Shown piece by piece: positions 1 to 64,000 of a DNA stretch of 64,000 bases. Origin of the DNA: Psychrobacter submarinus (GTDB lineage Bacteria; Pseudomonadota; Gammaproteobacteria; Pseudomonadales; Moraxellaceae); contig NZ_CAJHBQ010000002.1 of NCBI RefSeq assembly GCF_904846685.1, positions 620,001-684,000 of the forward strand, written 5' to 3'. Both the position numbers and the translations under genes were made by a program. The notes beneath the pieces were generated by a model. It had not been told where the DNA came from. It did no database searches and worked only from the letters and a program-made list of their open reading frames with translations. How positions within the stretch are numbered: position 1 is the first letter of the stretch; every line of letters starts with the position of its first letter.

Positions 1-718
1 CGTAGCTGTGCACTAGGCCGCTCTCAATCAGCTGCGCTTGTAGTAACGTCACTTGGCCCAGATTAGAGCCTGCCGTGTCTCCCGAGAAGAACCAAAACAA
101 CAGAACCGTCAATAACCACGCCGGTACGGTGGTGTACATCATATTACGAATGTGCTCGAACAGATCGATACCAACGACTGAGGAGGCAATCGTACAGGTA
201 TCAGACAAAGGTGACATCTTATCGCCAAAAAACGCCCCAGATACCACTGCCCCAGCAGCAATAGCGACATTGGCATCAAAAGCATGGCTCATACCAATAA
301 ACGCCACTCCTAAAGTCGCCGCAGTCGTTAAGCTACTGCCTAAAGTCACGCCAATAATTGAGGTTAAAACAAAAGCAGAGAGGTAATAAAACTCTGGCGA
401 TATCAGCTCAAAGCCATAATACATTAAGGTCGGTATCGCCCCCGACATCATCAAAGCCGCTATCATTAGACCGATAAAAAAGAACAAATAGATTGCACCG
501 ATACCACGCATGACACCTGAGGCCATTTGCGCTTGCATATCATCGAAGCTCAATCCTTTAAATAAGCCGATCGCTAATAAGACGCAAATAGCGAGTAGCA
601 AAGATAGATGTGGCACCCAGCCAAACCCTATCATAGTCACGCCCATGATAGCGATGACGATAGCCGCTATCACAAAGGCCAGTTGGGTTGAGATGTGCGT
701 CAATATTTTTGGTGACAT
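1..718 (-). CDS. nhaC: Na+/H+ antiporter NhaC family, 3' end cut by the window edge
   Basis: The 239 visible N-terminal residues form a very hydrophobic multi-spanning inner-membrane protein. The order of segments and the conserved stretches GVTLGSSLTTAATLGVAF and GAFFGDKMSPLSDTC are characteristic of NhaC-type sodium/proton antiporters, which exchange cytoplasmic Na+ for external H+. The start ATG at 716-718 is preceded by AAGGATAGG. The frame stays open to position 1, so the C-terminal half lies outside. Nothing odd is seen in the visible part. NhaC family is confident; the substrate (Na+/H+ versus malate/lactate as in MleN) is not resolved. Confidence 0.85.
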   Translation of the reverse strand, partial: MSPKILTHISTQLAFVIAAIVIAIMGVTMIGFGWVPHLSLLLAICVLLAIGLFKGLSFDDMQAQMASGVMRGIGAIYLFFFIGLMIAALMMSGAIPTLMYYGFELISPEFYYLSAFVLTSIIGVTLGSSLTTAATLGVAFIGMSHAFDANVAIAAGAVVSGAFFGDKMSPLSDTCTIASSVVGIDLFEHIRNMMYTTVPAWLLTVLLFWFFSGDTAGSNLGQVTLLQAQLIESGLVHSY

Positions 719-987
719 TACCTATCCTTGACTAGCTAAACGTATCCGCTAGAAGCTTGCTATGAGGGTTGTGTTAAACAGACAAGTTTAATGAGTTATG
801 ACAGCTGGCCAATATCGCTAAAGCCCTTGATGGTATCAGCCAAGCGGCTATTGCCAAGTAATCCAATTAACCGCTCAAGACAAGTTTTTAGTTAATGGTG
901 TCATGACAAAAGGGTTTGCCCAATAAGCAAACCCCTTTTATTTATCATACAACACTCATCGAAAAAACTTAAAACGCTAAGCTCGGC
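719..987. other. Intergenic stretch with one hairpin
   Basis: About 270 bases lie between the divergently read nhaC and the neighbouring PACE pseudogene. A short open stretch at about 796-861 (ANIAKALDGISQAAIAK on the + strand) has no start or ribosome site and could be a gene remnant. Apart from the terminator-like hairpin at 908-940, I see nothing else supportable. Confidence 0.4.
908..940. terminator. Rho-independent terminator-like hairpin
   Basis: AAAAGGGTTTGC and GCAAACCCCTTTT pair with one bulge around a 7-base loop and end in a T-rich run. It lies just downstream of the PACE pseudogene (read leftward), so it probably ends that transcript. Confidence 0.6.
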
Positions 988-1422
988 CTAAGCCGCTGCC
1001 GTATTAGGTATAGGAAAGACTTGGTCATAGACCCAGTTAAATACAAAGGCATATATAAGATAAAAGGTCGCCATCGCAATATCCATCTTAAACGCTTCCC
1101 ACAGGCTAATGTTTAGATATATCGCTATAAATGGCAGGAATAGTAACAGCAAACCGCCTTAGAATAAAATGGCATGCAGCACTCTTATTGGCACAATTTT
1201 TTGTACCCTACCGCGCAGTTTTAGCATGGCCTTGTCGAATAAGATGTTATAAAAATAGTTCCACACGGTCGCGACAAGAGAGCCTACTAGCGCTATAGCG
1301 CCCATCGTATGCAGCTCAAAGCCAAAGACCAAGCTTGCCAATGGCGCAAAGATGAGCAACCCGATAATCTCAAAGCTTAAAGTATGCCGAATACGGTCTT
1401 TTTTGGTACGCATAACGATCAC
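988..1422 (-). pseudogene. PACE family efflux transporter (AceI-like), interrupted by one nonsense codon
   Basis: The conceptual protein of 144 residues has the two bacterial transmembrane pair units of PACE drug exporters. The first unit carries RIRHTLSFEIIG and the second RVLHAILF followed by a stop and then GGLLLL, ending KMDIAMATFYLIYAFVFNW. In the family the second unit reads R..HA..FEGG. Here the Glu codon is TAA (minus strand, 1159-1161), while the frame before and after is intact and in register. The lesion is therefore a single G-to-T type change at a conserved acidic position. Known PACE members export chlorhexidine and polyamines. Only an 87-residue half protein could be made unless the stop is suppressed. 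A sequencing error is possible. Confidence 0.82.
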
Positions 1423-1480
1423 TACCCCAAGCAGTATTTAGCAAAACATCAGTCAATCATTATAAACGACGTCATCAGCG

Positions 1481-2017
1481 CTACCACATACGCTTTATCA
1501 GCTTATCCTTTTGGATAAATTGATGGTATAGCGCCGCGCCAATGTGAGCGGCAGTAAAGGCAAGAATCAGCGGCCAAATGATCTCTGTATGCCAATCATT
1601 AAAGGTACGCGCCAAACCGCGATCTGGGGTAACGAACACCGGAATTTCGAACAAGCCAAACATATCAACGGCTCGGCCGCCATAAACAGACATCAACAGC
1701 CCGACTGCCGGCATCGCTATCAGTAGCGCATAAAGTGCAAAGTGGGTGAACTTAGCAATGATATGTTGCCATTTTGGCATTGGCACGGCAGGTGGTGCTT
1801 TTGTGAATATTCGACTAATCACTCGAGCCAGCATCCAAAACAATAAACTTAACCCAAACGCTTTATGCAAACCGACATAAAACGAGTCATCAGTATTGTC
1901 ATAAAGAAACATCAGCGCCCATGTCACTAATAATAGCAGTGCGCTTATCCAATGAAAAACACGGCTGATCATGGGCCATTTGTTTAGCGGCGCTACCCTA
2001 GGTTGAACTTGATTCAT
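1481..2017 (-). CDS. Cytochrome b561 family protein
   Basis: This 178-residue protein has four predicted transmembrane helices and the histidines expected to ligand two hemes: RVFHW (His22), GLHKAFG (His51), and DWHTEI plus AAHIGAALYHQF in the last third. Length and layout match the E. coli CybB family, inner-membrane diheme cytochromes that pass electrons from quinol, some acting as superoxide:quinone oxidoreductases. The basic tail KDKLIKRMW is typical. The ATG start is preceded by AAAGGTGAC. It is read alone, about 60 bases downstream of which the PACE pseudogene begins in the same direction. Confidence 0.88.
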   Translation of the reverse strand: MNQVQPRVAPLNKWPMISRVFHWISALLLLVTWALMFLYDNTDDSFYVGLHKAFGLSLLFWMLARVISRIFTKAPPAVPMPKWQHIIAKFTHFALYALLIAMPAVGLLMSVYGGRAVDMFGLFEIPVFVTPDRGLARTFNDWHTEIIWPLILAFTAAHIGAALYHQFIQKDKLIKRMW

Positions 2018-2513
2018 ATGTCACCTTTAAATAAAAAAGCATTACTTTTTAGCCAAATATAACTGCTCTATTTAGCTTTTTTGTGCTTACAGTCTGTTGC
2101 CAATAACGAAATACTTGTGAGCTAAATACTTATGAGTTAAATACTAGGGGCTATCCTAGCGGCTCGATAATAAAACCTTACAAATAGTAGCGCTTATGAT
2201 AGCAAATCTGCGTGCAAATGACTGCTATTGGCTCGTTTCGCTACCATTTAATAGCGTTCAGCAGTGAACAGTCCGTCAAAGGTTTTATACTACAGGCATA
2301 TAAAGTAGATGATCTTAATATAGTCAATCAATATTAAAAGTGGTACAAGGCAGACGAGTGCAAGTACTACAGTAGTAGGCTAAACGAGTCTAACGCTGTA
2401 ACACTTTAATAGTGGTTCGACTATAAGTATAAACCGGCAGTCTTGAAAACGAGTCGTATCGTTCGCAGTTATATAGTCAGCAATTAATAAAGTAAAAAAT
2501 ATAAGGATAACTG
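2018..2513. other. Long divergent intergenic region
   Basis: About 500 bases lie between two divergent genes (cytochrome b561 leftward, frnE-like rightward). It contains the palindromic repeat at 2318-2425. Both promoters must lie here, but I could not single out convincing -35/-10 pairs. Confidence 0.4.
2318..2425. repeat. Intergenic palindromic repeat element (about 108 bp)
   Basis: The ends form an imperfect inverted repeat. The left end reads TATAGTCAATCAATATTAAA and the right end, reversed and complemented, reads TATAGTCGAACCACTATTAA. GTGGTAC near the left end faces GTAACAC near the right end. The centre carries ACGAGTGCAAGTACTACAGT and a near-repeat ACGAGTC. I associate this style of element with multi-copy intergenic repeats of Psychrobacter chromosomes, probably a non-coding MITE-like unit; only one copy is visible here. 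Confidence 0.6.
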
Positions 2514-3167
2514 ATGAATACTACTAATAAGCCTCTTCGAATCGATATTGTCTCAGACGTGGTCTGCCCTTGGTGCGTGGTCGGCTATAAACAACTAGCA
2601 GAAGCCCTAAAGCAGACTGATACCGACTATGAAATTCATTGGCATCCGTTTGAGCTGAACCCTAACATGCCAAGTGAGGGACAAAATATGCGTGAGCATA
2701 TCATAGAAAAATACGGCTCAACTCCGCAAGAGTCAGACGCTAGCCGCGCTAGAATCACAGAAGCGGGCGCTGAGGTCGGCTTTGACTTTAACTTCACTGA
2801 CGAGCTGCGTATGCATAATACTTTTAATCTGCATCAGTTACTGCATTGGGCACAAACGCAAGGAAAAATGCATGAGCTAAAGCAAGCACTGTTTACCGCG
2901 CACTTCACCGATGGGCGTAATCTTTCTGATGATGAGGTGCTCGCTGATATAGCGGCAGAGACTGGTCTTAATCGCGTAGAAGCGCTAGCGGTACTAGTAG
3001 ATCAGCGCTTTGCGCCTGATGTGCGCGAGATAGAGCAGCATTGGCAGCGCCAAGGGGTGCAAGGCGTACCCGCTATTGTCTTCAACGAGCGGCATCTGGT
3101 CAGTGGCGCGCAAGGGGTTGAGAATTTTACTAGTATCCTTAAGCAATTAGCGGATATGCCAGACTAG
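2514..3167 (+). CDS. DsbA family oxidoreductase, FrnE type
   Basis: This 217-residue thioredoxin-fold protein has the active-site motif CPWC at residues 18-21 (SDVVCPWCVVG) and the cis-proline context QGVQGVPAIVFN near residue 187. The helical insertion EAGAEVGFDFNF...HNTFNLHQLLHWA is typical of FrnE (polyketide-associated DsbA-like) proteins. There is no signal peptide, so it is likely a cytoplasmic disulfide isomerase or glutathione-S-transferase-kappa-like enzyme. The start has the ribosome site AAGGATAAC, and a strong terminator follows. Confidence 0.88.
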   Translation: MNTTNKPLRIDIVSDVVCPWCVVGYKQLAEALKQTDTDYEIHWHPFELNPNMPSEGQNMREHIIEKYGSTPQESDASRARITEAGAEVGFDFNFTDELRMHNTFNLHQLLHWAQTQGKMHELKQALFTAHFTDGRNLSDDEVLADIAAETGLNRVEALAVLVDQRFAPDVREIEQHWQRQGVQGVPAIVFNERHLVSGAQGVENFTSILKQLADMPD

Positions 3168-3197
3168 TGGCTTTAGATACCGTTAAGATATGAGTCT

Positions 3198-3249
3198 TAA
3201 AAACCTGCTTTTTTCTCACTATTATGCTGAGAATAAAGCAGGTTTTTTT
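3198..3249 (+). terminator. Rho-independent terminator
   Basis: AAAAACCTGCTT pairs with AAGCAGGTTTTT across a structured loop that itself contains a weak CTCA/TGAG pairing, and it is followed by a T run. It lies between the + strand frnE-like gene and the - strand DUF4031 gene and probably serves both. Confidence 0.8.
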
Positions 3250-3263
3250 GAATAAAAAAGCCA

Positions 3264-3536
3264 TTAAGCTTGGTTTAACTCAAGCTTTAGCTTCTTGGCG
3301 GCATCGATAATTTGTTTTCTTGTGGCTTTGATAGCACCATTAGCCAAAGCAGCCTCGCGCATCTGCACGGTGATATCATAATGCGGATAGCTAGCATTGC
3401 GATGAAAGAGGCGCGGATCAACCTCGATGAGCGTAGCAAACTCATGCAGCTCTTGTAGACTATCGGCTAGCATATGGCACCACTGATAACCTCTAAACTC
3501 AATCTTCACAAAATCTACATAAACCGCCAATCTCAT
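3264..3536 (-). CDS. DUF4031 domain protein
   Basis: This 90-residue cytoplasmic protein begins MRLAVYVDFVKIEFRGYQWCHMLADS and contains ASYPHYDI. That is the signature pattern of DUF4031 (Tyr-Val-Asp near the start, W-C-H-x-x-A-D, and S-Y-P-H-Y-D). The function of the family is unknown; the conserved His and Asp residues suggest metal or nucleotide binding, which is inference. It lies about 50 bases downstream of the decarboxylase gene on the same strand and may be cotranscribed with it. Confidence 0.8.
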   Translation of the reverse strand: MRLAVYVDFVKIEFRGYQWCHMLADSLQELHEFATLIEVDPRLFHRNASYPHYDITVQMREAALANGAIKATRKQIIDAAKKLKLELNQA

Positions 3537-3588
3537 AGCTCCTTACTTAATACAACCTCGCGATATAACCTCAGTAGCGAAGCTATAT

Positions 3589-5262
3589 TTACTTCAATGC
3601 GGCACTGACTTTGGCTAGCATTGGCGGTATATCATGCTTATCTGTCATGACTTCGAGCATAATAAGCTTATCAGTAGTCGCCATTGCCGTGTTCAGTGCT
3701 TCTTTAAGCTCGCCTGCGGTAGTCGCTTTCAGTGATAAGCTATTATCTGCATTACCGCCGAATGTTTTCGGTATCAGCTGCCAGTCACAGGTAGGAATAT
3801 CATTATAACGAGCATTTTCGCCATGAATCGCGCGCTCGACGGTATAACCGCTATTATTAATGAGTACGATAATAGGGTTAGTGCGCTGCTGCAGCATTAT
3901 TGCTATCTCTTGAATCGTGAGCAGTGCTGAACCATCACCGATGAGCAGTACACTACGCTTGTTTTTTGAAGCGACACTAGCGCCTAAGCTGGCCGGTAGC
4001 GTATAACCAATCGAGCCCCATAAAGGCTGACCATAAAAAGTCACCCCTTCTGGCAAGCGCACTTCGCTAATACCAAAATAAGACGTTCCTTGATCAGCAA
4101 ATACCACATTACCCGATTGTAAATGCTGAGCTACGATATGCCACAAGTCATCTTGACGAATCGCCTCATCATCGCCGCCTTGTTGCTCAAAGGCATGCAC
4201 CTCTGCGCTGAGAGGTTTTGGCGTAATCTCAATTCCAGAAGTCATGACATCATGCAAGGCTTGCAGTGAGTCTTTGAGCGCGATGGGTGCAAAGTTTTGG
4301 CCGCCGATACTAGCTCGCTCATAATGCAAATCGACCACTACCTCATCATCGATGTCTTGGCTGAACCCAGCAGTGGTCGTGTCAGTAAACTGCACGCCAA
4401 TCTTGATCAGGCACTCACAGTTCTCTACCGCGTCTTTCACCACCGGCCGTGAAGCGTCGCCTGCATAAGTCCCCGCCCAGCGCTCGTCTTGCTCATCAAG
4501 CAAGGTCTTGCCCCAGGATAGCGTAGTATAAGGCACCTCAGTATCTGCAATTAAAGCTTTAAGCTCATTTTGCAGACCCAAGCGATGTACCATTAAATCA
4601 GCGATAATCGTAATGGTCTTATTAGGTAAGAAGTCAATTAGGGACGCTTTAAAAGCTTCTAGCGCCGCTTGACTAGTCATGTCCTCTTGACTGTCATCGA
4701 GTTTAGTCGTCGGCGGATAAATAGGCAAAGCGGCGACATCAGGCGATAACATCAAGTAGCCCGGGCGATGCTTCTTGAGTACCATACGTATCACCCGATC
4801 AATCTCAGAAGCGGCATTCTCAGGCGTAATCTGAGCGCGAGCGACAGTGACCGGTTCAACCATTTTTATAAATTGGTTAAAAGTGCCATCTCCCAACGAA
4901 TGATGCAGTCGGCGCTTGTCATGTTGCTGCTGCATAGTCGGTGTGCCTACGATTTGCAATACTGGCGCATACTCTGCAAAGGAGCCGGCGGTCGCATTGA
5001 TAGCCGATAACTCCCCTACTCCAAAAGTTGTGACCAGTGCGGCAAACCCACGCTCTCGCGCATAACCATCAGCGGTGTAGCCGGCATTAAGCTCATTGGT
5101 ATTACCTACCCAGCAAAGCTGATCAGAGTCAATAATATTATCAAGATAAGCTAGATTATAATCGCCTGGCACCCCGAAGACTTCGGTGGCACCGGCCTCA
5201 GCAATACGCTCAAATAGATAGTCAACGATAGTGTAAGGTTCAGTCATGGTATTAGTTGTCAT
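3589..5262 (-). CDS. Thiamine diphosphate-dependent 2-keto acid decarboxylase (pyruvate/indolepyruvate decarboxylase family)
   Basis: This 557-residue cytoplasmic enzyme has the three-domain layout of pyruvate and indolepyruvate decarboxylases: an N-terminal PYR domain with the cofactor-activating Glu57 (NTNELNAGY), the catalytic His pair at 120-121 (RRLHHSLGDG), and a C-terminal PP domain. The PP domain has the ThDP/Mg motif GDGSALLTIQE through LINNSGYTVE near residues 437-470. It would release CO2 from a 2-oxo acid to give the aldehyde. Substrate preference (pyruvate, indolepyruvate or branched-chain) cannot be read from the sequence. Start ATG at 5260-5262 with AAAGGAC upstream. Confidence 0.88.
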   Translation of the reverse strand: MTTNTMTEPYTIVDYLFERIAEAGATEVFGVPGDYNLAYLDNIIDSDQLCWVGNTNELNAGYTADGYARERGFAALVTTFGVGELSAINATAGSFAEYAPVLQIVGTPTMQQQHDKRRLHHSLGDGTFNQFIKMVEPVTVARAQITPENAASEIDRVIRMVLKKHRPGYLMLSPDVAALPIYPPTTKLDDSQEDMTSQAALEAFKASLIDFLPNKTITIIADLMVHRLGLQNELKALIADTEVPYTTLSWGKTLLDEQDERWAGTYAGDASRPVVKDAVENCECLIKIGVQFTDTTTAGFSQDIDDEVVVDLHYERASIGGQNFAPIALKDSLQALHDVMTSGIEITPKPLSAEVHAFEQQGGDDEAIRQDDLWHIVAQHLQSGNVVFADQGTSYFGISEVRLPEGVTFYGQPLWGSIGYTLPASLGASVASKNKRSVLLIGDGSALLTIQEIAIMLQQRTNPIIVLINNSGYTVERAIHGENARYNDIPTCDWQLIPKTFGGNADNSLSLKATTAGELKEALNTAMATTDKLIMLEVMTDKHDIPPMLAKVSAALK

Positions 5263-5418
5263 TGTTATAGTCCTTTACAGGTATTGATAGCAGTTTTAAT
5301 GAAGTAAACTTATTTTTAACGGTTTCTTTTTTATTATCCCAACAAGCTATCATACTAGTGTCGCTACTGGCGCTTGGTTTTACAAAATTAGAACCTATGT
5401 TGTTTTATACCAAACTCA

Positions 5419-5973
5419 CTATACACAGTCTCCCTTTTGCCACTTACCCGCCATATCACCCCTTGCACACTGGAGTTGTTCGCCATACTGGACAAAATTC
5501 CAAGTGGCATTTGATTTATCATCCTCTTCAAGCTTAAAACTCACCCGATATCTATGGCCGCTGATACTATCATCCATCAAGCCTGTTTTTTGCATGATGA
5601 CAACTGCCGTAGTGGGCTGTTCAGTGTTAGGGTAATAAAATACTTGCGCTAAATCATAGTCCTCATGCACGCTTCTCACCGGTAGATTAATCAAGGACAG
5701 CTTAGCTAAAGTACAATCGATGATCCCTTCAGCGACAGGACAGGGTGCTACCGCCTCTGAGACACCTCTACCATTAATACGGATACGCTTAAAGTTATCA
5801 GGATTGGCAACCAATTCTCGAGTGGCATAATCGGACGTATAGCCACTGCTCGCTTGAATAGTAGTACTAAAGATAAGGGCACTAAACGTTAATACTACAG
5901 CTCCTAGATATGTCCATAAATAACTAGCGGGATGGGTATTTGACATTGTGCTTGCAGCAAATAGTAAACGCAT
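5419..5973 (-). CDS. Secreted or envelope protein of unknown function
   Basis: This 184-residue protein has one hydrophobic segment at about residues 18-40 (YLWTYLGAVVLTFSALIFST) followed by TIQASSGY, which fits a signal peptide with cleavage after QAS. The mature part contains four cysteines (APCPVAEGIIDC, LQCARGDMAGKWQKGDC) that could form two disulfides in the periplasm. I do not recognise a family. The ATG start has a strong ribosome site AAGGAGAG. It stands alone between the decarboxylase gene and the tRNA. Confidence 0.6.
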   Translation of the reverse strand: MRLLFAASTMSNTHPASYLWTYLGAVVLTFSALIFSTTIQASSGYTSDYATRELVANPDNFKRIRINGRGVSEAVAPCPVAEGIIDCTLAKLSLINLPVRSVHEDYDLAQVFYYPNTEQPTTAVVIMQKTGLMDDSISGHRYRVSFKLEEDDKSNATWNFVQYGEQLQCARGDMAGKWQKGDCV

Positions 5974-6279
5974 GACACTCTCCTTGAGACTATGATCCTT
6001 CTGATGACTGATAACTAACGGTTAGGCACTTATAAATTTAAGAATGACTCTATGATAAATATAGCAGAGTTGTAACGACCGTTGAAGGATAGACGTCTGA
6101 TGTCTATAGGCTGATATCTGTACATGGCAATAGCTAAACGTACCTTAGGGCTAGATATCTCAAATAGCCACTACTACGTACGTATAGTATGATTTAACCA
6201 TATCGCTTGGCACTGGGCTCTCTGTTATACTAAATATGATGACTCATAAGCGAATATTTGCCACTCTGTCATTTTTTAG
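5974..6279. other. Intergenic region upstream of tRNA-Gly
   Basis: About 300 bases without an open frame of note. The only clear signal is the tRNA promoter at its right end. Confidence 0.4.
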
Positions 6280-6307
6280 TTGACAGGATAAAAAAACCGC
6301 GTATAAT
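6280..6307 (+). promoter_or_regulatory. Sigma70 promoter of tRNA-Gly
   Basis: A perfect -35 TTGACA (6280-6285) and a perfect -10 TATAAT (6302-6307) are separated by 16 bases. The tRNA begins about 42 bases after the -10 box. GC-rich bases directly after the -10 box resemble the discriminator of stringently controlled stable-RNA promoters. Confidence 0.9.
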
Positions 6308-6349
6308 ACGCCTTCATCATCTGATGATAGTTAATCAAACGATGAATCA

Positions 6350-6424
6350 GCGGGATTAGCTCAGTGGTAGAGCACAACCTTGCCAAGGTTGGGGTCGAGA
6401 GTTCGAATCTCTTATCCCGCTCCA
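6350..6424 (+). tRNA. tRNA-Gly (anticodon GCC)
   Basis: The cloverleaf runs from acceptor 5' strand GCGGGAT to ATCCCGC, then T and an encoded CCA. It shows the D-arm GCTCAGTGGTAGAGC, the anticodon arm AACCTTGCCAAGGTT with GCC in the loop, and the T-arm GAGAGTTCGAATCTC. Its 3' half is the integration target of the island that follows: a copy from TTGCCAAGG onward recurs at 60776. Confidence 0.97.
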
Positions 6425-6545
6425 GATATTAAGAAAGCCTCACTTCACAGTGAGGCTTTTTTTTGTCCATTTTTCGGGGCTTGCAGAGCATTTCTTCGAA
6501 TATTTATCTTCTTATAGTTAAGTTTATCTACTCAATTAAAAAGCT
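6380..6545 (+). repeat. attL: left junction of the genomic island (tRNA 3' half plus downstream flank)
   Basis: From TTGCCAAGGTTGGGGT inside the tRNA, through the terminator and up to CAATTAAAAAGCTC, the sequence recurs at the right end of the island (60776-60903 and 61816-61848, split by an IS). By eye identity is about 90 percent with scattered substitutions. The repeat reaches some 120 bases beyond the tRNA, far more than a typical short attachment core, so the element carries its own tRNA 3' end and terminator. Confidence 0.8.
6434..6464 (+). terminator. Rho-independent terminator of tRNA-Gly
   Basis: AAGCCTCACT and AGTGAGGCTT form a 10-base-pair perfect stem with a 4-base loop, followed by a run of eight or more T. 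A homologous hairpin occurs in the right junction at about 60819-60849. Confidence 0.9.
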
Positions 6546-6895
6546 CATTTTCGGTGCGGTGCCCATTTGGTGCCCAAACCGTGCCCTGCCCTAAAACTGC
6601 GAATACTGAATTGACCCCAACCTATACAATTTATATCATCGAAATTCATGACACCTAACCCAAAAGGTTAAGTGTCATATTGACTCTGAACCCAACTTCG
6701 ATTTGGCAAAAAATATATTTTTTAGACTCTTTTTTCTTTGCAATATATTTTAGATTTATAATGTTCAAAACTAATCGTCACTCAAAAAAGAAGGCTTTCA
6801 CTTAAAGATAAAAAGTTATTCAGCTTCATGATCACCCTTCAACTCTAATAAGTTTTTAGCTAGCACTTCCATTAAAAACTATTACGACAGTCAAC
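6546..6895. other. Island left margin, non-coding
   Basis: About 350 bases without a gene. It contains GGTGCCC twice (near 6558 and 6573) and, at about 6648-6678, a 13-base-pair hairpin with one mismatch (ATGACACCTAACC facing GGTTAAGTGTCAT, loop CAAAA) without a following T run. These could be accessory recombination sites for the integrase; that is inference. Confidence 0.4.
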
Positions 6896-7132
6896 CTACT
6901 CCTCTTCTGGAAAATCGCCTTCGTTTATTTCATCTGGTACGTACTTCAAAATATCTCCTGGCGTGACTTCTAATACATTACATAACTTGCTTAAAGTGTC
7001 GAACTCAATTCTAGTTGTATCGTCATTATATATTCTATGCAGCGTTGATTTACTTATATCTGTCATTCTCACTAAATCTGCTACTCGCAATCTTCTTTCT
7101 GCTAAAAGAACAGGTAAGTTACATGAAATCAC
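6896..7132 (-). CDS. Small HTH (Cro/CI, XRE type) transcriptional regulator
   Basis: This 78-residue protein is essentially one helix-turn-helix domain: VADLVRMTDISKSTLHRIYNDD as recognition unit and LSKLCNVLEVTPGDILKYVPDE as the closing helices typical of the short XRE regulators next to integrases. It is read divergently from the excisionase/integrase pair, with a good palindrome in the gap. It therefore most likely represses the recombination genes and itself. It ends in an acidic tail (EINEGDFPEEE). Confidence 0.85.
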   Translation of the reverse strand: MISCNLPVLLAERRLRVADLVRMTDISKSTLHRIYNDDTTRIEFDTLSKLCNVLEVTPGDILKYVPDEINEGDFPEEE

Positions 7133-7144
7133 AATAAATTCCTT

Positions 7145-7171
7145 ATTGGTAAGTAAAAAGTACTTGCCAAT
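7145..7171. promoter_or_regulatory. Operator palindrome between regulator and excisionase genes
   Basis: ATTGGTAAGTA and TACTTGCCAAT form an 11-base inverted repeat (one mismatch) around AAAAG. It lies 13 bases upstream of the regulator start and about 85 bases before the excisionase-like gene. A further half site GTTGGCAA occurs near 7199. Position and symmetry suggest binding by the HTH regulator. Confidence 0.7.
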
Positions 7172-7254
7172 GACTACTTTTCTGTTAATATAGTACTCGT
7201 TGGCAACAACAAAGTGTTTACTGAAAGTTATTTAATACTGACTGGAGAACTATT

Positions 7255-7470
7255 ATGTCACAGACTTACCTCACTACTCAAGAACTAGCAGATCGTATCA
7301 AATACGATGCGCGTACTATCCGCAATCAACTCAAAGACACGGTTTTGATTGAGAATATTCACTATATACGTCCTTTCGGCGGTCGCAAAATTCTCTATGT
7401 ATGGGAGCGTATCGAAGAGGATATGTGTAAGCCGGTTATGAGTGCTATCAATGGTATGGCTTTACAATAA
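7255..7470 (+). CDS. Excisionase-like small DNA-binding protein
   Basis: This 71-residue protein begins MSQTYLTTQELADRIKYDARTIRNQL, a winged-helix/MerR-like HTH_17 start in which an adaptor helix reads DNA for a recombinase. The basic core and aromatic wing (HYIRPFGGRKILYVWERIEE) are typical of integrase-linked excisionases. It lies 26 bases before the integrase gene on the same strand and has the ribosome site CTGGAGAA. It probably sets recombination direction (excision). Confidence 0.75.
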   Translation: MSQTYLTTQELADRIKYDARTIRNQLKDTVLIENIHYIRPFGGRKILYVWERIEEDMCKPVMSAINGMALQ

Positions 7471-7496
7471 ATGTAGCTTGAATAAGGAATCAAATC

Positions 7497-8747
7497 ATGG
7501 CTTCAATAAGGGCAAGGCGTGGCAAGCTATTCGTAGATTTTCGATATATGAATATACGTTGCCGTGAGACGACCAATCTCACAGATACTCCAGCTAATCG
7601 AAAGAAACTGGCTAAAATCATCGAAAAAATGGAAGCAGAAATCACCCTAGGTGTTTTTGACTATGCAGCTTACTTCCCAAAGAGTGAACGTGCCAAAGAG
7701 ATGACGGCATTGGCTGATAGAGCAGAGGCTTGTATCAGTCGCAATCCTACCTTTAGGCAGTTCGCTGATATTTGGTATGAAGAGAAGAAGATTGAGTGGC
7801 GACCGAGTTATCAAGATAAGGTTCAGACTATCCTTAATAAGTATCTGTTGCCTGAGTTTGGTGGCAAAGCGGTCCATGCCATAAAAAAAACAGACTTGCT
7901 GGCTTTCCGTAGCGCCCTCGCCAAAGTTCGCTACGGTAAAGATGCCCAGTCAAGTCTGTCTGTAGCACGGATCAACGAGATCATGGTACCACTACGTATG
8001 ATACTACAAGAGGCAGCTGATCGCTATGAGTTTCAGATGCCTTATAAAAACATCAAGACGCTCAAGCAATCTCGGCCTGATGTCAATCCCTTTACACTTA
8101 CTGAATTATGGCTGTTTTTAAGGCATGTTCGCGCTGACTATAAGGCCTATTATACGACTCGGTTCTTCACAGGGATGCGTACTAGTGAGATTGATGGACT
8201 GAAATGGGACTGCGTTGATTTTGATCGGCGTGAGATTCGTATTCGCGGTGCATTAGTCAATGGTGAGATGGGTCCGACAAAGACGCTCGTCTCGCAGCGT
8301 GAGATTGCTATGTCGCAGTTAGTATATAACGCACTGCAAGATCAAAAGTCTGTCACCTATGGCAAGTCGGAGTTTGTATTTTGCAATTCACAAGGCAATC
8401 CTTTGGAATATCGCAATGTGAATCGTCGGATATGGAAACCCACCCTTGCCCTACTCGGTCTTAAGCATCGGCGTGCGTATCAGACTCGGCATACGGCAGC
8501 AACGCTTTGGTTGGCTGCTGGTGAGAATCCTGAATGGATAGCTCGGCAAATGGGTCACAGCAGTACAGAGATGTTATTTCGTGTGTATAGCCGCTATGTG
8601 CCCGATATTACTCGACAGGATGGCTCTGCAATAGACACTCTACTACTGGCGAGTAAAGAGCGGTTAATAGGAGACTCGAGTCATTCTAAAGCAAAGATGG
8701 TAGAACTTATCTCAGACGCTAAAGCAGACAAGGAGACGTCGCAATGA
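7497..8747 (+). CDS. int: Tyrosine recombinase (phage/island integrase)
   Basis: This 416-residue integrase has an N-terminal arm-binding domain (MASIRARRGKLFVDFRYMNIRCRETT, like the DUF3596 arm type), a SAM-like core-binding domain at about residues 85-190, and a catalytic domain. In the latter I see Arg in FFTGMRTSEIDGL (about residue 228), the R-H pair in YQTRHTAATLWL (about 330; the usual first His is Tyr), GH in RQMGHSSTEM, and the nucleophile Tyr in RVYSRYV (about 363). It lies just inside the tRNA-Gly copy, so it is the enzyme expected to insert the island there. The next gene overlaps by 4 bases. Confidence 0.93.
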   Translation: MASIRARRGKLFVDFRYMNIRCRETTNLTDTPANRKKLAKIIEKMEAEITLGVFDYAAYFPKSERAKEMTALADRAEACISRNPTFRQFADIWYEEKKIEWRPSYQDKVQTILNKYLLPEFGGKAVHAIKKTDLLAFRSALAKVRYGKDAQSSLSVARINEIMVPLRMILQEAADRYEFQMPYKNIKTLKQSRPDVNPFTLTELWLFLRHVRADYKAYYTTRFFTGMRTSEIDGLKWDCVDFDRREIRIRGALVNGEMGPTKTLVSQREIAMSQLVYNALQDQKSVTYGKSEFVFCNSQGNPLEYRNVNRRIWKPTLALLGLKHRRAYQTRHTAATLWLAAGENPEWIARQMGHSSTEMLFRVYSRYVPDITRQDGSAIDTLLLASKERLIGDSSHSKAKMVELISDAKADKETSQ

Positions 8748-9034
8748 AAATCATCAATTATGACAAGCTATTTGCTGAATTCAAACGAGATGGTGCGATC
8801 AGTAAGGATGCCAATCAGATTGCTAATACGCTCATTCGTGAGCTTTGTATTCAATCTGGTAAGGGGTTGGCGCGTTTCTTAGGAGTGAAATCTTGTTTTG
8901 ATAATCATATGGCACTGCGAGTATGGGTACAGCAGCGCTTGGATGACAATCCTGATTATCTTGTTAATGAGATGTGTCAGCAGCTGCAAAGCGAGTTTTA
9001 TAGACTTCTACCGCAACCGGTCTATGGCTTTTAA
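8744..9034 (+). CDS. Unknown small protein coupled to the integrase
   Basis: A 96-residue protein whose ATG overlaps the integrase stop (ATGA), implying translational coupling. It is mostly helical by composition (LFAEFKRDGAISKDANQIANTLIRELCIQSGKGLARFLGVKS). No family is recognised. Its position suggests a helper of recombination or of island maintenance; this is inference from context only. Confidence 0.65.
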   Translation: MKIINYDKLFAEFKRDGAISKDANQIANTLIRELCIQSGKGLARFLGVKSCFDNHMALRVWVQQRLDDNPDYLVNEMCQQLQSEFYRLLPQPVYGF

Positions 9035-9044
9035 GGAGAACTTT

Positions 9045-9362
9045 ATGAGTGTAAAGCTTCAGCCTAATATGACTCAGAACGCGCGGGACCTCAAAATCTG
9101 TAGTGATTACTGGGCGTATGATCATAGAAGTAATTTTATCGGGCATGTGGAAGAAGTTTGTCGAAAGTATGACATCAGTTCTCATATTCTGTTTGATACA
9201 GTCGCTCAGTGTTTTGCCTATCTAGATGATGTGCAATGCGTTTATTGTGGCTATATTTGTCCTTTAGAAGTGCCAGCGGACATAGCTATTATGCGAGCAA
9301 AAGACAGTTGGTGCTGTGAGGTGTGCGAGCATGCCACTTGGCAAGAGCATAATCATAGATAA
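9045..9362 (+). CDS. Unknown protein with paired CxxC motifs (zinc-ribbon-like)
   Basis: A 105-residue protein starting at ATG 9045, chosen because of the upstream AAGGAGAAC ribosome site; the longer frame from 8898 would overlap the previous gene without one. The C-terminal half has CVYCGYIC and WCCEVCEH, two cysteine pairs about 35 residues apart that could hold one zinc. It forms the end of the integrase operon and is followed by a terminator. Function unknown; a nucleic-acid-binding accessory is a guess. Confidence 0.65.
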   Translation: MSVKLQPNMTQNARDLKICSDYWAYDHRSNFIGHVEEVCRKYDISSHILFDTVAQCFAYLDDVQCVYCGYICPLEVPADIAIMRAKDSWCCEVCEHATWQEHNHR

Positions 9363-9377
9363 ATTGTTCAAAATATT

Positions 9378-9412
9378 AAAGCCAGACGACTGAGGTTGTC
9401 TGGCTTTTTTTG
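9378..9412 (+). terminator. Rho-independent terminator of the integrase operon
   Basis: AAAGCCAGAC pairs with GTCTGGCTTT around GACTGAGGTT and is followed by a T run. It closes the int operon. Confidence 0.85.
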
Positions 9413-9469
9413 TGTGTAGCGTCTATTAATAACCGCTTAAACTTTATGAGCCATCTTTGACTTGAACGC

Positions 9470-9748
9470 TTAGCTCCTATAAAGCACTTTTACCACATGC
9501 CAACCAAATTTGGTTTTGACTAAATGCGGAGTAAACAGCTCGCCGTTGAAGCAGACTTTATCAAATGGTCCTACCATTTGGCCTTTTTTAAATTCGCCTA
9601 AGCTGCCGCCTTTTTTACCTGATGGACAGGTTGAGTGTTTCTTAGCCAATACATCGAACTGGACACCCTTTTTCAGCTTAGCGATAATATCCTCCGCCAG
9701 CTCCTTGTCTTTTACTAAAATGTGTAATGCGCTAGCGGTGCGAGCCAT
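9470..9748 (-). CDS. ppiC: Peptidyl-prolyl cis-trans isomerase, parvulin family (PpiC)
   Basis: This 92-residue stand-alone parvulin domain starts MARTASALHILVKDK. It contains FDVLAKKHSTCPSGKKGGSLGEFKKGQMVGPFDKVCFN and ends VKTKFGWHVVKVLYR, matching the E. coli PpiC length and the conserved His, Cys, GG.LG and GWH motifs. It catalyses proline isomerisation in the cytoplasm. The presence of a housekeeping-type gene inside the island is unusual; it may be a second, acquired copy. Confidence 0.93.
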   Translation of the reverse strand: MARTASALHILVKDKELAEDIIAKLKKGVQFDVLAKKHSTCPSGKKGGSLGEFKKGQMVGPFDKVCFNGELFTPHLVKTKFGWHVVKVLYRS

Positions 9749-9806
9749 GACGCTATCCTTTATAAAGTATCGATTATAGAGGCATTATATCACTACTTAC
9801 GAGTCT

Positions 9807-9842
9807 AAAAAAAACCCAGACAGCTTAGTTGTCTGGGTTTTC
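9807..9842 (-). terminator. Rho-independent terminator (both directions possible)
   Basis: AAAACCCAGACA and TGTCTGGGTTTT form a near-perfect stem with A and T runs on the two sides. It lies directly downstream of the leftward esterase gene. Confidence 0.82.
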
Positions 9843-9893
9843 TGACAGTGCGTAACAATGGCTTATTTTGACTACTCAGAGTACGGACTATAC

Positions 9894-10478
9894 TTAGTCT
9901 TCCCCATAGTATGTCGCGTCATCCATCCAGACAATAGGATCTTCACACAGATGAACTAAGTGATACCAGATATCACTACTACGGGCAATTCGGTGATGAC
10001 CGCGCTCAAAGTAATCCACCTCCCAGCTATCGGGTAAATTGACCAGTGTACGTCTAGCAACGGCCACATCTAAGCATTCGTCCTCAATCTCAACCATGAC
10101 CCGCACCATCTTAGTGTTTGAGGTAGGAAACGATAGCTTCCTATCAGTCAACTCAGGTATACGATCAGCTAAAACCTCACTCGGATAAATACAAGGCGCG
10201 ATCAATAGCGCGCGTAGATTGTATTTATGCGCGAAGTGATTGGCAAACCAAGCGCCCAGTGAATGCCCTGCCAAGACCACGCGTGGATACTGCTTCAATT
10301 TTTCTTGAATAAGTGACTCGTAAATATCGAAAACCTCATTAAAGTTCTCTCGATAATTGACAGTTTGGCAGTATTTAGGCTCACGAGTAATACAAGTGTA
10401 CTTACTGGTCTCACAGCTTGAGTCAAGACCGTGAAAGAACAATAAAAACGTGTCGTTGTTCTCAATTGGAAACATCAT
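9894..10478 (-). CDS. Alpha/beta hydrolase, YqiA/UPF0227-like esterase
   Basis: This 194-residue protein starts with LLFFHGLDSSCET, the oxyanion-hole region of the small YqiA/YcfP esterases. The nucleophile elbow is GHSLGAWFANHFA (Ser about residue 119), and a late His lies in ERGHHRIA. The likely catalytic Asp is in the DECLDVAVARRT or PDSW region. It would hydrolyse small esters or thioesters in the cytoplasm. It is the second gene of a two-gene unit (11 bases after the 294-residue gene), so the natural partner or substrate may be that unknown protein. Confidence 0.75.
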   Translation of the reverse strand: MMFPIENNDTFLLFFHGLDSSCETSKYTCITREPKYCQTVNYRENFNEVFDIYESLIQEKLKQYPRVVLAGHSLGAWFANHFAHKYNLRALLIAPCIYPSEVLADRIPELTDRKLSFPTSNTKMVRVMVEIEDECLDVAVARRTLVNLPDSWEVDYFERGHHRIARSSDIWYHLVHLCEDPIVWMDDATYYGED

Positions 10479-10489
10479 AGCTTTCTCCC

Positions 10490-11374
10490 TTATTTATTAT
10501 GTTTATATTCTAACCACAGTCCATAGATGATCTCGGCAACCGCTTTAGGAACTGTAGTATATCCAGCACCAAACGATACATCGTAGACCGCAGTCATCAG
10601 CGCCAATACGTCATCTACACTATCAGCATCTTCTGTAATGAGCCGATTGGCAATCTGCTCCGCCTCACTACTATATTCATCCCACATATGATTGTAATAA
10701 CAGCCCACCATGCCAAAGTCATAACGATAGATCACATCTGTAATAGCGACCATAAAACTCGCGCGCGTGCGATCATAGTGGTCAGACCACCTTTGGTATA
10801 ACTGCTGACGTATGGGCAGTACTGGCGGTAGGATAGGACGATCTTTGGGATCATTTCGTTTATCAATACTTACAACTCCTGAAGGTTTAGTGCCATCCTC
10901 CCACAGCAAAGAATAGAAGGACGGAAACATTCCCTTTTCACACGCACTAAAACGCCAAACGCCCCACATCGCTTTGCTAGCACGACTCATGGTATAAACA
11001 ATGATTTGGTTGAGATAATCACTATCATAAATGATGTGCTGACGATCGATTCTCACGCCTTGCTTCGGCAAAACATCAGTATAAGTAAGAGACTTATCAC
11101 ATTCACTTGGCTCGACAGCAATAACACTCTCAGTGCAATCTGGGCTCCTCTTCATCAGCTCATAAGGCGCGACAAAGCTTAATGTTTCATCGCTATTATT
11201 AACAAAGTAAATGTCCTCTTCATAGTCATTGACGGGCTCATTATGAAGATAAAACAGCGGGGTCTTTTGCTTAGTCTGTAAATCATTTTGAATTAATTTA
11301 GAAGGTTGTGACGTATCTGACCAAGATATGTTGTCTATCCGTTTTGGTCCGAAAGTACTCTTAACGTCTGTCAT
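10490..11374 (-). CDS. Unknown protein partnered with the esterase
   Basis: A 294-residue soluble protein without signal peptide or membrane segments. The middle has a beta-rich look (DIYFVNNSDETLSFVAPYELM; GVRIDRQHIIYDSD; AMWGVWRFSACEKG) and the C-terminal third is helical. I do not recognise a family. It begins the two-gene unit with the esterase; the ATG has AAGGAGACG upstream. An IS lies about 300 bases upstream and may supply or disrupt the promoter. Confidence 0.55.
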   Translation of the reverse strand: MTDVKSTFGPKRIDNISWSDTSQPSKLIQNDLQTKQKTPLFYLHNEPVNDYEEDIYFVNNSDETLSFVAPYELMKRSPDCTESVIAVEPSECDKSLTYTDVLPKQGVRIDRQHIIYDSDYLNQIIVYTMSRASKAMWGVWRFSACEKGMFPSFYSLLWEDGTKPSGVVSIDKRNDPKDRPILPPVLPIRQQLYQRWSDHYDRTRASFMVAITDVIYRYDFGMVGCYYNHMWDEYSSEAEQIANRLITEDADSVDDVLALMTAVYDVSFGAGYTTVPKAVAEIIYGLWLEYKHNK

Positions 11375-11683
11375 AACGTCTCCTTGTTTTTAGTATTATT
11401 AGTCGTAGCATTTAAATTTTTATTTTTATTATCATCTCAAATTCGACTCAGCCGAGTCTGTCCGCAGCTTTTCAAGCTCCGTTATCAAATATATTTGAGG
11501 ATATAGTTTTTAACGATTGAGTTATCTTGTCAGTCGGACGAGACAGAATGTTTCACCATCGTTTTAATGAGGTCTATTGTTTAGTATTATTTTTGGTATT
11601 TGACAGTAATAGCAGAGTTATATGGTGAGACATTGCGCCTCGGGGGTTAACTCTATTTATGCTTTATTTATCTCCAGCTCAAT
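11375..11683. other. Intergenic region upstream of the esterase unit
   Basis: About 300 AT-rich bases between the two-gene unit and the IS. TTGACA at 11600-11605 reads toward the IS but no strong -10 partner follows. Nothing else is supportable. Confidence 0.35.
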
Positions 11684-12598
11684 AGACCTCTTGCAAAAGT
11701 CATAGTCTAAGCTCGGAATTAATGATACCAGCAAACAGCTTCATTCTAAGATCATAGCGCTGACGACGGTTGCGATATTTATGAGCCACGATTTTAAACA
11801 ACTTGATTAAGCCTATTTTGTGCTCAACCACAATACGGAACTTTGCCAGATAGTGATTGGCCTGTTTGCATATCTCCAGTAACTGACCACCACGTGGCTT
11901 TTTAAAAGGGGTGAAGGTTTGCTTATGTAGCTTTGCTATACCTTGATAGCCACTATCTGCTAGTAATTTAGCATTGTCAGGAAGCCAATCAGGACAAGTA
12001 TCTTTATAGAGCTTAAAATCGTGGATTGACCCTTTGCAGGTTTGCACATCAAGTATCAAGCCGGTTTGCCAATGGACGATAACCTGCGCTTTTAAGGTGT
12101 GTTGTTTTTTCTTGCCGCTGTAGTAGTCGCTTTGGTTTTTTTTGGACGCTCAATAGGGGTTTCGGTGGCATCGACGATGACGACTGACCAATTGATGTCC
12201 TCATCGACACGACTAGGCAGCTTTTTAGGCAATTCAAACTTGCCAGAGTCAATCAGTGTGTCTTCTACTTTACGAATGATACGGCTAGCAGAAGACTCAT
12301 GAATACCAAAGTCCATACTGATATGATAAAGCGTGCGGTATTCACGCCAATAAGTCAGGGCTAGTAGTATCTGCTCCTTAAGACTGAGCACACTTGGTCT
12401 GCCTGATTTGGTCTTAGATGCTTCATGCTCTTGCATGGCATCAAGCATCTCATAAAAGGTGGCTTTATGAATGCCAGTGTAGCGTTTAAAACCAGCGTTA
12501 CTTTGTTTGAGTAGCTTATTTATGTTTGGCATATCTATTAAGTAAGTAGAGTTCAATAATATACGTTGTGTCTTACAACTACTTTTGCAAGAGGTCTA
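11684..12598 (-). mobile_element. IS5-family insertion sequence, copy A (about 915 bp)
   Basis: Perfect 17-base terminal inverted repeats AGACCTCTTGCAAAAGT flank one transposase gene. A second copy sits at 60904-61817 in the same orientation and is nearly identical through the coding part. However, the roughly 55 bases between the transposase start and the right inverted repeat are unrelated between the copies. A short TA-containing target duplication is likely, but its exact length is ambiguous at these sites. Confidence 0.93.
11700..12556 (-). CDS. IS5-family DDE transposase made by -1 frameshift
   Basis: Two overlapping frames encode one transposase. The first (12556 to about 12092) carries the HTH_Tnp_4 region PSVLSLKEQILLALTYWREY and the first catalytic Asp in VVIVDATETPIERPKK. 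At that point the coding strand has eight A's (CCAAAAAAAACC). A -1 slip there continues as NQSDYYSGKKKQHTLKAQV in the second frame, down to 11700. That frame has the second Asp in LLADSGYQGI and the Glu in VVEHKIGLIK. This is the known arrangement of the IS427/IS1031-like branch of IS5. Both halves are intact, so the copy may be active. Confidence 0.85.
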
Positions 12599-12926
12599 AT
12601 AACTATAGTATAAATTTTGATAAAAATACACCAATCAATTAGCGTACACGACAACTGCTGTCGTTAAGTTTAGTCAGCCTGAGTTTTGATACTATCTTGT
12701 CATAGTTGTTAAGATTAGAATTCACCTCTTACGACATTAGATGACGCATAGTATCTCCTCTGCTCTAAACATCCTTCTCATTTAGTCGCACTAACTCTAC
12801 ACTAGACTCGATAATTATTAGCCGTTTAAGTCAGGCTATACAGTAAGCAAACAAGCAGTAATGTGCTACCATTCTTCGATATTTTTTCATTCAATAAAGC
12901 ATTCTCTAAACATAAGATTTATAACT
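12599..12926. other. Non-coding region upstream of the hsd remnant
   Basis: About 330 bases without a gene. It probably retains the old promoter of the type I R-M operon, but no clear promoter pair is seen. Confidence 0.35.
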
Positions 12927-13019
12927 ATGGCACTTAAGAAAACCGAAATTTATTCTACCCTTTGGGCAAGTTGCAATGAGCTACGCGGTGGCATGGATGC
13001 CAGCCAATACAAAGACTAT
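12927..13019 (+). pseudogene. hsdM: hsdM remnant (first 31 codons only)
   Basis: The reading MALKKTEIYSTLWASCNELRG followed by GMDASQYKDY is the well-conserved beginning of type I methyltransferase HsdM. Immediately after KDY the similarity stops and an hsdS-like sequence begins in another frame. About 95 percent of hsdM and the start of hsdS are therefore missing. No other methyltransferase gene is present in the window, so this locus cannot modify DNA by itself. Confidence 0.85.
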
Positions 13020-14037
13020 TGCTGGATTAGTAAATTTGGTCAATGGAAAGTATGGCGTTTCAGATAATACTATTGTGATCAACTTAAATAATAATAATGA
13101 TGTTGAGTTTATTAAGTCTTGGCTAATCAAAAAGGACTTAAATACTTTAGTGTTTGGTTCAGGTCAACCTCTAATAACAGGTACCCAATTAAAGAAACTG
13201 CTAATCCCACTACCTAAACTAAAAGAACAAACCGCCATCGCCACTGCTCTATTCGATATCGATAATTTAATCGGGTCATTAGAAAAGCTCATTGCCAAAA
13301 AAGAAGCCATCAAAACCGCTACCATGCAACAGCTACTTACAGGTAAAACGCGCTTGCCTGAATTTGCTACTCGTGAGGATGGTAGCCTAAAAGGTCTTAA
13401 ATAGACTGAGTTAGGGCAGATTCCTAAGGATTGGGAGCACAAAACTCTTTTCGAAATGACAGAGAACAAAGGGCTTGTTAGAGGTCCATTTGGTGGGGCA
13501 TTAAAAAAAGATAGTTTTGTTAGAACAGGTTTTAAAGTATATGAACAAAGAAATGCAATCTATGCAAATACAGAGATTGGCAAATACTATATCGATAGAG
13601 ATAAATTCAATGAGCTACAGCGATTTACAGTTAAACCTAAAGATTTCATAGTAAGCTGCTCGGGTACAATAGGCAAAATCTATCAGATCCCTGTTAATGC
13701 CCCTGAAGGTATTATTAACCAAGCTCTATTGAAAATAACTCTTAGTAAAAATACTGATGAGCGCTTCTTTTATCAGATTTTTAACTCTAAAGAGTTTCAA
13801 GAAAGCATCACTGATAGTACTCAAGGCGGTGCTATGAAAAACTTGATTGGAATGTCAGAGTTTAAAAAAAGTATCATGCTAATGCCTCCCAAAACAGAAC
13901 AAACCGCCATCGCCACTATACTTTCTGATATGGATACCGAAATTCAAGCATTGCAGCAGCGTTTAGAGAAAACCAAAGATATTAAACAAGGCATGATGCA
14001 GCAGTTGCTGACTGGAAAAGTGCGGTTGGCGCATTAA
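13020..14037 (+). pseudogene. hsdS: hsdS remnant: truncated specificity subunit with an internal stop
   Basis: The first part contains the end of TRD1 and the central conserved spacer (LIPLPKLKEQTAIATALFDID, TATMQQLLTGKTRLPEF). It is followed in the same frame by a TAG stop at 13402-13404 and then TELGQIPKDWEHK, the usual start of the second half. The second half has a full TRD2 and the distal conserved repeat (MPPKTEQTAIATILSDMD, GMMQQLLTGKVRLAH). The 193-residue second half (from ATG 13456) could be made but has no methyltransferase partner here. Confidence 0.88.
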
Positions 14038-14054
14038 AATTATAAGGAAGTAAG

Positions 14055-15881
14055 ATGCAAAATAATAAATTGGAAATAAAACCAATAGTCGACCTATTGG
14101 ATGAAAGTTTCTATATCCCTGCTTATCAACGTGGCTACCGCTGGAAAGAAAAACAAGTTCAAGACTTATTAGAAGATATCAGAGAGTTTTATCTGACCTC
14201 ACTGAACTCCGAAAAGGATACTTTTTACTGCTTACAACCTGTTGTCGTCAAACAGCGTGAAGATGGCTCTTGGGAAATCGTCGATGGACAACAACGACTA
14301 ACCACTATTTACATCATTTTAACCTGCTTGAAAGATATACCCTCGCTATTATGCAAGGCACCTTATGAAATTAGTTATGAGACTAGAGCAAAATCCTCCG
14401 ATTTTTTAGCCAATATCAACGAAGATCAAGCTAGAGATAATATCGACTTTTTCCATATTTATAAAGCTAAAGAAGCCATCAAATCATGGTTTGATGAGCA
14501 AGAGGACTCAGATAAACATAACTCTATAAAGACGCCTTTAATCAATTTAGATAATAAAAGTGTAAAAGTAATTTGGTATGAACTCAGTGACTATGAGGTA
14601 CCCACCCAAGTCTTTTCAAGACTTAATGTCGGAAAAATACCGCTGGTAAGTGCAGAGCTTATTAAGGCATTGTTCTTAAAATCAAGCAATTTCACTTCAG
14701 AATCGAAGTCGAAGGACGCCCAAAGCCTATTGCAGCTTACACTCTCCCAAGAGTGGGATACCATTGAGAAAAGTCTTCAAAACGATGCTTTTTGGTATTT
14801 TCTGAGCAACAAGAACCTTGAGTCAAATCGCATTGATTTATTGCTTTCTCTTAGAGCATCAGACCATAGTGAAATTGAAAATAGTAAAGATGAATTAAAC
14901 ACTTTTTTGCAATTTAATGAGTTGCTAAATGAAGATAACTTTGACATGGTTCGAGAATGGAAAAGCATCAAGCGTTTAATGATGACATTAGAAGAATGGT
15001 TTAATGACCGCGAACTATTCCACTTAATCGGCTATTTAATAACTGAGGGCAAAACGATTTCTGAAATTATGCGACTTAGTAAAGATAGCCGAGATAAGCA
15101 ACATCTAAGACATAAACTTATAGGACAAGTTTTTAACCTGACTTTTGATGCTAAATTCAATGCCTTGTCATCATCTGATGAAATTGAATTGAAAGTCCGC
15201 AATCACTTATCAGAGCTTGATTATGAGTCTAAGAACTTGAGTAAGATTCGCCGTATCTTTCTACTTTTCAATATTGTCAGCTTATTGAGCAACCCCAAAT
15301 CAAACTCTCGCTTTCAATTTGATAGGTATAAAAGTGAGAATTGGGACGTTGAACATATACGCTCAGTAGCCTCAGATATGCCCGAAGGCATTAGTAATCA
15401 AATGAAATGGCTAACAGATGTTAAAGACTATTTAGATAAATCACCAGTTGATAAAAGCGCTTTTAAGCTGGATGAAGCTGATCAAGATAAAAAGCAACGT
15501 ATCAATAATGAAATCAACCAAATCCTTCAAGCACAAACCTTTCAACAAAATAAGTTTGAGAATGTCTATAAGAGTATCATAGAGATCTACGATCCTAGCA
15601 ATGCCGAAGCAGTAGATAACTCAATCGGCAATCTAACTTTGCTTGATAGATACAGCAATCGCAGTTATAAAAACGCCATCTTTCCGATTAAACGTAAACA
15701 TATTATTGAGCTTGATAAAAAGGCAATATATGTGCCCTTATGTACCAAAAATGTATTTTTAAAGTATTACAGTCAAAATTTAGACAATATGCTTTACTGG
15801 AGTTCAAACGATAGAGATGACCATCATGATGCTATCGTAGAAACGATAACAGAATACTTTTTTAAAAATGGAGCTCAATAA
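14055..15881 (+). CDS. DUF262/DUF1524 protein A (GmrSD-like nuclease)
   Basis: This 608-residue protein has an N-terminal DUF262 domain with YIPAYQRGYRW (about residue 20) and the family hallmark DGQQRLTT (about residues 77-84), a ParB-like nucleotide-hydrolysing fold. The C-terminal region has an HNH-type DUF1524 pattern: WDVEHIRSV (about 435) and later NSIGNLTLLDRYSNRSYKNA. Proteins with this layout, GmrSD and SspE, cleave modified DNA. The frame is intact, unlike the flanking hsd genes. It has ribosome site TAAGGAAG and overlaps the next DUF262 gene by one base (TAATG), so the two are coupled. Confidence 0.85.
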   Translation: MQNNKLEIKPIVDLLDESFYIPAYQRGYRWKEKQVQDLLEDIREFYLTSLNSEKDTFYCLQPVVVKQREDGSWEIVDGQQRLTTIYIILTCLKDIPSLLCKAPYEISYETRAKSSDFLANINEDQARDNIDFFHIYKAKEAIKSWFDEQEDSDKHNSIKTPLINLDNKSVKVIWYELSDYEVPTQVFSRLNVGKIPLVSAELIKALFLKSSNFTSESKSKDAQSLLQLTLSQEWDTIEKSLQNDAFWYFLSNKNLESNRIDLLLSLRASDHSEIENSKDELNTFLQFNELLNEDNFDMVREWKSIKRLMMTLEEWFNDRELFHLIGYLITEGKTISEIMRLSKDSRDKQHLRHKLIGQVFNLTFDAKFNALSSSDEIELKVRNHLSELDYESKNLSKIRRIFLLFNIVSLLSNPKSNSRFQFDRYKSENWDVEHIRSVASDMPEGISNQMKWLTDVKDYLDKSPVDKSAFKLDEADQDKKQRINNEINQILQAQTFQQNKFENVYKSIIEIYDPSNAEAVDNSIGNLTLLDRYSNRSYKNAIFPIKRKHIIELDKKAIYVPLCTKNVFLKYYSQNLDNMLYWSSNDRDDHHDAIVETITEYFFKNGAQ

Positions 15882-18514
15882 TGAACATGGGAGAAAGAGT
15901 AACCTTTAATGAGCTATTAGATATAGTAAACTTTATAGAAATTCCAATTATCCAGCGTGATTATGCCCAAGGACGCAAAGATCAGTCAGAGGTTAGAGAT
16001 GCTTTTTTAGACTCTCTGTTTTCAGCTCTAATCATAGATAAGACTTATGATGATCAACCGTCTCTAAATTTGGATTTTGTATATGGCGACATTGATAAAA
16101 CTGACACACTCTCAGTACTAGATGGCCAGCAGCGTCTTACAACTTTATTTTTATTACATTGGTTTTTGGCAGTAAAACATAACCATTTAACAGAGTTTAA
16201 AGCGCGTTTTACTTTAGAAGGTAATTCACGCTTTACCTATAAAACCCGTCCAAGTTCATCAGAATTTTTTGATGCTTTATTATCTAACGGTACTATCGAG
16301 CAACGTTACCATGCATTAACTAAATTTAATGTAGATCAAACAACCGAATCTAGCAAAACCAATAAATATACTATTGACCAACTCATTACTGACAGCACTT
16401 GGTTTTTTTCAGCTTGGAAACAAGACCCTACTGTGCAAGCTTGCCTTAACATGCTAAAGGCGATTGAAGAAAGATTTGCACTCTATGATGAAGATTTATA
16501 CCTGCGGATTATGGATAGCGATAACCCTTGTATCACTTTCCAATTTTTGCCCTTGAGCAAGTTTGGGTTATCTGATGAGTTATATATCAAAATGAACGCG
16601 CGAGGTAAACCCCTCACCCCATTTGAAAACTTCAAAGCTAATCTACAACAAATTATAAAGTCGTTTTCTGAAGAACTGCCTAATTATGATTTAGCAGCTA
16701 GAGGTGGTGTAGTCAATGGTTATGAGTACTTTATTCATAAGATCGACACCGACTGGGCAGATCTGTTTTGGACGTATCGGACTGTTGGTGATAAGCATGA
16801 TTCCTATGATGATGAGCTTATGAACTTTATTCGCTTAATTATTCTATACCAATATATTATCGATACTAAAAACAATGATAGTAAAAGTGAAGATAAGCTC
16901 AATACTTTTTTTGCACAAAAAGCCAAGTTGCAGCACTTAACAATAGCTCAGTACACTAAACTAAATTGTTTTACACCTAATTTTGTAACTAACCTCATGG
17001 GTCTTTTAGATCTGCTCGATCTAGATGACTATCACAACCATCATCTCAAGACTTACTTACCTGACACATATAATAAGACACATTATTCAGAAGTGTCTAT
17101 GTTCAAAAAGGTACTAGCAGATAATACTATTTATCCTGAAAAGCTACGGTTCTATGCTTTTTATCGTTTTCTCTCAAAAAAGCTCAATTCAGCTAACAAC
17201 ATTGATGCTAATGACATTCAATCTGAGCTCATTGAATGGGTACGTGTCATTTATAACTTAACTGAAAATACTATCTTTAATACCTCAAAAGACTTTTTAG
17301 AAGCTCTGTTGTCAATTGAAAAGCTAAGTAAGTTTGACTCTCCTATTTTAAATACCCTTACTGATAGACCTGGGCTCGTCTTGAGTAGAATTTCAGAAGA
17401 TCAGCTTGTTGAGGAGAAGATTAAAGCTCATTTGATATTAAGATCAGATCAGTGGAAACAGGCGATTCTAGAAGCTGAAAAACAATCATTTTTTGATAGC
17501 GATAAGAAACGTCCATTTTTTGACGGTCAAATCGGCTTCCTACTGAACTTTTCAGGTATTTTAGAGTATTACAGAGAGCATGGTGATTGTAAGTGGGAAA
17601 TGGATCAAAACAGTATATATTTTGCTAATTTTGAGAAATACGCCCAGTCAGCGGGAGCCGTTTTTGACCTACTCCAACACAACTCCTCCGACATTAATTA
17701 TATATGGGAACGCGCTGTATTAAGCAAAGGGGAATACTTTACTCAAAGAGGACAAGATCGTTATAACTTATTAAGCAGTCGCTCTACTAAACATAACATT
17801 GATCGTGATCATAGTTGGAAGAGACTACTACGCATTGGCTCTGCTTATATGAAGCGAGAAGAAACAAGTACCAAAATCGAAGAAAGACAGTCATATATAA
17901 AAGCTGTATTAGACGATAAGGATTTCGACGTTTACGATGTCAAACGTTCACTACAGAAAATCTGTGACAAAGCACTGGCTAGCAATAGTTTAGTTAAATG
18001 GCGTGCACATTTCATACAACATCCTGAGCTTTTCAAAGATTGTAAGCAAGGGTTCATTCTTAAGAATGAGGATGAGTTTGTACTGTTTAAAGAAGCCCAA
18101 CGTAACCATACGCAATATGAACTTTATACCCGTGTTATTGAAATCAAACTGAATCAAGACAAATCCTTAATTAGGCCTTTCAAGCATCTCAATTATCAGG
18201 AGGTTATGTCTAGTGCCATACCTGCCAGTCTAAAGATAGAAGGTTGGAATTATGCAAGCAGTGATTACCACTTCGAAATTATTAAGTCTTCAAACAACTT
18301 TATAATCCGATTTAAAAACGGCTCATCAAACGATTACCCTCAAAAAGTTACTGATGTGCTTGAAGGCAATGGATTTCAACACAAACATATCACAGATAAA
18401 GAAACAGGCGATGAAGCAGTGCACTACGAGATTAGCTCATTAACATCGGTAGATGACGTGATCAGTCAGCTTATTCAAACTTGTAGCTCATTGAGGAGTA
18501 TTGAGAATGAGTAA
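15881..18514 (+). CDS. DUF262 protein B
   Basis: This 877-residue protein has an N-terminal DUF262 domain: [12 protein letters not shown] near residue 20 and DGQQRLTT near 80-87. The conserved late-domain stretch [21 protein letters not shown] is at about 230. The large C-terminal half is of unknown fold; [12 protein letters not shown] near residue 635 could be a degenerate HNH element, which is weak. Coupled to protein A by a one-base overlap, it probably works with it, for example as GmrS and GmrD subunits do. Its end overlaps the start of hsdR. It is intact over 2.6 kb. Confidence 0.8.
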
Positions 18515-21500
18515 CGTCACCGACATAGAAAGACTCACTCAGAACCGTGTCATACCCTTTTTCACCGATACGCTTGGTTATCGCTATCTCGGCGACTTCA
18601 AAGACCGACCTAATAACAAAAACATTGAGTCCGAGATTTTAGCGGCGTGGCTAAGCTCACGTAATGTCAGCCGTACATTGCGAAATAGAACCATTAACGT
18701 TCTAGAAAAAGCAGCCGCTTTAGGCAGTGGCGTTAAACTATACGATGCCAATAAAGAGGTCTATAGACTACTCCGTTATGGCATCAAAGAAAAAGAAGGC
18801 ACAGGGGATCATAAAGAGACTGTCTGGTTAATTGATTGGGATAATATAGAGGCCAATGACTTTGCCATTGCCGAAGAGGTCTCCATCAATGGCGAAAATA
18901 AAAAACGTCCTGACATCGTCCTTCATGTCAACGGCATTGCACTAGGCGTTATTGAACTTAAACGCTCTAGCATCAACGTCACCGAAGGTATTCATCAAAA
19001 CTTAGATAATCAAAAGAAAGAATTTATTCGCAGCTTCTTTAGCGCCATACAATTGGTTATGGCAGGTAATGATACCCAAGGCCTACGCTATGGCACGATC
19101 GAAACGCCTGAGAAATATTACCTAGAATGGAAAGAAGCCAACCCCAATCATACACCCCAGTCTGATACTAGCGTACCGACGCACCTTACCTTAGCAAACG
19201 CTAACTTCACCGATCAGCCCTTAGACTTCCATCTGTATCATATGTGCAATAAGCACCGATTCTTAGACATCATTAATAACTTCATTGTCTTTGATTCGGG
19301 TGTCAAAAAGACTTGCTGACACAATCAATATTTCGGAATACAGGCGGCAAAAAAACACATTGCGCAGCGCAAAGATGGGATTGTTTGGCATACCCAAGAC
19401 TCAGGCAAAAGCTTAACGATCGATGGTTTGGCTGGCCAAATGGATACGGGAGAATGTCACCAATAGCCGTGTACTCATCATTACTGACCGTACCGAGCTT
19501 GATGAACAGATTGAAAAAGTCTTTTTTGGTGTCGATGAATCAATATATCGCACCAAGAGCGGTGCTGATCTTATTAGCCAGCTAAATCGGCCTAACCCTT
19601 GGTTGCTCTGCTCCCTAGTTCATAAATTTGGGCGCGGCGTTGATGATTATAACCATGATAGTAAAGACACAGACGAATTCATAAAGGACATTCAAGCCAG
19701 CCTACCGTCAGACTTTAGCCCTAAGGGCGATTTATTTGTCTTTGTTGATGAGTGTCACCGCACTCAGTCTGGCAAGCTGCACGGCGCTATGAAGGCATTA
19801 TTGCCAGAAGCGATGTTTGTCGGTTTTACCGGGACGCCACTACTCTAAAAAGATAAGAAGAAATCTATCGAAGTGTTTGGTCCTTTTATTCATACCTATA
19901 AGTTTGATGAAGCAGTTGCTGACGGTGTGGTATTGGACCTCCTGTATGAAGCACGTGATATCGATCAACAGCTTACCTCCTCTAAGAAAGTCGATGAATG
20001 GTTCGATGCTCATACTCGTGGCTTAACCAATATTGTTAAAAGCCAGCTTAAGCAAAAATAGGGAACCATGCAGCGGGTTCTGTCTAGCCAGTCGCGCATA
20101 GAGTGCATCGTCAATGACATCTTGCTCGATATGCAACAAGAACCAAGACTTATGGATGGTCATGGCAATGCCATGCTTGTGTGCAATAGTATTTATCAAG
20201 CCTGTAAATCTTATGAGGCCTTTGAGAACTCTTTCTTGAAAGGCAAAGTAGCAATTGTGACCAGTTACTTACCGACTGCAGATAGCATCAAAGGGGAAGA
20301 AACTGGCGAAGGCATGACAGAGAAGCTTTTCAAATATCGAATCTATCGTAGAATGATTGCTGATTATTATGACATCAGCGAACAAGAAGCAGGCTCTAAG
20401 GCCGAGGACTTTGAAAAGTCAGTTAAAAAACGCTTCATCGAAGAACCAGGTCAAATGCGCCTACTAATCGTCGTCGATAAACCGCTAACAGGCTTTGATG
20501 CACCTTCTGCTACCTATCTATATATCGATAAAAAGATGGCTGATCACAATCTCTTTCAAGCCATTTGCCGGGTTAATAGACTTGATGGTGCAGAAAAAGA
20601 CTATGGCTATATCATTGATTATCAAGATTTATTTCAGTCTTTAAACAGTACTATTTCTGACTATACGCAAGGCGCGTTCTCAAGATACGAAGATGAAGAT
20701 ATTGATGGGCTGTTAAAGAACCGCTTAACTGCAGCAAAACAAAACCTAGATGATGCCCTAGAGATGGTCAGAGGACTGTGTGAGCCTGTTAAATACCCCA
20801 GCAATACACAAGATTATGGCGCTTACTTTTGTCCTAGTGATGGCACGACTGAGGCCGAAAAAATAGAACAAGAACAGCTTAGACTGACCCTGTACAAAAG
20901 CGTCTCCAAGCTGATACGTGCTTATGGCAATATTGCTAATGAAATGGCGGAAGCGGGATATAGCGATCAGGAGATAAAACGCATTAAAGACGATGTAAAA
21001 CACTTTGAGTCCGTGCGTAATAACATCAAGCTTATGAGTGGCGACCATATCGATATGAAAAGCTATGAACCGACCATGCGTAGGATGCTAGACACTTATA
21101 TTCATGCCACGCCTAGTGAGACGGTCATCGACTTCGAAGATTTAGGACTTATTGAGCTTATTGTCAATCGAGGAGCTGAAGCTCTAATCAAAGCCATACC
21201 TGAAGATATAGCGAGCAACCCTGAAAACGTCGCAGAGACCATTGAAAACAATGTTCGCAAAACGATTGTGGATGAAAACCCTGTCAACCCAAAGTACTAC
21301 GAGCATATGTCTGCCCTACTCGATGAGCTCATTGAGCTACGCCGACAAAAAGCCATTGCTTACGCTGAGTACTTACAAAAGATACGCCAGCTAACCTCTA
21401 AAGTAATCAATCCAACTGGCACAGCAAGTGGTGACGCATATCCTGAGGCTATTAACACCCCTGTTAAGCGTGCACTATATGATAACTTCGATCAAAATGA

Positions 21501-21699
21501 TAACTTGGATCAAAATGAGGACTTGGCAGATAAAGTAGACGCTGCTATTAGACTCAATAAACATACTGATTGCTGGGGTCACCTAATCAAAGAGCGCAAG
21601 ATTAAAAACGCGGTGCATCAGGTCATTAAACAATATGAAGTTGATACCGACATCGACGCGCTGATTAATTTGGTTAAAGCACAACAGGAATATCAGTGA
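18507..21699 (+). pseudogene. hsdR: hsdR, type I restriction subunit, multiply inactivated
   Basis: The conceptual product has the N-terminal PD-(D/E)xK nuclease ([21 protein letters not shown]) and the SF2 helicase motor (FVDECHRTQSGKLHGA; VGFTGTPL; FDAPSATYLYIDKKM), plus the long C-terminal helical region. Lesions are: TGA at 19317-19319 where the family has Arg; a 4-base duplication CGAT at 19417-19424 that shifts frame; TAA at 19846-19848; and TAG at 20059-20061 where Trp is expected before GTMQ. The Walker A reads HTQDSGKS, with Asp for the usual Gly. The downstream 543-residue frame remains open, but no functional HsdR is possible. Confidence 0.93.
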
Positions 21700-22433
21700 T
21701 TGTTAACTCAGCGCTTATTAAGATTGGCGAGTTGGATATACATTTAACTCGCAAGGATATTAAAAACCTACATATCAGCGTGATGCCACCTGATGGACAG
21801 GTCAGAGTATCTGAGCCTGATGCTATGACCGATACGGCCATTCGGATGGCTGTTATTCACCGTATACCTTGGATTCGGCGTCAGCAGGCTGCCTTTGCCA
21901 AGCAAGAGCGCCAATCTACAAGGGAGATGGTAAATGGAGAGACACACTATCTATGGGGCAGGCGTTACCGGCTCGAAGTGATTGAGCTTGATGACCTAAA
22001 GTCTCAAACCGTCAAACTAAAAAGCGTCAAGCTTATACTAAGTGTAAATAAGGGAGCATCTGATGAAGCAAAGCTTAAGCTATTGTCTGAATACTATCGT
22101 GGCCGATTAAAAGCCAGAGCACCCGATCTTATCGATAAATGGTCGAAGAAAACTGCTGTCACTATCAGCGGTTGGCAGATCCAAAAAATGAAAACCAAAT
22201 GGGGCAGCTGTAATATAGAAGAAGGAAACATACGGCTTAACTTAGATCTGGCCAAAAAGCCACTACCCTGTTTGGAATATATCATCTTGCATGAATTGCT
22301 ACATTTTAAAGAGCGGCAGCACAATGATAGGTTCAAGGCCCTGCTGGACACTCACATGCCCGATTGGCGATCTAGACGCGACTTACTCAATCAAATGCCA
22401 TTAGGACAAGAGAACTGGAAGCATCAAGAGTAA
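21696..22433 (+). CDS. YgjP-like zinc metallopeptidase (DUF45/M48-related)
   Basis: This 245-residue intracellular protein carries the HExxH zinc site in YIILHELLHFKERQHNDRFKALLDTHMPDWRSRR, with the family stretch MKTKWGSCN before it. Such proteins are frequent last genes of type I R-M operons, where their job is not settled. The ATG overlaps the end of hsdR by 4 bases. It is intact although the R-M genes before it are dead, so it may be kept for another reason or simply not yet decayed. Confidence 0.85.
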   Translation: MIVNSALIKIGELDIHLTRKDIKNLHISVMPPDGQVRVSEPDAMTDTAIRMAVIHRIPWIRRQQAAFAKQERQSTREMVNGETHYLWGRRYRLEVIELDDLKSQTVKLKSVKLILSVNKGASDEAKLKLLSEYYRGRLKARAPDLIDKWSKKTAVTISGWQIQKMKTKWGSCNIEEGNIRLNLDLAKKPLPCLEYIILHELLHFKERQHNDRFKALLDTHMPDWRSRRDLLNQMPLGQENWKHQE

Positions 22434-22473
22434 TGCTTTAGTTATAGACTAACGCCTAAGTCTGGGCTTATAC

Positions 22474-23133
22474 CTACTCCTCAGCATATATCGCCTTTAA
22501 CCCAAAAGTATTAAACTCATCAGTACTACTTGAACTACAGTATATAGATGCTTCATCACCAGACAACAATCCTTCAACAGCTTCTGTCACATAAGCAATA
22601 GATTCCAGTGGTAAAGCTTGCATGCTCTGCATTCCAACTAGCACCCCTTTAGTATCACTAGCTTTTGCAAGTAAACTGATTAGATTGTATGTAACTACTT
22701 TTATCATATCGAATTCAGGCTCGCCTGTAGCACTCGCTTGAACAAACTGGAATGAATTGCCGCACTCAAACAGCCTTTTAACATCTACAACATCTATACC
22801 AATTAAGGTGCTAGCAGCCTTTACGTCAAGCAATGCAATGACATCGTTTACTTCATCAGGCCGACAATTAATAACCCCATCTATAATGTTCAGAACCTCA
22901 AACTGGCTGTCTACTGTTTGTAACCCAACTAAAAGGTAAGCGCCCGTTTTTTCTTTTAGCTCACGCAGCATCTGCTCGTTCCAATCATCGTTCATAATAA
23001 AGCAGACGATAATAGAAGGCGAAAAACAGTCCATATTTGGCTTGTATAGGGCTGTACAGGGTATGTCATTTTCGTGTGACTCATCGAGTTGATATTTCAT
23101 GACTGTATTCACCATTAATTGAGGATTCAGCAC
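22474..23133 (-). CDS. FtsZ-like protein B lacking the GTP-binding half
   Basis: This 219-residue protein is paralogous to the gene just upstream. Both share ALYKP near residue 31, GLQT.D near 72 and IIDGVINCRPDEVNDVI near 84. By eye, the order resembles FtsZ from the middle of its GTPase domain on (VDTLIVIPND...; GI.DLI.). It continues into the C-terminal activation domain, here with TGEPEFDMIKVVTYNL, GVLVGMQSMQALPLESIAYVTEAV and a closing FGLKAIYAEE. The glycine-rich GGGTGTG loop is absent, so no GTP binding is expected. It is the last gene of the PP2C-WYL-FtsZ-like unit and is more divergent than its partner. The family call is inference. Confidence 0.5.
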   Translation of the reverse strand: MLNPQLMVNTVMKYQLDESHENDIPCTALYKPNMDCFSPSIIVCFIMNDDWNEQMLRELKEKTGAYLLVGLQTVDSQFEVLNIIDGVINCRPDEVNDVIALLDVKAASTLIGIDVVDVKRLFECGNSFQFVQASATGEPEFDMIKVVTYNLISLLAKASDTKGVLVGMQSMQALPLESIAYVTEAVEGLLSGDEASIYCSSSSTDEFNTFGLKAIYAEE

Positions 23134-23209
23134 GCTCTATTAATCGTACTCCAAGCACATCAATCTACTAATATTCTCATGCTTGCTCTAGACTATACTT
23201 AGTGCATCC

Positions 23210-23887
23210 CTAACCTGCCACATATATCGCCTCTAACCTATAGTAGTTAGGCTTATCAGTGACTCTTGGGCCGTAAAACACTTCTGCATCATCAGAAATT
23301 TGGCTGTAAATAACATCTGGTACACCAGAAAATTCATCCTCAGATATCTTATGACCACTTTCAATATTGAGTACCATAGACTTAATATTAAGACTTTTAG
23401 GTGTTTGTTTTAGCAAATTATTAACGGCATATTCCAGTAGTTTTGCGCTTGGCATGCCCGTCACCTTAGTCTGTATATATCTGGCAGCCTTATCAGCGCC
23501 CCAGGGGAGTATAATATCTCTATAAACAATGCCCATCATACCCTGATGCAGTAACACCGATTCAAAAACGCTTATCACTTGCTCGACTTCATCGGCTTTG
23601 CAAATGATCATACGATCTATAATCTCGAACTTCTCAATATGCTTATCTGAAGTTTGTAGACCAAACAATGTGCCGAGACCTGTTTGTTGTTTTAACGCTA
23701 GTAATGACTGTTCATCCCAGCCGTCTTCGATAACAATAAACCCGACTTCAGATAGAACAGATATCTCTTTGTGCGGCCTATACAGCGCGACAAAGGATTT
23801 TCGCTTTTTCTGAAGCTTATTATCAGCTTCTTGAACAATATTATTAGTTAGAGATTCACTACAGTTAGAAGTACTATTTGCTGTCAT
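23210..23887 (-). CDS. FtsZ-like protein A lacking the GTP-binding half
   Basis: A 225-residue protein. Residues 130-225 read like the FtsZ C-terminal domain: TKVTGMPSAKLLEYAVNNLL matches the G.G...A..AA..A region, IKSMVLNIESGHKISEDEF matches the GvLVNItaG.dl.l.Ef motif, and DDAEVFYGPRV then YYRLEAIYVAG match the last two strands. Residues 84-125 (KFEIIDRMIICKADE ... MMGIVYRDII) match the VD.LIVIPND...GV.GISDLI stretch that precedes it. The N-terminal nucleotide-binding half with GGGTGTG is missing. The product could interact with the cell's or a phage's FtsZ/tubulin. The similarity is by eye and needs a profile or structure check. Confidence 0.55.
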   Translation of the reverse strand: MTANSTSNCSESLTNNIVQEADNKLQKKRKSFVALYRPHKEISVLSEVGFIVIEDGWDEQSLLALKQQTGLGTLFGLQTSDKHIEKFEIIDRMIICKADEVEQVISVFESVLLHQGMMGIVYRDIILPWGADKAARYIQTKVTGMPSAKLLEYAVNNLLKQTPKSLNIKSMVLNIESGHKISEDEFSGVPDVIYSQISDDAEVFYGPRVTDKPNYYRLEAIYVAG

Positions 23888-23913
23888 ATCTGCTTTCTCA
23901 TTAAATAACTCTA

Positions 23914-25005
23914 TTAATCGTTATCGTAAAGCGCCTTCCCACTTTCTAGGCGCTCCAAAATAACCGCCTTCAACTGAGCAGGTTCAACCACCACTGCCAA
24001 CTGCGACATACTCACTAGCCAGTCTTGCAAGCGCTGCGTATTGGTAACGGTCGCGCGCACCTCGTTCCAAGTATTATCGATAACCGTAATCTGCTGATCA
24101 TTTGATAATGGACGCTCATAGAGGTGCTGACACGCATATCTTTGTATTTTTAGAACTAGTCTAATTTCTAGACCATCATTCAATTCTAGCTTTCCTAGCT
24201 TACTTAGATTTTTAAGAGTGAAAGCATTGCGCGCGACCCAGTCTGGTATTGACTCATCCATGACGGCCGCTTTAGTGATACGGTTAACCGCAAAGTTTCG
24301 ATGCGCCTTCAACAAGACGTTATCGTCAATATGATCCTCTACAGGATAAAAGCCTGTTAGGTACATCATATTATCGATAAAGACTAAACCCTTAGGATAA
24401 ATCAGCTTTTCGTTAGCGCTTTCATCCCATTTTTTGCGGTAAGTAATTTTTAGCTGACAGCTATGAAGCAAAGCTTGGTGAATACTGGCGAGCACGTCAC
24501 TATCAAGTTTCGGTGCTTGTACAACACTCGGCAGGGTAATGAGATGATTTTGCCACTGCCCTAGTCTGCCTTGATTGAAGCTGGTCTTATCTTGACGATC
24601 TAACTGGTCTAGCTTGTCGCTGATACTTTGCTTGAAAGACGTTGGTAAATAGTTTGCAGTATAGTTAGCAAGCATCTGCCAAAAGAACACCGTTTGCTCA
24701 TTAATGACATCAATACTAAAGCTTGGCTCAATATAAAACCGTGCCGTCTGTCCGCTGATATTCTGACCCCAAGCTGGCTCTCTGACCAAGGCCTGACTAT
24801 AAAAAATATCGTTAAATATTTGATTAAGACTCATTAGATCGTTTTCTAAGTTTTTACGCTCATTTGCGTAGCGGTCAGGATTAGCACCATAGACACTCAT
24901 TAGCTCTGTCAGGGACATTGCGTTGACTTTGTCACGTGGTAGAAATTGATAGAGCGCAAACAAACGGGTAGATTTGTTGTAACTTGCGATTGGGTGTGTA
25001 GTCAT
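23914..25005 (-). CDS. WYL-domain transcriptional regulator 1
   Basis: The protein of 363 residues starts MTTHPIASYNKSTRLFALYQFL. I chose ATG 25003-25005 over the TTG 11 codons upstream because the family start fits. The N-terminal winged helix (FALYQFLPRDKVNAMSLTELMSVYG) is followed by the WYL sensor domain at about residues 170-260 (LKITYRKKWDES, KGLVFIDNMMYLTGFYPVED, HRNFAVNRIT) and the WCX tail. Such proteins bind DNA and often sense nucleic-acid or nucleotide signals in defence loci. It lies between PP2C and the FtsZ-like genes, all same strand and tightly spaced, and probably controls them. Confidence 0.85.
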   Translation of the reverse strand: MTTHPIASYNKSTRLFALYQFLPRDKVNAMSLTELMSVYGANPDRYANERKNLENDLMSLNQIFNDIFYSQALVREPAWGQNISGQTARFYIEPSFSIDVINEQTVFFWQMLANYTANYLPTSFKQSISDKLDQLDRQDKTSFNQGRLGQWQNHLITLPSVVQAPKLDSDVLASIHQALLHSCQLKITYRKKWDESANEKLIYPKGLVFIDNMMYLTGFYPVEDHIDDNVLLKAHRNFAVNRITKAAVMDESIPDWVARNAFTLKNLSKLGKLELNDGLEIRLVLKIQRYACQHLYERPLSNDQQITVIDNTWNEVRATVTNTQRLQDWLVSMSQLAVVVEPAQLKAVILERLESGKALYDND

Positions 25006-25072
25006 ATTGGCTGCTCTATAGGTTATTAAATCTATCAAATTATCACTTTAAAAGTGAACTGTCATAAGACAA

Positions 25073-25936
25073 CTATTCAAACCGCACCGCAATAGCCGTA
25101 CCGTTATCATAAGCATTACCATCCGAATCATAAACTTGCTGTTTGAGCGCTTGTAGCCACTCTTGTAAATCCGTTTGGTTATCGATAGGAGACCATTCAT
25201 TACTCGTTACTAAATCATGAATACCATCAGTACAGATAATGAGGCTATCACCTGATTGCACCGTGATGTTATGTCTTGTGCTCTTTGGTAGCTCGCTGCT
25301 CAGATCATCACTTTCTACGGCTAACGCAAAGCACTCGGTAATGCTATATAAGCTGCCTGCCATACCTTTTCGATTGTACTCATCAAACTCTGCTTGGCGA
25401 CCTTCTGCACGGGCTTGCTCATCGACTAGCTCATTTAATAAGTTATGATCACGAGTTAAGCACTGCCACTCTTTTGCCTCTTTGCCCAGCTTGTATACAC
25501 GACTATCACCGACATGGGTGATGTCTATATTGATTGATTTATTGTCGTTTAGTGTTCCAACGATCATGGCGAGGGTTGTCGCAGCGCCATAACGTTTTTT
25601 TGGATGTTTGGTTTGGCTCAGTTGTTTATAGATATGATCTGAGGTCATGCTTAGGACGTTTGTTTGTTTGTCATCCCATAGTGCTTTAATTGCTTTGACC
25701 ACTGCCTTTGAACAGTGCTGAGACTGATTGGAGCTAGCGACACCGTCTGATACTGCTAAGCAAAACGGCGCTTGCACTGAAGCTACAGGCATCACCCCTA
25801 ATTCCTCTTGATACCAATGATCTAAAAAGAAAAACGCATCTTGTTGTAGTCCATTACTAGCATTGCCTTTAAAGGTAATAGCGCAAGCTTGAGCTATCAT
25901 TTGGTTGGTATTTGGAACATCGTCCGTTTGGGTCAT
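25073..25936 (-). CDS. PP2C-family serine/threonine phosphatase
   Basis: This 287-residue cytoplasmic protein has the PP2C metal-binding motifs in order: QDAFFF near residue 32, LAVSDGVASSN near 60, YGAATTLAMIVG near 117, ITHVGDSRVYKL near 140, LIICTDGIHDLV near 233 and DNGTAIAVRFE at the end. The last motif usually supplies Asp-Asn for Mn binding. It would dephosphorylate phosphoserine or phosphothreonine proteins. No kinase gene is present in the window. It is the first gene of the leftward cassette, with about 470 non-coding bases upstream shared with the divergent helicase gene. Confidence 0.88.
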   Translation of the reverse strand: MTQTDDVPNTNQMIAQACAITFKGNASNGLQQDAFFFLDHWYQEELGVMPVASVQAPFCLAVSDGVASSNQSQHCSKAVVKAIKALWDDKQTNVLSMTSDHIYKQLSQTKHPKKRYGAATTLAMIVGTLNDNKSINIDITHVGDSRVYKLGKEAKEWQCLTRDHNLLNELVDEQARAEGRQAEFDEYNRKGMAGSLYSITECFALAVESDDLSSELPKSTRHNITVQSGDSLIICTDGIHDLVTSNEWSPIDNQTDLQEWLQALKQQVYDSDGNAYDNGTAIAVRFE

Positions 25937-26407
25937 GATCTTACCAGCTCATTTATTATTCTCTACTTTAACGTCAGTATAGCGGACTACCTATCAGTTT
26001 ATTTTCTAGGTTAGACACAATTTCAAATGCGTTTGAATATATATGCTCATATCATCTCTTGCTCGGATAGCTCTCCAATTAAACATTGATAAGTACAGCG
26101 CTTTTAACTTTTCTGTAGCACTTAACCCTTTCAAACAATAATAACTTGGAAGTTTAGACCTAATTAGTTCGGCTTATGTTGATAAATGCATTGATTAAAG
26201 CTACTTTTTAGAGTATAAAGCTTCTAGTTAGTCTTAACTAACAATTTCTTTTACTAGTATCTACTAATTAAACTGATAATTTATATATGTCATTAAATAG
26301 TTAATTACATGTGCTACGTGAGATACGTAAATCTTAGCATTATATAAATTATCAAGACTATTTTTGACGAAATACCTAGTCAGTGTACAGTTTATGGAAT
26401 AGCTTCT
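25937..26407. other. Divergent promoter region between the PP2C cassette and the helicase operon
   Basis: About 470 very AT-rich bases without an open frame of note. Both divergent operons must be started here. I see no strong consensus promoter or long palindrome; GCTACGTGAGATACGTAA near 26312 has a repeated TACGT core that could be a binding site. Confidence 0.35.
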
Positions 26408-28573
26408 ATGGTACTGCTAAAAACAGCTATTTTTAATCCATTTGAAAATAATTTGGACGAAGAGTTATTTTTACCTGTTGTAAAAAATGCAATCGGTTAT
26501 GACTGTATGATAGGTTATTTTAATAGTTCATCCTTTCGAGCTATAGCCCAATCACTTCTTTACTATTTACAGTCAGATGTTACTCATCGAATGCGTCTTA
26601 TCGTTAGTCCAAACTTATCGAAGGGGGATATTACTACTCTTATCAACTTGTATGAAGGTGAAGGTAAGATAGATAATGATAATGTCATTGGGTTTATTTT
26701 GAATCAAGATAGCTTAAGCCAATCAACCTTACATGCTCTAGCTTATTTAATTAAGCTGGACAAAATTGAGCTTAAAATTGCCTTACCAAAATCAGGACTG
26801 TTTCATGTTAAATGTTGGTTAATTCCGCAAAGTGATGGTAGTGAAATAATAGTTCAAGGATCAAGTAATCATACTGAAAGCGGCCTAGTCAGGAACTTTG
26901 AATATTTAAGTGTTGATTCTACTTTGATGAGTGAGCAGTCATTACATATCTGTCAAAAATTACGCAAAGACTTTGATCTGTTATGGGAGAATGACTATCC
27001 TGAAGTTACTTGTGGTAATTTGAGCTTAAATGTATTACGGGCTCTACTGCTGCAATTTTCATCTACCCAAGTTTCTAATAAATATACTAGGCAATATTTA
27101 TTAAATGCATTAAGCCAAGCTCTTAAGCAGCAGGAGTCCGAACCTATGCAACCTGAGGACTATATCTCAAACCTTGAAAGTCTTTTATCAGGCTATGAGC
27201 CTGATACGTTGACCACTCCTGATTGGCTAGACTATCGTACAGGCGATTATGCTCATCAGGGCGATGCAATAGATGCTTGGTTTGCAAATCAAAATAGAGG
27301 CATACTATCTATAGCAACAGGTGGTGGTAAAACTCTTACCTCATTAACTACTGCTACCCTATTAAGTAAGTCTTTGAAAAATATATTGATCGTTATTGCT
27401 GTTCCTACTAAGGCGTTAATGGCTCAATGGCAGAATGAAGTTGCATTGTTTGGAGCGAATGCTGTAAATCTTAATAACGTCAGCGGTTCTAAGAATAAGT
27501 TAAGTAAAATTGATCATGCTTGTAAGAACCTTAAGTTTAACTCTTCACATGTTGAGGTATTAATAGTTAGCCATAATGCTCTTAAATCTGAACTAATGGC
27601 TAGAATAAAGAGATACTCAAGATCGTTTAGTACGCTATTAATTGCAGATGAAGTGCATAACCTTGGTAGTACTGGTTTTGTAGAAAATCCACCAGATTTT
27701 TTTGATTATAAAATTGGTCTTTCGGCAACACCAATACGCCAATATGATGAAGAAGGTTCGGAATTTTTATTACAGTACTTTGGTGATGTGGTCTATGACT
27801 TCCCACTTGATAAAGCGATTGGCAAGTGCCTTGTTCCATTTGATTATTATGCTCACATTATTCACTTAACGGCAGAAGAGAATGATAATTTCTACGAGCT
27901 AACCCAAAAGATAAGACGGCTATCTTTTGCAGCCAATGCCAATAAAGATAGTATCGAGTTTCAAAATTGGTCAAGACTTTGTATCAAACGACGTAAAATT
28001 ATTGAAACCGCAGAGAATAAAATATTCAGCTTCAAGCAATGCCTTCCCTCTAAAGGCTCTGACATTAGAAATTCGCTAGTTTTTTGCAGTGACAAACAAC
28101 CAGAGCAACTTGAACTCATAAACGATATTTTAAATAAACAACATGTTAACTTCCATCAGATAACCAGTCAAGAAACCGCTAATAACGCTACCTTGAAGCA
28201 AATTATTGATGAATATAATCAAGGTAGAATACAAGTTTTAACTTCTAAACGGGTTTTAGATGAGGGGTTTAATGTACCACAAACGCAAACTGCCTATATT
28301 CTTGCCAGCAATACCACAAAAAAGCAATGGACACAACGGCTTGGACGAGTATTAAGAAAAGATAAGGGTAAAGATAGCGCTAGTATTCATGATTTTATTG
28401 TCATGCCTTCTATATCTGGTATTGTTATGGATGATGACTTTAAAAATTTATTAAAATCTGAAGCCGCACGTATACAGTTTTTTCTTCAGTTTTCAAGAAA
28501 TGGTACCGAACAAAACGGTGCAGTTGAACTTCTTGGTAAAATTGGAGATTTATTACAAGGAAAAAGGATATAA
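26408..28573 (+). CDS. SF2 helicase with N-terminal phospholipase D-type nuclease domain
   Basis: A 721-residue protein. Residues about 1-190 form a PLD-like domain with HxK in GLFHVKCWLIP (about 133) and the following GSSNHTESGL, as in NgoFVII/HKD nucleases. The helicase core follows: Walker A IATGGGKTLTS (about 303), Walker B LIADEVHNLGS (about 413), SATPIRQ, and motif VI QRLGRVLRKDKGK. It would move on duplex DNA and cut it. It starts a four-gene unit (next gene 2 bases away) inside the phosphorothioation island, so it may belong to an SspFGH-type effector arm; the letter assignment is not certain. Confidence 0.8.
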   Translation: MVLLKTAIFNPFENNLDEELFLPVVKNAIGYDCMIGYFNSSSFRAIAQSLLYYLQSDVTHRMRLIVSPNLSKGDITTLINLYEGEGKIDNDNVIGFILNQDSLSQSTLHALAYLIKLDKIELKIALPKSGLFHVKCWLIPQSDGSEIIVQGSSNHTESGLVRNFEYLSVDSTLMSEQSLHICQKLRKDFDLLWENDYPEVTCGNLSLNVLRALLLQFSSTQVSNKYTRQYLLNALSQALKQQESEPMQPEDYISNLESLLSGYEPDTLTTPDWLDYRTGDYAHQGDAIDAWFANQNRGILSIATGGGKTLTSLTTATLLSKSLKNILIVIAVPTKALMAQWQNEVALFGANAVNLNNVSGSKNKLSKIDHACKNLKFNSSHVEVLIVSHNALKSELMARIKRYSRSFSTLLIADEVHNLGSTGFVENPPDFFDYKIGLSATPIRQYDEEGSEFLLQYFGDVVYDFPLDKAIGKCLVPFDYYAHIIHLTAEENDNFYELTQKIRRLSFAANANKDSIEFQNWSRLCIKRRKIIETAENKIFSFKQCLPSKGSDIRNSLVFCSDKQPEQLELINDILNKQHVNFHQITSQETANNATLKQIIDEYNQGRIQVLTSKRVLDEGFNVPQTQTAYILASNTTKKQWTQRLGRVLRKDKGKDSASIHDFIVMPSISGIVMDDDFKNLLKSEAARIQFFLQFSRNGTEQNGAVELLGKIGDLLQGKRI

Positions 28574-28575
28574 CT

Positions 28576-28782
28576 ATGTCTATTTCATCACGTAAAATTA
28601 ATGCCATGATAGAAGATGAATTTTTAGCTACAGACTATGCAGCCGAAAATAGTAAATTACTTATCAATCTTTCGAAAGCCATTTATGCTATGGAAGCAAG
28701 TATTACAGGTCAAAGTAATCAGAAAAAGATTGAAGAAATTCGAGCTAGAATTGATGCAAAAGCAGATGATTTTATTGTTTAG
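28576..28782 (+). CDS. Small helical protein between helicase and SMC-ATPase genes
   Basis: A 68-residue charged helical protein (MSISSRKINAMIEDEFLATDYAAENSKLL; ending IRARIDAKADDFIV). It starts 2 bases after the helicase stop and ends 16 bases before the ATPase. No family recognised. Size and placement suggest a bridging subunit of the helicase/ATPase complex, which is inference. Confidence 0.6.
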   Translation: MSISSRKINAMIEDEFLATDYAAENSKLLINLSKAIYAMEASITGQSNQKKIEEIRARIDAKADDFIV

Positions 28783-28798
28783 TGAGTAAAGGATAACC

Positions 28799-30895
28799 AT
28801 GAAACTAATAAGAGCCGATATTAGAAACTTTCGCTTGTTGAAAGATTTACAGTTAGACTTTTCAACACAAACAGACAAACCATTGACTATTATTCGTGCG
28901 GCTAATGAGTCAGGCAAAACAACATGTCAGTATGCTCTTATGTGGGGTATTTGGGGTGAAGAAGGATTACCCGATAAGTATCATAATTTCAATATTGTTC
29001 CCTTTAGCGAATCTGATACGACTCAAGAAGTACCTGAAGTTACCATAGAGTTTGAAACAGAGGCTAAAGAAGATCAGCCCCACAAACGCTATCGTTTAAT
29101 CAGAAAGTACATTGAAGCATCAAACCCTCCTATTGATGACCTTACTATTTTTGAAATCCAAACTACTGGCGCTGTACCGTTATACGACGCTCAAAAAACA
29201 CAACTTATTCAAAATATTTTGCCTGAAGCCTTAAAAGACGTTTATTTCACTGATGGGGACAGAGCATTATCATTTATTGAAGCGAGTTCTAGTCCAGGAG
29301 TAAAGAAAAGACGTGTCGAGAATGCGATTAAATCATTGTTATCGTTAGACATCTTAACTGACACTATTCGCCATATAAATACAGTTTCCACTAAATTTGA
29401 GTCGGAAGTAGATAATCGCGATTATGCTCAAGAGTTTGAATTAATCAATAATCATATTATTTCATATAATGAAGATATTAAAGAGCAAACTGAACGTTTA
29501 CAAGGTTTAGAATCAAAGAAAACCCACTTAGAACAAGGCAAAAAAACAGTCAATGCAAAAATAGAAGAAATTATCAAACAAGGTGACAAAAACAAGCTTA
29601 TTGGAGAAAGAAAAAGGATACAAAGAGAGCTTGAAAGTCTGATTAGAACAGAAGCTGAATCATTAAAGACGATGCGAAATAATGTTCAAAATGAAAATGT
29701 TTCGCTTGGCCTATTAAAAGATGATTTTAATAAAACCAAATCCTATTTAGCAGATTTGAAAGATAAAAAACAGTTGCCTAAAGCTAACGTACCTATCTTA
29801 GAAGAGCTACTAGATAAACCGAAATGCTTTTGTGGCTCTAGTCTTGACGAGCTTACAGATGAAGGTAGAACACACCGTCATCATATCCAAGTTGCCATTA
29901 ATGACAGTGAAGAAGCTGATAGAAAAACTGAACTAGCAACAAGCTTACACTTTGCGATCTACCGCAGTGATACTGATAAAGCAATTGAACAGTGGGAAAA
30001 TAAATATAACTCATCTTCACAGCAATATTATAATCTAAGTAAGCTTATTAATGACAAACAGTTTGAGCTTGATAAAAAAGAAGAAGAGATTGCTCAGGTT
30101 CAAGACGATGGATTAGATATCTTTCGCACTCAACTGCGTGAATATGAGAATAAGTTGATGGAAACTGTCTCTGATATCAGTAGGGCCAATACAATCATAG
30201 ATACAAATCAGCAAAGGCTAGAAAGTAAGGAGCGAGAAAAGCAAAAAATTCAGAAAAAGCTAAATAAAAACGATAAGTCCACTAATAAAATTGAATTGTC
30301 TAAAAATTTGAAACGTGGCTTTGAAAGCATTCTAAATAAACTAAAAGGACAAGAGGTTGAGAAAGTCAGTCAAGAGATGAATCGCATCTTTTTAGATATG
30401 GTAGGATCTTCTGCTGATAACAATGAGTTTTCATCCATTACTAAAGCTGAATTAAGCCCTAGTTATGAAATATTAGTTTATGGTATGAATAGTCAGAAAA
30501 TTAATCCGGATCAAGATTTAAATGGTGCTTCAAGGCGTGCCATCACACTTGCCTTTATTCTAGCATTAACCAAAATCTCACAAGTTGAAGCCCCTAACGT
30601 TATTGATACACCGCTTGGTATGATGTCAGGTTATGTCAAGCAGTCTGTATTAAAGCAGATGGTTAAAGAAGGCACTCAAGTTATTTTGTTTTTGACTCAT
30701 GATGAAATTAATGGTGTTGAACCTTTAATTGATAGATACGCTGGCGCTGTATATACCTTAACTAATCCTGCTCATTATCCTAAAATACTGAAGAATAGAC
30801 CACCTATGGATAGTGGTAGCATCATACGCTGTGATTGCAATCATTACGAATCATGCTCAGTCTGTGCAAGAAATAACTATTTAGAGGAAGCCTAG
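28799..30895 (+). CDS. DndD/SMC-like ABC ATPase with CxC hook
   Basis: This 698-residue SMC-type protein has the N-terminal P-loop IIRAANESGKTTCQYAL (about residues 31-47). Long heptad-rich coiled coils lie on both sides of a short hinge with PKCFCGSSLDEL (about 341-352). The C-terminal signature and Walker B half (NGASRRAITLAFILALTK; NVIDTPLGMMSGYV; LFLTHDEINGV) closes the head. A further cysteine cluster CDCNHYESCSVC lies near the end. This is the architecture of DndD and other repair/defence SMC ATPases. It would bind and remodel DNA ends with the helicase and the two small proteins. Confidence 0.82.
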   Translation: MKLIRADIRNFRLLKDLQLDFSTQTDKPLTIIRAANESGKTTCQYALMWGIWGEEGLPDKYHNFNIVPFSESDTTQEVPEVTIEFETEAKEDQPHKRYRLIRKYIEASNPPIDDLTIFEIQTTGAVPLYDAQKTQLIQNILPEALKDVYFTDGDRALSFIEASSSPGVKKRRVENAIKSLLSLDILTDTIRHINTVSTKFESEVDNRDYAQEFELINNHIISYNEDIKEQTERLQGLESKKTHLEQGKKTVNAKIEEIIKQGDKNKLIGERKRIQRELESLIRTEAESLKTMRNNVQNENVSLGLLKDDFNKTKSYLADLKDKKQLPKANVPILEELLDKPKCFCGSSLDELTDEGRTHRHHIQVAINDSEEADRKTELATSLHFAIYRSDTDKAIEQWENKYNSSSQQYYNLSKLINDKQFELDKKEEEIAQVQDDGLDIFRTQLREYENKLMETVSDISRANTIIDTNQQRLESKEREKQKIQKKLNKNDKSTNKIELSKNLKRGFESILNKLKGQEVEKVSQEMNRIFLDMVGSSADNNEFSSITKAELSPSYEILVYGMNSQKINPDQDLNGASRRAITLAFILALTKISQVEAPNVIDTPLGMMSGYVKQSVLKQMVKEGTQVILFLTHDEINGVEPLIDRYAGAVYTLTNPAHYPKILKNRPPMDSGSIIRCDCNHYESCSVCARNNYLEEA

Positions 30896-30896
30896 T

Positions 30897-31343
30897 ATGT
30901 CAATGCGAAACCCTTTTGAAAGCTATCAAATTTCCATACCTAGCAAATACTCAGATAAAGTAAAACAATTTTGTAAGCAATCTAGTTCACAAACTAGTCC
31001 GCAATATACGCCTTTTAATCGCCAAGTAGATTTTTGGTATTTTGCTTTCCTCTATGCTTCTAAAGAGAATTTACCACCTGATCATTTGACAGATATGTCT
31101 AATATTACTGCTGCTAGCATTTTAGATGATTATCATATCAATCATATTCAAATGTCCTATTTAGCTAAAAATCTAGATATAGAAAGTCTAACAGACAGCC
31201 GGAAGATATTTAATTACGCAGCTGACATGGCAAATGCAGGGATTCCACATGTCATTCAATTATTAAGTGATGAAGACACTCCTTTAGATAATCTGTTTTT
31301 ACTTAGAAGAAAATATGAAGTAAATAAATATTATTATATTTAA
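30897..31343 (+). CDS. Unknown protein ending the helicase/SMC unit (DndE-like by position only)
   Basis: A 148-residue soluble protein with a mixed start (NPFESYQISIPSKYSDKVKQFC) and helical remainder, rich in Tyr and Asn. It begins one base after the ATPase stop, so it is clearly cotranscribed. I do not recognise a family. Small partners of SMC ATPases at this position exist in Dnd loci (DndE), but no convincing residue match was seen. Confidence 0.6.
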   Translation: MSMRNPFESYQISIPSKYSDKVKQFCKQSSSQTSPQYTPFNRQVDFWYFAFLYASKENLPPDHLTDMSNITAASILDDYHINHIQMSYLAKNLDIESLTDSRKIFNYAADMANAGIPHVIQLLSDEDTPLDNLFLLRRKYEVNKYYYI

Positions 31344-31443
31344 GTTATATATGCGACCTCGATGTGTCGAATCTAAGTATAGCAATGTGTACACTTACTG
31401 ATTACAATTGTCGATGTAAATAAGACCTATATAAGGAACAAGC

Positions 31444-33855
31444 ATGTCAGTAGACCCAAAAAACATATTTGAAGCCGTAACTAAACCAGTTACAGAATTG
31501 TTCTCTGATAGAGGATTAGGATTATACATCCCCTCTTATCAACGGCCTTACAGCTGGGATAAAGAAAAAGTAAATAGATTAATTGAAGATATTAGTCACG
31601 GTTTTAAACTGCTCTTAGACTCAGAGGATAGTTTTACTTTTTTAGGCACTGTTATTACTATTCATGATCATAAGCATGTGACTGTACAACCTATAGTCAG
31701 GCAAGATGTTCCAAGCAAGGTGCTTACCGTTATTGATGGCCAACAACGTATGACAACGCTCTTACTGTTATGTATGGCGCTACATAATGAGCTTTCTGTT
31801 GTTCATCAAAAGTATATTAACTATAAAAATAAAATTGAGAAAACCTTTGATCAAGAACAAAATAGCTTAGACTTTGGCGCAGAAAGGGCAGAAGAACTTC
31901 AAAGTTTTCGAGATGCTTTTGAGTGGCTTGATGGGCAAACTCGTCAGGTTATAGACGCACTCTCTAGTACATTTTATGAAAAATATCCCTATGGTGAAAC
32001 ACCTCTCTACCCTAGAATGATCAGATCATTAGATGATCAATGGTCTAAAAGCGCTAAGTCTCGTAAATATAACTCATCGATTGCCCATCTCATTACAACA
32101 TATATCGAAGAGATTGAAGGCACAGATTATAAAACATCTCAGTTCAAGCCAGTAAAACGTTCAGATCAGAATATAGAAGGAGAAGAAGCTTTAGTTAATC
32201 GCTTTAACCAACTTAAAAGCTTACTAAAAAAGCTGGGCAAAAGTAACGATGAAGAGATTCAAGAAGTTCCAACTAATGAAGAGTTATATGATTCCGAAGT
32301 TTTACAATTAGGTCTACTTAATCATGTTGCCCCCATTGATAGTATTAAAAAAGTAAGTGAAGAGTATCGCAAACAGTTTGATGAGCTCTCTTTACTTATG
32401 TTTTATGCAAACTACGTTCTAAGCCGGGTTGTTGTAACTGTAGTTCAAGGTAAAAACGAAGACTATGCTTTTACTATTTTTGAGTCTCTGAACACTACAG
32501 GCGAACCGTTGACAGCATTTGAAACTTTTAAACCACGCGTAGTAGGATCAGTTGAATTAGAGAACTATGAGCAGTCTGAAGAAAAAGCTCTCATGGATGA
32601 GATATCTAATTATCTTAGCCAGTTTTCTGCTGGCAAAGATCTGCAAAAAGAAACAATGGCGTTATTGATTGATTTTTTTGGGGCATATGCAGGCAAGAAA
32701 GTACCGCGTAGGTTAGCAGACCAACGTTCTGCCTTGAAGGTAGGATTCGAAGAGGCACAAGAAAGCTCAAACTCTAAGAAAGAAAAACTAAGATTTATTG
32801 AAACTATGCGAGATGTTGCTAATTTTAGGCATTATTTTTGGGACGCAACTAGCTTTAATGATACTCATAAATTCATTGGTCACTTAAAGCTCTCTAGTAC
32901 GTCGAAACTATGTTTAACTTTTTTAAATGACCTCAAACATACTATTGTTATCCCAGTATTGACTAACTTTTTTACACAAATCAATAATGCAGAAACTATA
33001 GAAGAAAAGAAAGCGAGGCTTCATGATTTTGAAGAAGCACTTAAAGCTATTGTTGCCTTTAGTGTTTTATGGCGTGCGTCGAGAAATGGCACAGGAGGTA
33101 TCGATAATCAATATCGTGAGCTGCTTAGTTCAACTGATATGGACTCTGGCTTACCCTCCATGGCTAGAAAACACTTACAGGATGATCTGATTGATATAAA
33201 TCTATTCAAGAAGGAGATGAAATTACGCTTAATTGATTCAGGTCATAAAGGCGCTTTAAAAAATAAAAATAACTTTATAGATCAAGCAAGTGAACTGCCT
33301 ATCTATAATATTAATAAAAAAGTTGCAAAGTTCTTATTACTTGCTGCTCATCATAATGCTGTAGAGGATAATAATAACCCTGGACTTCTAATAAAAGGTA
33401 AAGAGGCTTTAAACCCTTGTCTATCGTCTGATATGTATACAGATGAGAGAAACTTATCCTTAGAACATGTTGCTCCTCAGACATACAGCAGCCAATGGGA
33501 TGAAGAGATATACGCTAAAGGCTCACTTGTACACACTTTAGGCAACTTAGTCTTAGTATCATCAAAACTAAACTCTTCACTAAGTAATAGAGTTTGGAAT
33601 GAAAAACGTGTTCTATATCGCGCTGTTGGTGCTAGAACAGAAGAAGAATCATACGATATTTTAAGAGATGCTGAACATAATCAAAACTTTCAACTTCGTA
33701 ACAGCACTAAAGATGTTATTGAGGCGCAAAGTTATATGCCAAACTTAGTAGCATTAAGCAAAATGGAGGCTAAATGGAGTGCTGACTGGATTGAGCAACG
33801 CTCAAAGCATCTATATTCATTAGTTTGGGATGAGTTAATAGAATGGTTTGAGTGA
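31444..33855 (+). CDS. sspE: SspE-like PT-dependent restriction protein (DUF262 + DUF1524 HNH)
   Basis: This 803-residue protein has the DUF262 domain with YIPSYQRPYSW (about residue 30) and DGQQRMTT (about 98-105). The C-terminal DUF1524 HNH domain has LSLEHVAPQTYSSQWDE (about 671) and HTLGNLVLVSSKLNSSLSNRVW. This is the layout of SspE, the effector that senses phosphorothioate DNA through DUF262 and nicks invading DNA with its HNH domain. It is convergent with sspBCD, whose products make the mark. It has its own ribosome site ATAAGGAAC and follows the helicase unit by 100 bases. The 803-residue length fits the family. Confidence 0.85.
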   Translation: MSVDPKNIFEAVTKPVTELFSDRGLGLYIPSYQRPYSWDKEKVNRLIEDISHGFKLLLDSEDSFTFLGTVITIHDHKHVTVQPIVRQDVPSKVLTVIDGQQRMTTLLLLCMALHNELSVVHQKYINYKNKIEKTFDQEQNSLDFGAERAEELQSFRDAFEWLDGQTRQVIDALSSTFYEKYPYGETPLYPRMIRSLDDQWSKSAKSRKYNSSIAHLITTYIEEIEGTDYKTSQFKPVKRSDQNIEGEEALVNRFNQLKSLLKKLGKSNDEEIQEVPTNEELYDSEVLQLGLLNHVAPIDSIKKVSEEYRKQFDELSLLMFYANYVLSRVVVTVVQGKNEDYAFTIFESLNTTGEPLTAFETFKPRVVGSVELENYEQSEEKALMDEISNYLSQFSAGKDLQKETMALLIDFFGAYAGKKVPRRLADQRSALKVGFEEAQESSNSKKEKLRFIETMRDVANFRHYFWDATSFNDTHKFIGHLKLSSTSKLCLTFLNDLKHTIVIPVLTNFFTQINNAETIEEKKARLHDFEEALKAIVAFSVLWRASRNGTGGIDNQYRELLSSTDMDSGLPSMARKHLQDDLIDINLFKKEMKLRLIDSGHKGALKNKNNFIDQASELPIYNINKKVAKFLLLAAHHNAVEDNNNPGLLIKGKEALNPCLSSDMYTDERNLSLEHVAPQTYSSQWDEEIYAKGSLVHTLGNLVLVSSKLNSSLSNRVWNEKRVLYRAVGARTEEESYDILRDAEHNQNFQLRNSTKDVIEAQSYMPNLVALSKMEAKWSADWIEQRSKHLYSLVWDELIEWFE

Positions 33856-33914
33856 CTATTATATTTATAAAAGACTTTTCTTTATAGAAACTTTAAATGA
33901 CTAAAGACTAGTGT

Positions 33915-33952
33915 GCAATCATAGTTTATATTCTCGAATATACTATGATTGC
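33915..33952. terminator. Hairpin between convergent sspE and sspD
   Basis: GCAATCATAGTTTATATTC and GAATATACTATGATTGC form a long imperfect stem (one 2-base bulge) with a TC loop, between two genes that read toward each other. It has no long T run, so it may act as a two-way barrier or a weak terminator. Confidence 0.6.
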
Positions 33953-33959
33953 GACGTAG

Positions 33960-34796
33960 CTACTTATGACACATCACACAAACCTTGCCCTGACCATAGA
34001 TATCATCCATATCTAGCTCAGGCTCACCATCGGGTCTTAGCGGATTAACTTTAATCCGCTTTTTCATTTTTGCAAGTCGCTTCTCATGATCTGCTTTAAT
34101 CTCAACAATGCGCTCAGGGCGACTAAGCTCTTCTAGTGATTCACGCTCAGACCAGGTGAAAGGCGTTTGGTTGGCTAAAGCTTCTTTTTCGTAATCCATA
34201 GCCTCTTTAAAGGCTTCGGGATGACGCTCTAAAAGTCCTACCCACTCTATCTTACGCTGAAAGAAACAGAAAGTGCACCCACTGCGTGTACGCCATTCAT
34301 AATATGACGGCAGCCCTACTCCAGAGTTTTCTAAAATATCCATAACACCTGGTTTGTCTATGCCGTCTTCTCTAAAAGGTAATTTAATGACTAGCTTTTC
34401 ATCACTAGAGTCATATCCTGTACGGTATGGCTCGTCAGAACGAATAGCAACATATGAGTGGACCTCATAGCCCTCATCTAAAAAACCCTGTACCCAGTCT
34501 TGAAAAGGCTTTAGCTTCATCTTAATCGTACACCAGCGTGCCTGCGGCGATGGCAAATAATCATTATGTTGAGTTAGCCAAAAGTCAAAATCTCTATCAG
34601 GATTGATGTGTTGTACAGGTTTACCTAAGTACCCTTCTAAATAAGAGAGATACTCATACACTTCATCAAGCTCTTTGCCAGTATCGGTAAAGAAGTACTC
34701 AATCTCTAAATCTGGGTAATTATCGCGCATATAAATAGCCAATGCAGCACTATCTTTACCACCTGATATACCTAATACGTGCTTAATTTTAGACAT
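33960..34796 (-). CDS. sspD: SspD-like PAPS-reductase/ATP-pyrophosphatase family sulfurtransferase
   Basis: This 278-residue protein has the PP-loop GISGGKDSAALAIYM (residues 9-23) and FFTDTGKELDEVYEY, typical of PAPS reductases. Cysteines in ARWCTIKMK, SGCTFCFF and the C-terminal CVMCHK could hold an iron-sulfur cluster or metal. In phosphorothioation systems (DndC, SspD) it activates the DNA phosphate with ATP so that sulfur can replace oxygen. It follows sspC with no gap (its start is the base next to the sspC stop), so translation is likely coupled. Confidence 0.88.
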   Translation of the reverse strand: MSKIKHVLGISGGKDSAALAIYMRDNYPDLEIEYFFTDTGKELDEVYEYLSYLEGYLGKPVQHINPDRDFDFWLTQHNDYLPSPQARWCTIKMKLKPFQDWVQGFLDEGYEVHSYVAIRSDEPYRTGYDSSDEKLVIKLPFREDGIDKPGVMDILENSGVGLPSYYEWRTRSGCTFCFFQRKIEWVGLLERHPEAFKEAMDYEKEALANQTPFTWSERESLEELSRPERIVEIKADHEKRLAKMKKRIKVNPLRPDGEPELDMDDIYGQGKVCVMCHK

Positions 34797-37700
34797 TTAA
34801 GATTCTTCCTTTTCAGCATCTTCTTCATTTAGCGCTTCTAATAGCTTTGCAATCACAGCAACTCTATCATTCATATCGAATTGACTTGCTTTTAGTGAGT
34901 TTGTAATTTCTTCTACCTTTTTACTGATAGGCTCGATATTTTTAGAGGTAATGTGCGCTTCTCTTACTCGGCTGGTCGTTGCATTAGGAGACTTCGTAAT
35001 CACCCCGACTTTTTGTCTATCTGGGCTGGCATTTACATCAGCATTCACCTCTGCTTCCAAAAACTGAAAGCCATAGGTGGCAATATGCTGTTGCGCCTTG
35101 ATGATATCTTGGTCGATCCACTTCTTAGAGGGCTTATTACCCGCCAACAAACTGATTAAACTTTCAGCATCGTTCATAGAGCCATCGTATTTAACAAGTC
35201 TAGCTATAAACGCATCTAACAGATAATCACCGGACTTGCCAAACAGTGCTTCAGAACGTTTATTGATTTCAGTATAAGGGTTAACACTGTCTTCTTTTAT
35301 TTTAAGATAATTCTGTAGTCCCATATTTATCTCAGACACGAGGTCTGGATAAATCTTATCCAACTCTTGTAGACCTTCAATGATTTTTTCTACTTTCTTA
35401 TTATCATCATCTGCTGCATTAAAGAACTTAGGCAAATCATCGAAAAGTAATTGATTAGGATCATTTGCTTTTTTCAAAATATCGCGCAGCTGCTTAGTTT
35501 TAGGTGATAGAGTATTGGTACGCTGAATCCATGGATGCAAACCATAGAAAATACTCACTAATGCTTGAGCAATCGGTAGTGGTTCATCCTCAATCTGAGT
35601 ATTCAGACGAGCGCCGAACTCTTCTTGCAACCTGTCTCTTAAAACATGAATCCACGATTGGACGCCCTCTAAGAAAGATACCTCTCTTACACCTACATCA
35701 GCAGGCACCTTAATCAGATATTCAGCCAATAAGTATTGAACCGAAGGCTTATATTCACCATTGATATAATTCGCTAAGTCACTATGGCGCGATAGTATAT
35801 AGGCAATATATAGAATCTCATGAAGTCCTGCTTTCACGCCATAAGGAGGTGCTTGCCAAGCTTCATAGATCTCTTTAGCCGTAACTAACTCCCCTTTAGC
35901 ATCAGCTATAATATTATCGGCACATTCCCAGATAGCTTGTAGCTGTACATCATCAGGTCTAGAGAAATAATAATTACCATCGCTATCTGCTTTATGTAGG
36001 CCATTTTTGACAATAACAGACTCATACACGCCTTTTTCAGGTGGGAATTTTTCGATGCCAAGACCCGCCTCTTCACTACGTTCAATCATACGTTTAAGCA
36101 ACTCACGAATAGCGCCTTTTGCGCTAGGTGACGGTTTATTACGATTGACTAGCTCATTATTACAGATGAAGTTTTGAGTGACTTGCTCATCAGCGATAGT
36201 TGATGCAAGTTCTGATAATTTAAATCGGTTCAGCTGACTTTCAGGGCTTGATAAATAATTACTATACCATTTGGACGTATTCAAACTCTTATCAAGCAGT
36301 CTATTCAACGCATCTTCAATTTCAACCAAACGTCCTTCAGTTTCCTGACGCGCAATCTTATCGTTCAGCAACCTTTCTTCGTTTTTCAAAATATTACTCA
36401 GGGCAATTTTGTCTTTTAACATGTCGATGATAGTTGTATGACTATCCAAGACCGCAACAACCAAATTACTAAACTCATCAGAGCTGTCTATTTTTTTGCA
36501 AATCTCTGTTGCCAATAATACTTCTTCATCATTCTTAGGTATTAGGAGACAGAAGTATCCGACTAACGATGCATTGATAGCACTTTGAAGGCTCATTAAA
36601 ACATTTTCTAATGCATCGGTAACTGGAAGTAATTTCACTTCCATCCAACGGAGGCTACCTGTAATTTGATAGTGTTTCTTAGCAACAATAGGTTCAAACT
36701 GTTGTAGTTGCTCAAAAGGTAGCGAGTCAAGATCCTGAATCTGCTCTCTCAACGCATCGTTTAGATTAAAGTCACTGCCTTCACTAAGTACATAGGACTG
36801 TTTAAATTTACTATAAAATATGATCGAAGCAGATTCTAAGGACTTTATAAGTTCACTCAGTTGTTCTTTAGTTATACCCAGCAATGTCTTTAATAGCTCA
36901 GGACTAGCATGCACTCCTGTACCATCACCGAATATACTAATTAAGGCAATTATTTTAATTAATTTAACAGCAACTTCATCATAGAGCCCTTCATAACGGT
37001 TGACCGCTGTTTGAGACAGTAGCCATTGTTTACTATACTCAGAAGCAATAATAGCGCTATTTAAATTACTATCAAGATAGTCCCAAAACTGATGAGGTTT
37101 AAATAAGGCGAATTCTTCTAATTTAGTATTTTTTAGATAAGAGCCAAACCCATTAGGCTCAGACGACATCAAAAAGGAAAAAATACTACGTTGGTTTTGT
37201 CCAAAGTTTTTTTGAGATAACTTACATAATAAAATAGCTACAAGTGGATGTAGAGGAAAAACGTCACTTAGTAATTGCGTTAGACTTTCTATATTAGTTT
37301 GACGAGCATTAGCAATATTAGTAACTAAAGACTGAATTTGGGTGGTGAAGTCAGCGCTATTCTTATATCTTTCTAGCTGCTCACCATTTGTATTAATGAC
37401 TTGACCAATTAGATAAATTTGCTCATCAACTGATAATGTAATAGCAAAATCGATAAATCTGCCCTGAATTTTCATCCACTCATTATGAGTTTTAGCAGTC
37501 GCTTGACGTGCATAAGCCGTAAAAGACTGATGCAACATACCAACTAACAGCATTCTTCCACTTGTTCTACTTACAAACTCAGCAAGCTGCTGTAAAAAAT
37601 AAATATCATCTGGACGATGACTCTTAGCCGCACCATCAAAGACTTTACCTAACTCATCAATAAAAATTATAAGACGTTGCTCTTTAGTGACGTAGTTGTC

Positions 37701-38159
37701 TAACGCCTTTAAAATGTCTTTAGCACTCGCACTTGATTCTAAGTTCAACGCATCTTTAAATATCTGTTCTGGCGCTATTGTCTGACCTGTTAGGTTAAGC
37801 GTTTTCCATTGTTGGTCTTCAGAGTTAAAGTGCTCAACAATAGCAGCCTTATTTTTTTTGCTTAACTTAGAAGATGCTATTTCAACGATCTCATTATCAT
37901 CACTTACTAGACCCTGTAGAAACAAAGCTAAGCTAGATTTTCCTGACCCAAAAGGACCTGTCCATGTAAATGCTGTCTGGCCACCCTTTATATGATCAAT
38001 CATATTGATTAGGATTTGTTCATAGGAGGCAGTACAGTAAAAATTGCTAATAGATCCTTTATCGTTACTATCAGCATGGATATTTATAGAGCGTTGAAAA
38101 TATTGATTACGCTCAATATGGTCTACAAGGTATTTGTCTGTATTCGGAATAGTATTCAT
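34797..38159 (-). CDS. sspC: SspC-like ATPase
   Basis: This 1120-residue P-loop protein has Walker A in TGPFGSGKSSLALFL (about residues 66-80) and a Walker B-like RLIIFIDELGKVFDG near 160. The long helical remainder ends in an acidic tail (NEEDAEKEES). It lies between the DUF4007 gene (SspB) and the PAPS-reductase gene (SspD), which is the known sspBCD order. It is expected to supply ATP-driven DNA handling during phosphorothioation. The family call rests mainly on context plus the ATPase motifs. Confidence 0.83.
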   Translation of the reverse strand: MNTIPNTDKYLVDHIERNQYFQRSINIHADSNDKGSISNFYCTASYEQILINMIDHIKGGQTAFTWTGPFGSGKSSLALFLQGLVSDDNEIVEIASSKLSKKNKAAIVEHFNSEDQQWKTLNLTGQTIAPEQIFKDALNLESSASAKDILKALDNYVTKEQRLIIFIDELGKVFDGAAKSHRPDDIYFLQQLAEFVSRTSGRMLLVGMLHQSFTAYARQATAKTHNEWMKIQGRFIDFAITLSVDEQIYLIGQVINTNGEQLERYKNSADFTTQIQSLVTNIANARQTNIESLTQLLSDVFPLHPLVAILLCKLSQKNFGQNQRSIFSFLMSSEPNGFGSYLKNTKLEEFALFKPHQFWDYLDSNLNSAIIASEYSKQWLLSQTAVNRYEGLYDEVAVKLIKIIALISIFGDGTGVHASPELLKTLLGITKEQLSELIKSLESASIIFYSKFKQSYVLSEGSDFNLNDALREQIQDLDSLPFEQLQQFEPIVAKKHYQITGSLRWMEVKLLPVTDALENVLMSLQSAINASLVGYFCLLIPKNDEEVLLATEICKKIDSSDEFSNLVVAVLDSHTTIIDMLKDKIALSNILKNEERLLNDKIARQETEGRLVEIEDALNRLLDKSLNTSKWYSNYLSSPESQLNRFKLSELASTIADEQVTQNFICNNELVNRNKPSPSAKGAIRELLKRMIERSEEAGLGIEKFPPEKGVYESVIVKNGLHKADSDGNYYFSRPDDVQLQAIWECADNIIADAKGELVTAKEIYEAWQAPPYGVKAGLHEILYIAYILSRHSDLANYINGEYKPSVQYLLAEYLIKVPADVGVREVSFLEGVQSWIHVLRDRLQEEFGARLNTQIEDEPLPIAQALVSIFYGLHPWIQRTNTLSPKTKQLRDILKKANDPNQLLFDDLPKFFNAADDDNKKVEKIIEGLQELDKIYPDLVSEINMGLQNYLKIKEDSVNPYTEINKRSEALFGKSGDYLLDAFIARLVKYDGSMNDAESLISLLAGNKPSKKWIDQDIIKAQQHIATYGFQFLEAEVNADVNASPDRQKVGVITKSPNATTSRVREAHITSKNIEPISKKVEEITNSLKASQFDMNDRVAVIAKLLEALNEEDAEKEES

Positions 38160-38222
38160 GACTATTGATAACTCTATAATTAATTTATTAAAACACGGTA
38201 ATTAAATCTTTCTCATATAATC

Positions 38223-39239
38223 TTAATGGCTATAATCTTCTTGTTGCATCTGCTCTACGCACTGTTCAAAAATAGTATTAAGATTGCTGCCGTTCGTTAT
38301 TTGAAATTGTCGAATCCCAGCAGACTGAGTCCAAGTTAAAGAATAGTTAGAATCCTGTAGTTGCTCTGCATAATCTATAATCGCATCTTCGTCTAACATG
38401 AATACACGCCCTGGCGAACATTCGTCATAAGTACACATCTCTAGCGATAACGTATCAGCTGCCCCATTATGAATCCGCCAACAGTTTATTAGCGCATACA
38501 CAAATACATGCAGAGTCAAAGAGTTTTTCTCACCTCGTAGCGCTCTGATGTTCTGTTTGTTTACACGAGTCAATAGACCAAGCTCTACTAATGGACCCTC
38601 TAATAAATTTTCAAAATCATCAGAAGCTTTACGCATTTTTGTCGTGTAATTTTGAATTAAGCATTCAATATCTTTTTTTATTGTCGAGTCTGAAGGAGCC
38701 GATAAACCGTGGTCCTTAAAAAATTCTTTTAATAATCTAGCAAAATCTTCACGGCTTAACTCTGACTTTGTATTTATATTAAACAACCAGTAATAAGTCA
38801 TTAAATTAGGATTTGTAACCAGGCATAGATGTAACAACCAAATGGTTGAAGGTGACTCTAAATAAGGGTCTAAACCGTTATCAGCAAAAATATTCTCAGA
38901 ATTATAGAAGGAATTAAGCTGCTTAGTTGCATCAACAGTACTACTATTCGGAATTTCATCAATTATCGTATTAGCATGTGTATAATAATAAGCACTATTA
39001 TCTCTAATGATCATAGCAGTATGGGTCGACCAAAACCGCATAGCATTCAACATATTTTTACCAACACCAAAGTCAGCAATAGCGGTATTTTGAGAGAATA
39101 CGTTTTCGATCTCTTCAGATTCTAACTGTATTGCAATTTGATCATGAACTTTTTTTAACCAGCCATATCTCAGTGGGAAGGTATCATGCCCTGAAAGAGT
39201 TGGTTTTATATTATCTATCAAAGATGCAAAGTAACGCAT
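38223..39239 (-). CDS. sspB: SspB-like DUF4007 protein (nickase of phosphorothioation)
   Basis: A 338-residue protein starting MRYFASLIDN; I chose ATG 39237-39239 over the TTG three codons upstream. It contains SGHDTFPLRYGWLKKVHDQI, the defining start of DUF4007, followed by the family's IADFGVGKNMLNAMRFWS. SspB makes the single-strand nick that allows sulfur insertion into one strand. It is the first gene of the leftward sspBCD operon and is divergent from sspA, with a perfect 13-base inverted repeat in the shared promoter region. Confidence 0.88.
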   Translation of the reverse strand: MRYFASLIDNIKPTLSGHDTFPLRYGWLKKVHDQIAIQLESEEIENVFSQNTAIADFGVGKNMLNAMRFWSTHTAMIIRDNSAYYYTHANTIIDEIPNSSTVDATKQLNSFYNSENIFADNGLDPYLESPSTIWLLHLCLVTNPNLMTYYWLFNINTKSELSREDFARLLKEFFKDHGLSAPSDSTIKKDIECLIQNYTTKMRKASDDFENLLEGPLVELGLLTRVNKQNIRALRGEKNSLTLHVFVYALINCWRIHNGAADTLSLEMCTYDECSPGRVFMLDEDAIIDYAEQLQDSNYSLTWTQSAGIRQFQITNGSNLNTIFEQCVEQMQQEDYSH

Positions 39240-39285
39240 AAATATCAATCAATCCATATAAATTATAATAAGCTTGTCTAGTTGC

Positions 39286-39318
39286 CTTCTGCATTGGAAC
39301 AACTCTCCAATGCAGAAG
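39286..39318. promoter_or_regulatory. Perfect inverted repeat in the sspB/sspA divergent promoter region
   Basis: CTTCTGCATTGGA (39286-39298) and TCCAATGCAGAAG (39306-39318) are exact inverted repeats of 13 bases with a 7-base centre. The site lies 46 bases upstream of sspB and 85 bases upstream of sspA. It is a good candidate operator for control of the whole modification module; no regulator gene lies directly adjacent. Confidence 0.7.
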
Positions 39319-39403
39319 TATATCATGTTACTATCCTTAAGTAATTAAATTCTAGTTTTTTCATCCTAAAAACTATCTTTATAAGCAGATAATAGAAAAC
39401 GAT

Positions 39404-40558
39404 ATGAAAAACATATACTTAGATTATAATTCGCATACTCCTTGCGATATCTTGGTCATTAACGCAATGTATGATGTATGGTCGCAGCCTGGTAACCCCC
39501 ATTCAGATGGGCACTCTTTTGGTTGGTCTAAACAAACATTAGTTAGTAATAGCCTCGCGACGTTGGCCGATATATATGACTGCTTTGAGGAAGAGCTCCT
39601 ATTTACTTCAGGAGCAACTGAAGCAAATAATTTAGCTATTTATTCAGGTATTCCTATTGCTAAAAAAATGGACCTGCAAGCAGACACTATCCTAACTAGT
39701 CACTTAGAACATAAGTCTGTATTAAAGCCCTTAGAGATAGCTGCTAGTACATATGGTCTCAAACTGCTGTATATGGACATCACATCGGAAGGCACTATCG
39801 ATTTAAAAGATATGCACAATAAACTTGAGCAGAATAATGTGCTATGGATTTCCTGCTCGATGACAAATGGTGTTATAGGAACAAACCAGCCTATCTATCA
39901 AATTGCTGAGCTATGCCAACGTTATAATGCAATATTGCATGTAGATGCCTCACAAGCGGGCTATCTTGATATCGCTTGCCATGATTTAGATGTCGATTTT
40001 TTGACCCTATCAGCACACAAAATATACGGACCATCAGGTATTGGTCTGTTGTATTCAAAACATCTTCAACATCCTGACTTTGCGCCTATGATTTCTGGGG
40101 GCGGTCAACAAGATGGTTTGCGTGCTGGCACCTTGCCTGTGCCACTAATCGTTGGATTTGCTGAAGCAGCTAGAGTATTAGACGATTCTAAAGAATCTGA
40201 AGCCATGACATTAAAACAGTTAAGCGACGCTCTCTTGAATGGATTACGCAAATCGCTAACTGTTAAGGTATTTGGTGATTTAGATAATCGCCACCCTGGT
40301 AACTTATACTTAGCGATTGAAGGTGTTGATAGCATACAATTATTAAACAATTTACAACCACACATCGCCTTTTCTCTTGGTTCTGCTTGTGATGGTTTAA
40401 ATCGTGAATATTTACCTATCATGAAAGCAATGGGTATTTCAAAAGAGATCGCTGAATGCGCCTTTAGAATTTGTGTCGGCAGAATGACTACATCTGAAGA
40501 TATTAATATGGCCATTGAACTTATTTCAGATAAAGCCAGAAGAATACAATCTTCATAA
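39404..40558 (+). CDS. sspA: SspA-like cysteine desulfurase
   Basis: A 384-residue PLP enzyme of the NifS/IscS fold. It starts IYLDYNSHTPCD, binds PLP through the Lys in LSAHKIYGPSG (about residue 205), and has the catalytic Cys loop FSLGSACDGLNREYL (Cys about 329). It takes sulfur from cysteine and passes it on as persulfide, the first step of DNA phosphorothioation. A separate IscS-like role is possible, but divergence from sspBCD across a shared promoter region supports SspA. The Cys loop sequence is unlike canonical IscS. Confidence 0.88.
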   Translation: MKNIYLDYNSHTPCDILVINAMYDVWSQPGNPHSDGHSFGWSKQTLVSNSLATLADIYDCFEEELLFTSGATEANNLAIYSGIPIAKKMDLQADTILTSHLEHKSVLKPLEIAASTYGLKLLYMDITSEGTIDLKDMHNKLEQNNVLWISCSMTNGVIGTNQPIYQIAELCQRYNAILHVDASQAGYLDIACHDLDVDFLTLSAHKIYGPSGIGLLYSKHLQHPDFAPMISGGGQQDGLRAGTLPVPLIVGFAEAARVLDDSKESEAMTLKQLSDALLNGLRKSLTVKVFGDLDNRHPGNLYLAIEGVDSIQLLNNLQPHIAFSLGSACDGLNREYLPIMKAMGISKEIAECAFRICVGRMTTSEDINMAIELISDKARRIQSS

Positions 40559-40804
40559 AAGAGTATCATGCATATCATTATTTGAACAGTATATACGTTA
40601 TACAGCGCTTATGACTGTCTGATCCGATAAGCTGACTTAGCTTTAATTTCTTAGCCCTAATCTGTTGGTATTGCAGACACCTGCTGATGATAGTTCTCGT
40701 GCTCCCTCATTTATATGGTCTTCAGTACTTTGCTCCCTCGACCTAAGATAATAATATTAATTAATGCTATTTGTTATAAAATGCCTGATCTTATTCTCCT
40801 ACCC
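40559..40804. other. Intergenic gap between convergent sspA and umuD
   Basis: About 245 bases with no open frame of note and no strong terminator hairpin that I could identify. Confidence 0.3.
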
Positions 40805-41230
40805 TCACCTCTTAAACCGCCTAACACTACTCACCACCACCCCAAACAGTTCCAGTGACCCTTTCACCACGATATCTGCATAGTTCTCATTATGAGCTCG
40901 TAAGATAATATGCTCACCAAGTATCAGCTGCTTGGCGGTAAAGCCGTCATCGACCAGTGCAATCACAATGTCTTTATTCCTAGCGCTCAATGAGCGATCC
41001 ACAATCAAGATATCATTAGGATAGATACCTATATCGATCATGCTATCGCCTTCAACCTCTACTAAGTAGGTTGTCGTTGGGCTATGAATAAGCAGCGTGT
41101 TTAGATCAATACGGTTTTGCACATAGTCTGTTGCTGGGCTTGGAAAGCCTGCTTTGACTCTATCGCTATAAAGCGAGAGCAATACCGTCTCACCTTCATC
41201 GGTGAGCCTTCCTATTATCTTAACCGTCAT
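40805..41230 (-). CDS. umuD: UmuD-type S24 self-cleaving subunit of DNA polymerase V
   Basis: The 141-residue protein starts MTVKIIGRLTDEG; ATG 41228-41230 is chosen because AGAGGTGG lies 5 bases upstream. The cleavage site is AGFPSPA (about residue 28). The catalytic Ser is in VEGDSMIDIGI (about 64) and the Lys in GFTAKQLIL (about 101). After RecA-stimulated self-cleavage the product joins UmuC. It lies downstream of umuC, the reverse of the usual umuDC order, with 16 bases between the umuC stop and this start. Confidence 0.92.
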   Translation of the reverse strand: MTVKIIGRLTDEGETVLLSLYSDRVKAGFPSPATDYVQNRIDLNTLLIHSPTTTYLVEVEGDSMIDIGIYPNDILIVDRSLSARNKDIVIALVDDGFTAKQLILGEHIILRAHNENYADIVVKGSLELFGVVVSSVRRFKR

Positions 41231-41246
41231 TGAGTCCACCTCTGGT

Positions 41247-42557
41247 TTAATCTACTTTGGGTATTTGGTTAATGTTTGTGGTATAGCAAGGCGATAGCAT
41301 GTCTCGGCTCATCTGCCATGACTGCTTATCTTTTATTCCCTCACTCGCGATAAACACAGCAGACTGCTGATTACTGTTTTGACCATATCTTTTATTAAGC
41401 TGATCCATAACGGCAATAACCTCTGCGCTCTTTGAGGTACTTTGTTGGTTGGTTTGATTGTCGCTACTATCGTCTGCAAACAAGTCAGGCTGTACCTCAT
41501 CATGCAGGCAAATATCAAAGAGCATGACGCCTGCTTTAGCGTAGCGAACATCTTTTTTAAATATCTGCGTCAGTATCTGCCGAGCTGCCGCTACCATCAC
41601 TCTCGTATCCGCTGTCGGTGTTATAAACTGACATTGACCCGCTATAGAGGCATAACTCTCTGTTTTGCTAAACGGACTATTCTTAGCAAAGACGCTTAAG
41701 TAATGACAGACGCTGTCTTGTTTACGTAGTTTGCTTGCCGCTTTTGCCGCATGACTACAGACTGCTTGACTCAGCTCATTAGGGCAGCTAATGCGAGTGG
41801 AGAAAGAGCGAGAAGAGATAATCTGCTTCTTAGCCTCTACCGCCTCAATACCAAGACAGCTATGACCATTAAGCTCTAAGCAGGTGCGCTCGAGTACCAC
41901 CCCAAAGTGCTGTCTTATTTTCGCAGGCTCACAGACGGCGAGCTGATAAACCGTATGAATACCCATCTTATTGAGTCTGACCTTGTAACGACGACCCACG
42001 CCCCATACCTCACCAACATCGGTGATCTGCATGATACGTCTGATCCATCGAAGATTATCTAGCACGCAGACGCCTTTAGTCGCGGGGTGCTTTTTAGCAG
42101 CATAATTGGCAAGCTTTGCCATGGTCTTAGTACTGCCCATACCCACACATACTGGAATGCCGGTGTACTGCTCAACGATGCTTTTGAGCTTACGCCCATA
42201 GCTATCAAGATCAGTCATCGCAGTAGGATAATCGGCTAAGTATAAAAAGGCTTCATCTATAGAATAGACTTCAACGGTAGGACACAGCTTCTCGAGGGTG
42301 CTCATGACTCTGTGAGACATATCAGCATATAAAGTGTAGTTTGAACTAAAGACGGTAACGTCGTTCTTCTCGCAGAACTCTTTAACCTGAAAGTACGGCA
42401 CACCCATCTTGATACCGAGCTGTTTTGCCTCACTGGAGCGAGCGACCACGCAGCCATCATTGTTAGACAGTACGACCACTGCCTTACCTCTTAGATCAGG
42501 GCGAAAGAGCTTCTCACAGTTGGCATAGAAGCTATTGCAATCAACAAGAGCATACAT
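41247..42557 (-). CDS. umuC: UmuC, Y-family translesion DNA polymerase
   Basis: This 436-residue protein starts MYALVDCNSFYANCEKLFRP with the first catalytic Asp. It continues with VVVLSNNDGCVVARS, the YSIDEAFLYL metal-binding pair near residue 100, and the little-finger/UmuC C-terminal domains. Length is normal. It copies past DNA lesions as part of polymerase V when supplied with processed UmuD. A perfect ATCACG/CGTGAT inverted repeat lies 43-62 bases upstream and may be its operator. Confidence 0.95.
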   Translation of the reverse strand: MYALVDCNSFYANCEKLFRPDLRGKAVVVLSNNDGCVVARSSEAKQLGIKMGVPYFQVKEFCEKNDVTVFSSNYTLYADMSHRVMSTLEKLCPTVEVYSIDEAFLYLADYPTAMTDLDSYGRKLKSIVEQYTGIPVCVGMGSTKTMAKLANYAAKKHPATKGVCVLDNLRWIRRIMQITDVGEVWGVGRRYKVRLNKMGIHTVYQLAVCEPAKIRQHFGVVLERTCLELNGHSCLGIEAVEAKKQIISSRSFSTRISCPNELSQAVCSHAAKAASKLRKQDSVCHYLSVFAKNSPFSKTESYASIAGQCQFITPTADTRVMVAAARQILTQIFKKDVRYAKAGVMLFDICLHDEVQPDLFADDSSDNQTNQQSTSKSAEVIAVMDQLNKRYGQNSNQQSAVFIASEGIKDKQSWQMSRDMLSPCYTTNINQIPKVD

Positions 42558-42599
42558 GGCTGTCTCAGTAGGTGGATGGCATAAAAAAAAGCATAACCA

Positions 42600-42619
42600 A
42601 TCACGAGTATTTACGTGAT
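42600..42619. promoter_or_regulatory. Inverted repeat upstream of umuC
   Basis: ATCACG and CGTGAT are exact inverted repeats with an 8-base centre AGTATTTA, 43 bases upstream of the umuC start. It is not the E. coli LexA box (CTGTN8ACAG). Moraxellaceae use other SOS regulators, so this may be a damage-inducible operator; that is inference. Confidence 0.45.
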
Positions 42620-42756
42620 CAGAGATGCCTTTGATTGTAGAGATAGCGTGCTTGAAAATTCAAGAGCAAATAAAGGGTAGACGACGATGGTTGTCGTGAG
42701 GGTTTTGAAATCTGAAGTATGCTCGGAGAATATTTAGCTTAATTATTAAATTTAGA

Positions 42757-43466
42757 GGCTGTAATAGATACGCACTATGCTAGACTACTTTCATGAAGAT
42801 AACCCGTTGTAAACTAAGTAAAAAAGTGAAAAGAAGGCTCTTAGAGTTTTTCACGGCTGAAGTAACCGCTAAAACAGCCGCAGATTTGCTTGATATTCAG
42901 CCTAACACTGCTGCACTTTTTTATAATAAAATAAGATTTGTCATAGATTATTATCTCTCATTAGAAGCTGATGAGCTTTTTGATGCTGAAGTCGAATTAG
43001 ATAAAAGTTACTTTGGCGGTGTACGTAAAGGTAAAAGAGGTCGCGGGGCTGCTGATAAAACCGCTTTATTTGGTATTCTAAAACGAAACGGTAAGGTTTA
43101 TACCATTATCTTAGCAGACACCAAACAGACTACCTAATGCCTGTTATTAAACGTAAAATAAAGCCTTACAGCTTTGTTTATACGAATAGTTATCGAAGTT
43201 ACAGTGCATTAAATGTGAGTGAGTTTAAACATTTTAGAGTCAATCACTCTAATGATTTTTCTTATGGTAAAAACAATCACATCAATGGCATTGAGAACTT
43301 CTGGAATCAGTCTAAACGAACACTCAGAAAGTATAATGGGATCGATAAGAAGAGCTTGCCTCTATTTTTAAAAGAGTGTGAATTTAGATTTAACTATGGC
43401 TCACCCTCTAATCAGCTTAAAACGCTGAGAAAATGGTGTGATATTTATTTCCTATCTACTACCGCC
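42757..43466 (+). mobile_element. IS1595-family (IS1016-like) insertion sequence, transposase broken by frameshift
   Basis: Imperfect terminal repeats GGCTGTAATAGATA and, on the other strand, GGCGGTAGTAGATA bound about 710 bases. The transposase begins at ATG 42793 (MKITRCKLSKKVKRRLLEFF; VELDKSYFGGVRKGKRGRGA) and stops at DTKQTT (43135-43137). The remainder from 43137 (MPVIKRKIKPYSFVYTNSYRSY; NHINGIENFWNQSKRTL) is in another frame. One missing base at about 43134 explains the split. No clear 8-base target duplication is visible. It separates umuC from the HEPN gene. Confidence 0.85.
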
Positions 43467-43606
43467 TAAATATTTTTTTGTTGGAAAAATATAAGTAGGT
43501 TTCATAAGCTTGGTGATTAGGTTACATAAAAATTGTTCGTAATTACAATACCTTTTACATAAATATATAGCTGGCGCGTTTGACGCGATACCAAACCTAT
43601 AAGGGG

Positions 43607-44254
43607 TTAGTTCATAACAGGATAAAACGGTTTGCCCCATTCCATCTGATCATGATGATCCATCATGATTTGCAGTATCAACGGCAATAAGGATGACAAA
43701 ATGGCGCAAGCATCTTTGATTTGCGCGCGGTTGACCTGACTATTATGAGTCGCGCCGCCGTGAATAATCTGATTACGAAGGGTATATAAGCGATTAAATA
43801 CTACTGCTAACACGGTGTCAGTGTCTTTATGACTGAGCGCGCGATGTACTTTGTCTTTAGCGCGTTTAAAATCCTCTTCCCATGCCTGCTGACTGATCAA
43901 ACCATTGTGATGATCCCAAAACGGCTGAAAGGTATATTGATTGTCCAGCAATACACGAATGCTGCCAGAGTAGGTATCCCATACTAGATTATACACTTGC
44001 TGATCGCGATCTAAACGGCAAATCAGCTGTAAAAATCGCCGAAACTCGCTACGCTCTGAGCTGCTGGTCAGTAGATGCGCTTCACGAGCATATGCTGCAT
44101 TAAAGGCAATCCATAAGGTAATAAAACGGATATCGTCATCATTGACGCTGCCCGACTTGGCGCACCAGCTGAGCGCTCGGTGCATGCGCAGGCGAAATAG
44201 GTCGGTGAATTGGTGTTTTTGGGATTGGTAGTGTTTTAATATTGCATCAGACAT
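43607..44254 (-). CDS. HEPN-like protein
   Basis: This 215-residue all-helical protein has the HEPN RNase-type signature R-N-x-x-x-H in TLRNQIIHGGATHNS (about residue 161), the R(N)x4-6H motif of Apea/Swt1-like HEPN proteins. An earlier helix has FITLWIAFNAAYAREA, typical of the group. It is the last gene of the WYL-dynamin-HerA cluster, 41 bases after the immunity-like gene. It could be an RNA-cleaving effector or a non-catalytic companion. Confidence 0.72.
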   Translation of the reverse strand: MSDAILKHYQSQKHQFTDLFRLRMHRALSWCAKSGSVNDDDIRFITLWIAFNAAYAREAHLLTSSSERSEFRRFLQLICRLDRDQQVYNLVWDTYSGSIRVLLDNQYTFQPFWDHHNGLISQQAWEEDFKRAKDKVHRALSHKDTDTVLAVVFNRLYTLRNQIIHGGATHNSQVNRAQIKDACAILSSLLPLILQIMMDHHDQMEWGKPFYPVMN

Positions 44255-44295
44255 TTGATTATTACCATTTATAGTTTTTCATAACTAAAACTAGC

Positions 44296-44667
44296 TTATA
44301 AAAAGTCATCTTGCATAACCACCTTCTGCTGAGGGTGAAGAATAACTGCTATACCATGCTCTTCGTCCCAAGAACAATTACATAGTAGCGCGAACTCTCC
44401 ATCACGGTTAAATTGTAATGCAGTAGGGTGAGCTACTGAGTTAGTAATGTTATTTACCTCTGTGTAACTAGTTAATAGTTCTAAAGCTTTTAACTCAAAT
44501 TCTGAATTATTGTTATCGAAAAATTTGTAGGATTGCTCTTGCTCATTAGTGACTTGTTCTCCTTGGAACGCACTGAAAACGCAATCTATCACAAAATCCT
44601 GTCCATTAAGCTTAAATTTAATAGGTTTCCGCCAACCATAGTTAAATGATAGATTTGAAATATCCAT
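44296..44667 (-). CDS. Probable immunity protein (DUF6985-like)
   Basis: This 123-residue protein begins MDISNLSFNYGWRKPIKFKLNG, with FSAFQGEQVTNEQEQSYKFF in the middle, and ends GIAVILHPQQKVVMQDDFL. The aromatic start, the Q-x-x-x-Y-x-x-F helix and the ending with Asp-x-Phe-Leu resemble the DUF6985/DUF2004-type immunity proteins often paired with nuclease toxins. It lies 10 bases downstream of the HNH toxin-like gene, the classic toxin-immunity order. The pairing is inference from position and pattern. Confidence 0.65.
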   Translation of the reverse strand: MDISNLSFNYGWRKPIKFKLNGQDFVIDCVFSAFQGEQVTNEQEQSYKFFDNNNSEFELKALELLTSYTEVNNITNSVAHPTALQFNRDGEFALLCNCSWDEEHGIAVILHPQQKVVMQDDFL

Positions 44668-44677
44668 TTGATAATCC

Positions 44678-45307
44678 TTAGTTATTTGTAGTTAGCAGTT
44701 GTTTTTTGGCAACAGAGATACCGCCTTCATGAGGGATGTTATTGTGAACCTCAGAAGGAACTAGTTGCATAGTTTGACAGTCTTTGCATTCATGCCAAGT
44801 ATGACCATTTTCTTTACGCCAATTAGCAACCTCTCTAGGTGTACACTCCCACTTTTCAGCAAGTTGTTCATCAGCTTGAGGAAAGTTCTTATTTCTTTCA
44901 GTTGTGAAGTTGTCTATTCTTACTTCATCTGTCATTACTTCTGAGAAGTCTGGTTCACCATCTTTAAAAGATATTCCATCAATACCATATTTTTCCTTGA
45001 GCTCACCCCAAGTCAAGTTATCTGGATTAGCACTTAAAGGTATAAAGTCATCGTCAGGATTCCATACTGAGTTGCCTACTTCATCTATCCATTCACCATT
45101 GCTTACTGGTAGATGGATGCTAGATGGAAGAATTTCGATAGACTTTGAATAATGTTCTGTAGACCAGAGCTGATCATTAGCAAAGATGTCACCTTTCTTG
45201 TTAGGGGGAAAAGTATCCCAGCACTCATTTTTAGAGAATATTCTTTCATCAAGAATAGACTTATCAAGTGTCTTAAAGACCTCAGTTTGTTTAATAGACT
45301 CAATCAT
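44678..45307 (-). CDS. HNH/EndoVII-type nuclease toxin-like protein (WHH/LHH class)
   Basis: This 209-residue protein ends with HTWHECKDCQTMQLVPSEVH and then NNIPHEGGIS. This is the TWH...TMQLVP..H...HTGG pattern of WHH/LHH nucleases found as C-terminal domains of polymorphic toxins; an extra Cys pair takes the usual D-G place. The N-terminal 150 residues (WDTFPPNKKG; FSEVMTDEVRIDNFTTERNK) resemble linker parts of contact-dependent toxins but have no secretion signal. Its ATG overlaps the HerA-like stop (ATGA), so the two are translationally coupled. Confidence 0.75.
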   Translation of the reverse strand: MIESIKQTEVFKTLDKSILDERIFSKNECWDTFPPNKKGDIFANDQLWSTEHYSKSIEILPSSIHLPVSNGEWIDEVGNSVWNPDDDFIPLSANPDNLTWGELKEKYGIDGISFKDGEPDFSEVMTDEVRIDNFTTERNKNFPQADEQLAEKWECTPREVANWRKENGHTWHECKDCQTMQLVPSEVHNNIPHEGGISVAKKQLLTTNN

Positions 45308-48300
45308 AAAATCATATCCTTAGAACTATTTTTCCAGGCAGTACTTAAATCATTATGAATACTGCGTGTCATATTATCTGATAGTTGAGTTAAATGATTT
45401 TTTAGTAAAGTATCCGCTAATACGTTCAGCTCCACTTTACTTGACATACGAGTTAACTGGGAACTAATCGTTTCTCGTATACCTAACACAGAAAATAATA
45501 AATTTATTGCATTAGTATGATCGGACCAAATTGTTGTATGACCGGTTTTTTCAATTTGTTGTATCGAATTAAGCAACCCAATCTTATAATTAGTAGCTAT
45601 GTTATATTTTTTAGCACCATCTTTGAGTATCTGCAAGTCAAACGGCTCTTTCTCATCCATTCGTTTATGCAGTAGCAACCTTGCTAAGTGAAGATTAAAC
45701 TCTTTACGTTTATCGCTTAAGATAACTTGATTAATAGCTGAATGCTTGTACTCTTTTTCTTCTCCATTAAAAAAGTTAATCTTACAAAGGACAGGCTCCA
45801 ACCAGTTGTTTTGATAAATAACAGCAACGCCTCTAGGTAGCCTTGCAATCTCTTCAAGCTGGTCGTCGTTGACTACGGCTGCTTTACCAATCAAGCGACG
45901 ATCTTGCTCGTCAGGTAGTCTCAAGATAATCTTAGTATTGGTATTGCGTATCGCTGAACTATCTACCGCACTTGGTGATTGATCAATAATAAGAAAGCCT
46001 TCGCCATAAGTACGCATTTCAGCGATAGAATTTGAAAGCATTTCGACGGCTTTACCAGTCACATTTGACCCTTCAGAGCTTTGCTCAGTGGATGTTCTTT
46101 TTAAGAGGTGATGAGCCTCTTCAAGAATAGTGACGTGTTTGAGAGGTTGATTCATCCCAGAAAATGCCATACGCCGCTCGTTAAGGCGCATGATCAAAAT
46201 GCCCATAATCAAGGACTTTGTTTCTTGTGAACCAACGCGACTTAAGTCAATGATAACGTTAGAGTCAAAAAGTATATTGTTATCAATTTCATAAGAAGCA
46301 AAAATCTGACCATTTAAACCGTTGGTCAAGCTTTTCACGCGTGTCGCAAGTGAGCCAACATAGTTGCTTTTAACTTCATCTGAATATGCTGATGTATTAA
46401 TAACATTGTTAACTGCTTCTAATAAGTCATTGAAGGTTGGGAAAATATCTTCGGAATAATAGTTATATGAATTATTTATATCCCAACCACTGGCTTCATA
46501 AGCTTGAAGAATAGCATCTTTGAGCACAGCAGGCATCGCAGCATACATCGACCAACAGACGTTAAATATTTCAACCAGTCTATCAATATGCTCTAAAACA
46601 TGAATGCTTTTCGGGAATTTAAAAGGATTAATTTTTAATAATGGCGCTTGGGAAGGATTGGTTGAAAAAACATTAACATTCTCTAGGTAACCAAAGATAT
46701 GTTTATATTCACCTTTGGTAGGTTCAATAACCAAAAATGGAATATTCTTTTCTTGTAGCTGAGACATTATCTCATAAACCGTATTACTTTTACCTGACCC
46801 TGTTGAACCTGATATAAATACGTGACTGGTTAAATTATCAATATCTAAACTAACTTTTTGTGGTAAATCATTCCATAAGTGCCGAATAACGCCTAATTCA
46901 ATGCTCCCATTAGTAGCAATATTATGGCCATCTAAAGATTTGACTTGTCTACCAAATGCCTGAGTCTCGACCACAGCGGTGCTCGAGGTAGAGCGGCGAG
47001 GCATACTGAGCTGAATAGCCATTTCTTTGCCAGAAACTAATGTGGCTGGAGTTAAATATTTAAGCGGTAGGGTGTTAAAAAAGCTGGCATTGAGTCGAGG
47101 ATGGCTAATCAGCTTTAACCACTCAAGCACGCTTCTCATTTTAATGTTATTAGATTTATCCCACGTGGTTAAAGCAAAGTCTTCAGTATCTGAATTACCG
47201 CCACGCATTAATCCTAAAAATATACTAGCTAGCGTTTCAGATGAAGCAGTGCTATTCCCAATAAAATACGCAGCTGTTTGCCAGCCACCATAGCGAGAAG
47301 CTTCATCGACACGCTCTAACTGCTTATCGATTTTCTTAAGCATTTGCTCAATACTTTTATCGGTCATATCAAGGGTTAATTGACGACTCGTCCCTACAGT
47401 CTGTGTATCCGATTTAGCGGTAGTTTCACTATTGGTACTTGATTCACTAGTAGTTCGTCCTGCTGCACTGCTAAAGCTAGTACCTTCATTAATTCCTTGA
47501 GACTCTGTATAGCTAGTACCAGCTGTTTTATTTTCAGTGAATGGATCACTTATCATTCTACCTACATTACTACCTATCATTGAACCTATACCAGCGCCTA
47601 CTACGTTACCTATTGCACCACCTACAATTGTAGCGCCTAATGTGATGGCAGTTCCACTAAAAGACGCTACTTTAGATTTATTGGTTTGTTCAGAAAGTGA
47701 TTCTGAAGTCCCATAAGCTTTAGAGGTGTTTGTTCCTTCTGTAACGCCAGATGTTTCGGTTTGGCTCAAGCTATCACTTAACGACTGGCTGAGCCCATGA
47801 CTGATAGATAAACTCATAGCTTCACTATCATTTTCACCATAGGACACTTGCTGTTTTAGTAATGGTGAAAGTTGAGTGGAGACACTTTCGTAACCAGATC
47901 TGATGTGAGAAAGTTGGGTCGGAGTGACTGGCTCTGCTAAAATCACTGCAGAATAGTTATGCCCTTCGGCAGCATCAATGAATCGTTCGAGCCCTTGCAT
48001 AAAGTGCTCTCGCTCTTCCACAGATAAAGAGGGTACACCAGTAACTGCAGTGACAGACTGGACTTTAGACGTACCATCATTATTTTCAGAGTACAGATTA
48101 TTCATTAGAGTTTGAGTAGCCGAACCATTCAATGGCAAAAGCTCACTACCAGAAAAGTGACCCTTAAAAGTTTCTTGCAATAGCTGACCTGCGGTGCCGC
48201 CCTGAGTACCACCTGATTGACCACGAGCACCTAAGTATAAGTGAGTCTCAGAGCCATCACAGTCTAAAAATATAAACACTGAAAATCCAGCAGCACCTAG

Positions 48301-48552
48301 CGCATTATAGGCTGCAGTCATACTCTCTAAAACTGACTGCTTGTTTTCAAGAACGATACGCTCCACCTTAAATACTCTAACGTCCGAGCTTAAATTAATC
48401 TTGTGATTAAAGCGCGGCACGATATCACAATAACGTAATTCCGATAAATAGCTTTTATTAATAAGATTACTAGCATCTTGCAGTGCACTGAATGCTTGTT
48501 GTTGTATAAGTTCAGCTTCCGTTTTAGTAGCGAGCGCTATCTGGTTAGTCAT
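45304..48552 (-). CDS. HerA-type ATPase with Ser/Thr-rich region and glycine-zipper segment
   Basis: A 1082-residue protein in three parts. Residues 1-240 are a soluble domain with QSGGTQGGTAGQ. Residues about 240-385 are very rich in Ser, Thr and Gln and include a glycine-zipper stretch at about 300-335 (LGATIVGGAIGNVVGAGIG) that could insert in a membrane. From about 530 the motor follows: Walker A FISGSTGSGKSNTVYEI (about 580), Walker B VTILEEAHHLL (about 812) and IIDQSPSAVD, as in HerA/DUF87/VirB4-like pumps. It is coupled to the nuclease toxin by a 4-base overlap. It could translocate DNA for the nuclease or move the toxin; neither is proven. Confidence 0.8.
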   Translation of the reverse strand: MTNQIALATKTEAELIQQQAFSALQDASNLINKSYLSELRYCDIVPRFNHKINLSSDVRVFKVERIVLENKQSVLESMTAAYNALGAAGFSVFIFLDCDGSETHLYLGARGQSGGTQGGTAGQLLQETFKGHFSGSELLPLNGSATQTLMNNLYSENNDGTSKVQSVTAVTGVPSLSVEEREHFMQGLERFIDAAEGHNYSAVILAEPVTPTQLSHIRSGYESVSTQLSPLLKQQVSYGENDSEAMSLSISHGLSQSLSDSLSQTETSGVTEGTNTSKAYGTSESLSEQTNKSKVASFSGTAITLGATIVGGAIGNVVGAGIGSMIGSNVGRMISDPFTENKTAGTSYTESQGINEGTSFSSAAGRTTSESSTNSETTAKSDTQTVGTSRQLTLDMTDKSIEQMLKKIDKQLERVDEASRYGGWQTAAYFIGNSTASSETLASIFLGLMRGGNSDTEDFALTTWDKSNNIKMRSVLEWLKLISHPRLNASFFNTLPLKYLTPATLVSGKEMAIQLSMPRRSTSSTAVVETQAFGRQVKSLDGHNIATNGSIELGVIRHLWNDLPQKVSLDIDNLTSHVFISGSTGSGKSNTVYEIMSQLQEKNIPFLVIEPTKGEYKHIFGYLENVNVFSTNPSQAPLLKINPFKFPKSIHVLEHIDRLVEIFNVCWSMYAAMPAVLKDAILQAYEASGWDINNSYNYYSEDIFPTFNDLLEAVNNVINTSAYSDEVKSNYVGSLATRVKSLTNGLNGQIFASYEIDNNILFDSNVIIDLSRVGSQETKSLIMGILIMRLNERRMAFSGMNQPLKHVTILEEAHHLLKRTSTEQSSEGSNVTGKAVEMLSNSIAEMRTYGEGFLIIDQSPSAVDSSAIRNTNTKIILRLPDEQDRRLIGKAAVVNDDQLEEIARLPRGVAVIYQNNWLEPVLCKINFFNGEEKEYKHSAINQVILSDKRKEFNLHLARLLLHKRMDEKEPFDLQILKDGAKKYNIATNYKIGLLNSIQQIEKTGHTTIWSDHTNAINLLFSVLGIRETISSQLTRMSSKVELNVLADTLLKNHLTQLSDNMTRSIHNDLSTAWKNSSKDMIL

Positions 48553-48572
48553 GCTCTATCCTATTTTTATAA

Positions 48573-49568
48573 TCATCTTAACTTCGCCAACAAAGCACGT
48601 ATATGCTCTAAAACAGCGCCCCCTATTTTCATAGCGGTCTTTATAAAGCCATCTTCTTGCTTTTTCTGAGACGACTGTCCGGTATTTGAGCGACTGCGAT
48701 CTGAACTTGATTTATTGTATTCTAAGCTACTGCTAGAAATACGATTAGACTGATGCTTTTTCTTAGATTCTTTATTAGCTTGAGTTTGAGATGTTGGCTT
48801 AGCCCTTATATACTCAAAACCCTCAACGCCTTTCTTTGCTAAATAATCCCGCACGTTAATGAGATGCATTAGCCTTTCCATAGCAAAATTATGATTAAGA
48901 TAACTTTGCTGCAATAAAAAATAGTCTTTATTCCAACTTTCTTTGTTTTCATCGATAGCTAAACAAAATTTATCTTCGTAATAGTCAACAAAAACATCTG
49001 ATGTATGTTTATTTATAAATACAACTTCCTGAATTATATCTTCAATAAGTAAACGATTGTTTTTTAAATCAAATTTAATTATATTCTGTATGGCTCTAAT
49101 ATCTTTTTTTGATACTGCTATCTGTAACTTTTCTGTAGGTTGATAATTTTTAAGAATATCGGGTAATTCTTCAATATCACATTCTGTCTTAATTGAACTC
49201 GTACTGATTTCTTGAGACCGATCATCACTATTTAATGTTGGCTGTGTTTTTTTAGTAGATGGAGAGGTATATTGATCACTGGTAATATCAAACCCTACTG
49301 CTCCAATATGCTGCAAGTGATGTTTTACGTTTATAATATGCTCACAACGTTGTTTGGAAAATTCTTTACGTTGTATTAAGCTAAGCTGTGATCGAAAGTA
49401 TTCTTCATTCCATGAGCTCTTGTTGAGTTTTATTGGGTATGTTTCGCTATCGAATTCCATGAAATCAGATATTGAAATACCATTAAGAATAACCTGAGAC
49501 TCCATAACAGGCAATGAGCTGTTAGAAGATACTTCAATAAAACTTTCTTTACTAAATTCATTTTTCAT
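48573..49568 (-). CDS. Unknown protein with two copies of a W-x-x-Y-F repeat and a C-terminal amphipathic helix
   Basis: This 331-residue protein has an internal duplication: residues 53-94 (WNEEYFRSQLSLIQRKEFSK ... INVKHHLQHIGAVGF) and 212-251 (WNKDYFLLQQSYLNHNFAME ... INVRDYLAKKGVEGF). The two units are joined by a polar linker. The tail is Ser/Lys-rich and ends with GGAVLEHIRALLAKLR, an amphipathic helix that could touch membrane or the dynamin. No family recognised. It lies between dynamin and HerA with 20-30 base gaps, so it likely bridges them. Confidence 0.6.
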   Translation of the reverse strand: MKNEFSKESFIEVSSNSSLPVMESQVILNGISISDFMEFDSETYPIKLNKSSWNEEYFRSQLSLIQRKEFSKQRCEHIINVKHHLQHIGAVGFDITSDQYTSPSTKKTQPTLNSDDRSQEISTSSIKTECDIEELPDILKNYQPTEKLQIAVSKKDIRAIQNIIKFDLKNNRLLIEDIIQEVVFINKHTSDVFVDYYEDKFCLAIDENKESWNKDYFLLQQSYLNHNFAMERLMHLINVRDYLAKKGVEGFEYIRAKPTSQTQANKESKKKHQSNRISSSSLEYNKSSSDRSRSNTGQSSQKKQEDGFIKTAMKIGGAVLEHIRALLAKLR

Positions 49569-49598
49569 AGTATTCCTTAAAATATATTCTTTAACTAT

Positions 49599-51896
49599 CT
49601 ATAGGGTCAAAATATCACTAATTTTAGAGTTGAATTTTTCAATATGGTCTAATTCCATTCTAGCTACATCGATAGCTTCTTTTCGTTTATTTTTGTCTTC
49701 AACTTTTTCTTCTAGATCCGACATCAAATTATTAAAACGTTCACTAAACTCTTCATTCATAAATTCAATATATATACTAATTGTTTTATCACTATTGTCT
49801 TGAATTTTTTGCTTGGCATCAATTAATAGGTTTGCGAAAACAGTATCTATCTCTGGCCCTCTATCCTCCCACAAATCATCAAGACTAACAAACTCTTCTT
49901 CTACAGTTTCATAGACAGCTTCTTCTCTACTACTGAACCAGCTAAAAGGGTTGTACCATTTTGCACTAACAGTTCTTGTTCCTGTTTGTACTCTGTGACG
50001 CTTAACCTGTATTTCATCTTCTTCTAAAGAAATACTGAAAGACACCATATGGTTCTTTAAACCTTCTAAGATAGGCAGGTCCAACTCTGATACATCATCA
50101 AATAAACTTGCTATGTACCTATTGTAATCAGTTGACAAGTCTTTTTGTATTTCTAACTGATCAGACTCAATCATATTTTCTAGATTAACAACAAGAAGAT
50201 TGAACTCGCTTTGCAAGTCACGAGTTAGTTTATTGATCTTATTTTGAGCCTGTCTTTTCGAGGCTTCACCCTGAAATGCATTTCCAAAATCATAAATTAT
50301 TTCTCTTAACTTCTTTTCTTCTAGCATAAATGCTTGTGCTGTTTCTTTTCTTATACCTTTTTGCTGATTTTTTACTTTGTTAATATAACCATCCGACTTA
50401 AATGCTTGTTTTTCCTTCTCGCGTAGCAGATTAATATTTTCCTGAAGTTTATTAAGATTTTGTTCATCTGTTTCAAGGGATTTCTGCAATTCAGCAGCAT
50501 TAGTAGATTGCTGTATTATCTGACTGAGTGCCTGATTTGCTCGTGTCACACGGTTAGGAAGGCTATACTTTTCGATATAGTCGTCTATCATCATCTCAAC
50601 CGCAGGTAAACCACTACGATATAATACTGTTGAGTAGTTTTTCTTATTGATCTTTTCCTGAGTGTTTTTGGATAAGGGCATATATTGGACTAAATCCATA
50701 AGAGGTTCCTCATTAAACAGGTCTTCCATTGCACTGAGGTCACCTCGTTCACTGCGTGTCAATAAGTCGATACTTAGCTCACGTTTGCGAAGCAGAGAGG
50801 TTAAGCTAGCAGAAACTGGGTATACTAAAGGATTGGCAATACCATTATTTTTTAAATATTGTTTAGCGCGTGTAACTACATTCTCAATATATTCACCTTT
50901 CTCTGGATCGAATACATCCGCTTTATTAATGACGAAAATAAAGCGATCTTTACTTTGCTTACCTCCTTTACTCATAACATCAGCAATCTGACGCAATAAG
51001 CTTCGATCGTCATTAATACCAAGTTGTTGTCCATTTAGAATATACAGAACTAATGGATGACGATCGGAATCACCAATATATCGCATAGTTGTTAGGTTAT
51101 GTTCGATATCTTGGCTGTTATTAGGACCTGGAGTGTCTGTTAATACTAAACGAACACTTTCTCGCTCTTCTATTGCTGGTATCTTCCCCTCTATATTAAT
51201 TCGGAACACATCAGGGGATTTATTCCATTCGCTCATTAGCTGAGCTGCCGATTCAGCACCTATCTTTGTTGTAAGATCCAATTCTTGTTGTTCATTAACT
51301 ATATATCCTTCACTATCTTTACAACTTACAGTAAAGTGACCTTGTGATATGTGGTCGTAATCCGTAATTTTAGCAATAGTAGCAGTGGTTGCCTCGTTCA
51401 ATGCTGGTAGTAAGTCACAACCTAACATAGCGTTAATCAAGGTAGATTTACCAGATGACATGGTTGCCACTACATAAACATCAAAATTTTTGTCAAATGC
51501 CGCATCAAATTTCTTGAGTACATCTGGAGTATTAACATATTGTTTGAACAGTGGATCTTGCTTTGCTTCTAATATAAGTTGTTGAATTTTGTCTAGGCGT
51601 TCTTCTGATCCTGGAACTATGTCATATGACATCTTAACATCTAGCCCGTCTTCATTAGCTTGTTTAACGGCTTCTTCCATGTCAACACAGTCTGCTTCAA
51701 CTCCTTTGAAATGAACTCTATATTGTTCTTCACCATTAAATATGTCATACAACTTTTGAAAGAACCCTTCTATCCATAATTGTAGTCTTTGGTTTTCATA
51801 TTCAGCAAGCTGGGAATTATTCTCAGGCTTTTGATCATTAATAAGAAAACAAGTCTCAATTGTAAAAGGGTTATGTTTGATGGCTACGTTAATCAT
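49599..51896 (-). CDS. Dynamin-like large GTPase
   Basis: This 765-residue protein has an N-terminal extension of about 135 residues and then the GTPase domain: G1 VVATMSSGKSTLINAMLG (about 139), G2 Thr in EATTATI, G3 LTDTPGPNNSQD (about 252) and G4 FVINKADV (about 324). A long coiled-coil stalk follows from about 470, with a hydrophobic tip SAKWYNPFSWFS (about 650) that is the expected membrane paddle. Bacterial dynamins bend, fuse or repair membranes, and several act in phage defence. The start ATG has GGAG upstream. Confidence 0.88.
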   Translation of the reverse strand: MINVAIKHNPFTIETCFLINDQKPENNSQLAEYENQRLQLWIEGFFQKLYDIFNGEEQYRVHFKGVEADCVDMEEAVKQANEDGLDVKMSYDIVPGSEERLDKIQQLILEAKQDPLFKQYVNTPDVLKKFDAAFDKNFDVYVVATMSSGKSTLINAMLGCDLLPALNEATTATIAKITDYDHISQGHFTVSCKDSEGYIVNEQQELDLTTKIGAESAAQLMSEWNKSPDVFRINIEGKIPAIEERESVRLVLTDTPGPNNSQDIEHNLTTMRYIGDSDRHPLVLYILNGQQLGINDDRSLLRQIADVMSKGGKQSKDRFIFVINKADVFDPEKGEYIENVVTRAKQYLKNNGIANPLVYPVSASLTSLLRKRELSIDLLTRSERGDLSAMEDLFNEEPLMDLVQYMPLSKNTQEKINKKNYSTVLYRSGLPAVEMMIDDYIEKYSLPNRVTRANQALSQIIQQSTNAAELQKSLETDEQNLNKLQENINLLREKEKQAFKSDGYINKVKNQQKGIRKETAQAFMLEEKKLREIIYDFGNAFQGEASKRQAQNKINKLTRDLQSEFNLLVVNLENMIESDQLEIQKDLSTDYNRYIASLFDDVSELDLPILEGLKNHMVSFSISLEEDEIQVKRHRVQTGTRTVSAKWYNPFSWFSSREEAVYETVEEEFVSLDDLWEDRGPEIDTVFANLLIDAKQKIQDNSDKTISIYIEFMNEEFSERFNNLMSDLEEKVEDKNKRKEAIDVARMELDHIEKFNSKISDILTL

Positions 51897-51913
51897 GAAA
51901 TACTCCGTTAATA

Positions 51914-52901
51914 TTATAAACTAGATTGTTGAAAGTTATAATTAATAATACTTTCTAACAGTGGTAGCCCACTAAAGTATACTAGGTTTTCAATTTTACT
52001 CTTTGGTATCTCTAGTCCATCTTTTATAACAATAGATATATCTTTTTTATCTTTATTCGGTAATGACATAGTCTTTACTTCATCAGATACATTATAAGAA
52101 GCTCTTATTAATCTACTATCATCAAGTTCATTTATATTTTGTTGTAATATATTACGCTCGAATCGGGTAAGAGGTTCTGCATTTAATGCTTTTCTAGCAT
52201 TTAATGCAGAAAGTGCAGATACTGGTATAATAGCAGGGTCTATGAAACCAATATCTTTTAAGTACGAAGCTGCGTTCTGAACAAATGTTTCAATATCCTC
52301 ACCTTTCTCTGCATCTAAAACATCTGCTTTATTCAGTATAAATATAATTTTCTTATGCTTATCTTTTTTTAAAACCTGATTTATCTGTGATAGAAAAAGC
52401 CTATCGTCATTAATACCAATCTGGGTAGCATTTAATACATAAATAATAACTCCGTAACAGCCATCATTTACTAGTTTTAAAGTCAAATTTTCATGTGTAT
52501 TATCTTGACTATTATTAGGGCCTGGCGAATCGTATATAACAATATTTTTATTGGAATTTTTATAGAAGGAATATTACCTGTTATGCTAATAAAATTTATC
52601 TCCTTATCAGCATTCCATAATTTTAATATATTACTATTAATATTTTTTGTAATCTACGAAATTTAAGATGGTTTCTTTATTTAAATTTATATTTTTAAAT
52701 TTATGCGGAACCATTAAAATGATGTTGTTGATCATTATTATGTATTCTAGTTATTGTTGCTGTCGTTGCTTCATTAGCACAATGAAGCAGCTCTCGTCCT
52801 AACATCGAGTTGATTAGTGTGGACTTCCCTGAACTCATTGTCGCTACAACAATGATTTTAAAGAAACTTACTACCGACTTACTTCTTTTGTTTTTTGTCA
52901 T
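51914..52901 (-). pseudogene. Second dynamin-like GTPase, broken by several frameshifts
   Basis: Pieces of the same GTPase domain are found in three frames: IIVVATMSSGKSTLINSMLG (about 52830-52890), an intermediate NILKLWNADKEINFISITG piece (about 52580-52650), then YDSPGPNNSQDN and IIFILNKADVLDAEKGED down to FSGLPLLESII. Each piece aligns with the intact dynamin next door. At least three frame changes and the loss of the N-terminal extension and the whole stalk show a dead, truncated duplicate. It sits between the WYL gene and the intact dynamin gene. Confidence 0.85.
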
Positions 52902-52904
52902 CGT

Positions 52905-53810
52905 TTAAATTTCCATTAAATACTTGGTTATAGTAGCTTCTAGGTCTTTATTTAAAGTGTTTGGGCTAATTACTCGGATATGTGGTATCCAATACTGCAC
53001 GATAGGGATAACCTCTTTTGGATGCACGTCTTTACAAGCTAGCAGCAAGTCGCCATTTTCAAGCCGACGTATCAGATTTTGATTTGGCAGCAGGTCACGG
53101 CGCTCAAAGTAGCCAGCAACTTTAGCATTAACTTGCACGACAATTTCTTTAATTTGATTACCAAAGAATAGACTATCTGTAGTGACAATTTCTTTCTTTA
53201 TATCTTCATAACATTCGAAAGTCTCAGTATTTACTTGTAAATTACTAATTTGAGTAAAGCAAAAGGTCTTTGTTCTATCATGAGTTTGCCCAACTACATA
53301 CCAAATACCATTCTTGTTAAGCAAATGGTATGGTGCTAGGCGATATTTTTTTCTTCGATTATAAGTCGGACTATCACTGATTTTGTAGTAATCAAATTCG
53401 ATATAATGGCAGCCTCTAATTGCCTTATTAATTGCTTCAAAGTCCTGCCTACGCTCTTGAATATCCTCATAATCATAACCTTTAACCAAAATACTTTGAT
53501 TCAAATGTTGATGAAAAAACTGACGATCAATTTGTGGTAATAATTCTTGGACGCTAGCAAAGTTAGCGAATCGCTTTATATCATCAACGTTTAGGTAACC
53601 TATACTTTTGGGATTAAGGAGATAAAACTGTGGACCTGATTCTCTGAAATCCAAAACTGTCAGACGATCCTGAAAATCTCGTTTCAATGTGCGAGTAGAA
53701 ACCTTATAAGTATCTGCTAACTCAAAAATATCCAAACGCTCGCCAGCGTTTAGTCGGATAATAATGTCAGATAAGCGATATGCAAGTCGTTCGTGCTTTT
53801 TTGATTTCAT
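52905..53810 (-). CDS. WYL-domain transcriptional regulator 2
   Basis: A 301-residue protein starting MKSKKHERLAYRLSDIIIRL. I chose ATG 53808-53810 because the GTG 25 codons upstream has no ribosome site and adds atypical sequence. The N-terminal DeoR-like winged helix (ERLDIFELADTYKVSTRTLKRDFQDRL) is followed by the WYL domain (CHYIEFDYYK; YRLAPYHLLNKNGIWYVVGQTHDR; FCFTQISNL) and the WCX tail. It is the first gene of the dynamin-HerA cluster and most likely controls it. It is distinct from the WYL protein at 23914. Confidence 0.88.
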   Translation of the reverse strand: MKSKKHERLAYRLSDIIIRLNAGERLDIFELADTYKVSTRTLKRDFQDRLTVLDFRESGPQFYLLNPKSIGYLNVDDIKRFANFASVQELLPQIDRQFFHQHLNQSILVKGYDYEDIQERRQDFEAINKAIRGCHYIEFDYYKISDSPTYNRRKKYRLAPYHLLNKNGIWYVVGQTHDRTKTFCFTQISNLQVNTETFECYEDIKKEIVTTDSLFFGNQIKEIVVQVNAKVAGYFERRDLLPNQNLIRRLENGDLLLACKDVHPKEVIPIVQYWIPHIRVISPNTLNKDLEATITKYLMEI

Positions 53811-54601
53811 CACACTTTCTTGAGCCACATTTTGTAAACAATTATAATAGTGTTGCTTAAACCATACAGAATTGTAATTATGCACATTTATTCAGATTTC
53901 TCAATAAGTATTTAGTGCTTTTAAGTCACATTCAATACAAAGCATTGATATTTATATATATTAATTTTGATATATATATATATTAAATAAATATACTTTA
54001 CAATTTTCAATTACGATAATCATTTTCATAAAAGTACAACAGGAGCATAAAATTTTAGAACTGTTACGAAATTATAATTTACATGTATTTATATGATAAT
54101 ACTTCGTAGTCCACAAACTCATAAAAGATGATACAAACCTATTGTATCTTCAGTAATCAAATCACTACTGAAATTGATACATTCACCAAAAATAAATCAA
54201 AACCGAATAGATATATCTTTAGGCAACGGATGTATCATAGCAATATCAATTCACAAAGCTGTTTGTTTTTATACAGTTCTCTAAGTAAAGTATTATTGAG
54301 AATACGCTTCATAAACACTTTCAAATATCAGTAAAGCATTAGTATAGCGTAACGTCATGACAGGTTGTGTCAAAAACATGAAATTGAAGAATAATTTTGG
54401 ATGGTATTTTATGATTATAGGATAAGATAGTAGTGAACAGTAACCCGCCTAGACATAAGACAACAATTATAGAGATTATGATTATCAAAAGATTTTAGTA
54501 GTCAATTAACTTAGGACTGTTAATCTAAAGGTTATCTATTCCGTTGATACACCTGAGATAGTAGAGGGTATTTTGAACATTTCGATGCATGACCCCTGCC
54601 G
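53811..54601. other. AT-rich region between the WYL-dynamin cluster and the recombinase trio
   Basis: About 790 bases with no convincing gene. At 53945-54000 there is a dense run of TATATATA/TTAATT. A 68-residue open frame at 54128-54334 lacks a ribosome site and family. The promoter of the WYL operon should lie at its left end. The region could be the old edge of the element carried by the trio. Confidence 0.4.
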
Positions 54602-57600
54602 TCAATTCCGTATCTTCAAACTTAGTACATATTTACCACTCAAACCATCAACAACCAGCAAAAGGTGCAGCACATAACTCATCAAAGCCGAAGACAGCTT
54701 TGCCTTGCCTTTCTGCTTAAGCGGACTAATAACCGTTAGTGCATAACCGTTATAGGTGCCTATGCTTGTAACCTCGCCTTCAAAACTAGGGACTTTTTGT
54801 CTAAACTCTTCTATACGCTTGAGCTGAGCAGCCTTATTGACAACAGGACGATACCCTTTTTTATTTTTGTCATTAGTATAAGGCTCAGACTCAATACAAC
54901 TGATATTTACCCGCCAATGTTTACTGGGTAGAATTTGACACATGGTTTTTAGATAGCTATAAAACAGCTTTTTTTGCTTAAAGGTAAAACGAATGTCACT
55001 CTTTGAGGTATTGGTTTTCTCATAAAACACCTCCAGTATTTGCTTTATTTCACGTCTGCTTGTTTTAGATGTATAAAGCGCCTCAAGGTTATCAAAGCAT
55101 TGATACACCAGCGCTTGCTCTTCACGATAATGCAGCGGTGTTGGCGAGATTAAAACATGATCAGAGAGTTGTTTACGTTTTTTAGAGATGAGCTTATGAT
55201 TAAGCGTTCCATCGTCATTTTTTACCAAGCTCAATGCGCGTTCATAAATCATCAACGCATCATCATACCTAAAGTTTAAGCTACTAGCTTCCCCTAGCGT
55301 TTGCCCATCCTCTATGTCGTATAACAGCTTTTCTATCACCTCACGGCTATAGCTACCAAATACAGCTGAAGACTGTTTTTTGATAGTGTTGCTATTATGG
55401 CTAGTTGGATAAGGCGCTTTTACCTTATGAGTAAATGCTAATTTTTTACACTCAATTTTACGATTCACGTATGGTCTGATTTGATTGAGATGAACCTTGT
55501 CATCTCTAGTCTCTAAAGCAAGTGGATTATGCTGTTTTAGGTCCATACGACTGGTGCCAATCAGCTTGTTAACTACACCTAAAGGTAGAGTCAATTTAGC
55601 CTGCTGCAATTGGTGACTTGCAACAAGATCAGCAACATGTATATAAGAGCTAAAAGTAGTATTGAGATCAGCATGACCTGCAAACTCCATCAGTGCATCC
55701 CAGTGATTGGTTGAGACACGACGCTTGTTACCTAAAAAATGTGTTTTAACCTTCTCGATTTGCGTCTCATCATAATCTGTAAACTGCTGAGCAAAATCAG
55801 GATTGCATCTGAGTACAAGTGCCATATTAGATATCGCATTATGACGAAAGCTGTGCAGGGTTAGATCATGATAAGCGGTATTTTCTAATATACGTTTTAA
55901 CGGCTGCTCTATACCATAACGAGATATGACAGCGGCTTGATATGCTAGCGTAAATAAGTAGCGAGACGACTGACTCTCTTTTAGATGAAAGAGGCTTTTA
56001 AAATCTTCTAGCTCTTCTGGCAAAAGTAGTACTGACAAATGAATTCGGCGCGTACCGTCATCTGATTTCAAATCACGATGCGCATTAGAGCGAATAATAA
56101 CGTTGTATTCCCTAAATCCTTGATTATCATATTCGATATCTTTAACCTGTAATCCTAAAATCTCGCTGATGCGCATGCCAGTACGGTATAGCAATATTAT
56201 GACGATACGAAGGACTTGCTTATAGTAATCACTCAGCGTCTCTTGCTCAGCGATACAGTTAAGAATTACATGGTAAAGCGGATTAGGTATAAGATAACTG
56301 GATACTACCTGCGGATCGCCGCCGCCTCTGATATCAATATCAGGCGCTTGGTAATGTTTCTTTAAAGAGTAATGCAGTGAGCAAATAACTGTCTTAGTAA
56401 ACCCTAGTCTATTTGGGTTCTTCTCGACAATGATTTCGTTGTATAGATAGTGGTAGTCATGTTTCGACAATTGTGAAAAATCAGTTGTACGAGTTCCTGC
56501 GATGAAACCATTACCGACCTCAGATAAATACCGCTTTAAGGTATTGATTTTACTACCGCTGGTGAGTAAGTCTATCATCCATCTCACCAGTCGTTCTTGA
56601 TTGGGATATAGGTTTTGGGTCAATAAATCTAATAGCTGTGGTTTAACTTGTTTTTTGTCACTGTTAAGTATGCTGCGTATCTCTTTAACCGCATCCGATC
56701 GAAATCTTTCGACTTTAACATCAGCGATTGAGTTCTCAGCGCTATTACTAGATTCAATCACTAATTTACTGACGTGTTCATCTGACAGTACTGCATTGGG
56801 TGTTTTAATACTTTTAAAATATCTCAGCCACTGTTCTATTGGTAGTGAAGTTTGCTTTTGCTGGCCTGTTAGCACTTGTACTAATTGAATGTCTAGATGC
56901 ACGTCTGGCATCGTTTGCCAATAGATGGCAATATGCCGTAAGTAGTTAGACTTCTGGATAGATCTAACCGAGAAGTCCTCTCCAATATACTCTCCTAGCC
57001 TTCTTATCACTTGATGGTATTTAGGAAACTCATTTTGCGCTTGATACTGGCGCTGTAGTTTGAGCAGCCATAAACGGCTGATGTCATCTACGCTAATAAG
57101 GCGTGTGAGATATACCTCATCTAAATCGTTTTCTGTAGGCACTACCTCATTGCCATACTCAGGTGATAATAGTCTAACCGGCATGATAAGCAGGTCATTA
57201 GCCATCTGATAGATAGGCTTTTTTTGTTCTAAATGGTCGTAAATCTCTTTGAGTATCTTTTCATCGTTACAGCCTGCAAAACTAATAAGTGAGAAGAAAA
57301 ACCAGCTGACGCTCTCAAGCAACGAAAAGGTGTTCCTTTGCTGCCATCTATCAAAGGCTTGTGCAACAATGCTTTGGGCTTTAGTTAGATATAAGAACGT
57401 CTCAAAATCGTTGATGTTTTTAGGGCGCTGAGGACGTACAGCAATAATGGGTTTTGGCAGTAACGGCAGGTGTCTTTTTTTACGCGTATCATTAATTTTA
57501 TCAAAAAAGCGCTTGCGCTCGAATAATGCAAACGGGATAAGATGCGCTGAAACGCTCTTTTCAATCTCTTTGTAGAGAGATTCGTATAAAGCGTAAATCT

Positions 57601-57763
57601 GCTCATCCGTTATCGCAGCTGCTGATTGGTTTTCCTCAATAAAGGTATCCCAAGCGTTTTGACAAAGCTCTTTTGTATGCTGCAGTGCTTGTTTGCGTCG
57701 ATCTTGCGCTTGTTCTGAGCGTCTTAGGTGTCCATATTGACTATCCGGCTGTATCCTTGTCAT
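54602..57763 (-). CDS. Very large tyrosine-recombinase-like protein (Gamma-Mobile-Trio-like)
   Basis: This 1053-residue protein has a tyrosine recombinase catalytic domain in its middle: Arg in LYRTGMRISEILGLQ (about residue 525), the R-H pair in LTLHSFRHNAIS (about 637), GH in FAGHADLNTTF (about 697), and the candidate nucleophile Tyr in FSSYIHVADL (about 705). About 480 residues precede it and 340 follow, far larger than an ordinary integrase. It overlaps the next upstream recombinase-like gene by 4 bases. With two other genes it forms a tight three-gene unit like the Gamma-Mobile-Trio, whose islands carry defence cargo. Confidence 0.78.
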   Translation of the reverse strand: MTRIQPDSQYGHLRRSEQAQDRRKQALQHTKELCQNAWDTFIEENQSAAAITDEQIYALYESLYKEIEKSVSAHLIPFALFERKRFFDKINDTRKKRHLPLLPKPIIAVRPQRPKNINDFETFLYLTKAQSIVAQAFDRWQQRNTFSLLESVSWFFFSLISFAGCNDEKILKEIYDHLEQKKPIYQMANDLLIMPVRLLSPEYGNEVVPTENDLDEVYLTRLISVDDISRLWLLKLQRQYQAQNEFPKYHQVIRRLGEYIGEDFSVRSIQKSNYLRHIAIYWQTMPDVHLDIQLVQVLTGQQKQTSLPIEQWLRYFKSIKTPNAVLSDEHVSKLVIESSNSAENSIADVKVERFRSDAVKEIRSILNSDKKQVKPQLLDLLTQNLYPNQERLVRWMIDLLTSGSKINTLKRYLSEVGNGFIAGTRTTDFSQLSKHDYHYLYNEIIVEKNPNRLGFTKTVICSLHYSLKKHYQAPDIDIRGGGDPQVVSSYLIPNPLYHVILNCIAEQETLSDYYKQVLRIVIILLYRTGMRISEILGLQVKDIEYDNQGFREYNVIIRSNAHRDLKSDDGTRRIHLSVLLLPEELEDFKSLFHLKESQSSRYLFTLAYQAAVISRYGIEQPLKRILENTAYHDLTLHSFRHNAISNMALVLRCNPDFAQQFTDYDETQIEKVKTHFLGNKRRVSTNHWDALMEFAGHADLNTTFSSYIHVADLVASHQLQQAKLTLPLGVVNKLIGTSRMDLKQHNPLALETRDDKVHLNQIRPYVNRKIECKKLAFTHKVKAPYPTSHNSNTIKKQSSAVFGSYSREVIEKLLYDIEDGQTLGEASSLNFRYDDALMIYERALSLVKNDDGTLNHKLISKKRKQLSDHVLISPTPLHYREEQALVYQCFDNLEALYTSKTSRREIKQILEVFYEKTNTSKSDIRFTFKQKKLFYSYLKTMCQILPSKHWRVNISCIESEPYTNDKNKKGYRPVVNKAAQLKRIEEFRQKVPSFEGEVTSIGTYNGYALTVISPLKQKGKAKLSSALMSYVLHLLLVVDGLSGKYVLSLKIRN

Positions 57764-60000
57764 AGTTTTGCCTGCTCTAATTCTAGCTCTACTGCCAATT
57801 GCTGGTAAGATTTTTTAGCGTCTATTATATGCCCCATAGACAATGTTGAGCTCTTTCGCCACGCTTCTTGGCCCATCATTTCATGACCAAAAATCGCCAG
57901 TATGACTGCTTCATCTACTCTCTGCTCATGTAAAAACCGTTGTCCCACATGGCGGGGCCAATCTGGCTTAAAACGGAAATTGTCACCTAACTCTTGAATA
58001 ATGATAGCTGGTCTGAGCGCGTGGAATTTACCTTTCTTATCTATAAAGTTGAGTAGCGGCTTTTGGTAATCAAAGATCTTATTCACTTCGATACCGATGT
58101 TAGTATCTAAACGTCCATAACGCTGAGCAAAGCTTTTCAAGTAATTTAAAAAACTTTGGATAGCCTCATACAGAAATGAGCAAATAGGCACTAAGCGCTG
58201 ACTACTCGCTGTCGCTCGTTCTTCCTTATCAGAGATCCAAACGATACCTGCCTCAAGGTTCATTTGGTTGAGATAACCAGGCGCACCTTCTACTGCTCTT
58301 ATTGAGGTCAGCAGAAGAGATACATGCCATAACCATAAGTTGTAAAAATTAAACTTTTCCCTATAGTCTTGGGTAGTTACTACCTTTTGCTGTAGGTAAC
58401 TCATAAATTGTTTCACTATTGGATAGTCAGGACTGTTTTGACTACCTATAGATTCATCACTGAGCGCGACTTGGTCTAAATAATCAACGATAATGGGTTT
58501 GTTGTTGTGACAGCGAGCGGTGAGGACTTTAATCGCACTATAGTAAACCTCTTTTACCTCTTCAATCGCATGCGAGCTATACCAAATATCTGCTCTTTTT
58601 TTGCTATTTCGTGAGGTAATAATAGTGGCCAGTTGAGTGCTACTGACTTCATAAATTAGAATGGTGTAGAGCGACTTTTCAATCCTGCCTAAGCTAATCA
58701 ATGGAAGCCTTAATGTTGTTCTTAAATCAGCAATGACTTCATTGATGTGTGCTGAATCTGGGTATCCTTTATAGGTCAAAAAAATGCCTAATGTCTCAGG
58801 TAATGGTAGTTTGAACTGCGTTAACCGATTAGAAATGACAGACTCTATTCCAGCTGTTCTAATGCGTAGCGGGGTAATGTCTAAATCAATAATGAACTCA
58901 TACTTTGACTTACGAGCGCTGATATCAATGATTTCTTTGTCATTGTTATTTATATCTTCAGCGAGTCGAGCGACTGAATGACCTGTGTATAAAGACAACA
59001 GTAAATAAGCAATTGCGCGCTTTTTATCCCTATCGCTTTCACCATCACTATCTTCATCAAACCACTGCCACAATCTAGACGCTATGTTCTGAATGGCTGT
59101 TATCGGTAGTTGTCGAATATTACTACTTACAAATCGCTCGTTTTTATTTGCATGCGCGAATTTTGCGTGTGTCCTTCGGTAAATCTGATTTGTTGAGAAT
59201 TTCTCAGTTTCTTTTAGCGTTGTCTGCTCAATATAGTTAAAATCAGGGATTGGGTTGTCTAATCGCTCACGATTAATGTCGTTGTTATTTTTTGTCGGCT
59301 CAAAACCTATAACCGATACTAACTCATCTGTATCACCATCCACATCCGTTTGTGTGATGTGCTCTATTTTTGGCGCATCAATTTTACTCTGCTTGGTCTG
59401 TTTTCTGCCGGAGGAGGTCCGCGTTATGCTACTTTTATTATTAAACGCAAAATCAATGGTTCGATATATTTTACTAAAAGCCTTGAGTTCAACATTATTT
59501 TTACGCTCAAGCTCATCTCGATAGTTCTCAAAATTTTTGTACATGGCCTGCAAAGTATCAGCCTGCAGCGTTAAGTAACAGTACTGCCAGATCTCATGGC
59601 TCCTACTTGTTGGATTCATCCACTTCCGAGCTTCAGCAGTAGTCTCACTAATGCGTCTTGGTAGGTTATTTTGGGCAAAATAGATCAGTAAATGACATAA
59701 TTTTGCAATCCACAGCCATTCCTTACTTGGGTTATTGATATCAAGATTTGGTAAATGATAGGTACTGGCGATAAATGCTCGAGTTAGATTTTCGGGCTTA
59801 GTCAGCTTACCTCTATAAGAGTCGTATATTTCTTTGAGATATATTGGAGTCAAAGGTTTTGACTGTTCCACCACTATGTTGATGTCCATAAATTCTCTTG
59901 GCACTAAACTGGCTACAGTTATGAGAAAGTTACGAATATCGGCGGTATAGATGTCCTCATTATCTGGTATTAGCATCTCTACGTTAGTTATTATTGTCAT
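57760..60000 (-). CDS. Second large recombinase-like protein of the trio
   Basis: A 746-residue protein; ATG 59998-60000 is preferred over an upstream TTG because GAGG lies 6 bases before it. The C-terminal part has RHVGQRFLHEQRVDEAVILA followed by IFGHEMMGQEAWRKSSTL, which resembles the R...H..GH half of a tyrosine recombinase. An earlier SLYTGHSVARLAED resembles the first-Arg region with Arg displaced. It overlaps both neighbours (4 and 17 bases), so the three proteins are made together. It may be a recombinase subunit with degenerate chemistry. Confidence 0.68.
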   Translation of the reverse strand: MTIITNVEMLIPDNEDIYTADIRNFLITVASLVPREFMDINIVVEQSKPLTPIYLKEIYDSYRGKLTKPENLTRAFIASTYHLPNLDINNPSKEWLWIAKLCHLLIYFAQNNLPRRISETTAEARKWMNPTSRSHEIWQYCYLTLQADTLQAMYKNFENYRDELERKNNVELKAFSKIYRTIDFAFNNKSSITRTSSGRKQTKQSKIDAPKIEHITQTDVDGDTDELVSVIGFEPTKNNNDINRERLDNPIPDFNYIEQTTLKETEKFSTNQIYRRTHAKFAHANKNERFVSSNIRQLPITAIQNIASRLWQWFDEDSDGESDRDKKRAIAYLLLSLYTGHSVARLAEDINNNDKEIIDISARKSKYEFIIDLDITPLRIRTAGIESVISNRLTQFKLPLPETLGIFLTYKGYPDSAHINEVIADLRTTLRLPLISLGRIEKSLYTILIYEVSSTQLATIITSRNSKKRADIWYSSHAIEEVKEVYYSAIKVLTARCHNNKPIIVDYLDQVALSDESIGSQNSPDYPIVKQFMSYLQQKVVTTQDYREKFNFYNLWLWHVSLLLTSIRAVEGAPGYLNQMNLEAGIVWISDKEERATASSQRLVPICSFLYEAIQSFLNYLKSFAQRYGRLDTNIGIEVNKIFDYQKPLLNFIDKKGKFHALRPAIIIQELGDNFRFKPDWPRHVGQRFLHEQRVDEAVILAIFGHEMMGQEAWRKSSTLSMGHIIDAKKSYQQLAVELELEQAKL

Positions 60001-60535
60001 AGCGAACCTCAGCAATTAGCTCAGAGAAAGGTGGTATCTTAGTGTGCTGCTGATTGCGGTATAGACTGGTTTGGTAATCGTAGTGATGACGCTTGAGACC
60101 TTTAATATCTAAAATGTACTGTATGGTCAGAGGTTTATTAAATAGCGCTTGTTGCATCTGAGCGGGCATACTGCTTTTTATAGCCTCAAAAACTTTTGGG
60201 TTGATAGGATTTACATCGATAAACTCATTCATAAGACAGGACCAAGCACGTCGCTCAATCTCTGCTTTAGAAAAACCTACTCTTCTAATGGATATTTCAG
60301 TGCCGTTCGTTAGCAAACCTACTTCTCTAAAACTTTCAAAAAAATAATACTGCTCGTCTATTTCAACGACTTCTAATAATAGCGCCCTATCTAAAGAAAA
60401 CGCATCAACTTCAGCTTTGAAAAACTCACAGAATATCTGATAAGGCTTCCTGGCACATTCGTGCACTACCAAATTGTTTTTTATGGCAATGCTTTTGACG
60501 CTTCGCCTCACTACTTTTTTAGTACGCTTCGCCAT
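59984..60535 (-). CDS. Small third member of the recombinase trio
   Basis: A 183-residue protein starting MAKRTKKVVRRSVKSIAIKNN (ATG 60533-60535), with a strongly basic N-terminus and a soluble remainder (YYFFESFREVGLLTNGTEISI; LDIKGLKRHHYDYQTSLYR). No family recognised. It is the first gene of the leftward trio and overlaps the second by 17 bases. A DNA-binding accessory role for the two large recombinase-like proteins is likely from its charge and position. Confidence 0.62.
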   Translation of the reverse strand: MAKRTKKVVRRSVKSIAIKNNLVVHECARKPYQIFCEFFKAEVDAFSLDRALLLEVVEIDEQYYFFESFREVGLLTNGTEISIRRVGFSKAEIERRAWSCLMNEFIDVNPINPKVFEAIKSSMPAQMQQALFNKPLTIQYILDIKGLKRHHYDYQTSLYRNQQHTKIPPFSELIAEVRYDNNN

Positions 60536-60775
60536 AATCAATGACCTACACGTTAGAGATATGCAGCATACAAAATCGATTATCTTCGATAGGGCAGGTA
60601 TGCAAAAAGTTTTTGGTTGGTGTCATAATACCATAATAATATAGTGTCCAGAAATATATTCATGCTATTAATATACTTGTTATTTACAAATTATAATATA
60701 TAATAGAAACCACCAAACCCTTTAACAACAAGGCATATAGACTAATAAAACTTTATGTAATTTTGGTCGACGCCA
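60536..60775. other. Non-coding right margin of the island
   Basis: About 240 AT-rich bases between the trio and the tRNA-Gly 3' copy. It should contain the trio promoter and perhaps the outer end recognised by the trio. No clear repeat was found. Confidence 0.35.
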
Positions 60776-61848
60776 TTGCCAAGGTTGGGGTATCTCTTAT
60801 CCCGCTCCAAATATTTAAAAAGCCTCACTTAATAGTGAGGCTTTTTTTTGTCCATTTTCCGGGGCTTGTAGAGTATTTCTTCGAATATTTATTTTCTTAT
60901 AGTAGACCTCTTGCAAAAGTCATAGGTTAAGCTCGGAATTAATGATACCAGCAAACAGCTTCATTCTAAGATCATAGCGCTGACGACGGTTGCGATATTT
61001 ATGAGCCACGATTTTAAACAACTTGATTAAGCCTATTTTGTGCTCAACCACAATACGGAACTTTGCCAGATAGTGATTGGCCTGTTTGCATATCTCCAGT
61101 AACTGACCACCACGTGGCTTTTTAAAAGGGGTGAAGGTTTGCTTATGTAGCTTTGCTATACCTTGATAGCCACTATCTGCTAGTAATTTAGCATTGTCAG
61201 GAAGCCAATCAGGACAAGTATCTTTATAGAGCTTAAAATCGTGGATTGACCCTTTGCAGGTTTGCACATCAAGTATCAAGCCGGTTTGCCAATGGACGAT
61301 AACCTGCGCTTTTAAGGTGTGTTGTTTTTTCTTGCCGCTGTAGTAGTCGCTTTGGTTTTTTTTGGACGCTCAATAGGGGTTTCGGTGGCATCGACGATGA
61401 CGACTGACCAATTGATGTCCTCATCGACACGACTAGGCAGCTTTTTAGGCAATTCAAACTTGCCAGAGTCAATCAGTGTGTCTTCTACTTTACGAATGAT
61501 ACGGCTAGCAGAAGACTCATGAATACCAAAGTCCATACTGATATGATAAAGCGTGCGGTATTCACGCCAATAAGTCAGGGCTAGTAGTATCTGCTCCTTA
61601 AGACTGAGCACACTTGGTCTACCTGATTTGGTCTTAGATGCTTCATGCTCTTGCATGGCATCAAGCATGTCATAAAAGGTGGCTTTATGAATGCCAGTGT
61701 AGCGTTTAAAACCAGCGTCACTTTGTTTGAGTAGCTTATCTATGTTTGGCATGGTTCCTAGACAGTTATGAATGTTTCAGTTATTGTAAAATTCTCTGCT
61801 ACTTTTGCAAGAGGTCTAGTTAAGTTTATCTACTCAATTAAAAAGCTC
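60776..61848 (+). repeat. attR: right junction of the island, split by an IS
   Basis: TTGCCAAGGTTGGGGT (60776-60791) is followed directly by ATCTCTTATCCCGCTCCA (60792-60809). The 11 bases CGAGAGTTCGA of the tRNA T-arm are missing, so this copy is not a functional tRNA. The match to the left junction continues through the terminator hairpin to CTTATAG (60902). It resumes after the IS with TTAAGTTTATCTACTCAATT up to about 61848. The IS therefore entered after the repeat already existed. Confidence 0.85.
60904..61817 (-). mobile_element. IS5-family insertion sequence, copy B (about 914 bp)
   Basis: It has the same 17-base inverted repeats and the same two-frame transposase as copy A: MPNIDKLLKQSDAGFKRYTG from 61752, slip at the A8 run, second frame to 60920 ending AGIINSELNL. 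Only a handful of base changes separate the coding parts. The segment between the transposase start and the right inverted repeat (about 61753-61800) is unrelated to copy A. It lies inside the attR repeat and could still be active. Confidence 0.93.
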
Positions 61849-61886
61849 AAAAATCGGCACCGTGACCAAAACGTGAAAAATTGAAT

Positions 61887-62616
61887 AGGGCGTGTTGAAC
61901 ATTAGCGACAAATTGATGGTAAAAAAATAGCGAACGGTTAATCTTTAAGTTCTCACACAAAAAAGATATCGTTCGCTATGCCTCGCACCATGCTCAAAGA
62001 TGAACACTGGACAAGACTGAAACCATCTATAAAGCTTACCAGCGCTGGTTTCGCAGTAATAAGTTGATTGCATTATTTACGTTACTGATCAAAGACGCAG
62101 ACCTTGAGTGGGTCTTCGATGGCACTCATATTAAAGCGCATCAGCACAGCAGTAGTGGCAATGAGAACCTACAATCCATTAGCAAAAGTGTGGCAGGCCG
62201 CGCGACCAAGATTCACTTAGCAGTTGATGCGCATGGCAATCTGATTACCTTTATTTTATCAGATGGCACAACCCACGATGTTAAAGTCGCACCTGATTTA
62301 GTAGACAAAGTGAATTTGAGTGATACAGAGGTTGTATGTGCCGATAAAGGCTATGATTCTGATGCACTACGAGCGCATATTGAACAGTCAGGGACGCATG
62401 ATAACATCCCTCGAAAACGAAACACTCAGTCTTCTAACGACCATATGGACTGGGACTTATATAAAGCCAGGCATCTAGTAGAAAATGCTTTCGTTAAGCT
62501 AAAACAGTATAGGGCGGTTGCCACCAGATTTGATAAGCTCAAGCAGAGTTATGAAAATACGGTCGCTCTTGCTTGTGCTTATATCTGGCTCAAATTATGA
62601 ATGTTCAACGCGCCCT
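61887..62616 (+). mobile_element. Second IS5-type element, internally deleted and inactive
   Basis: Inverted repeats AGGGCGTGTTGAACATT and AATGTTCAACGCGCCCT bound about 730 bases, with TA at both borders. The transposase starts at ATG 61978 (MPRTMLKDEHWTRLKP) and then jumps at about 62028 to YKAYQRWFRSNKLIALFTLL in another frame, where the family has some 40 residues in between. The rest, with EWVFDGTHIKAHQHS, VVCADKGYDSDAL and LVENAFVKLKQYR (the D-D-E residues), is intact to 62600. The deletion plus frameshift means it cannot move by itself. Confidence 0.88.
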
Positions 62617-62847
62617 AGATTTAGTGAAAAAAAAGGTGTGCTTGGCATAACCCGGTACAAAAAAGCGGCGCTAAGTCGTGACATCAGCGAGCAGCAGGTA
62701 CAACGCAATCAGTGCGAGCTACTAGTTAAAGCCGCTCATAGTGAAACATTAGAGCGTTATGGTATAGATTGTTTGCATGCGCATCTAAGCGATCAAGAAC
62801 ATACTATCAGCTCCTACATGGTTAGAAGCATTAGAAAAGGTTTATAA
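62617..62847 (+). pseudogene. C-terminal remnant of an unknown gene cut by the IS
   Basis: Directly after the right end of the deleted IS, an open frame reads KKGVLGITRYKKAALSRDIS and ends with SYMVRSIRKGL (stop at 62845-62847). No start or 5' part is present on the other side of the IS, so it looks like the tail of a gene whose front was lost when IS elements and the island rearranged this spot. Family not recognised. Confidence 0.5.
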
Positions 62848-62919
62848 GTCTGATGTTTTACACTACTAAGATTATCTACGCCATTTTCGATTATTTTCAT
62901 AATCCAGTATTTACTTTAT

Positions 62920-62951
62920 AAAAAATAAGGCCACGAATGGCCTTATTTTTT
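62920..62951. terminator. Bidirectional rho-independent terminator
   Basis: AAAAAATAAGGCCA and TGGCCTTATTTTTT form a perfect stem with a 4-base loop and A/T runs on both sides. It sits just downstream of the leftward Old Yellow Enzyme gene and ends its transcript. Confidence 0.9.
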
Positions 62952-62957
62952 CAATAG

Positions 62958-64000
62958 CTACTTTTGATAATAAGGATAATCGCTATAGCCTATTTCCGTG
63001 CCACCATACATTGTGGCTGGATCTACCTCATTGAGCGGCCAATGATGAGCTATGCGCTCCGGTAAATCAGGATTAGCAATAAAAGGACGACCAAAAGCAA
63101 ATAAATCACCATAACCTTTAGATAACATATTGAGCGATTTCTCTACAGTGTATTTTCCCGCATAAATAATACGTCCTGAAAACTCAGCTCTAACCGCTTG
63201 ATAAAAGGGCTCTGGTAAATCAGGTGCACTATCCCAATCAGCTTCTGCAATGGACAAATAAGCGATGCCCGCTTTCTCAAGTACTTTAACCGCTTCAATA
63301 TAAGTATGGTGAGGATCTGATTCTACCAGCCCTAAGTACACACGATCCTCACCGGTACTAGCAAACAAAGGCGCAAAACGGACGCCTAAACGATCAGCGC
63401 CGACCACATCACTGACAGCAGCAACCACTTCTTTTAGGAACCGCAAACGATTCGCTAGCGAGCCACCATACTGGTCATCACGTTTATTGCTATGCTCAGA
63501 GATAAACTGGTTCACTAAATAACCATTGGCACAGTGCAGCTCTACCCCATCAAAACCCGCTTCTAAGGCGTTGCGAGCGGCTTGAGCGTACATCGTTATC
63601 AACTCGCTCACCTCTTCTGTGCTCAGTGCCCGCGGCTCACTTGGATCAGCTAAAGCACCTTCGCCTGGACCTGTTTCAATGAATACTTTGACATTATCAG
63701 CAGTAATAGCAGAGGGCGCTACAGGCTGATTTTGGTTGGGTTGTAAGCTAGTATGAGACACACGACCAACGTGCCATAGCTGAGCAAAAATAATACCGCC
63801 CTTGGCATGTACCGCTTGCGTGATATTTTTCCAGCCTTCAATTTGTGCTTGCGTATGAATACCTGGCGTCCATGCATAACCTTGGCCTCTGGGTTCGATC
63901 TGTGTCCCCTCCGTCACCATAAAGCCTGCAGAAGCACGCTGGGCATAATAACTTGCCATTAAATCATTAGGAATATTGCCAGGTTGCGTGCTACGAGAGC
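62958..64000 (-). CDS. nemA: Old Yellow Enzyme family flavoprotein (NemA/N-ethylmaleimide reductase type), 5' end cut by the window edge
   Basis: The frame is open from the window edge: SRSTQPGNIPNDLMASYYAQ precedes the internal Met, so the start lies beyond 64000. About 347 residues are visible of a normal 360-370. The FMN barrel motifs are FAQLWHVGRVSH, ELHCANGYLVNQFISE, YGGSLANRLRF, GVRFAP and FAFGRPFIANPDLPERI. The enzyme uses NADPH to reduce electrophilic alkenes, nitro-esters or N-ethylmaleimide. It marks the return to core chromosome after the island scar. Confidence 0.93.
   Translation of the reverse strand, partial: SRSTQPGNIPNDLMASYYAQRASAGFMVTEGTQIEPRGQGYAWTPGIHTQAQIEGWKNITQAVHAKGGIIFAQLWHVGRVSHTSLQPNQNQPVAPSAITADNVKVFIETGPGEGALADPSEPRALSTEEVSELITMYAQAARNALEAGFDGVELHCANGYLVNQFISEHSNKRDDQYGGSLANRLRFLKEVVAAVSDVVGADRLGVRFAPLFASTGEDRVYLGLVESDPHHTYIEAVKVLEKAGIAYLSIAEADWDSAPDLPEPFYQAVRAEFSGRIIYAGKYTVEKSLNMLSKGYGDLFAFGRPFIANPDLPERIAHHWPLNEVDPATMYGGTEIGYSDYPYYQK

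Follow-up and report, generated by a model that had tools for sequence, protein, structure and literature searches.

FtsZ mimics without a GTP pocket in a modular PP2C-WYL cassette of Psychrobacter: a possible division block

A PP2C-type phosphatase and a WYL regulator form a conserved head in many Psychrobacter genomes, and the variable tail behind this head includes truncated relatives of FtsZ, which are called mimics here. We tentatively read the cassette as a division block that is triggered by stress or infection and switched by the WYL regulator, with FtsZ subunits that lack a nucleotide pocket poisoning the filaments of host FtsZ; we give this reading a probability of roughly 0.4. The computed support for it consists of the FtsZ origin of the mimics, the loss of the pocket, the T7 aspartate, co-occurrence with the head, a promoter element and a best match to the FtsZ of the host genus. 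The analysis started from one window, a stretch of 64,000 nucleotides of Psychrobacter submarinus DNA.

Layout of the cassette

Four open reading frames on the minus strand occupy positions 22474-25936 of the window and encode, in order, a PP2C phosphatase, a WYL regulator, mimic A and mimic B. They are the closely spaced genes on one strand that the initial annotation had described, with gaps of 34, 26 and 76-109 bp. The phosphatase leads the cassette (25073-25936, minus strand; Pfam PP2C_2, E=2.3e-10), and its DG, GDSR, DG and DN positions, which we take to be the catalytic motifs, are invariant in an alignment of six proteins. The regulator has a WYL-WCX architecture (23914-25038, minus strand; Pfam WYL, E=8.5e-10, and WCX, E=1.1e-8) and 46 of 105 Psychrobacter genomes encode close relatives of it. 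Its N-terminal region has no Pfam match and is helix-turn-helix-like by eye only, and a comparison of the protein with solved chains gave nothing at E<=0.1. Mimic A (23210-23887, minus strand) has 225 aa and shows FtsZ_C below the Pfam cutoff (E=0.0015), while Pfam gives no match to mimic B. The latter, also on the minus strand, measures 208 aa from an ATG at 23100 (22474-23100) or 219 aa from a GTG at 23133 (22474-23133); a protein search retrieved 99 relatives of B, and most database relatives have about 208 aa and the N-terminus MKYQ, corresponding to 22474-23100. The two proteins had been proposed to be paralogous, and indeed a query with A retrieves B at E=3.9e-22 with 29% identity.

Neither A nor B reaches the cutoff of any Pfam, NCBIfam or PADLOC family, and membership in an ordinary housekeeping family was rejected on the Pfam and NCBIfam results. 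In PADLOC 2.0.0 no model was found for A or the phosphatase, B matched only a homing endonuclease model (E=0.011) and the regulator only two CRISPR-associated WYL models. The joint recurrence of the genes in dozens of genomes, together with median pairwise dN/dS values of 0.15-0.33, indicates that the cassette is more than a chance arrangement.

FtsZ origin and anatomy of the mimics

The derivation of A and B from FtsZ, suggested from the start, was borne out by the fold and topology of A, by profile matching and by the homology between A and B. FtsZ_C was detected by Pfam at E<=1 in 21 of 30 sampled members of the A family (best 1.3e-4), and a profile of the mimics matches the FtsZ profile over 94 columns (probability 94, E=1.2e-7). 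The model of A has the fold and topology of FtsZ, with the fold of its C-terminal domain present. Both the profile match and the fold favour the division block, against which counts the low confidence of the model itself (pLDDT 57.7; TM 0.34-0.41 to FtsZ). Mimic B modelled by itself gave a structure too uncertain to judge (pLDDT 52.3; best PDB match E=6.3e-3), which likewise counts against this reading. Against Psychrobacter FtsZ, the B profile reaches 26.7-35.0 bits. Searches of PDB sequences gave no match to the A profile at E<=1 and none to the B profile at E<=10. An origin from phage tubulin is not supported, as the best structural and sequence matches are to cellular FtsZ; a search with A found no match in phage records.

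The mimics are about half as long as FtsZ. In alignments, no counterpart of the T1-T4 loops or of the GTP-binding domain with its GGGTGTG motif was seen in A, B, the LRR-type mimics or the mimics of a second Moraxellaceae genus, and in A the stretch ahead of the Rossmann-like strands is too short for GTP-binding loops. The T7 loop is kept: among 245 distinct mimics, the second aspartate is present in 242 and the first in 231. Pocket loss and T7 retention both argue for the division block. In the window, the loop of B reads GIDVVDV with both aspartates, and that of A reads GIVYRD, with the second kept and the first lost, a loss that counts against this reading.

For five of the six mimic profiles, the best FtsZ match is the FtsZ of the host genus, again in favour of the division block; the FZX/FZY pair gave no host signal in the profile comparison. 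The host signal is weak when sites are taken one by one. Across 72 positions where the FtsZ of the two genera differs, A matches Psychrobacter at 10.0 versus 1.9, B at 9.0 versus 3.5 and the LRR-type mimics at 6.5 versus 2.2. The second-genus mimics split evenly (8 versus 9 and 9 versus 9), with only the BLOSUM sums favouring g82. Most of the host-matching sites fall within FtsZ residues 272-289, near a surface that SulA, MinC and MciZ bind. Separate births of mimics from the FtsZ of each host are unsupported: the tree places 22 mimics on one side of a branch (99/97), in an analysis that gave long-branch warnings and lost four FtsZ rows in trimming. We therefore interpret the host matching as convergence or gene conversion at a later stage. 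The FtsZ set used for profile comparison, loop alignment, host matching and tree consisted of open reading frames with the GGGTGTG motif, in some sets from the plus strand only, and covers 11 of 16 Moraxellaceae genera.

A conserved head with a variable tail

The conserved unit is the PP2C-WYL head plus a variable tail, in which FtsZ mimics, LRR-mimic fusions, DUF1810 and PD-(D/E)XK nucleases are shuffled. The initial annotation had treated the four genes as a unit; the co-occurrence of PP2C and WYL with mimics stands, whereas the fixed composition PP2C-WYL-A-B does not, since among 54 heads examined only that of this window has A and B with no further recognised tail gene. PD-(D/E)XK tails follow 29 of the 54 heads, and 14 have LRR-mimic fusions, mostly A-like (B-like in locus L076). 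A single reading frame in L102 that joins PD-(D/E)XK, LRR and mimic was rejected as a triple fusion; it is most likely a frameshift, as the near-identical sequence in L029 has two frames. LRR fusions and varied nuclease tails are easier to reconcile with a sensor than with a simple poison and count against the division block. In favour of it, eight of the 54 heads have mimics and neither DUF1810 nor a recognised nuclease; one of these is then followed by a GmrSD pair and two stop at a contig end, leaving about five in which the mimics may make up the entire output. Against it, no mimic was found within 6 kb for 6 of 52 heads, and 20 of 84 mimics are separate from any head, with several of each at contig ends. 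Evolution is roughly twofold faster in the mimics than in the head (median dN/dS 0.30-0.33 versus 0.15-0.16).

The head is present in 46 of the 105 Psychrobacter genomes, a mimic in 47 and the two together in 42, in line with the expectation that the then unassigned genes would accompany PP2C and WYL elsewhere. The genome of Psychrobacter arcticus 273-4, for example, carries an A-type and a B-type gene, Psyc_1380 and Psyc_1378. Synteny across genera, which the initial annotation had proposed as a supporting test, was obtained in part: two genera carry the cassette, the second only in a rearranged form with PP2C followed by two mimics. Nearby in the second genus, a mimic is fused to an FtsK with changed Walker A and B motifs, apparently dead as an ATPase. 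The FtsK half has a weak host preference (39.6% identity to its own genus versus 37.9-38.3% to two others, in a comparison where five genera, including Psychrobacter, yielded no sequence). Outside Psychrobacter, no relatives were found at E<=1e-12 among 390 genomes of the order, and at E<=1e-9 among 369 genomes of the class only the cassette's own genome was recovered; weaker relatives may exist beyond these limits. At the thresholds applied, the spread is narrow and takes in Psychrobacter plus a second genus of Moraxellaceae.

Promoter and putative operator

Upstream of PP2C, a conserved palindrome AACCTA-N13-TAGGTA (25988-26012, minus strand) overlaps the -35 region as a putative WYL site. 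Allowing up to two mismatches, 36 of the 38 regions upstream of PP2C contain it, and 20 do so with at most one; of 760 Markov-shuffled control regions, 73 reach two mismatches and none fewer. The -10 box TATACT (25976-25981, minus strand) lies 6 bp past the operator and is exact at that spacing in 29 of the 38 regions, and the gap of 13 combined with a -10 box of at most one mismatch 6 bp on recurs in 33. The usual -35 box was not found, and a promoter scan gave no sigma-70 pair at the cassette promoter. The genome from which the window comes contains a single exact ACCTAGAA-N10-TAGGT, the one at the cassette. The bare pattern is not above chance at two mismatches in the window (4 versus 3.6 expected), nor above a reversed control at one mismatch in 11 genomes, so that the case for an operator rests on conservation at the promoter. 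A conserved inverted repeat at the cassette's own promoter, with predicted WYL binding, favours the division block; the second genus, with no clear copy of the operator, counts against it.

Genomic surroundings

The cassette lies in an island of defence genes, and its flanks are those first described, a broken HsdR on one side and a phosphorothioation-type module on the other. HsdR is split into three frames (18501-21699, plus strand; HSDR_N in the first, E=3.1e-40), which share 93-96% identity with segments of a relative of 1056 aa. The phosphorothioation-linked restriction module, recognised by PADLOC (26408-33855, plus strand), comprises PbeA-like and PbeC/DndD-like genes, a 148-aa frame without a match, and SspE. 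Two GmrSD_N-domain proteins precede HsdR (14055-18514, plus strand; Pfam E=2.2e-33 for 14055-15881 and E=7e-21 for 15881-18514), and left of the island lies a tyrosine integrase (7497-8747, plus strand; Phage_integrase, E=4.8e-21) that is 82% identical to an integrase near other cassettes. Rfam reported nothing in 7000-62000. Of the 54 cassette loci, 21 lie within 10 kb of a GmrSD gene, and many cassettes have integrases or further restriction genes nearby. PP2C relatives in Acinetobacter are followed by GmrSD pairs in three of five loci, once with two transposase-like frames in between.

Possible function

As a division block, the cassette would work in four steps. First, the WYL regulator would respond to a signal, which might be single-stranded nucleic acid, as for DriD. 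It would then bind the palindrome that overlaps the -35 region, turning on PP2C, WYL and tail, a step that the putative operator supports; BrxR, the other studied WYL family, represses, so that regulation here could be of either sign, which counts against the division block. The anatomy of the mimics suggests that, bearing T7 and lacking the GTP pocket, they would dock with FtsZ subunits of the host at the GTP face. Since docked mimics would be unable to take the next subunit, filaments would be capped or destabilised and division would halt. Tail nucleases, where present, may act in parallel, and dephosphorylation by PP2C may tune or reset the state.

An unlikely yet credible alternative is that the mimics are decoys that copy the inhibitor-binding face of FtsZ, so that an FtsZ inhibitor from a phage or elsewhere is sequestered or triggers the nucleases of the cassette. 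Integrated decoys work in a similar way in plant immune receptors. The LRR fusions, the PD-(D/E)XK tails, the faster evolution of the mimics and the clustering of host-matching sites in residues 272-289 all fit such a role, as does the mimic-FtsK fusion, which joins two divisome proteins, both apparently dead, in a single chain. The approximately five cassettes with no recognised effector beyond the mimics do not fit it, and LRRs are generic binding modules. A broader version, which we hold to be distinctly unlikely, has Moraxellaceae duplicating divisome proteins into dead, host-matched mimics (FtsZ without its GTP half, FtsK without Walker motifs) that were combined in varying ways with LRR and nuclease partners behind a PP2C-WYL switch, as bait detecting phage attackers of division and thus as a bacterial counterpart of integrated decoys.

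It is improbable that the mimic is instead an adaptor that brings or assembles nuclease, SIR2 or phosphatase partners at the divisome without poisoning FtsZ. Shuffled partners and the LRR and FtsK fusions would suit an adaptor, and so would the FtsZ-like C-terminal peptide kept in the second-genus mimics; this peptide is absent from the aligned Psychrobacter A, B and LRR-type mimics, and mimic-only tails exist. That the cassette is a Psychrobacter locus for growth control under cold or starvation, travelling in islands by chance, seems to us improbable as well: PP2C and WYL are general regulators and the cassette is restricted to Moraxellaceae at the thresholds used, but its patchy presence, the restriction genes and integrases nearby and the GmrSD pairs behind the Acinetobacter relatives argue otherwise. 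That A and B are a toxin and its antidote is very improbable, for although they are adjacent and diverged in the window, several cassettes carry one type without the other.

If the division block or the bait reading is true, a truncated copy of a cell's own FtsZ serves as a genetically encoded filament poison or bait, and immunity or DNA-damage signalling is tied directly to the Z ring. The mimics would also offer a natural probe, free of the pocket, for studying how FtsZ polymerises; defence islands would gain a modular, operator-marked system. The operator, the T7 aspartate and the LRR and FtsK fusions are marks by which the cassette can be found and tested.

Comparison with known systems

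The mimics resemble FtsZ, that of the host genus most closely, in the fold of the C-terminal half and the T7 aspartates, and differ from it in having no nucleotide-binding loops and about half its length, with A, B and the LRR-type mimics also missing the C-terminal peptide. SulA, MinC, MciZ, phage Kil and T7 Gp0.4 are small proteins that bind FtsZ and stop division; we know of none among them that is derived from FtsZ. A cassette of this composition was not reported in the open-access literature searched.

The WYL-WCX core seen by Pfam in the cassette regulator is shared with BrxR- and DriD-type regulators, which also have a winged helix at the N-terminus. DriD of Caulobacter is a WYL activator that binds single-stranded DNA, with sites overlapping -35, and drives the division inhibitor DidA and the endonuclease BapE (PMC12340889). 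A WYL regulator and a palindromic site at -35 are common to both, and so, as predicted for the cassette, are a division inhibitor and a nuclease among the outputs, which makes DriD a precedent for the division block. DidA, in contrast, binds FtsN, and the available part of that account neither describes it as an FtsZ derivative nor presents such a defence cassette (PMC12340889). BrxR is similar in lying beside restriction or phage defence genes with inverted repeats at its own promoter (binding is predicted here), but its repression acts through repeats that lie immediately downstream of the promoter, whereas the cassette palindrome is upstream of -10 (PMC9122601, as far as available).

In the four genes, Pfam reported no VMAP- or EAD-type adaptor domains, which accompany an NTPase in NTP-dependent conflict systems, although it may contain no such models. 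Such adaptors aside, the accessible portion of a survey of NTP-dependent conflict systems lists predicted-inactive FtsK domains and rare FtsZ/tubulin homologues as predicted effectors; domains of this kind make up about 7.5% of effectors there and are mostly MinD/ParA-like (PMC7159879). The theme therefore has precedents, in DriD-DidA and in dead divisome domains as predicted effectors. Unlike in those conflict systems, FtsZ mimics are the main output of the cassette, often duplicated, and stand under a PP2C-WYL head.

Composition of the PP2C-WYL cassettes

The initial annotation placed four same-strand genes here, and the analysis bears out their positions, on the minus strand: a PP2C phosphatase (25073-25936), a WYL regulator (23914-25038) and the FtsZ-derived paralogues A (23210-23887) and B (22474-23133), separated by 34, 26 and 76 bp. 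Pfam also backs the first two identities (PP2C and WYL-WCX); A matches FtsZ_C under the Pfam cutoff, and B is without any Pfam match. The probable start codon of B is ATG 23100: the database entries closest to it have 208 aa, and the family opens with MKYQ. All database relatives with an organism in the listed name are from Psychrobacter, which makes this genus the most likely host.

Among 105 Psychrobacter genomes, 46 carry close relatives of the WYL regulator, in 52 copies altogether. We read the neighbourhoods of 54 PP2C-WYL heads, including the window and two WYL genes of a second Moraxellaceae genus, g82; as contig ends cut many loci, the counts are lower bounds. PP2C lies directly upstream of WYL in at least 43/54, and the variable tail holds a pocketless FtsZ relative (mimic) in at least 45/54, DUF1810 (Pfam E=8.8e-51; one solved relative, Rv1873) in at least 29/54 and a PD-(D/E)XK nuclease (PDDEXK_4, E=2e-25) in at least 29/54. 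LRR-mimic fusions are found at 14 heads or more, one broken and one within the likely frameshifted ORF of locus L102. Because LRR is joined to A-like mimics (L027, L028 and others) and to a B-like mimic (L076), these fusions probably arose at least twice. A mimic without DUF1810 or a recognised nuclease is seen at 8/54 heads, among which L086 continues into a GmrSD pair and L028 and L073 hit a contig end; the window is the only one of the 54 with PP2C-WYL-A-B and no further recognised gene. Per genome (n=105), 42 carry head and mimic, 4 the head only, 5 a mimic only and 54 neither (Fisher p=4.6e-19, uncorrected for kinship). A mimic lies within 6 kb of 46/52 heads, and a head within 6 kb of 64/84 mimics. 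Two divergent heads, L101 (10717-13403) and like genes in L098, share 54-58% WYL identity; their tails lack mimics and encode a 156-aa protein, a PD-(D/E)XK nuclease and a small protein that, by eye, resembles a membrane protein.

Mimics also stand away from heads. Those of L133 (9741-10406, adjoining a gene for a small Gly/Ala-rich protein), L134 (2968-3642) and L135 (9454-10101) have no head nearby and a shifted T7 loop, in which Asp is missing at an otherwise nearly invariant position. Three Psychrobacter genomes carry 240-260-aa mimics in alike chromosomal settings (L138, 10027-10749; L139, 9832-10614; L140, 9414-10196); the 20 kb read contain no PP2C-WYL head, and these mimics may be a resident version. 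One plasmid record carries a mimic, Psychrobacter pP62BP1 (NC_019274.1), where it is annotated as hypothetical (L167, 5914-6579); a HicA-type toxin gene is close to it, and an LlaMI-type restriction gene is some kb distant.

Genomic neighbourhoods and the second genus

In the island of the window, the cassette is accompanied by genes for two GmrSD_N proteins, a broken HsdR, a phosphorothioation-type module with SspE, and PAPS-reductase, AAA, DUF4007, class-V aminotransferase, HerA and dynamin-like genes. An integrase (7497-8747) and a trio that includes an integrase (54602-60541) form its flanks, and relatives of one or other flank integrase lie near many other cassettes. The trio, with its large integrase, recurs beside cassettes, as at L026 (10607-16620); its proteins are of about 190, 750-770 and 1050 aa, and the two smaller had no Pfam match where scanned. 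A GmrSD gene lies within 10 kb of at least 21/54 heads. Acinetobacter PP2C relatives (31-33% identical) are followed by GmrSD pairs in 3/5 loci, and PP2C adjoins a WYL gene in two more proteobacterial loci (L214, L215); thus the association with restriction neighbourhoods is wider for the head type than for the mimics.

Within Moraxellaceae, mimics were found in Psychrobacter and g82 only (299 genomes, 16 genera, E<=1e-12), as was the PP2C head (46/348 genomes, 2/16 genera, E<=1e-40). The g82 locus L160 (genome G210) runs PP2C (52% identical), mimics of 261 and 259 aa, SIR2 (Pfam E=1.4e-18) and a GmrSD_N gene (E=1.2e-29). Its WYL gene (42% identity) follows PP2C at a distance of about 5 kb. 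The mimics end in IREYLKRQQHNKKS and IKEYLRRQW, and g82 FtsZ in SIQDYLRRQQNR. Close to the PP2C-mimic-mimic run and antiparallel to it, 9823-11715 encodes a 630-aa mimic-FtsK fusion with motor (E=4.8e-33) and gamma (E=1.2e-23) domains. Its Walker A reads GRSKETIT, against GTTGSGKS in g82 FtsK, and Walker B is also altered; the FtsK part is apparently ATPase-dead. Of the other g82 genomes, G185 retains a mimic remnant adjoining a SIR2 gene amid transposases, and G200 has PP2C, SIR2 and WYL on a single contig but no mimic.

A conserved element upstream of PP2C

Upstream of PP2C lies the palindrome AACCTA-N13-TAGGTT (25988-26012), followed after 6 bp by a -10 box, TATACT (25976-25981). Among 38 PP2C upstream regions, near-identical ones having been dropped, the palindrome occurs with up to two mismatches in 36 and up to one in 20; Markov-shuffled controls gave 73/760 at two mismatches and 0 with fewer. 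The 13-nt gap with a -10 box (up to one mismatch) 6 bp on is kept in 33/38, in 30 of these 144-154 bp ahead of the GNASN codons. The arrangement is absent from L082, L094 and both g82 loci among the 38 regions, and L090 keeps the palindrome with TATGAT. The exact core occurs once in its own genome; searched loosely, the pattern does not exceed its controls. Ahead of the PbeA-like gene, 26364-26391 holds a promoter-like TTGACG-N16-TACAGT enclosing an ACCTAG half-site. The reach of the WYL regulator might also extend to the phosphorothioation module.

Resemblance to host FtsZ

Mimic profiles were scored on FtsZ from Psychrobacter, 10 other Moraxellaceae genera and 16 other Gammaproteobacteria. 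Psychrobacter FtsZ scored highest with A (29.6-33.4 bits; next genus <=19.6), B (26.7-35.0; next <=14.6) and LRR-type mimics (23.4-26.7; next <=23.1), and g82 FtsZ with the g82 mimics (66.1; Psychrobacter <=36.9) and the FtsK-fused mimic (25.4; Psychrobacter <=7.4). The sixth set (FZX, FZY) gave no host signal on this panel. With the tail cut off, the scores stood at 58 against 32 bits. The matching sites fall mostly at host FtsZ residues 272-289, in counts that are small and, for g82, evenly split. In the tree, a branch separates 22 mimics from FtsZ (support 99/97, with long-branch warnings). Scores and tree would both fit mimics that share one origin and later came closer to host FtsZ by convergence or gene conversion, which is suggestive rather than proof.

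Possible function and comparison with known systems

Read in the simplest way, the anatomy suggests that a mimic would be a one-faced FtsZ subunit, offering its T7 loop to a neighbour's GTP while neither binding GTP nor accepting a next subunit, so that it should cap or destabilise filaments. FtsZ interface mutants reportedly behave as toxic cappers. Joined to a WYL switch, mimics would provide an inducible division stop, a tentative reading to which we give a probability of about 0.4. The FtsZ surface kept by mimics is also one that inhibitors bind, and the LRR, nuclease and dead-FtsK partners resemble sensing; in the rival reading, which we consider unlikely, mimics would be bait offering this surface to inhibitors.

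No description of this cassette was found in open-access papers, a coverage outside which most subscription papers fall. Both halves of the proposed WYL-switched division block have precedents, in WYL-driven division inhibitors and in inactive FtsK domains and rare FtsZ domains, both predicted to be conflict effectors (PMC7159879). Of the relevant WYL families, BrxR is a repressor whose repeats lie immediately downstream of its promoter (PMC9122601). DriD is an ssDNA-binding WYL activator driving a division inhibitor and a nuclease (PMC12340889), and the cassette's element resembles its arrangement in that the site lies over the -35.
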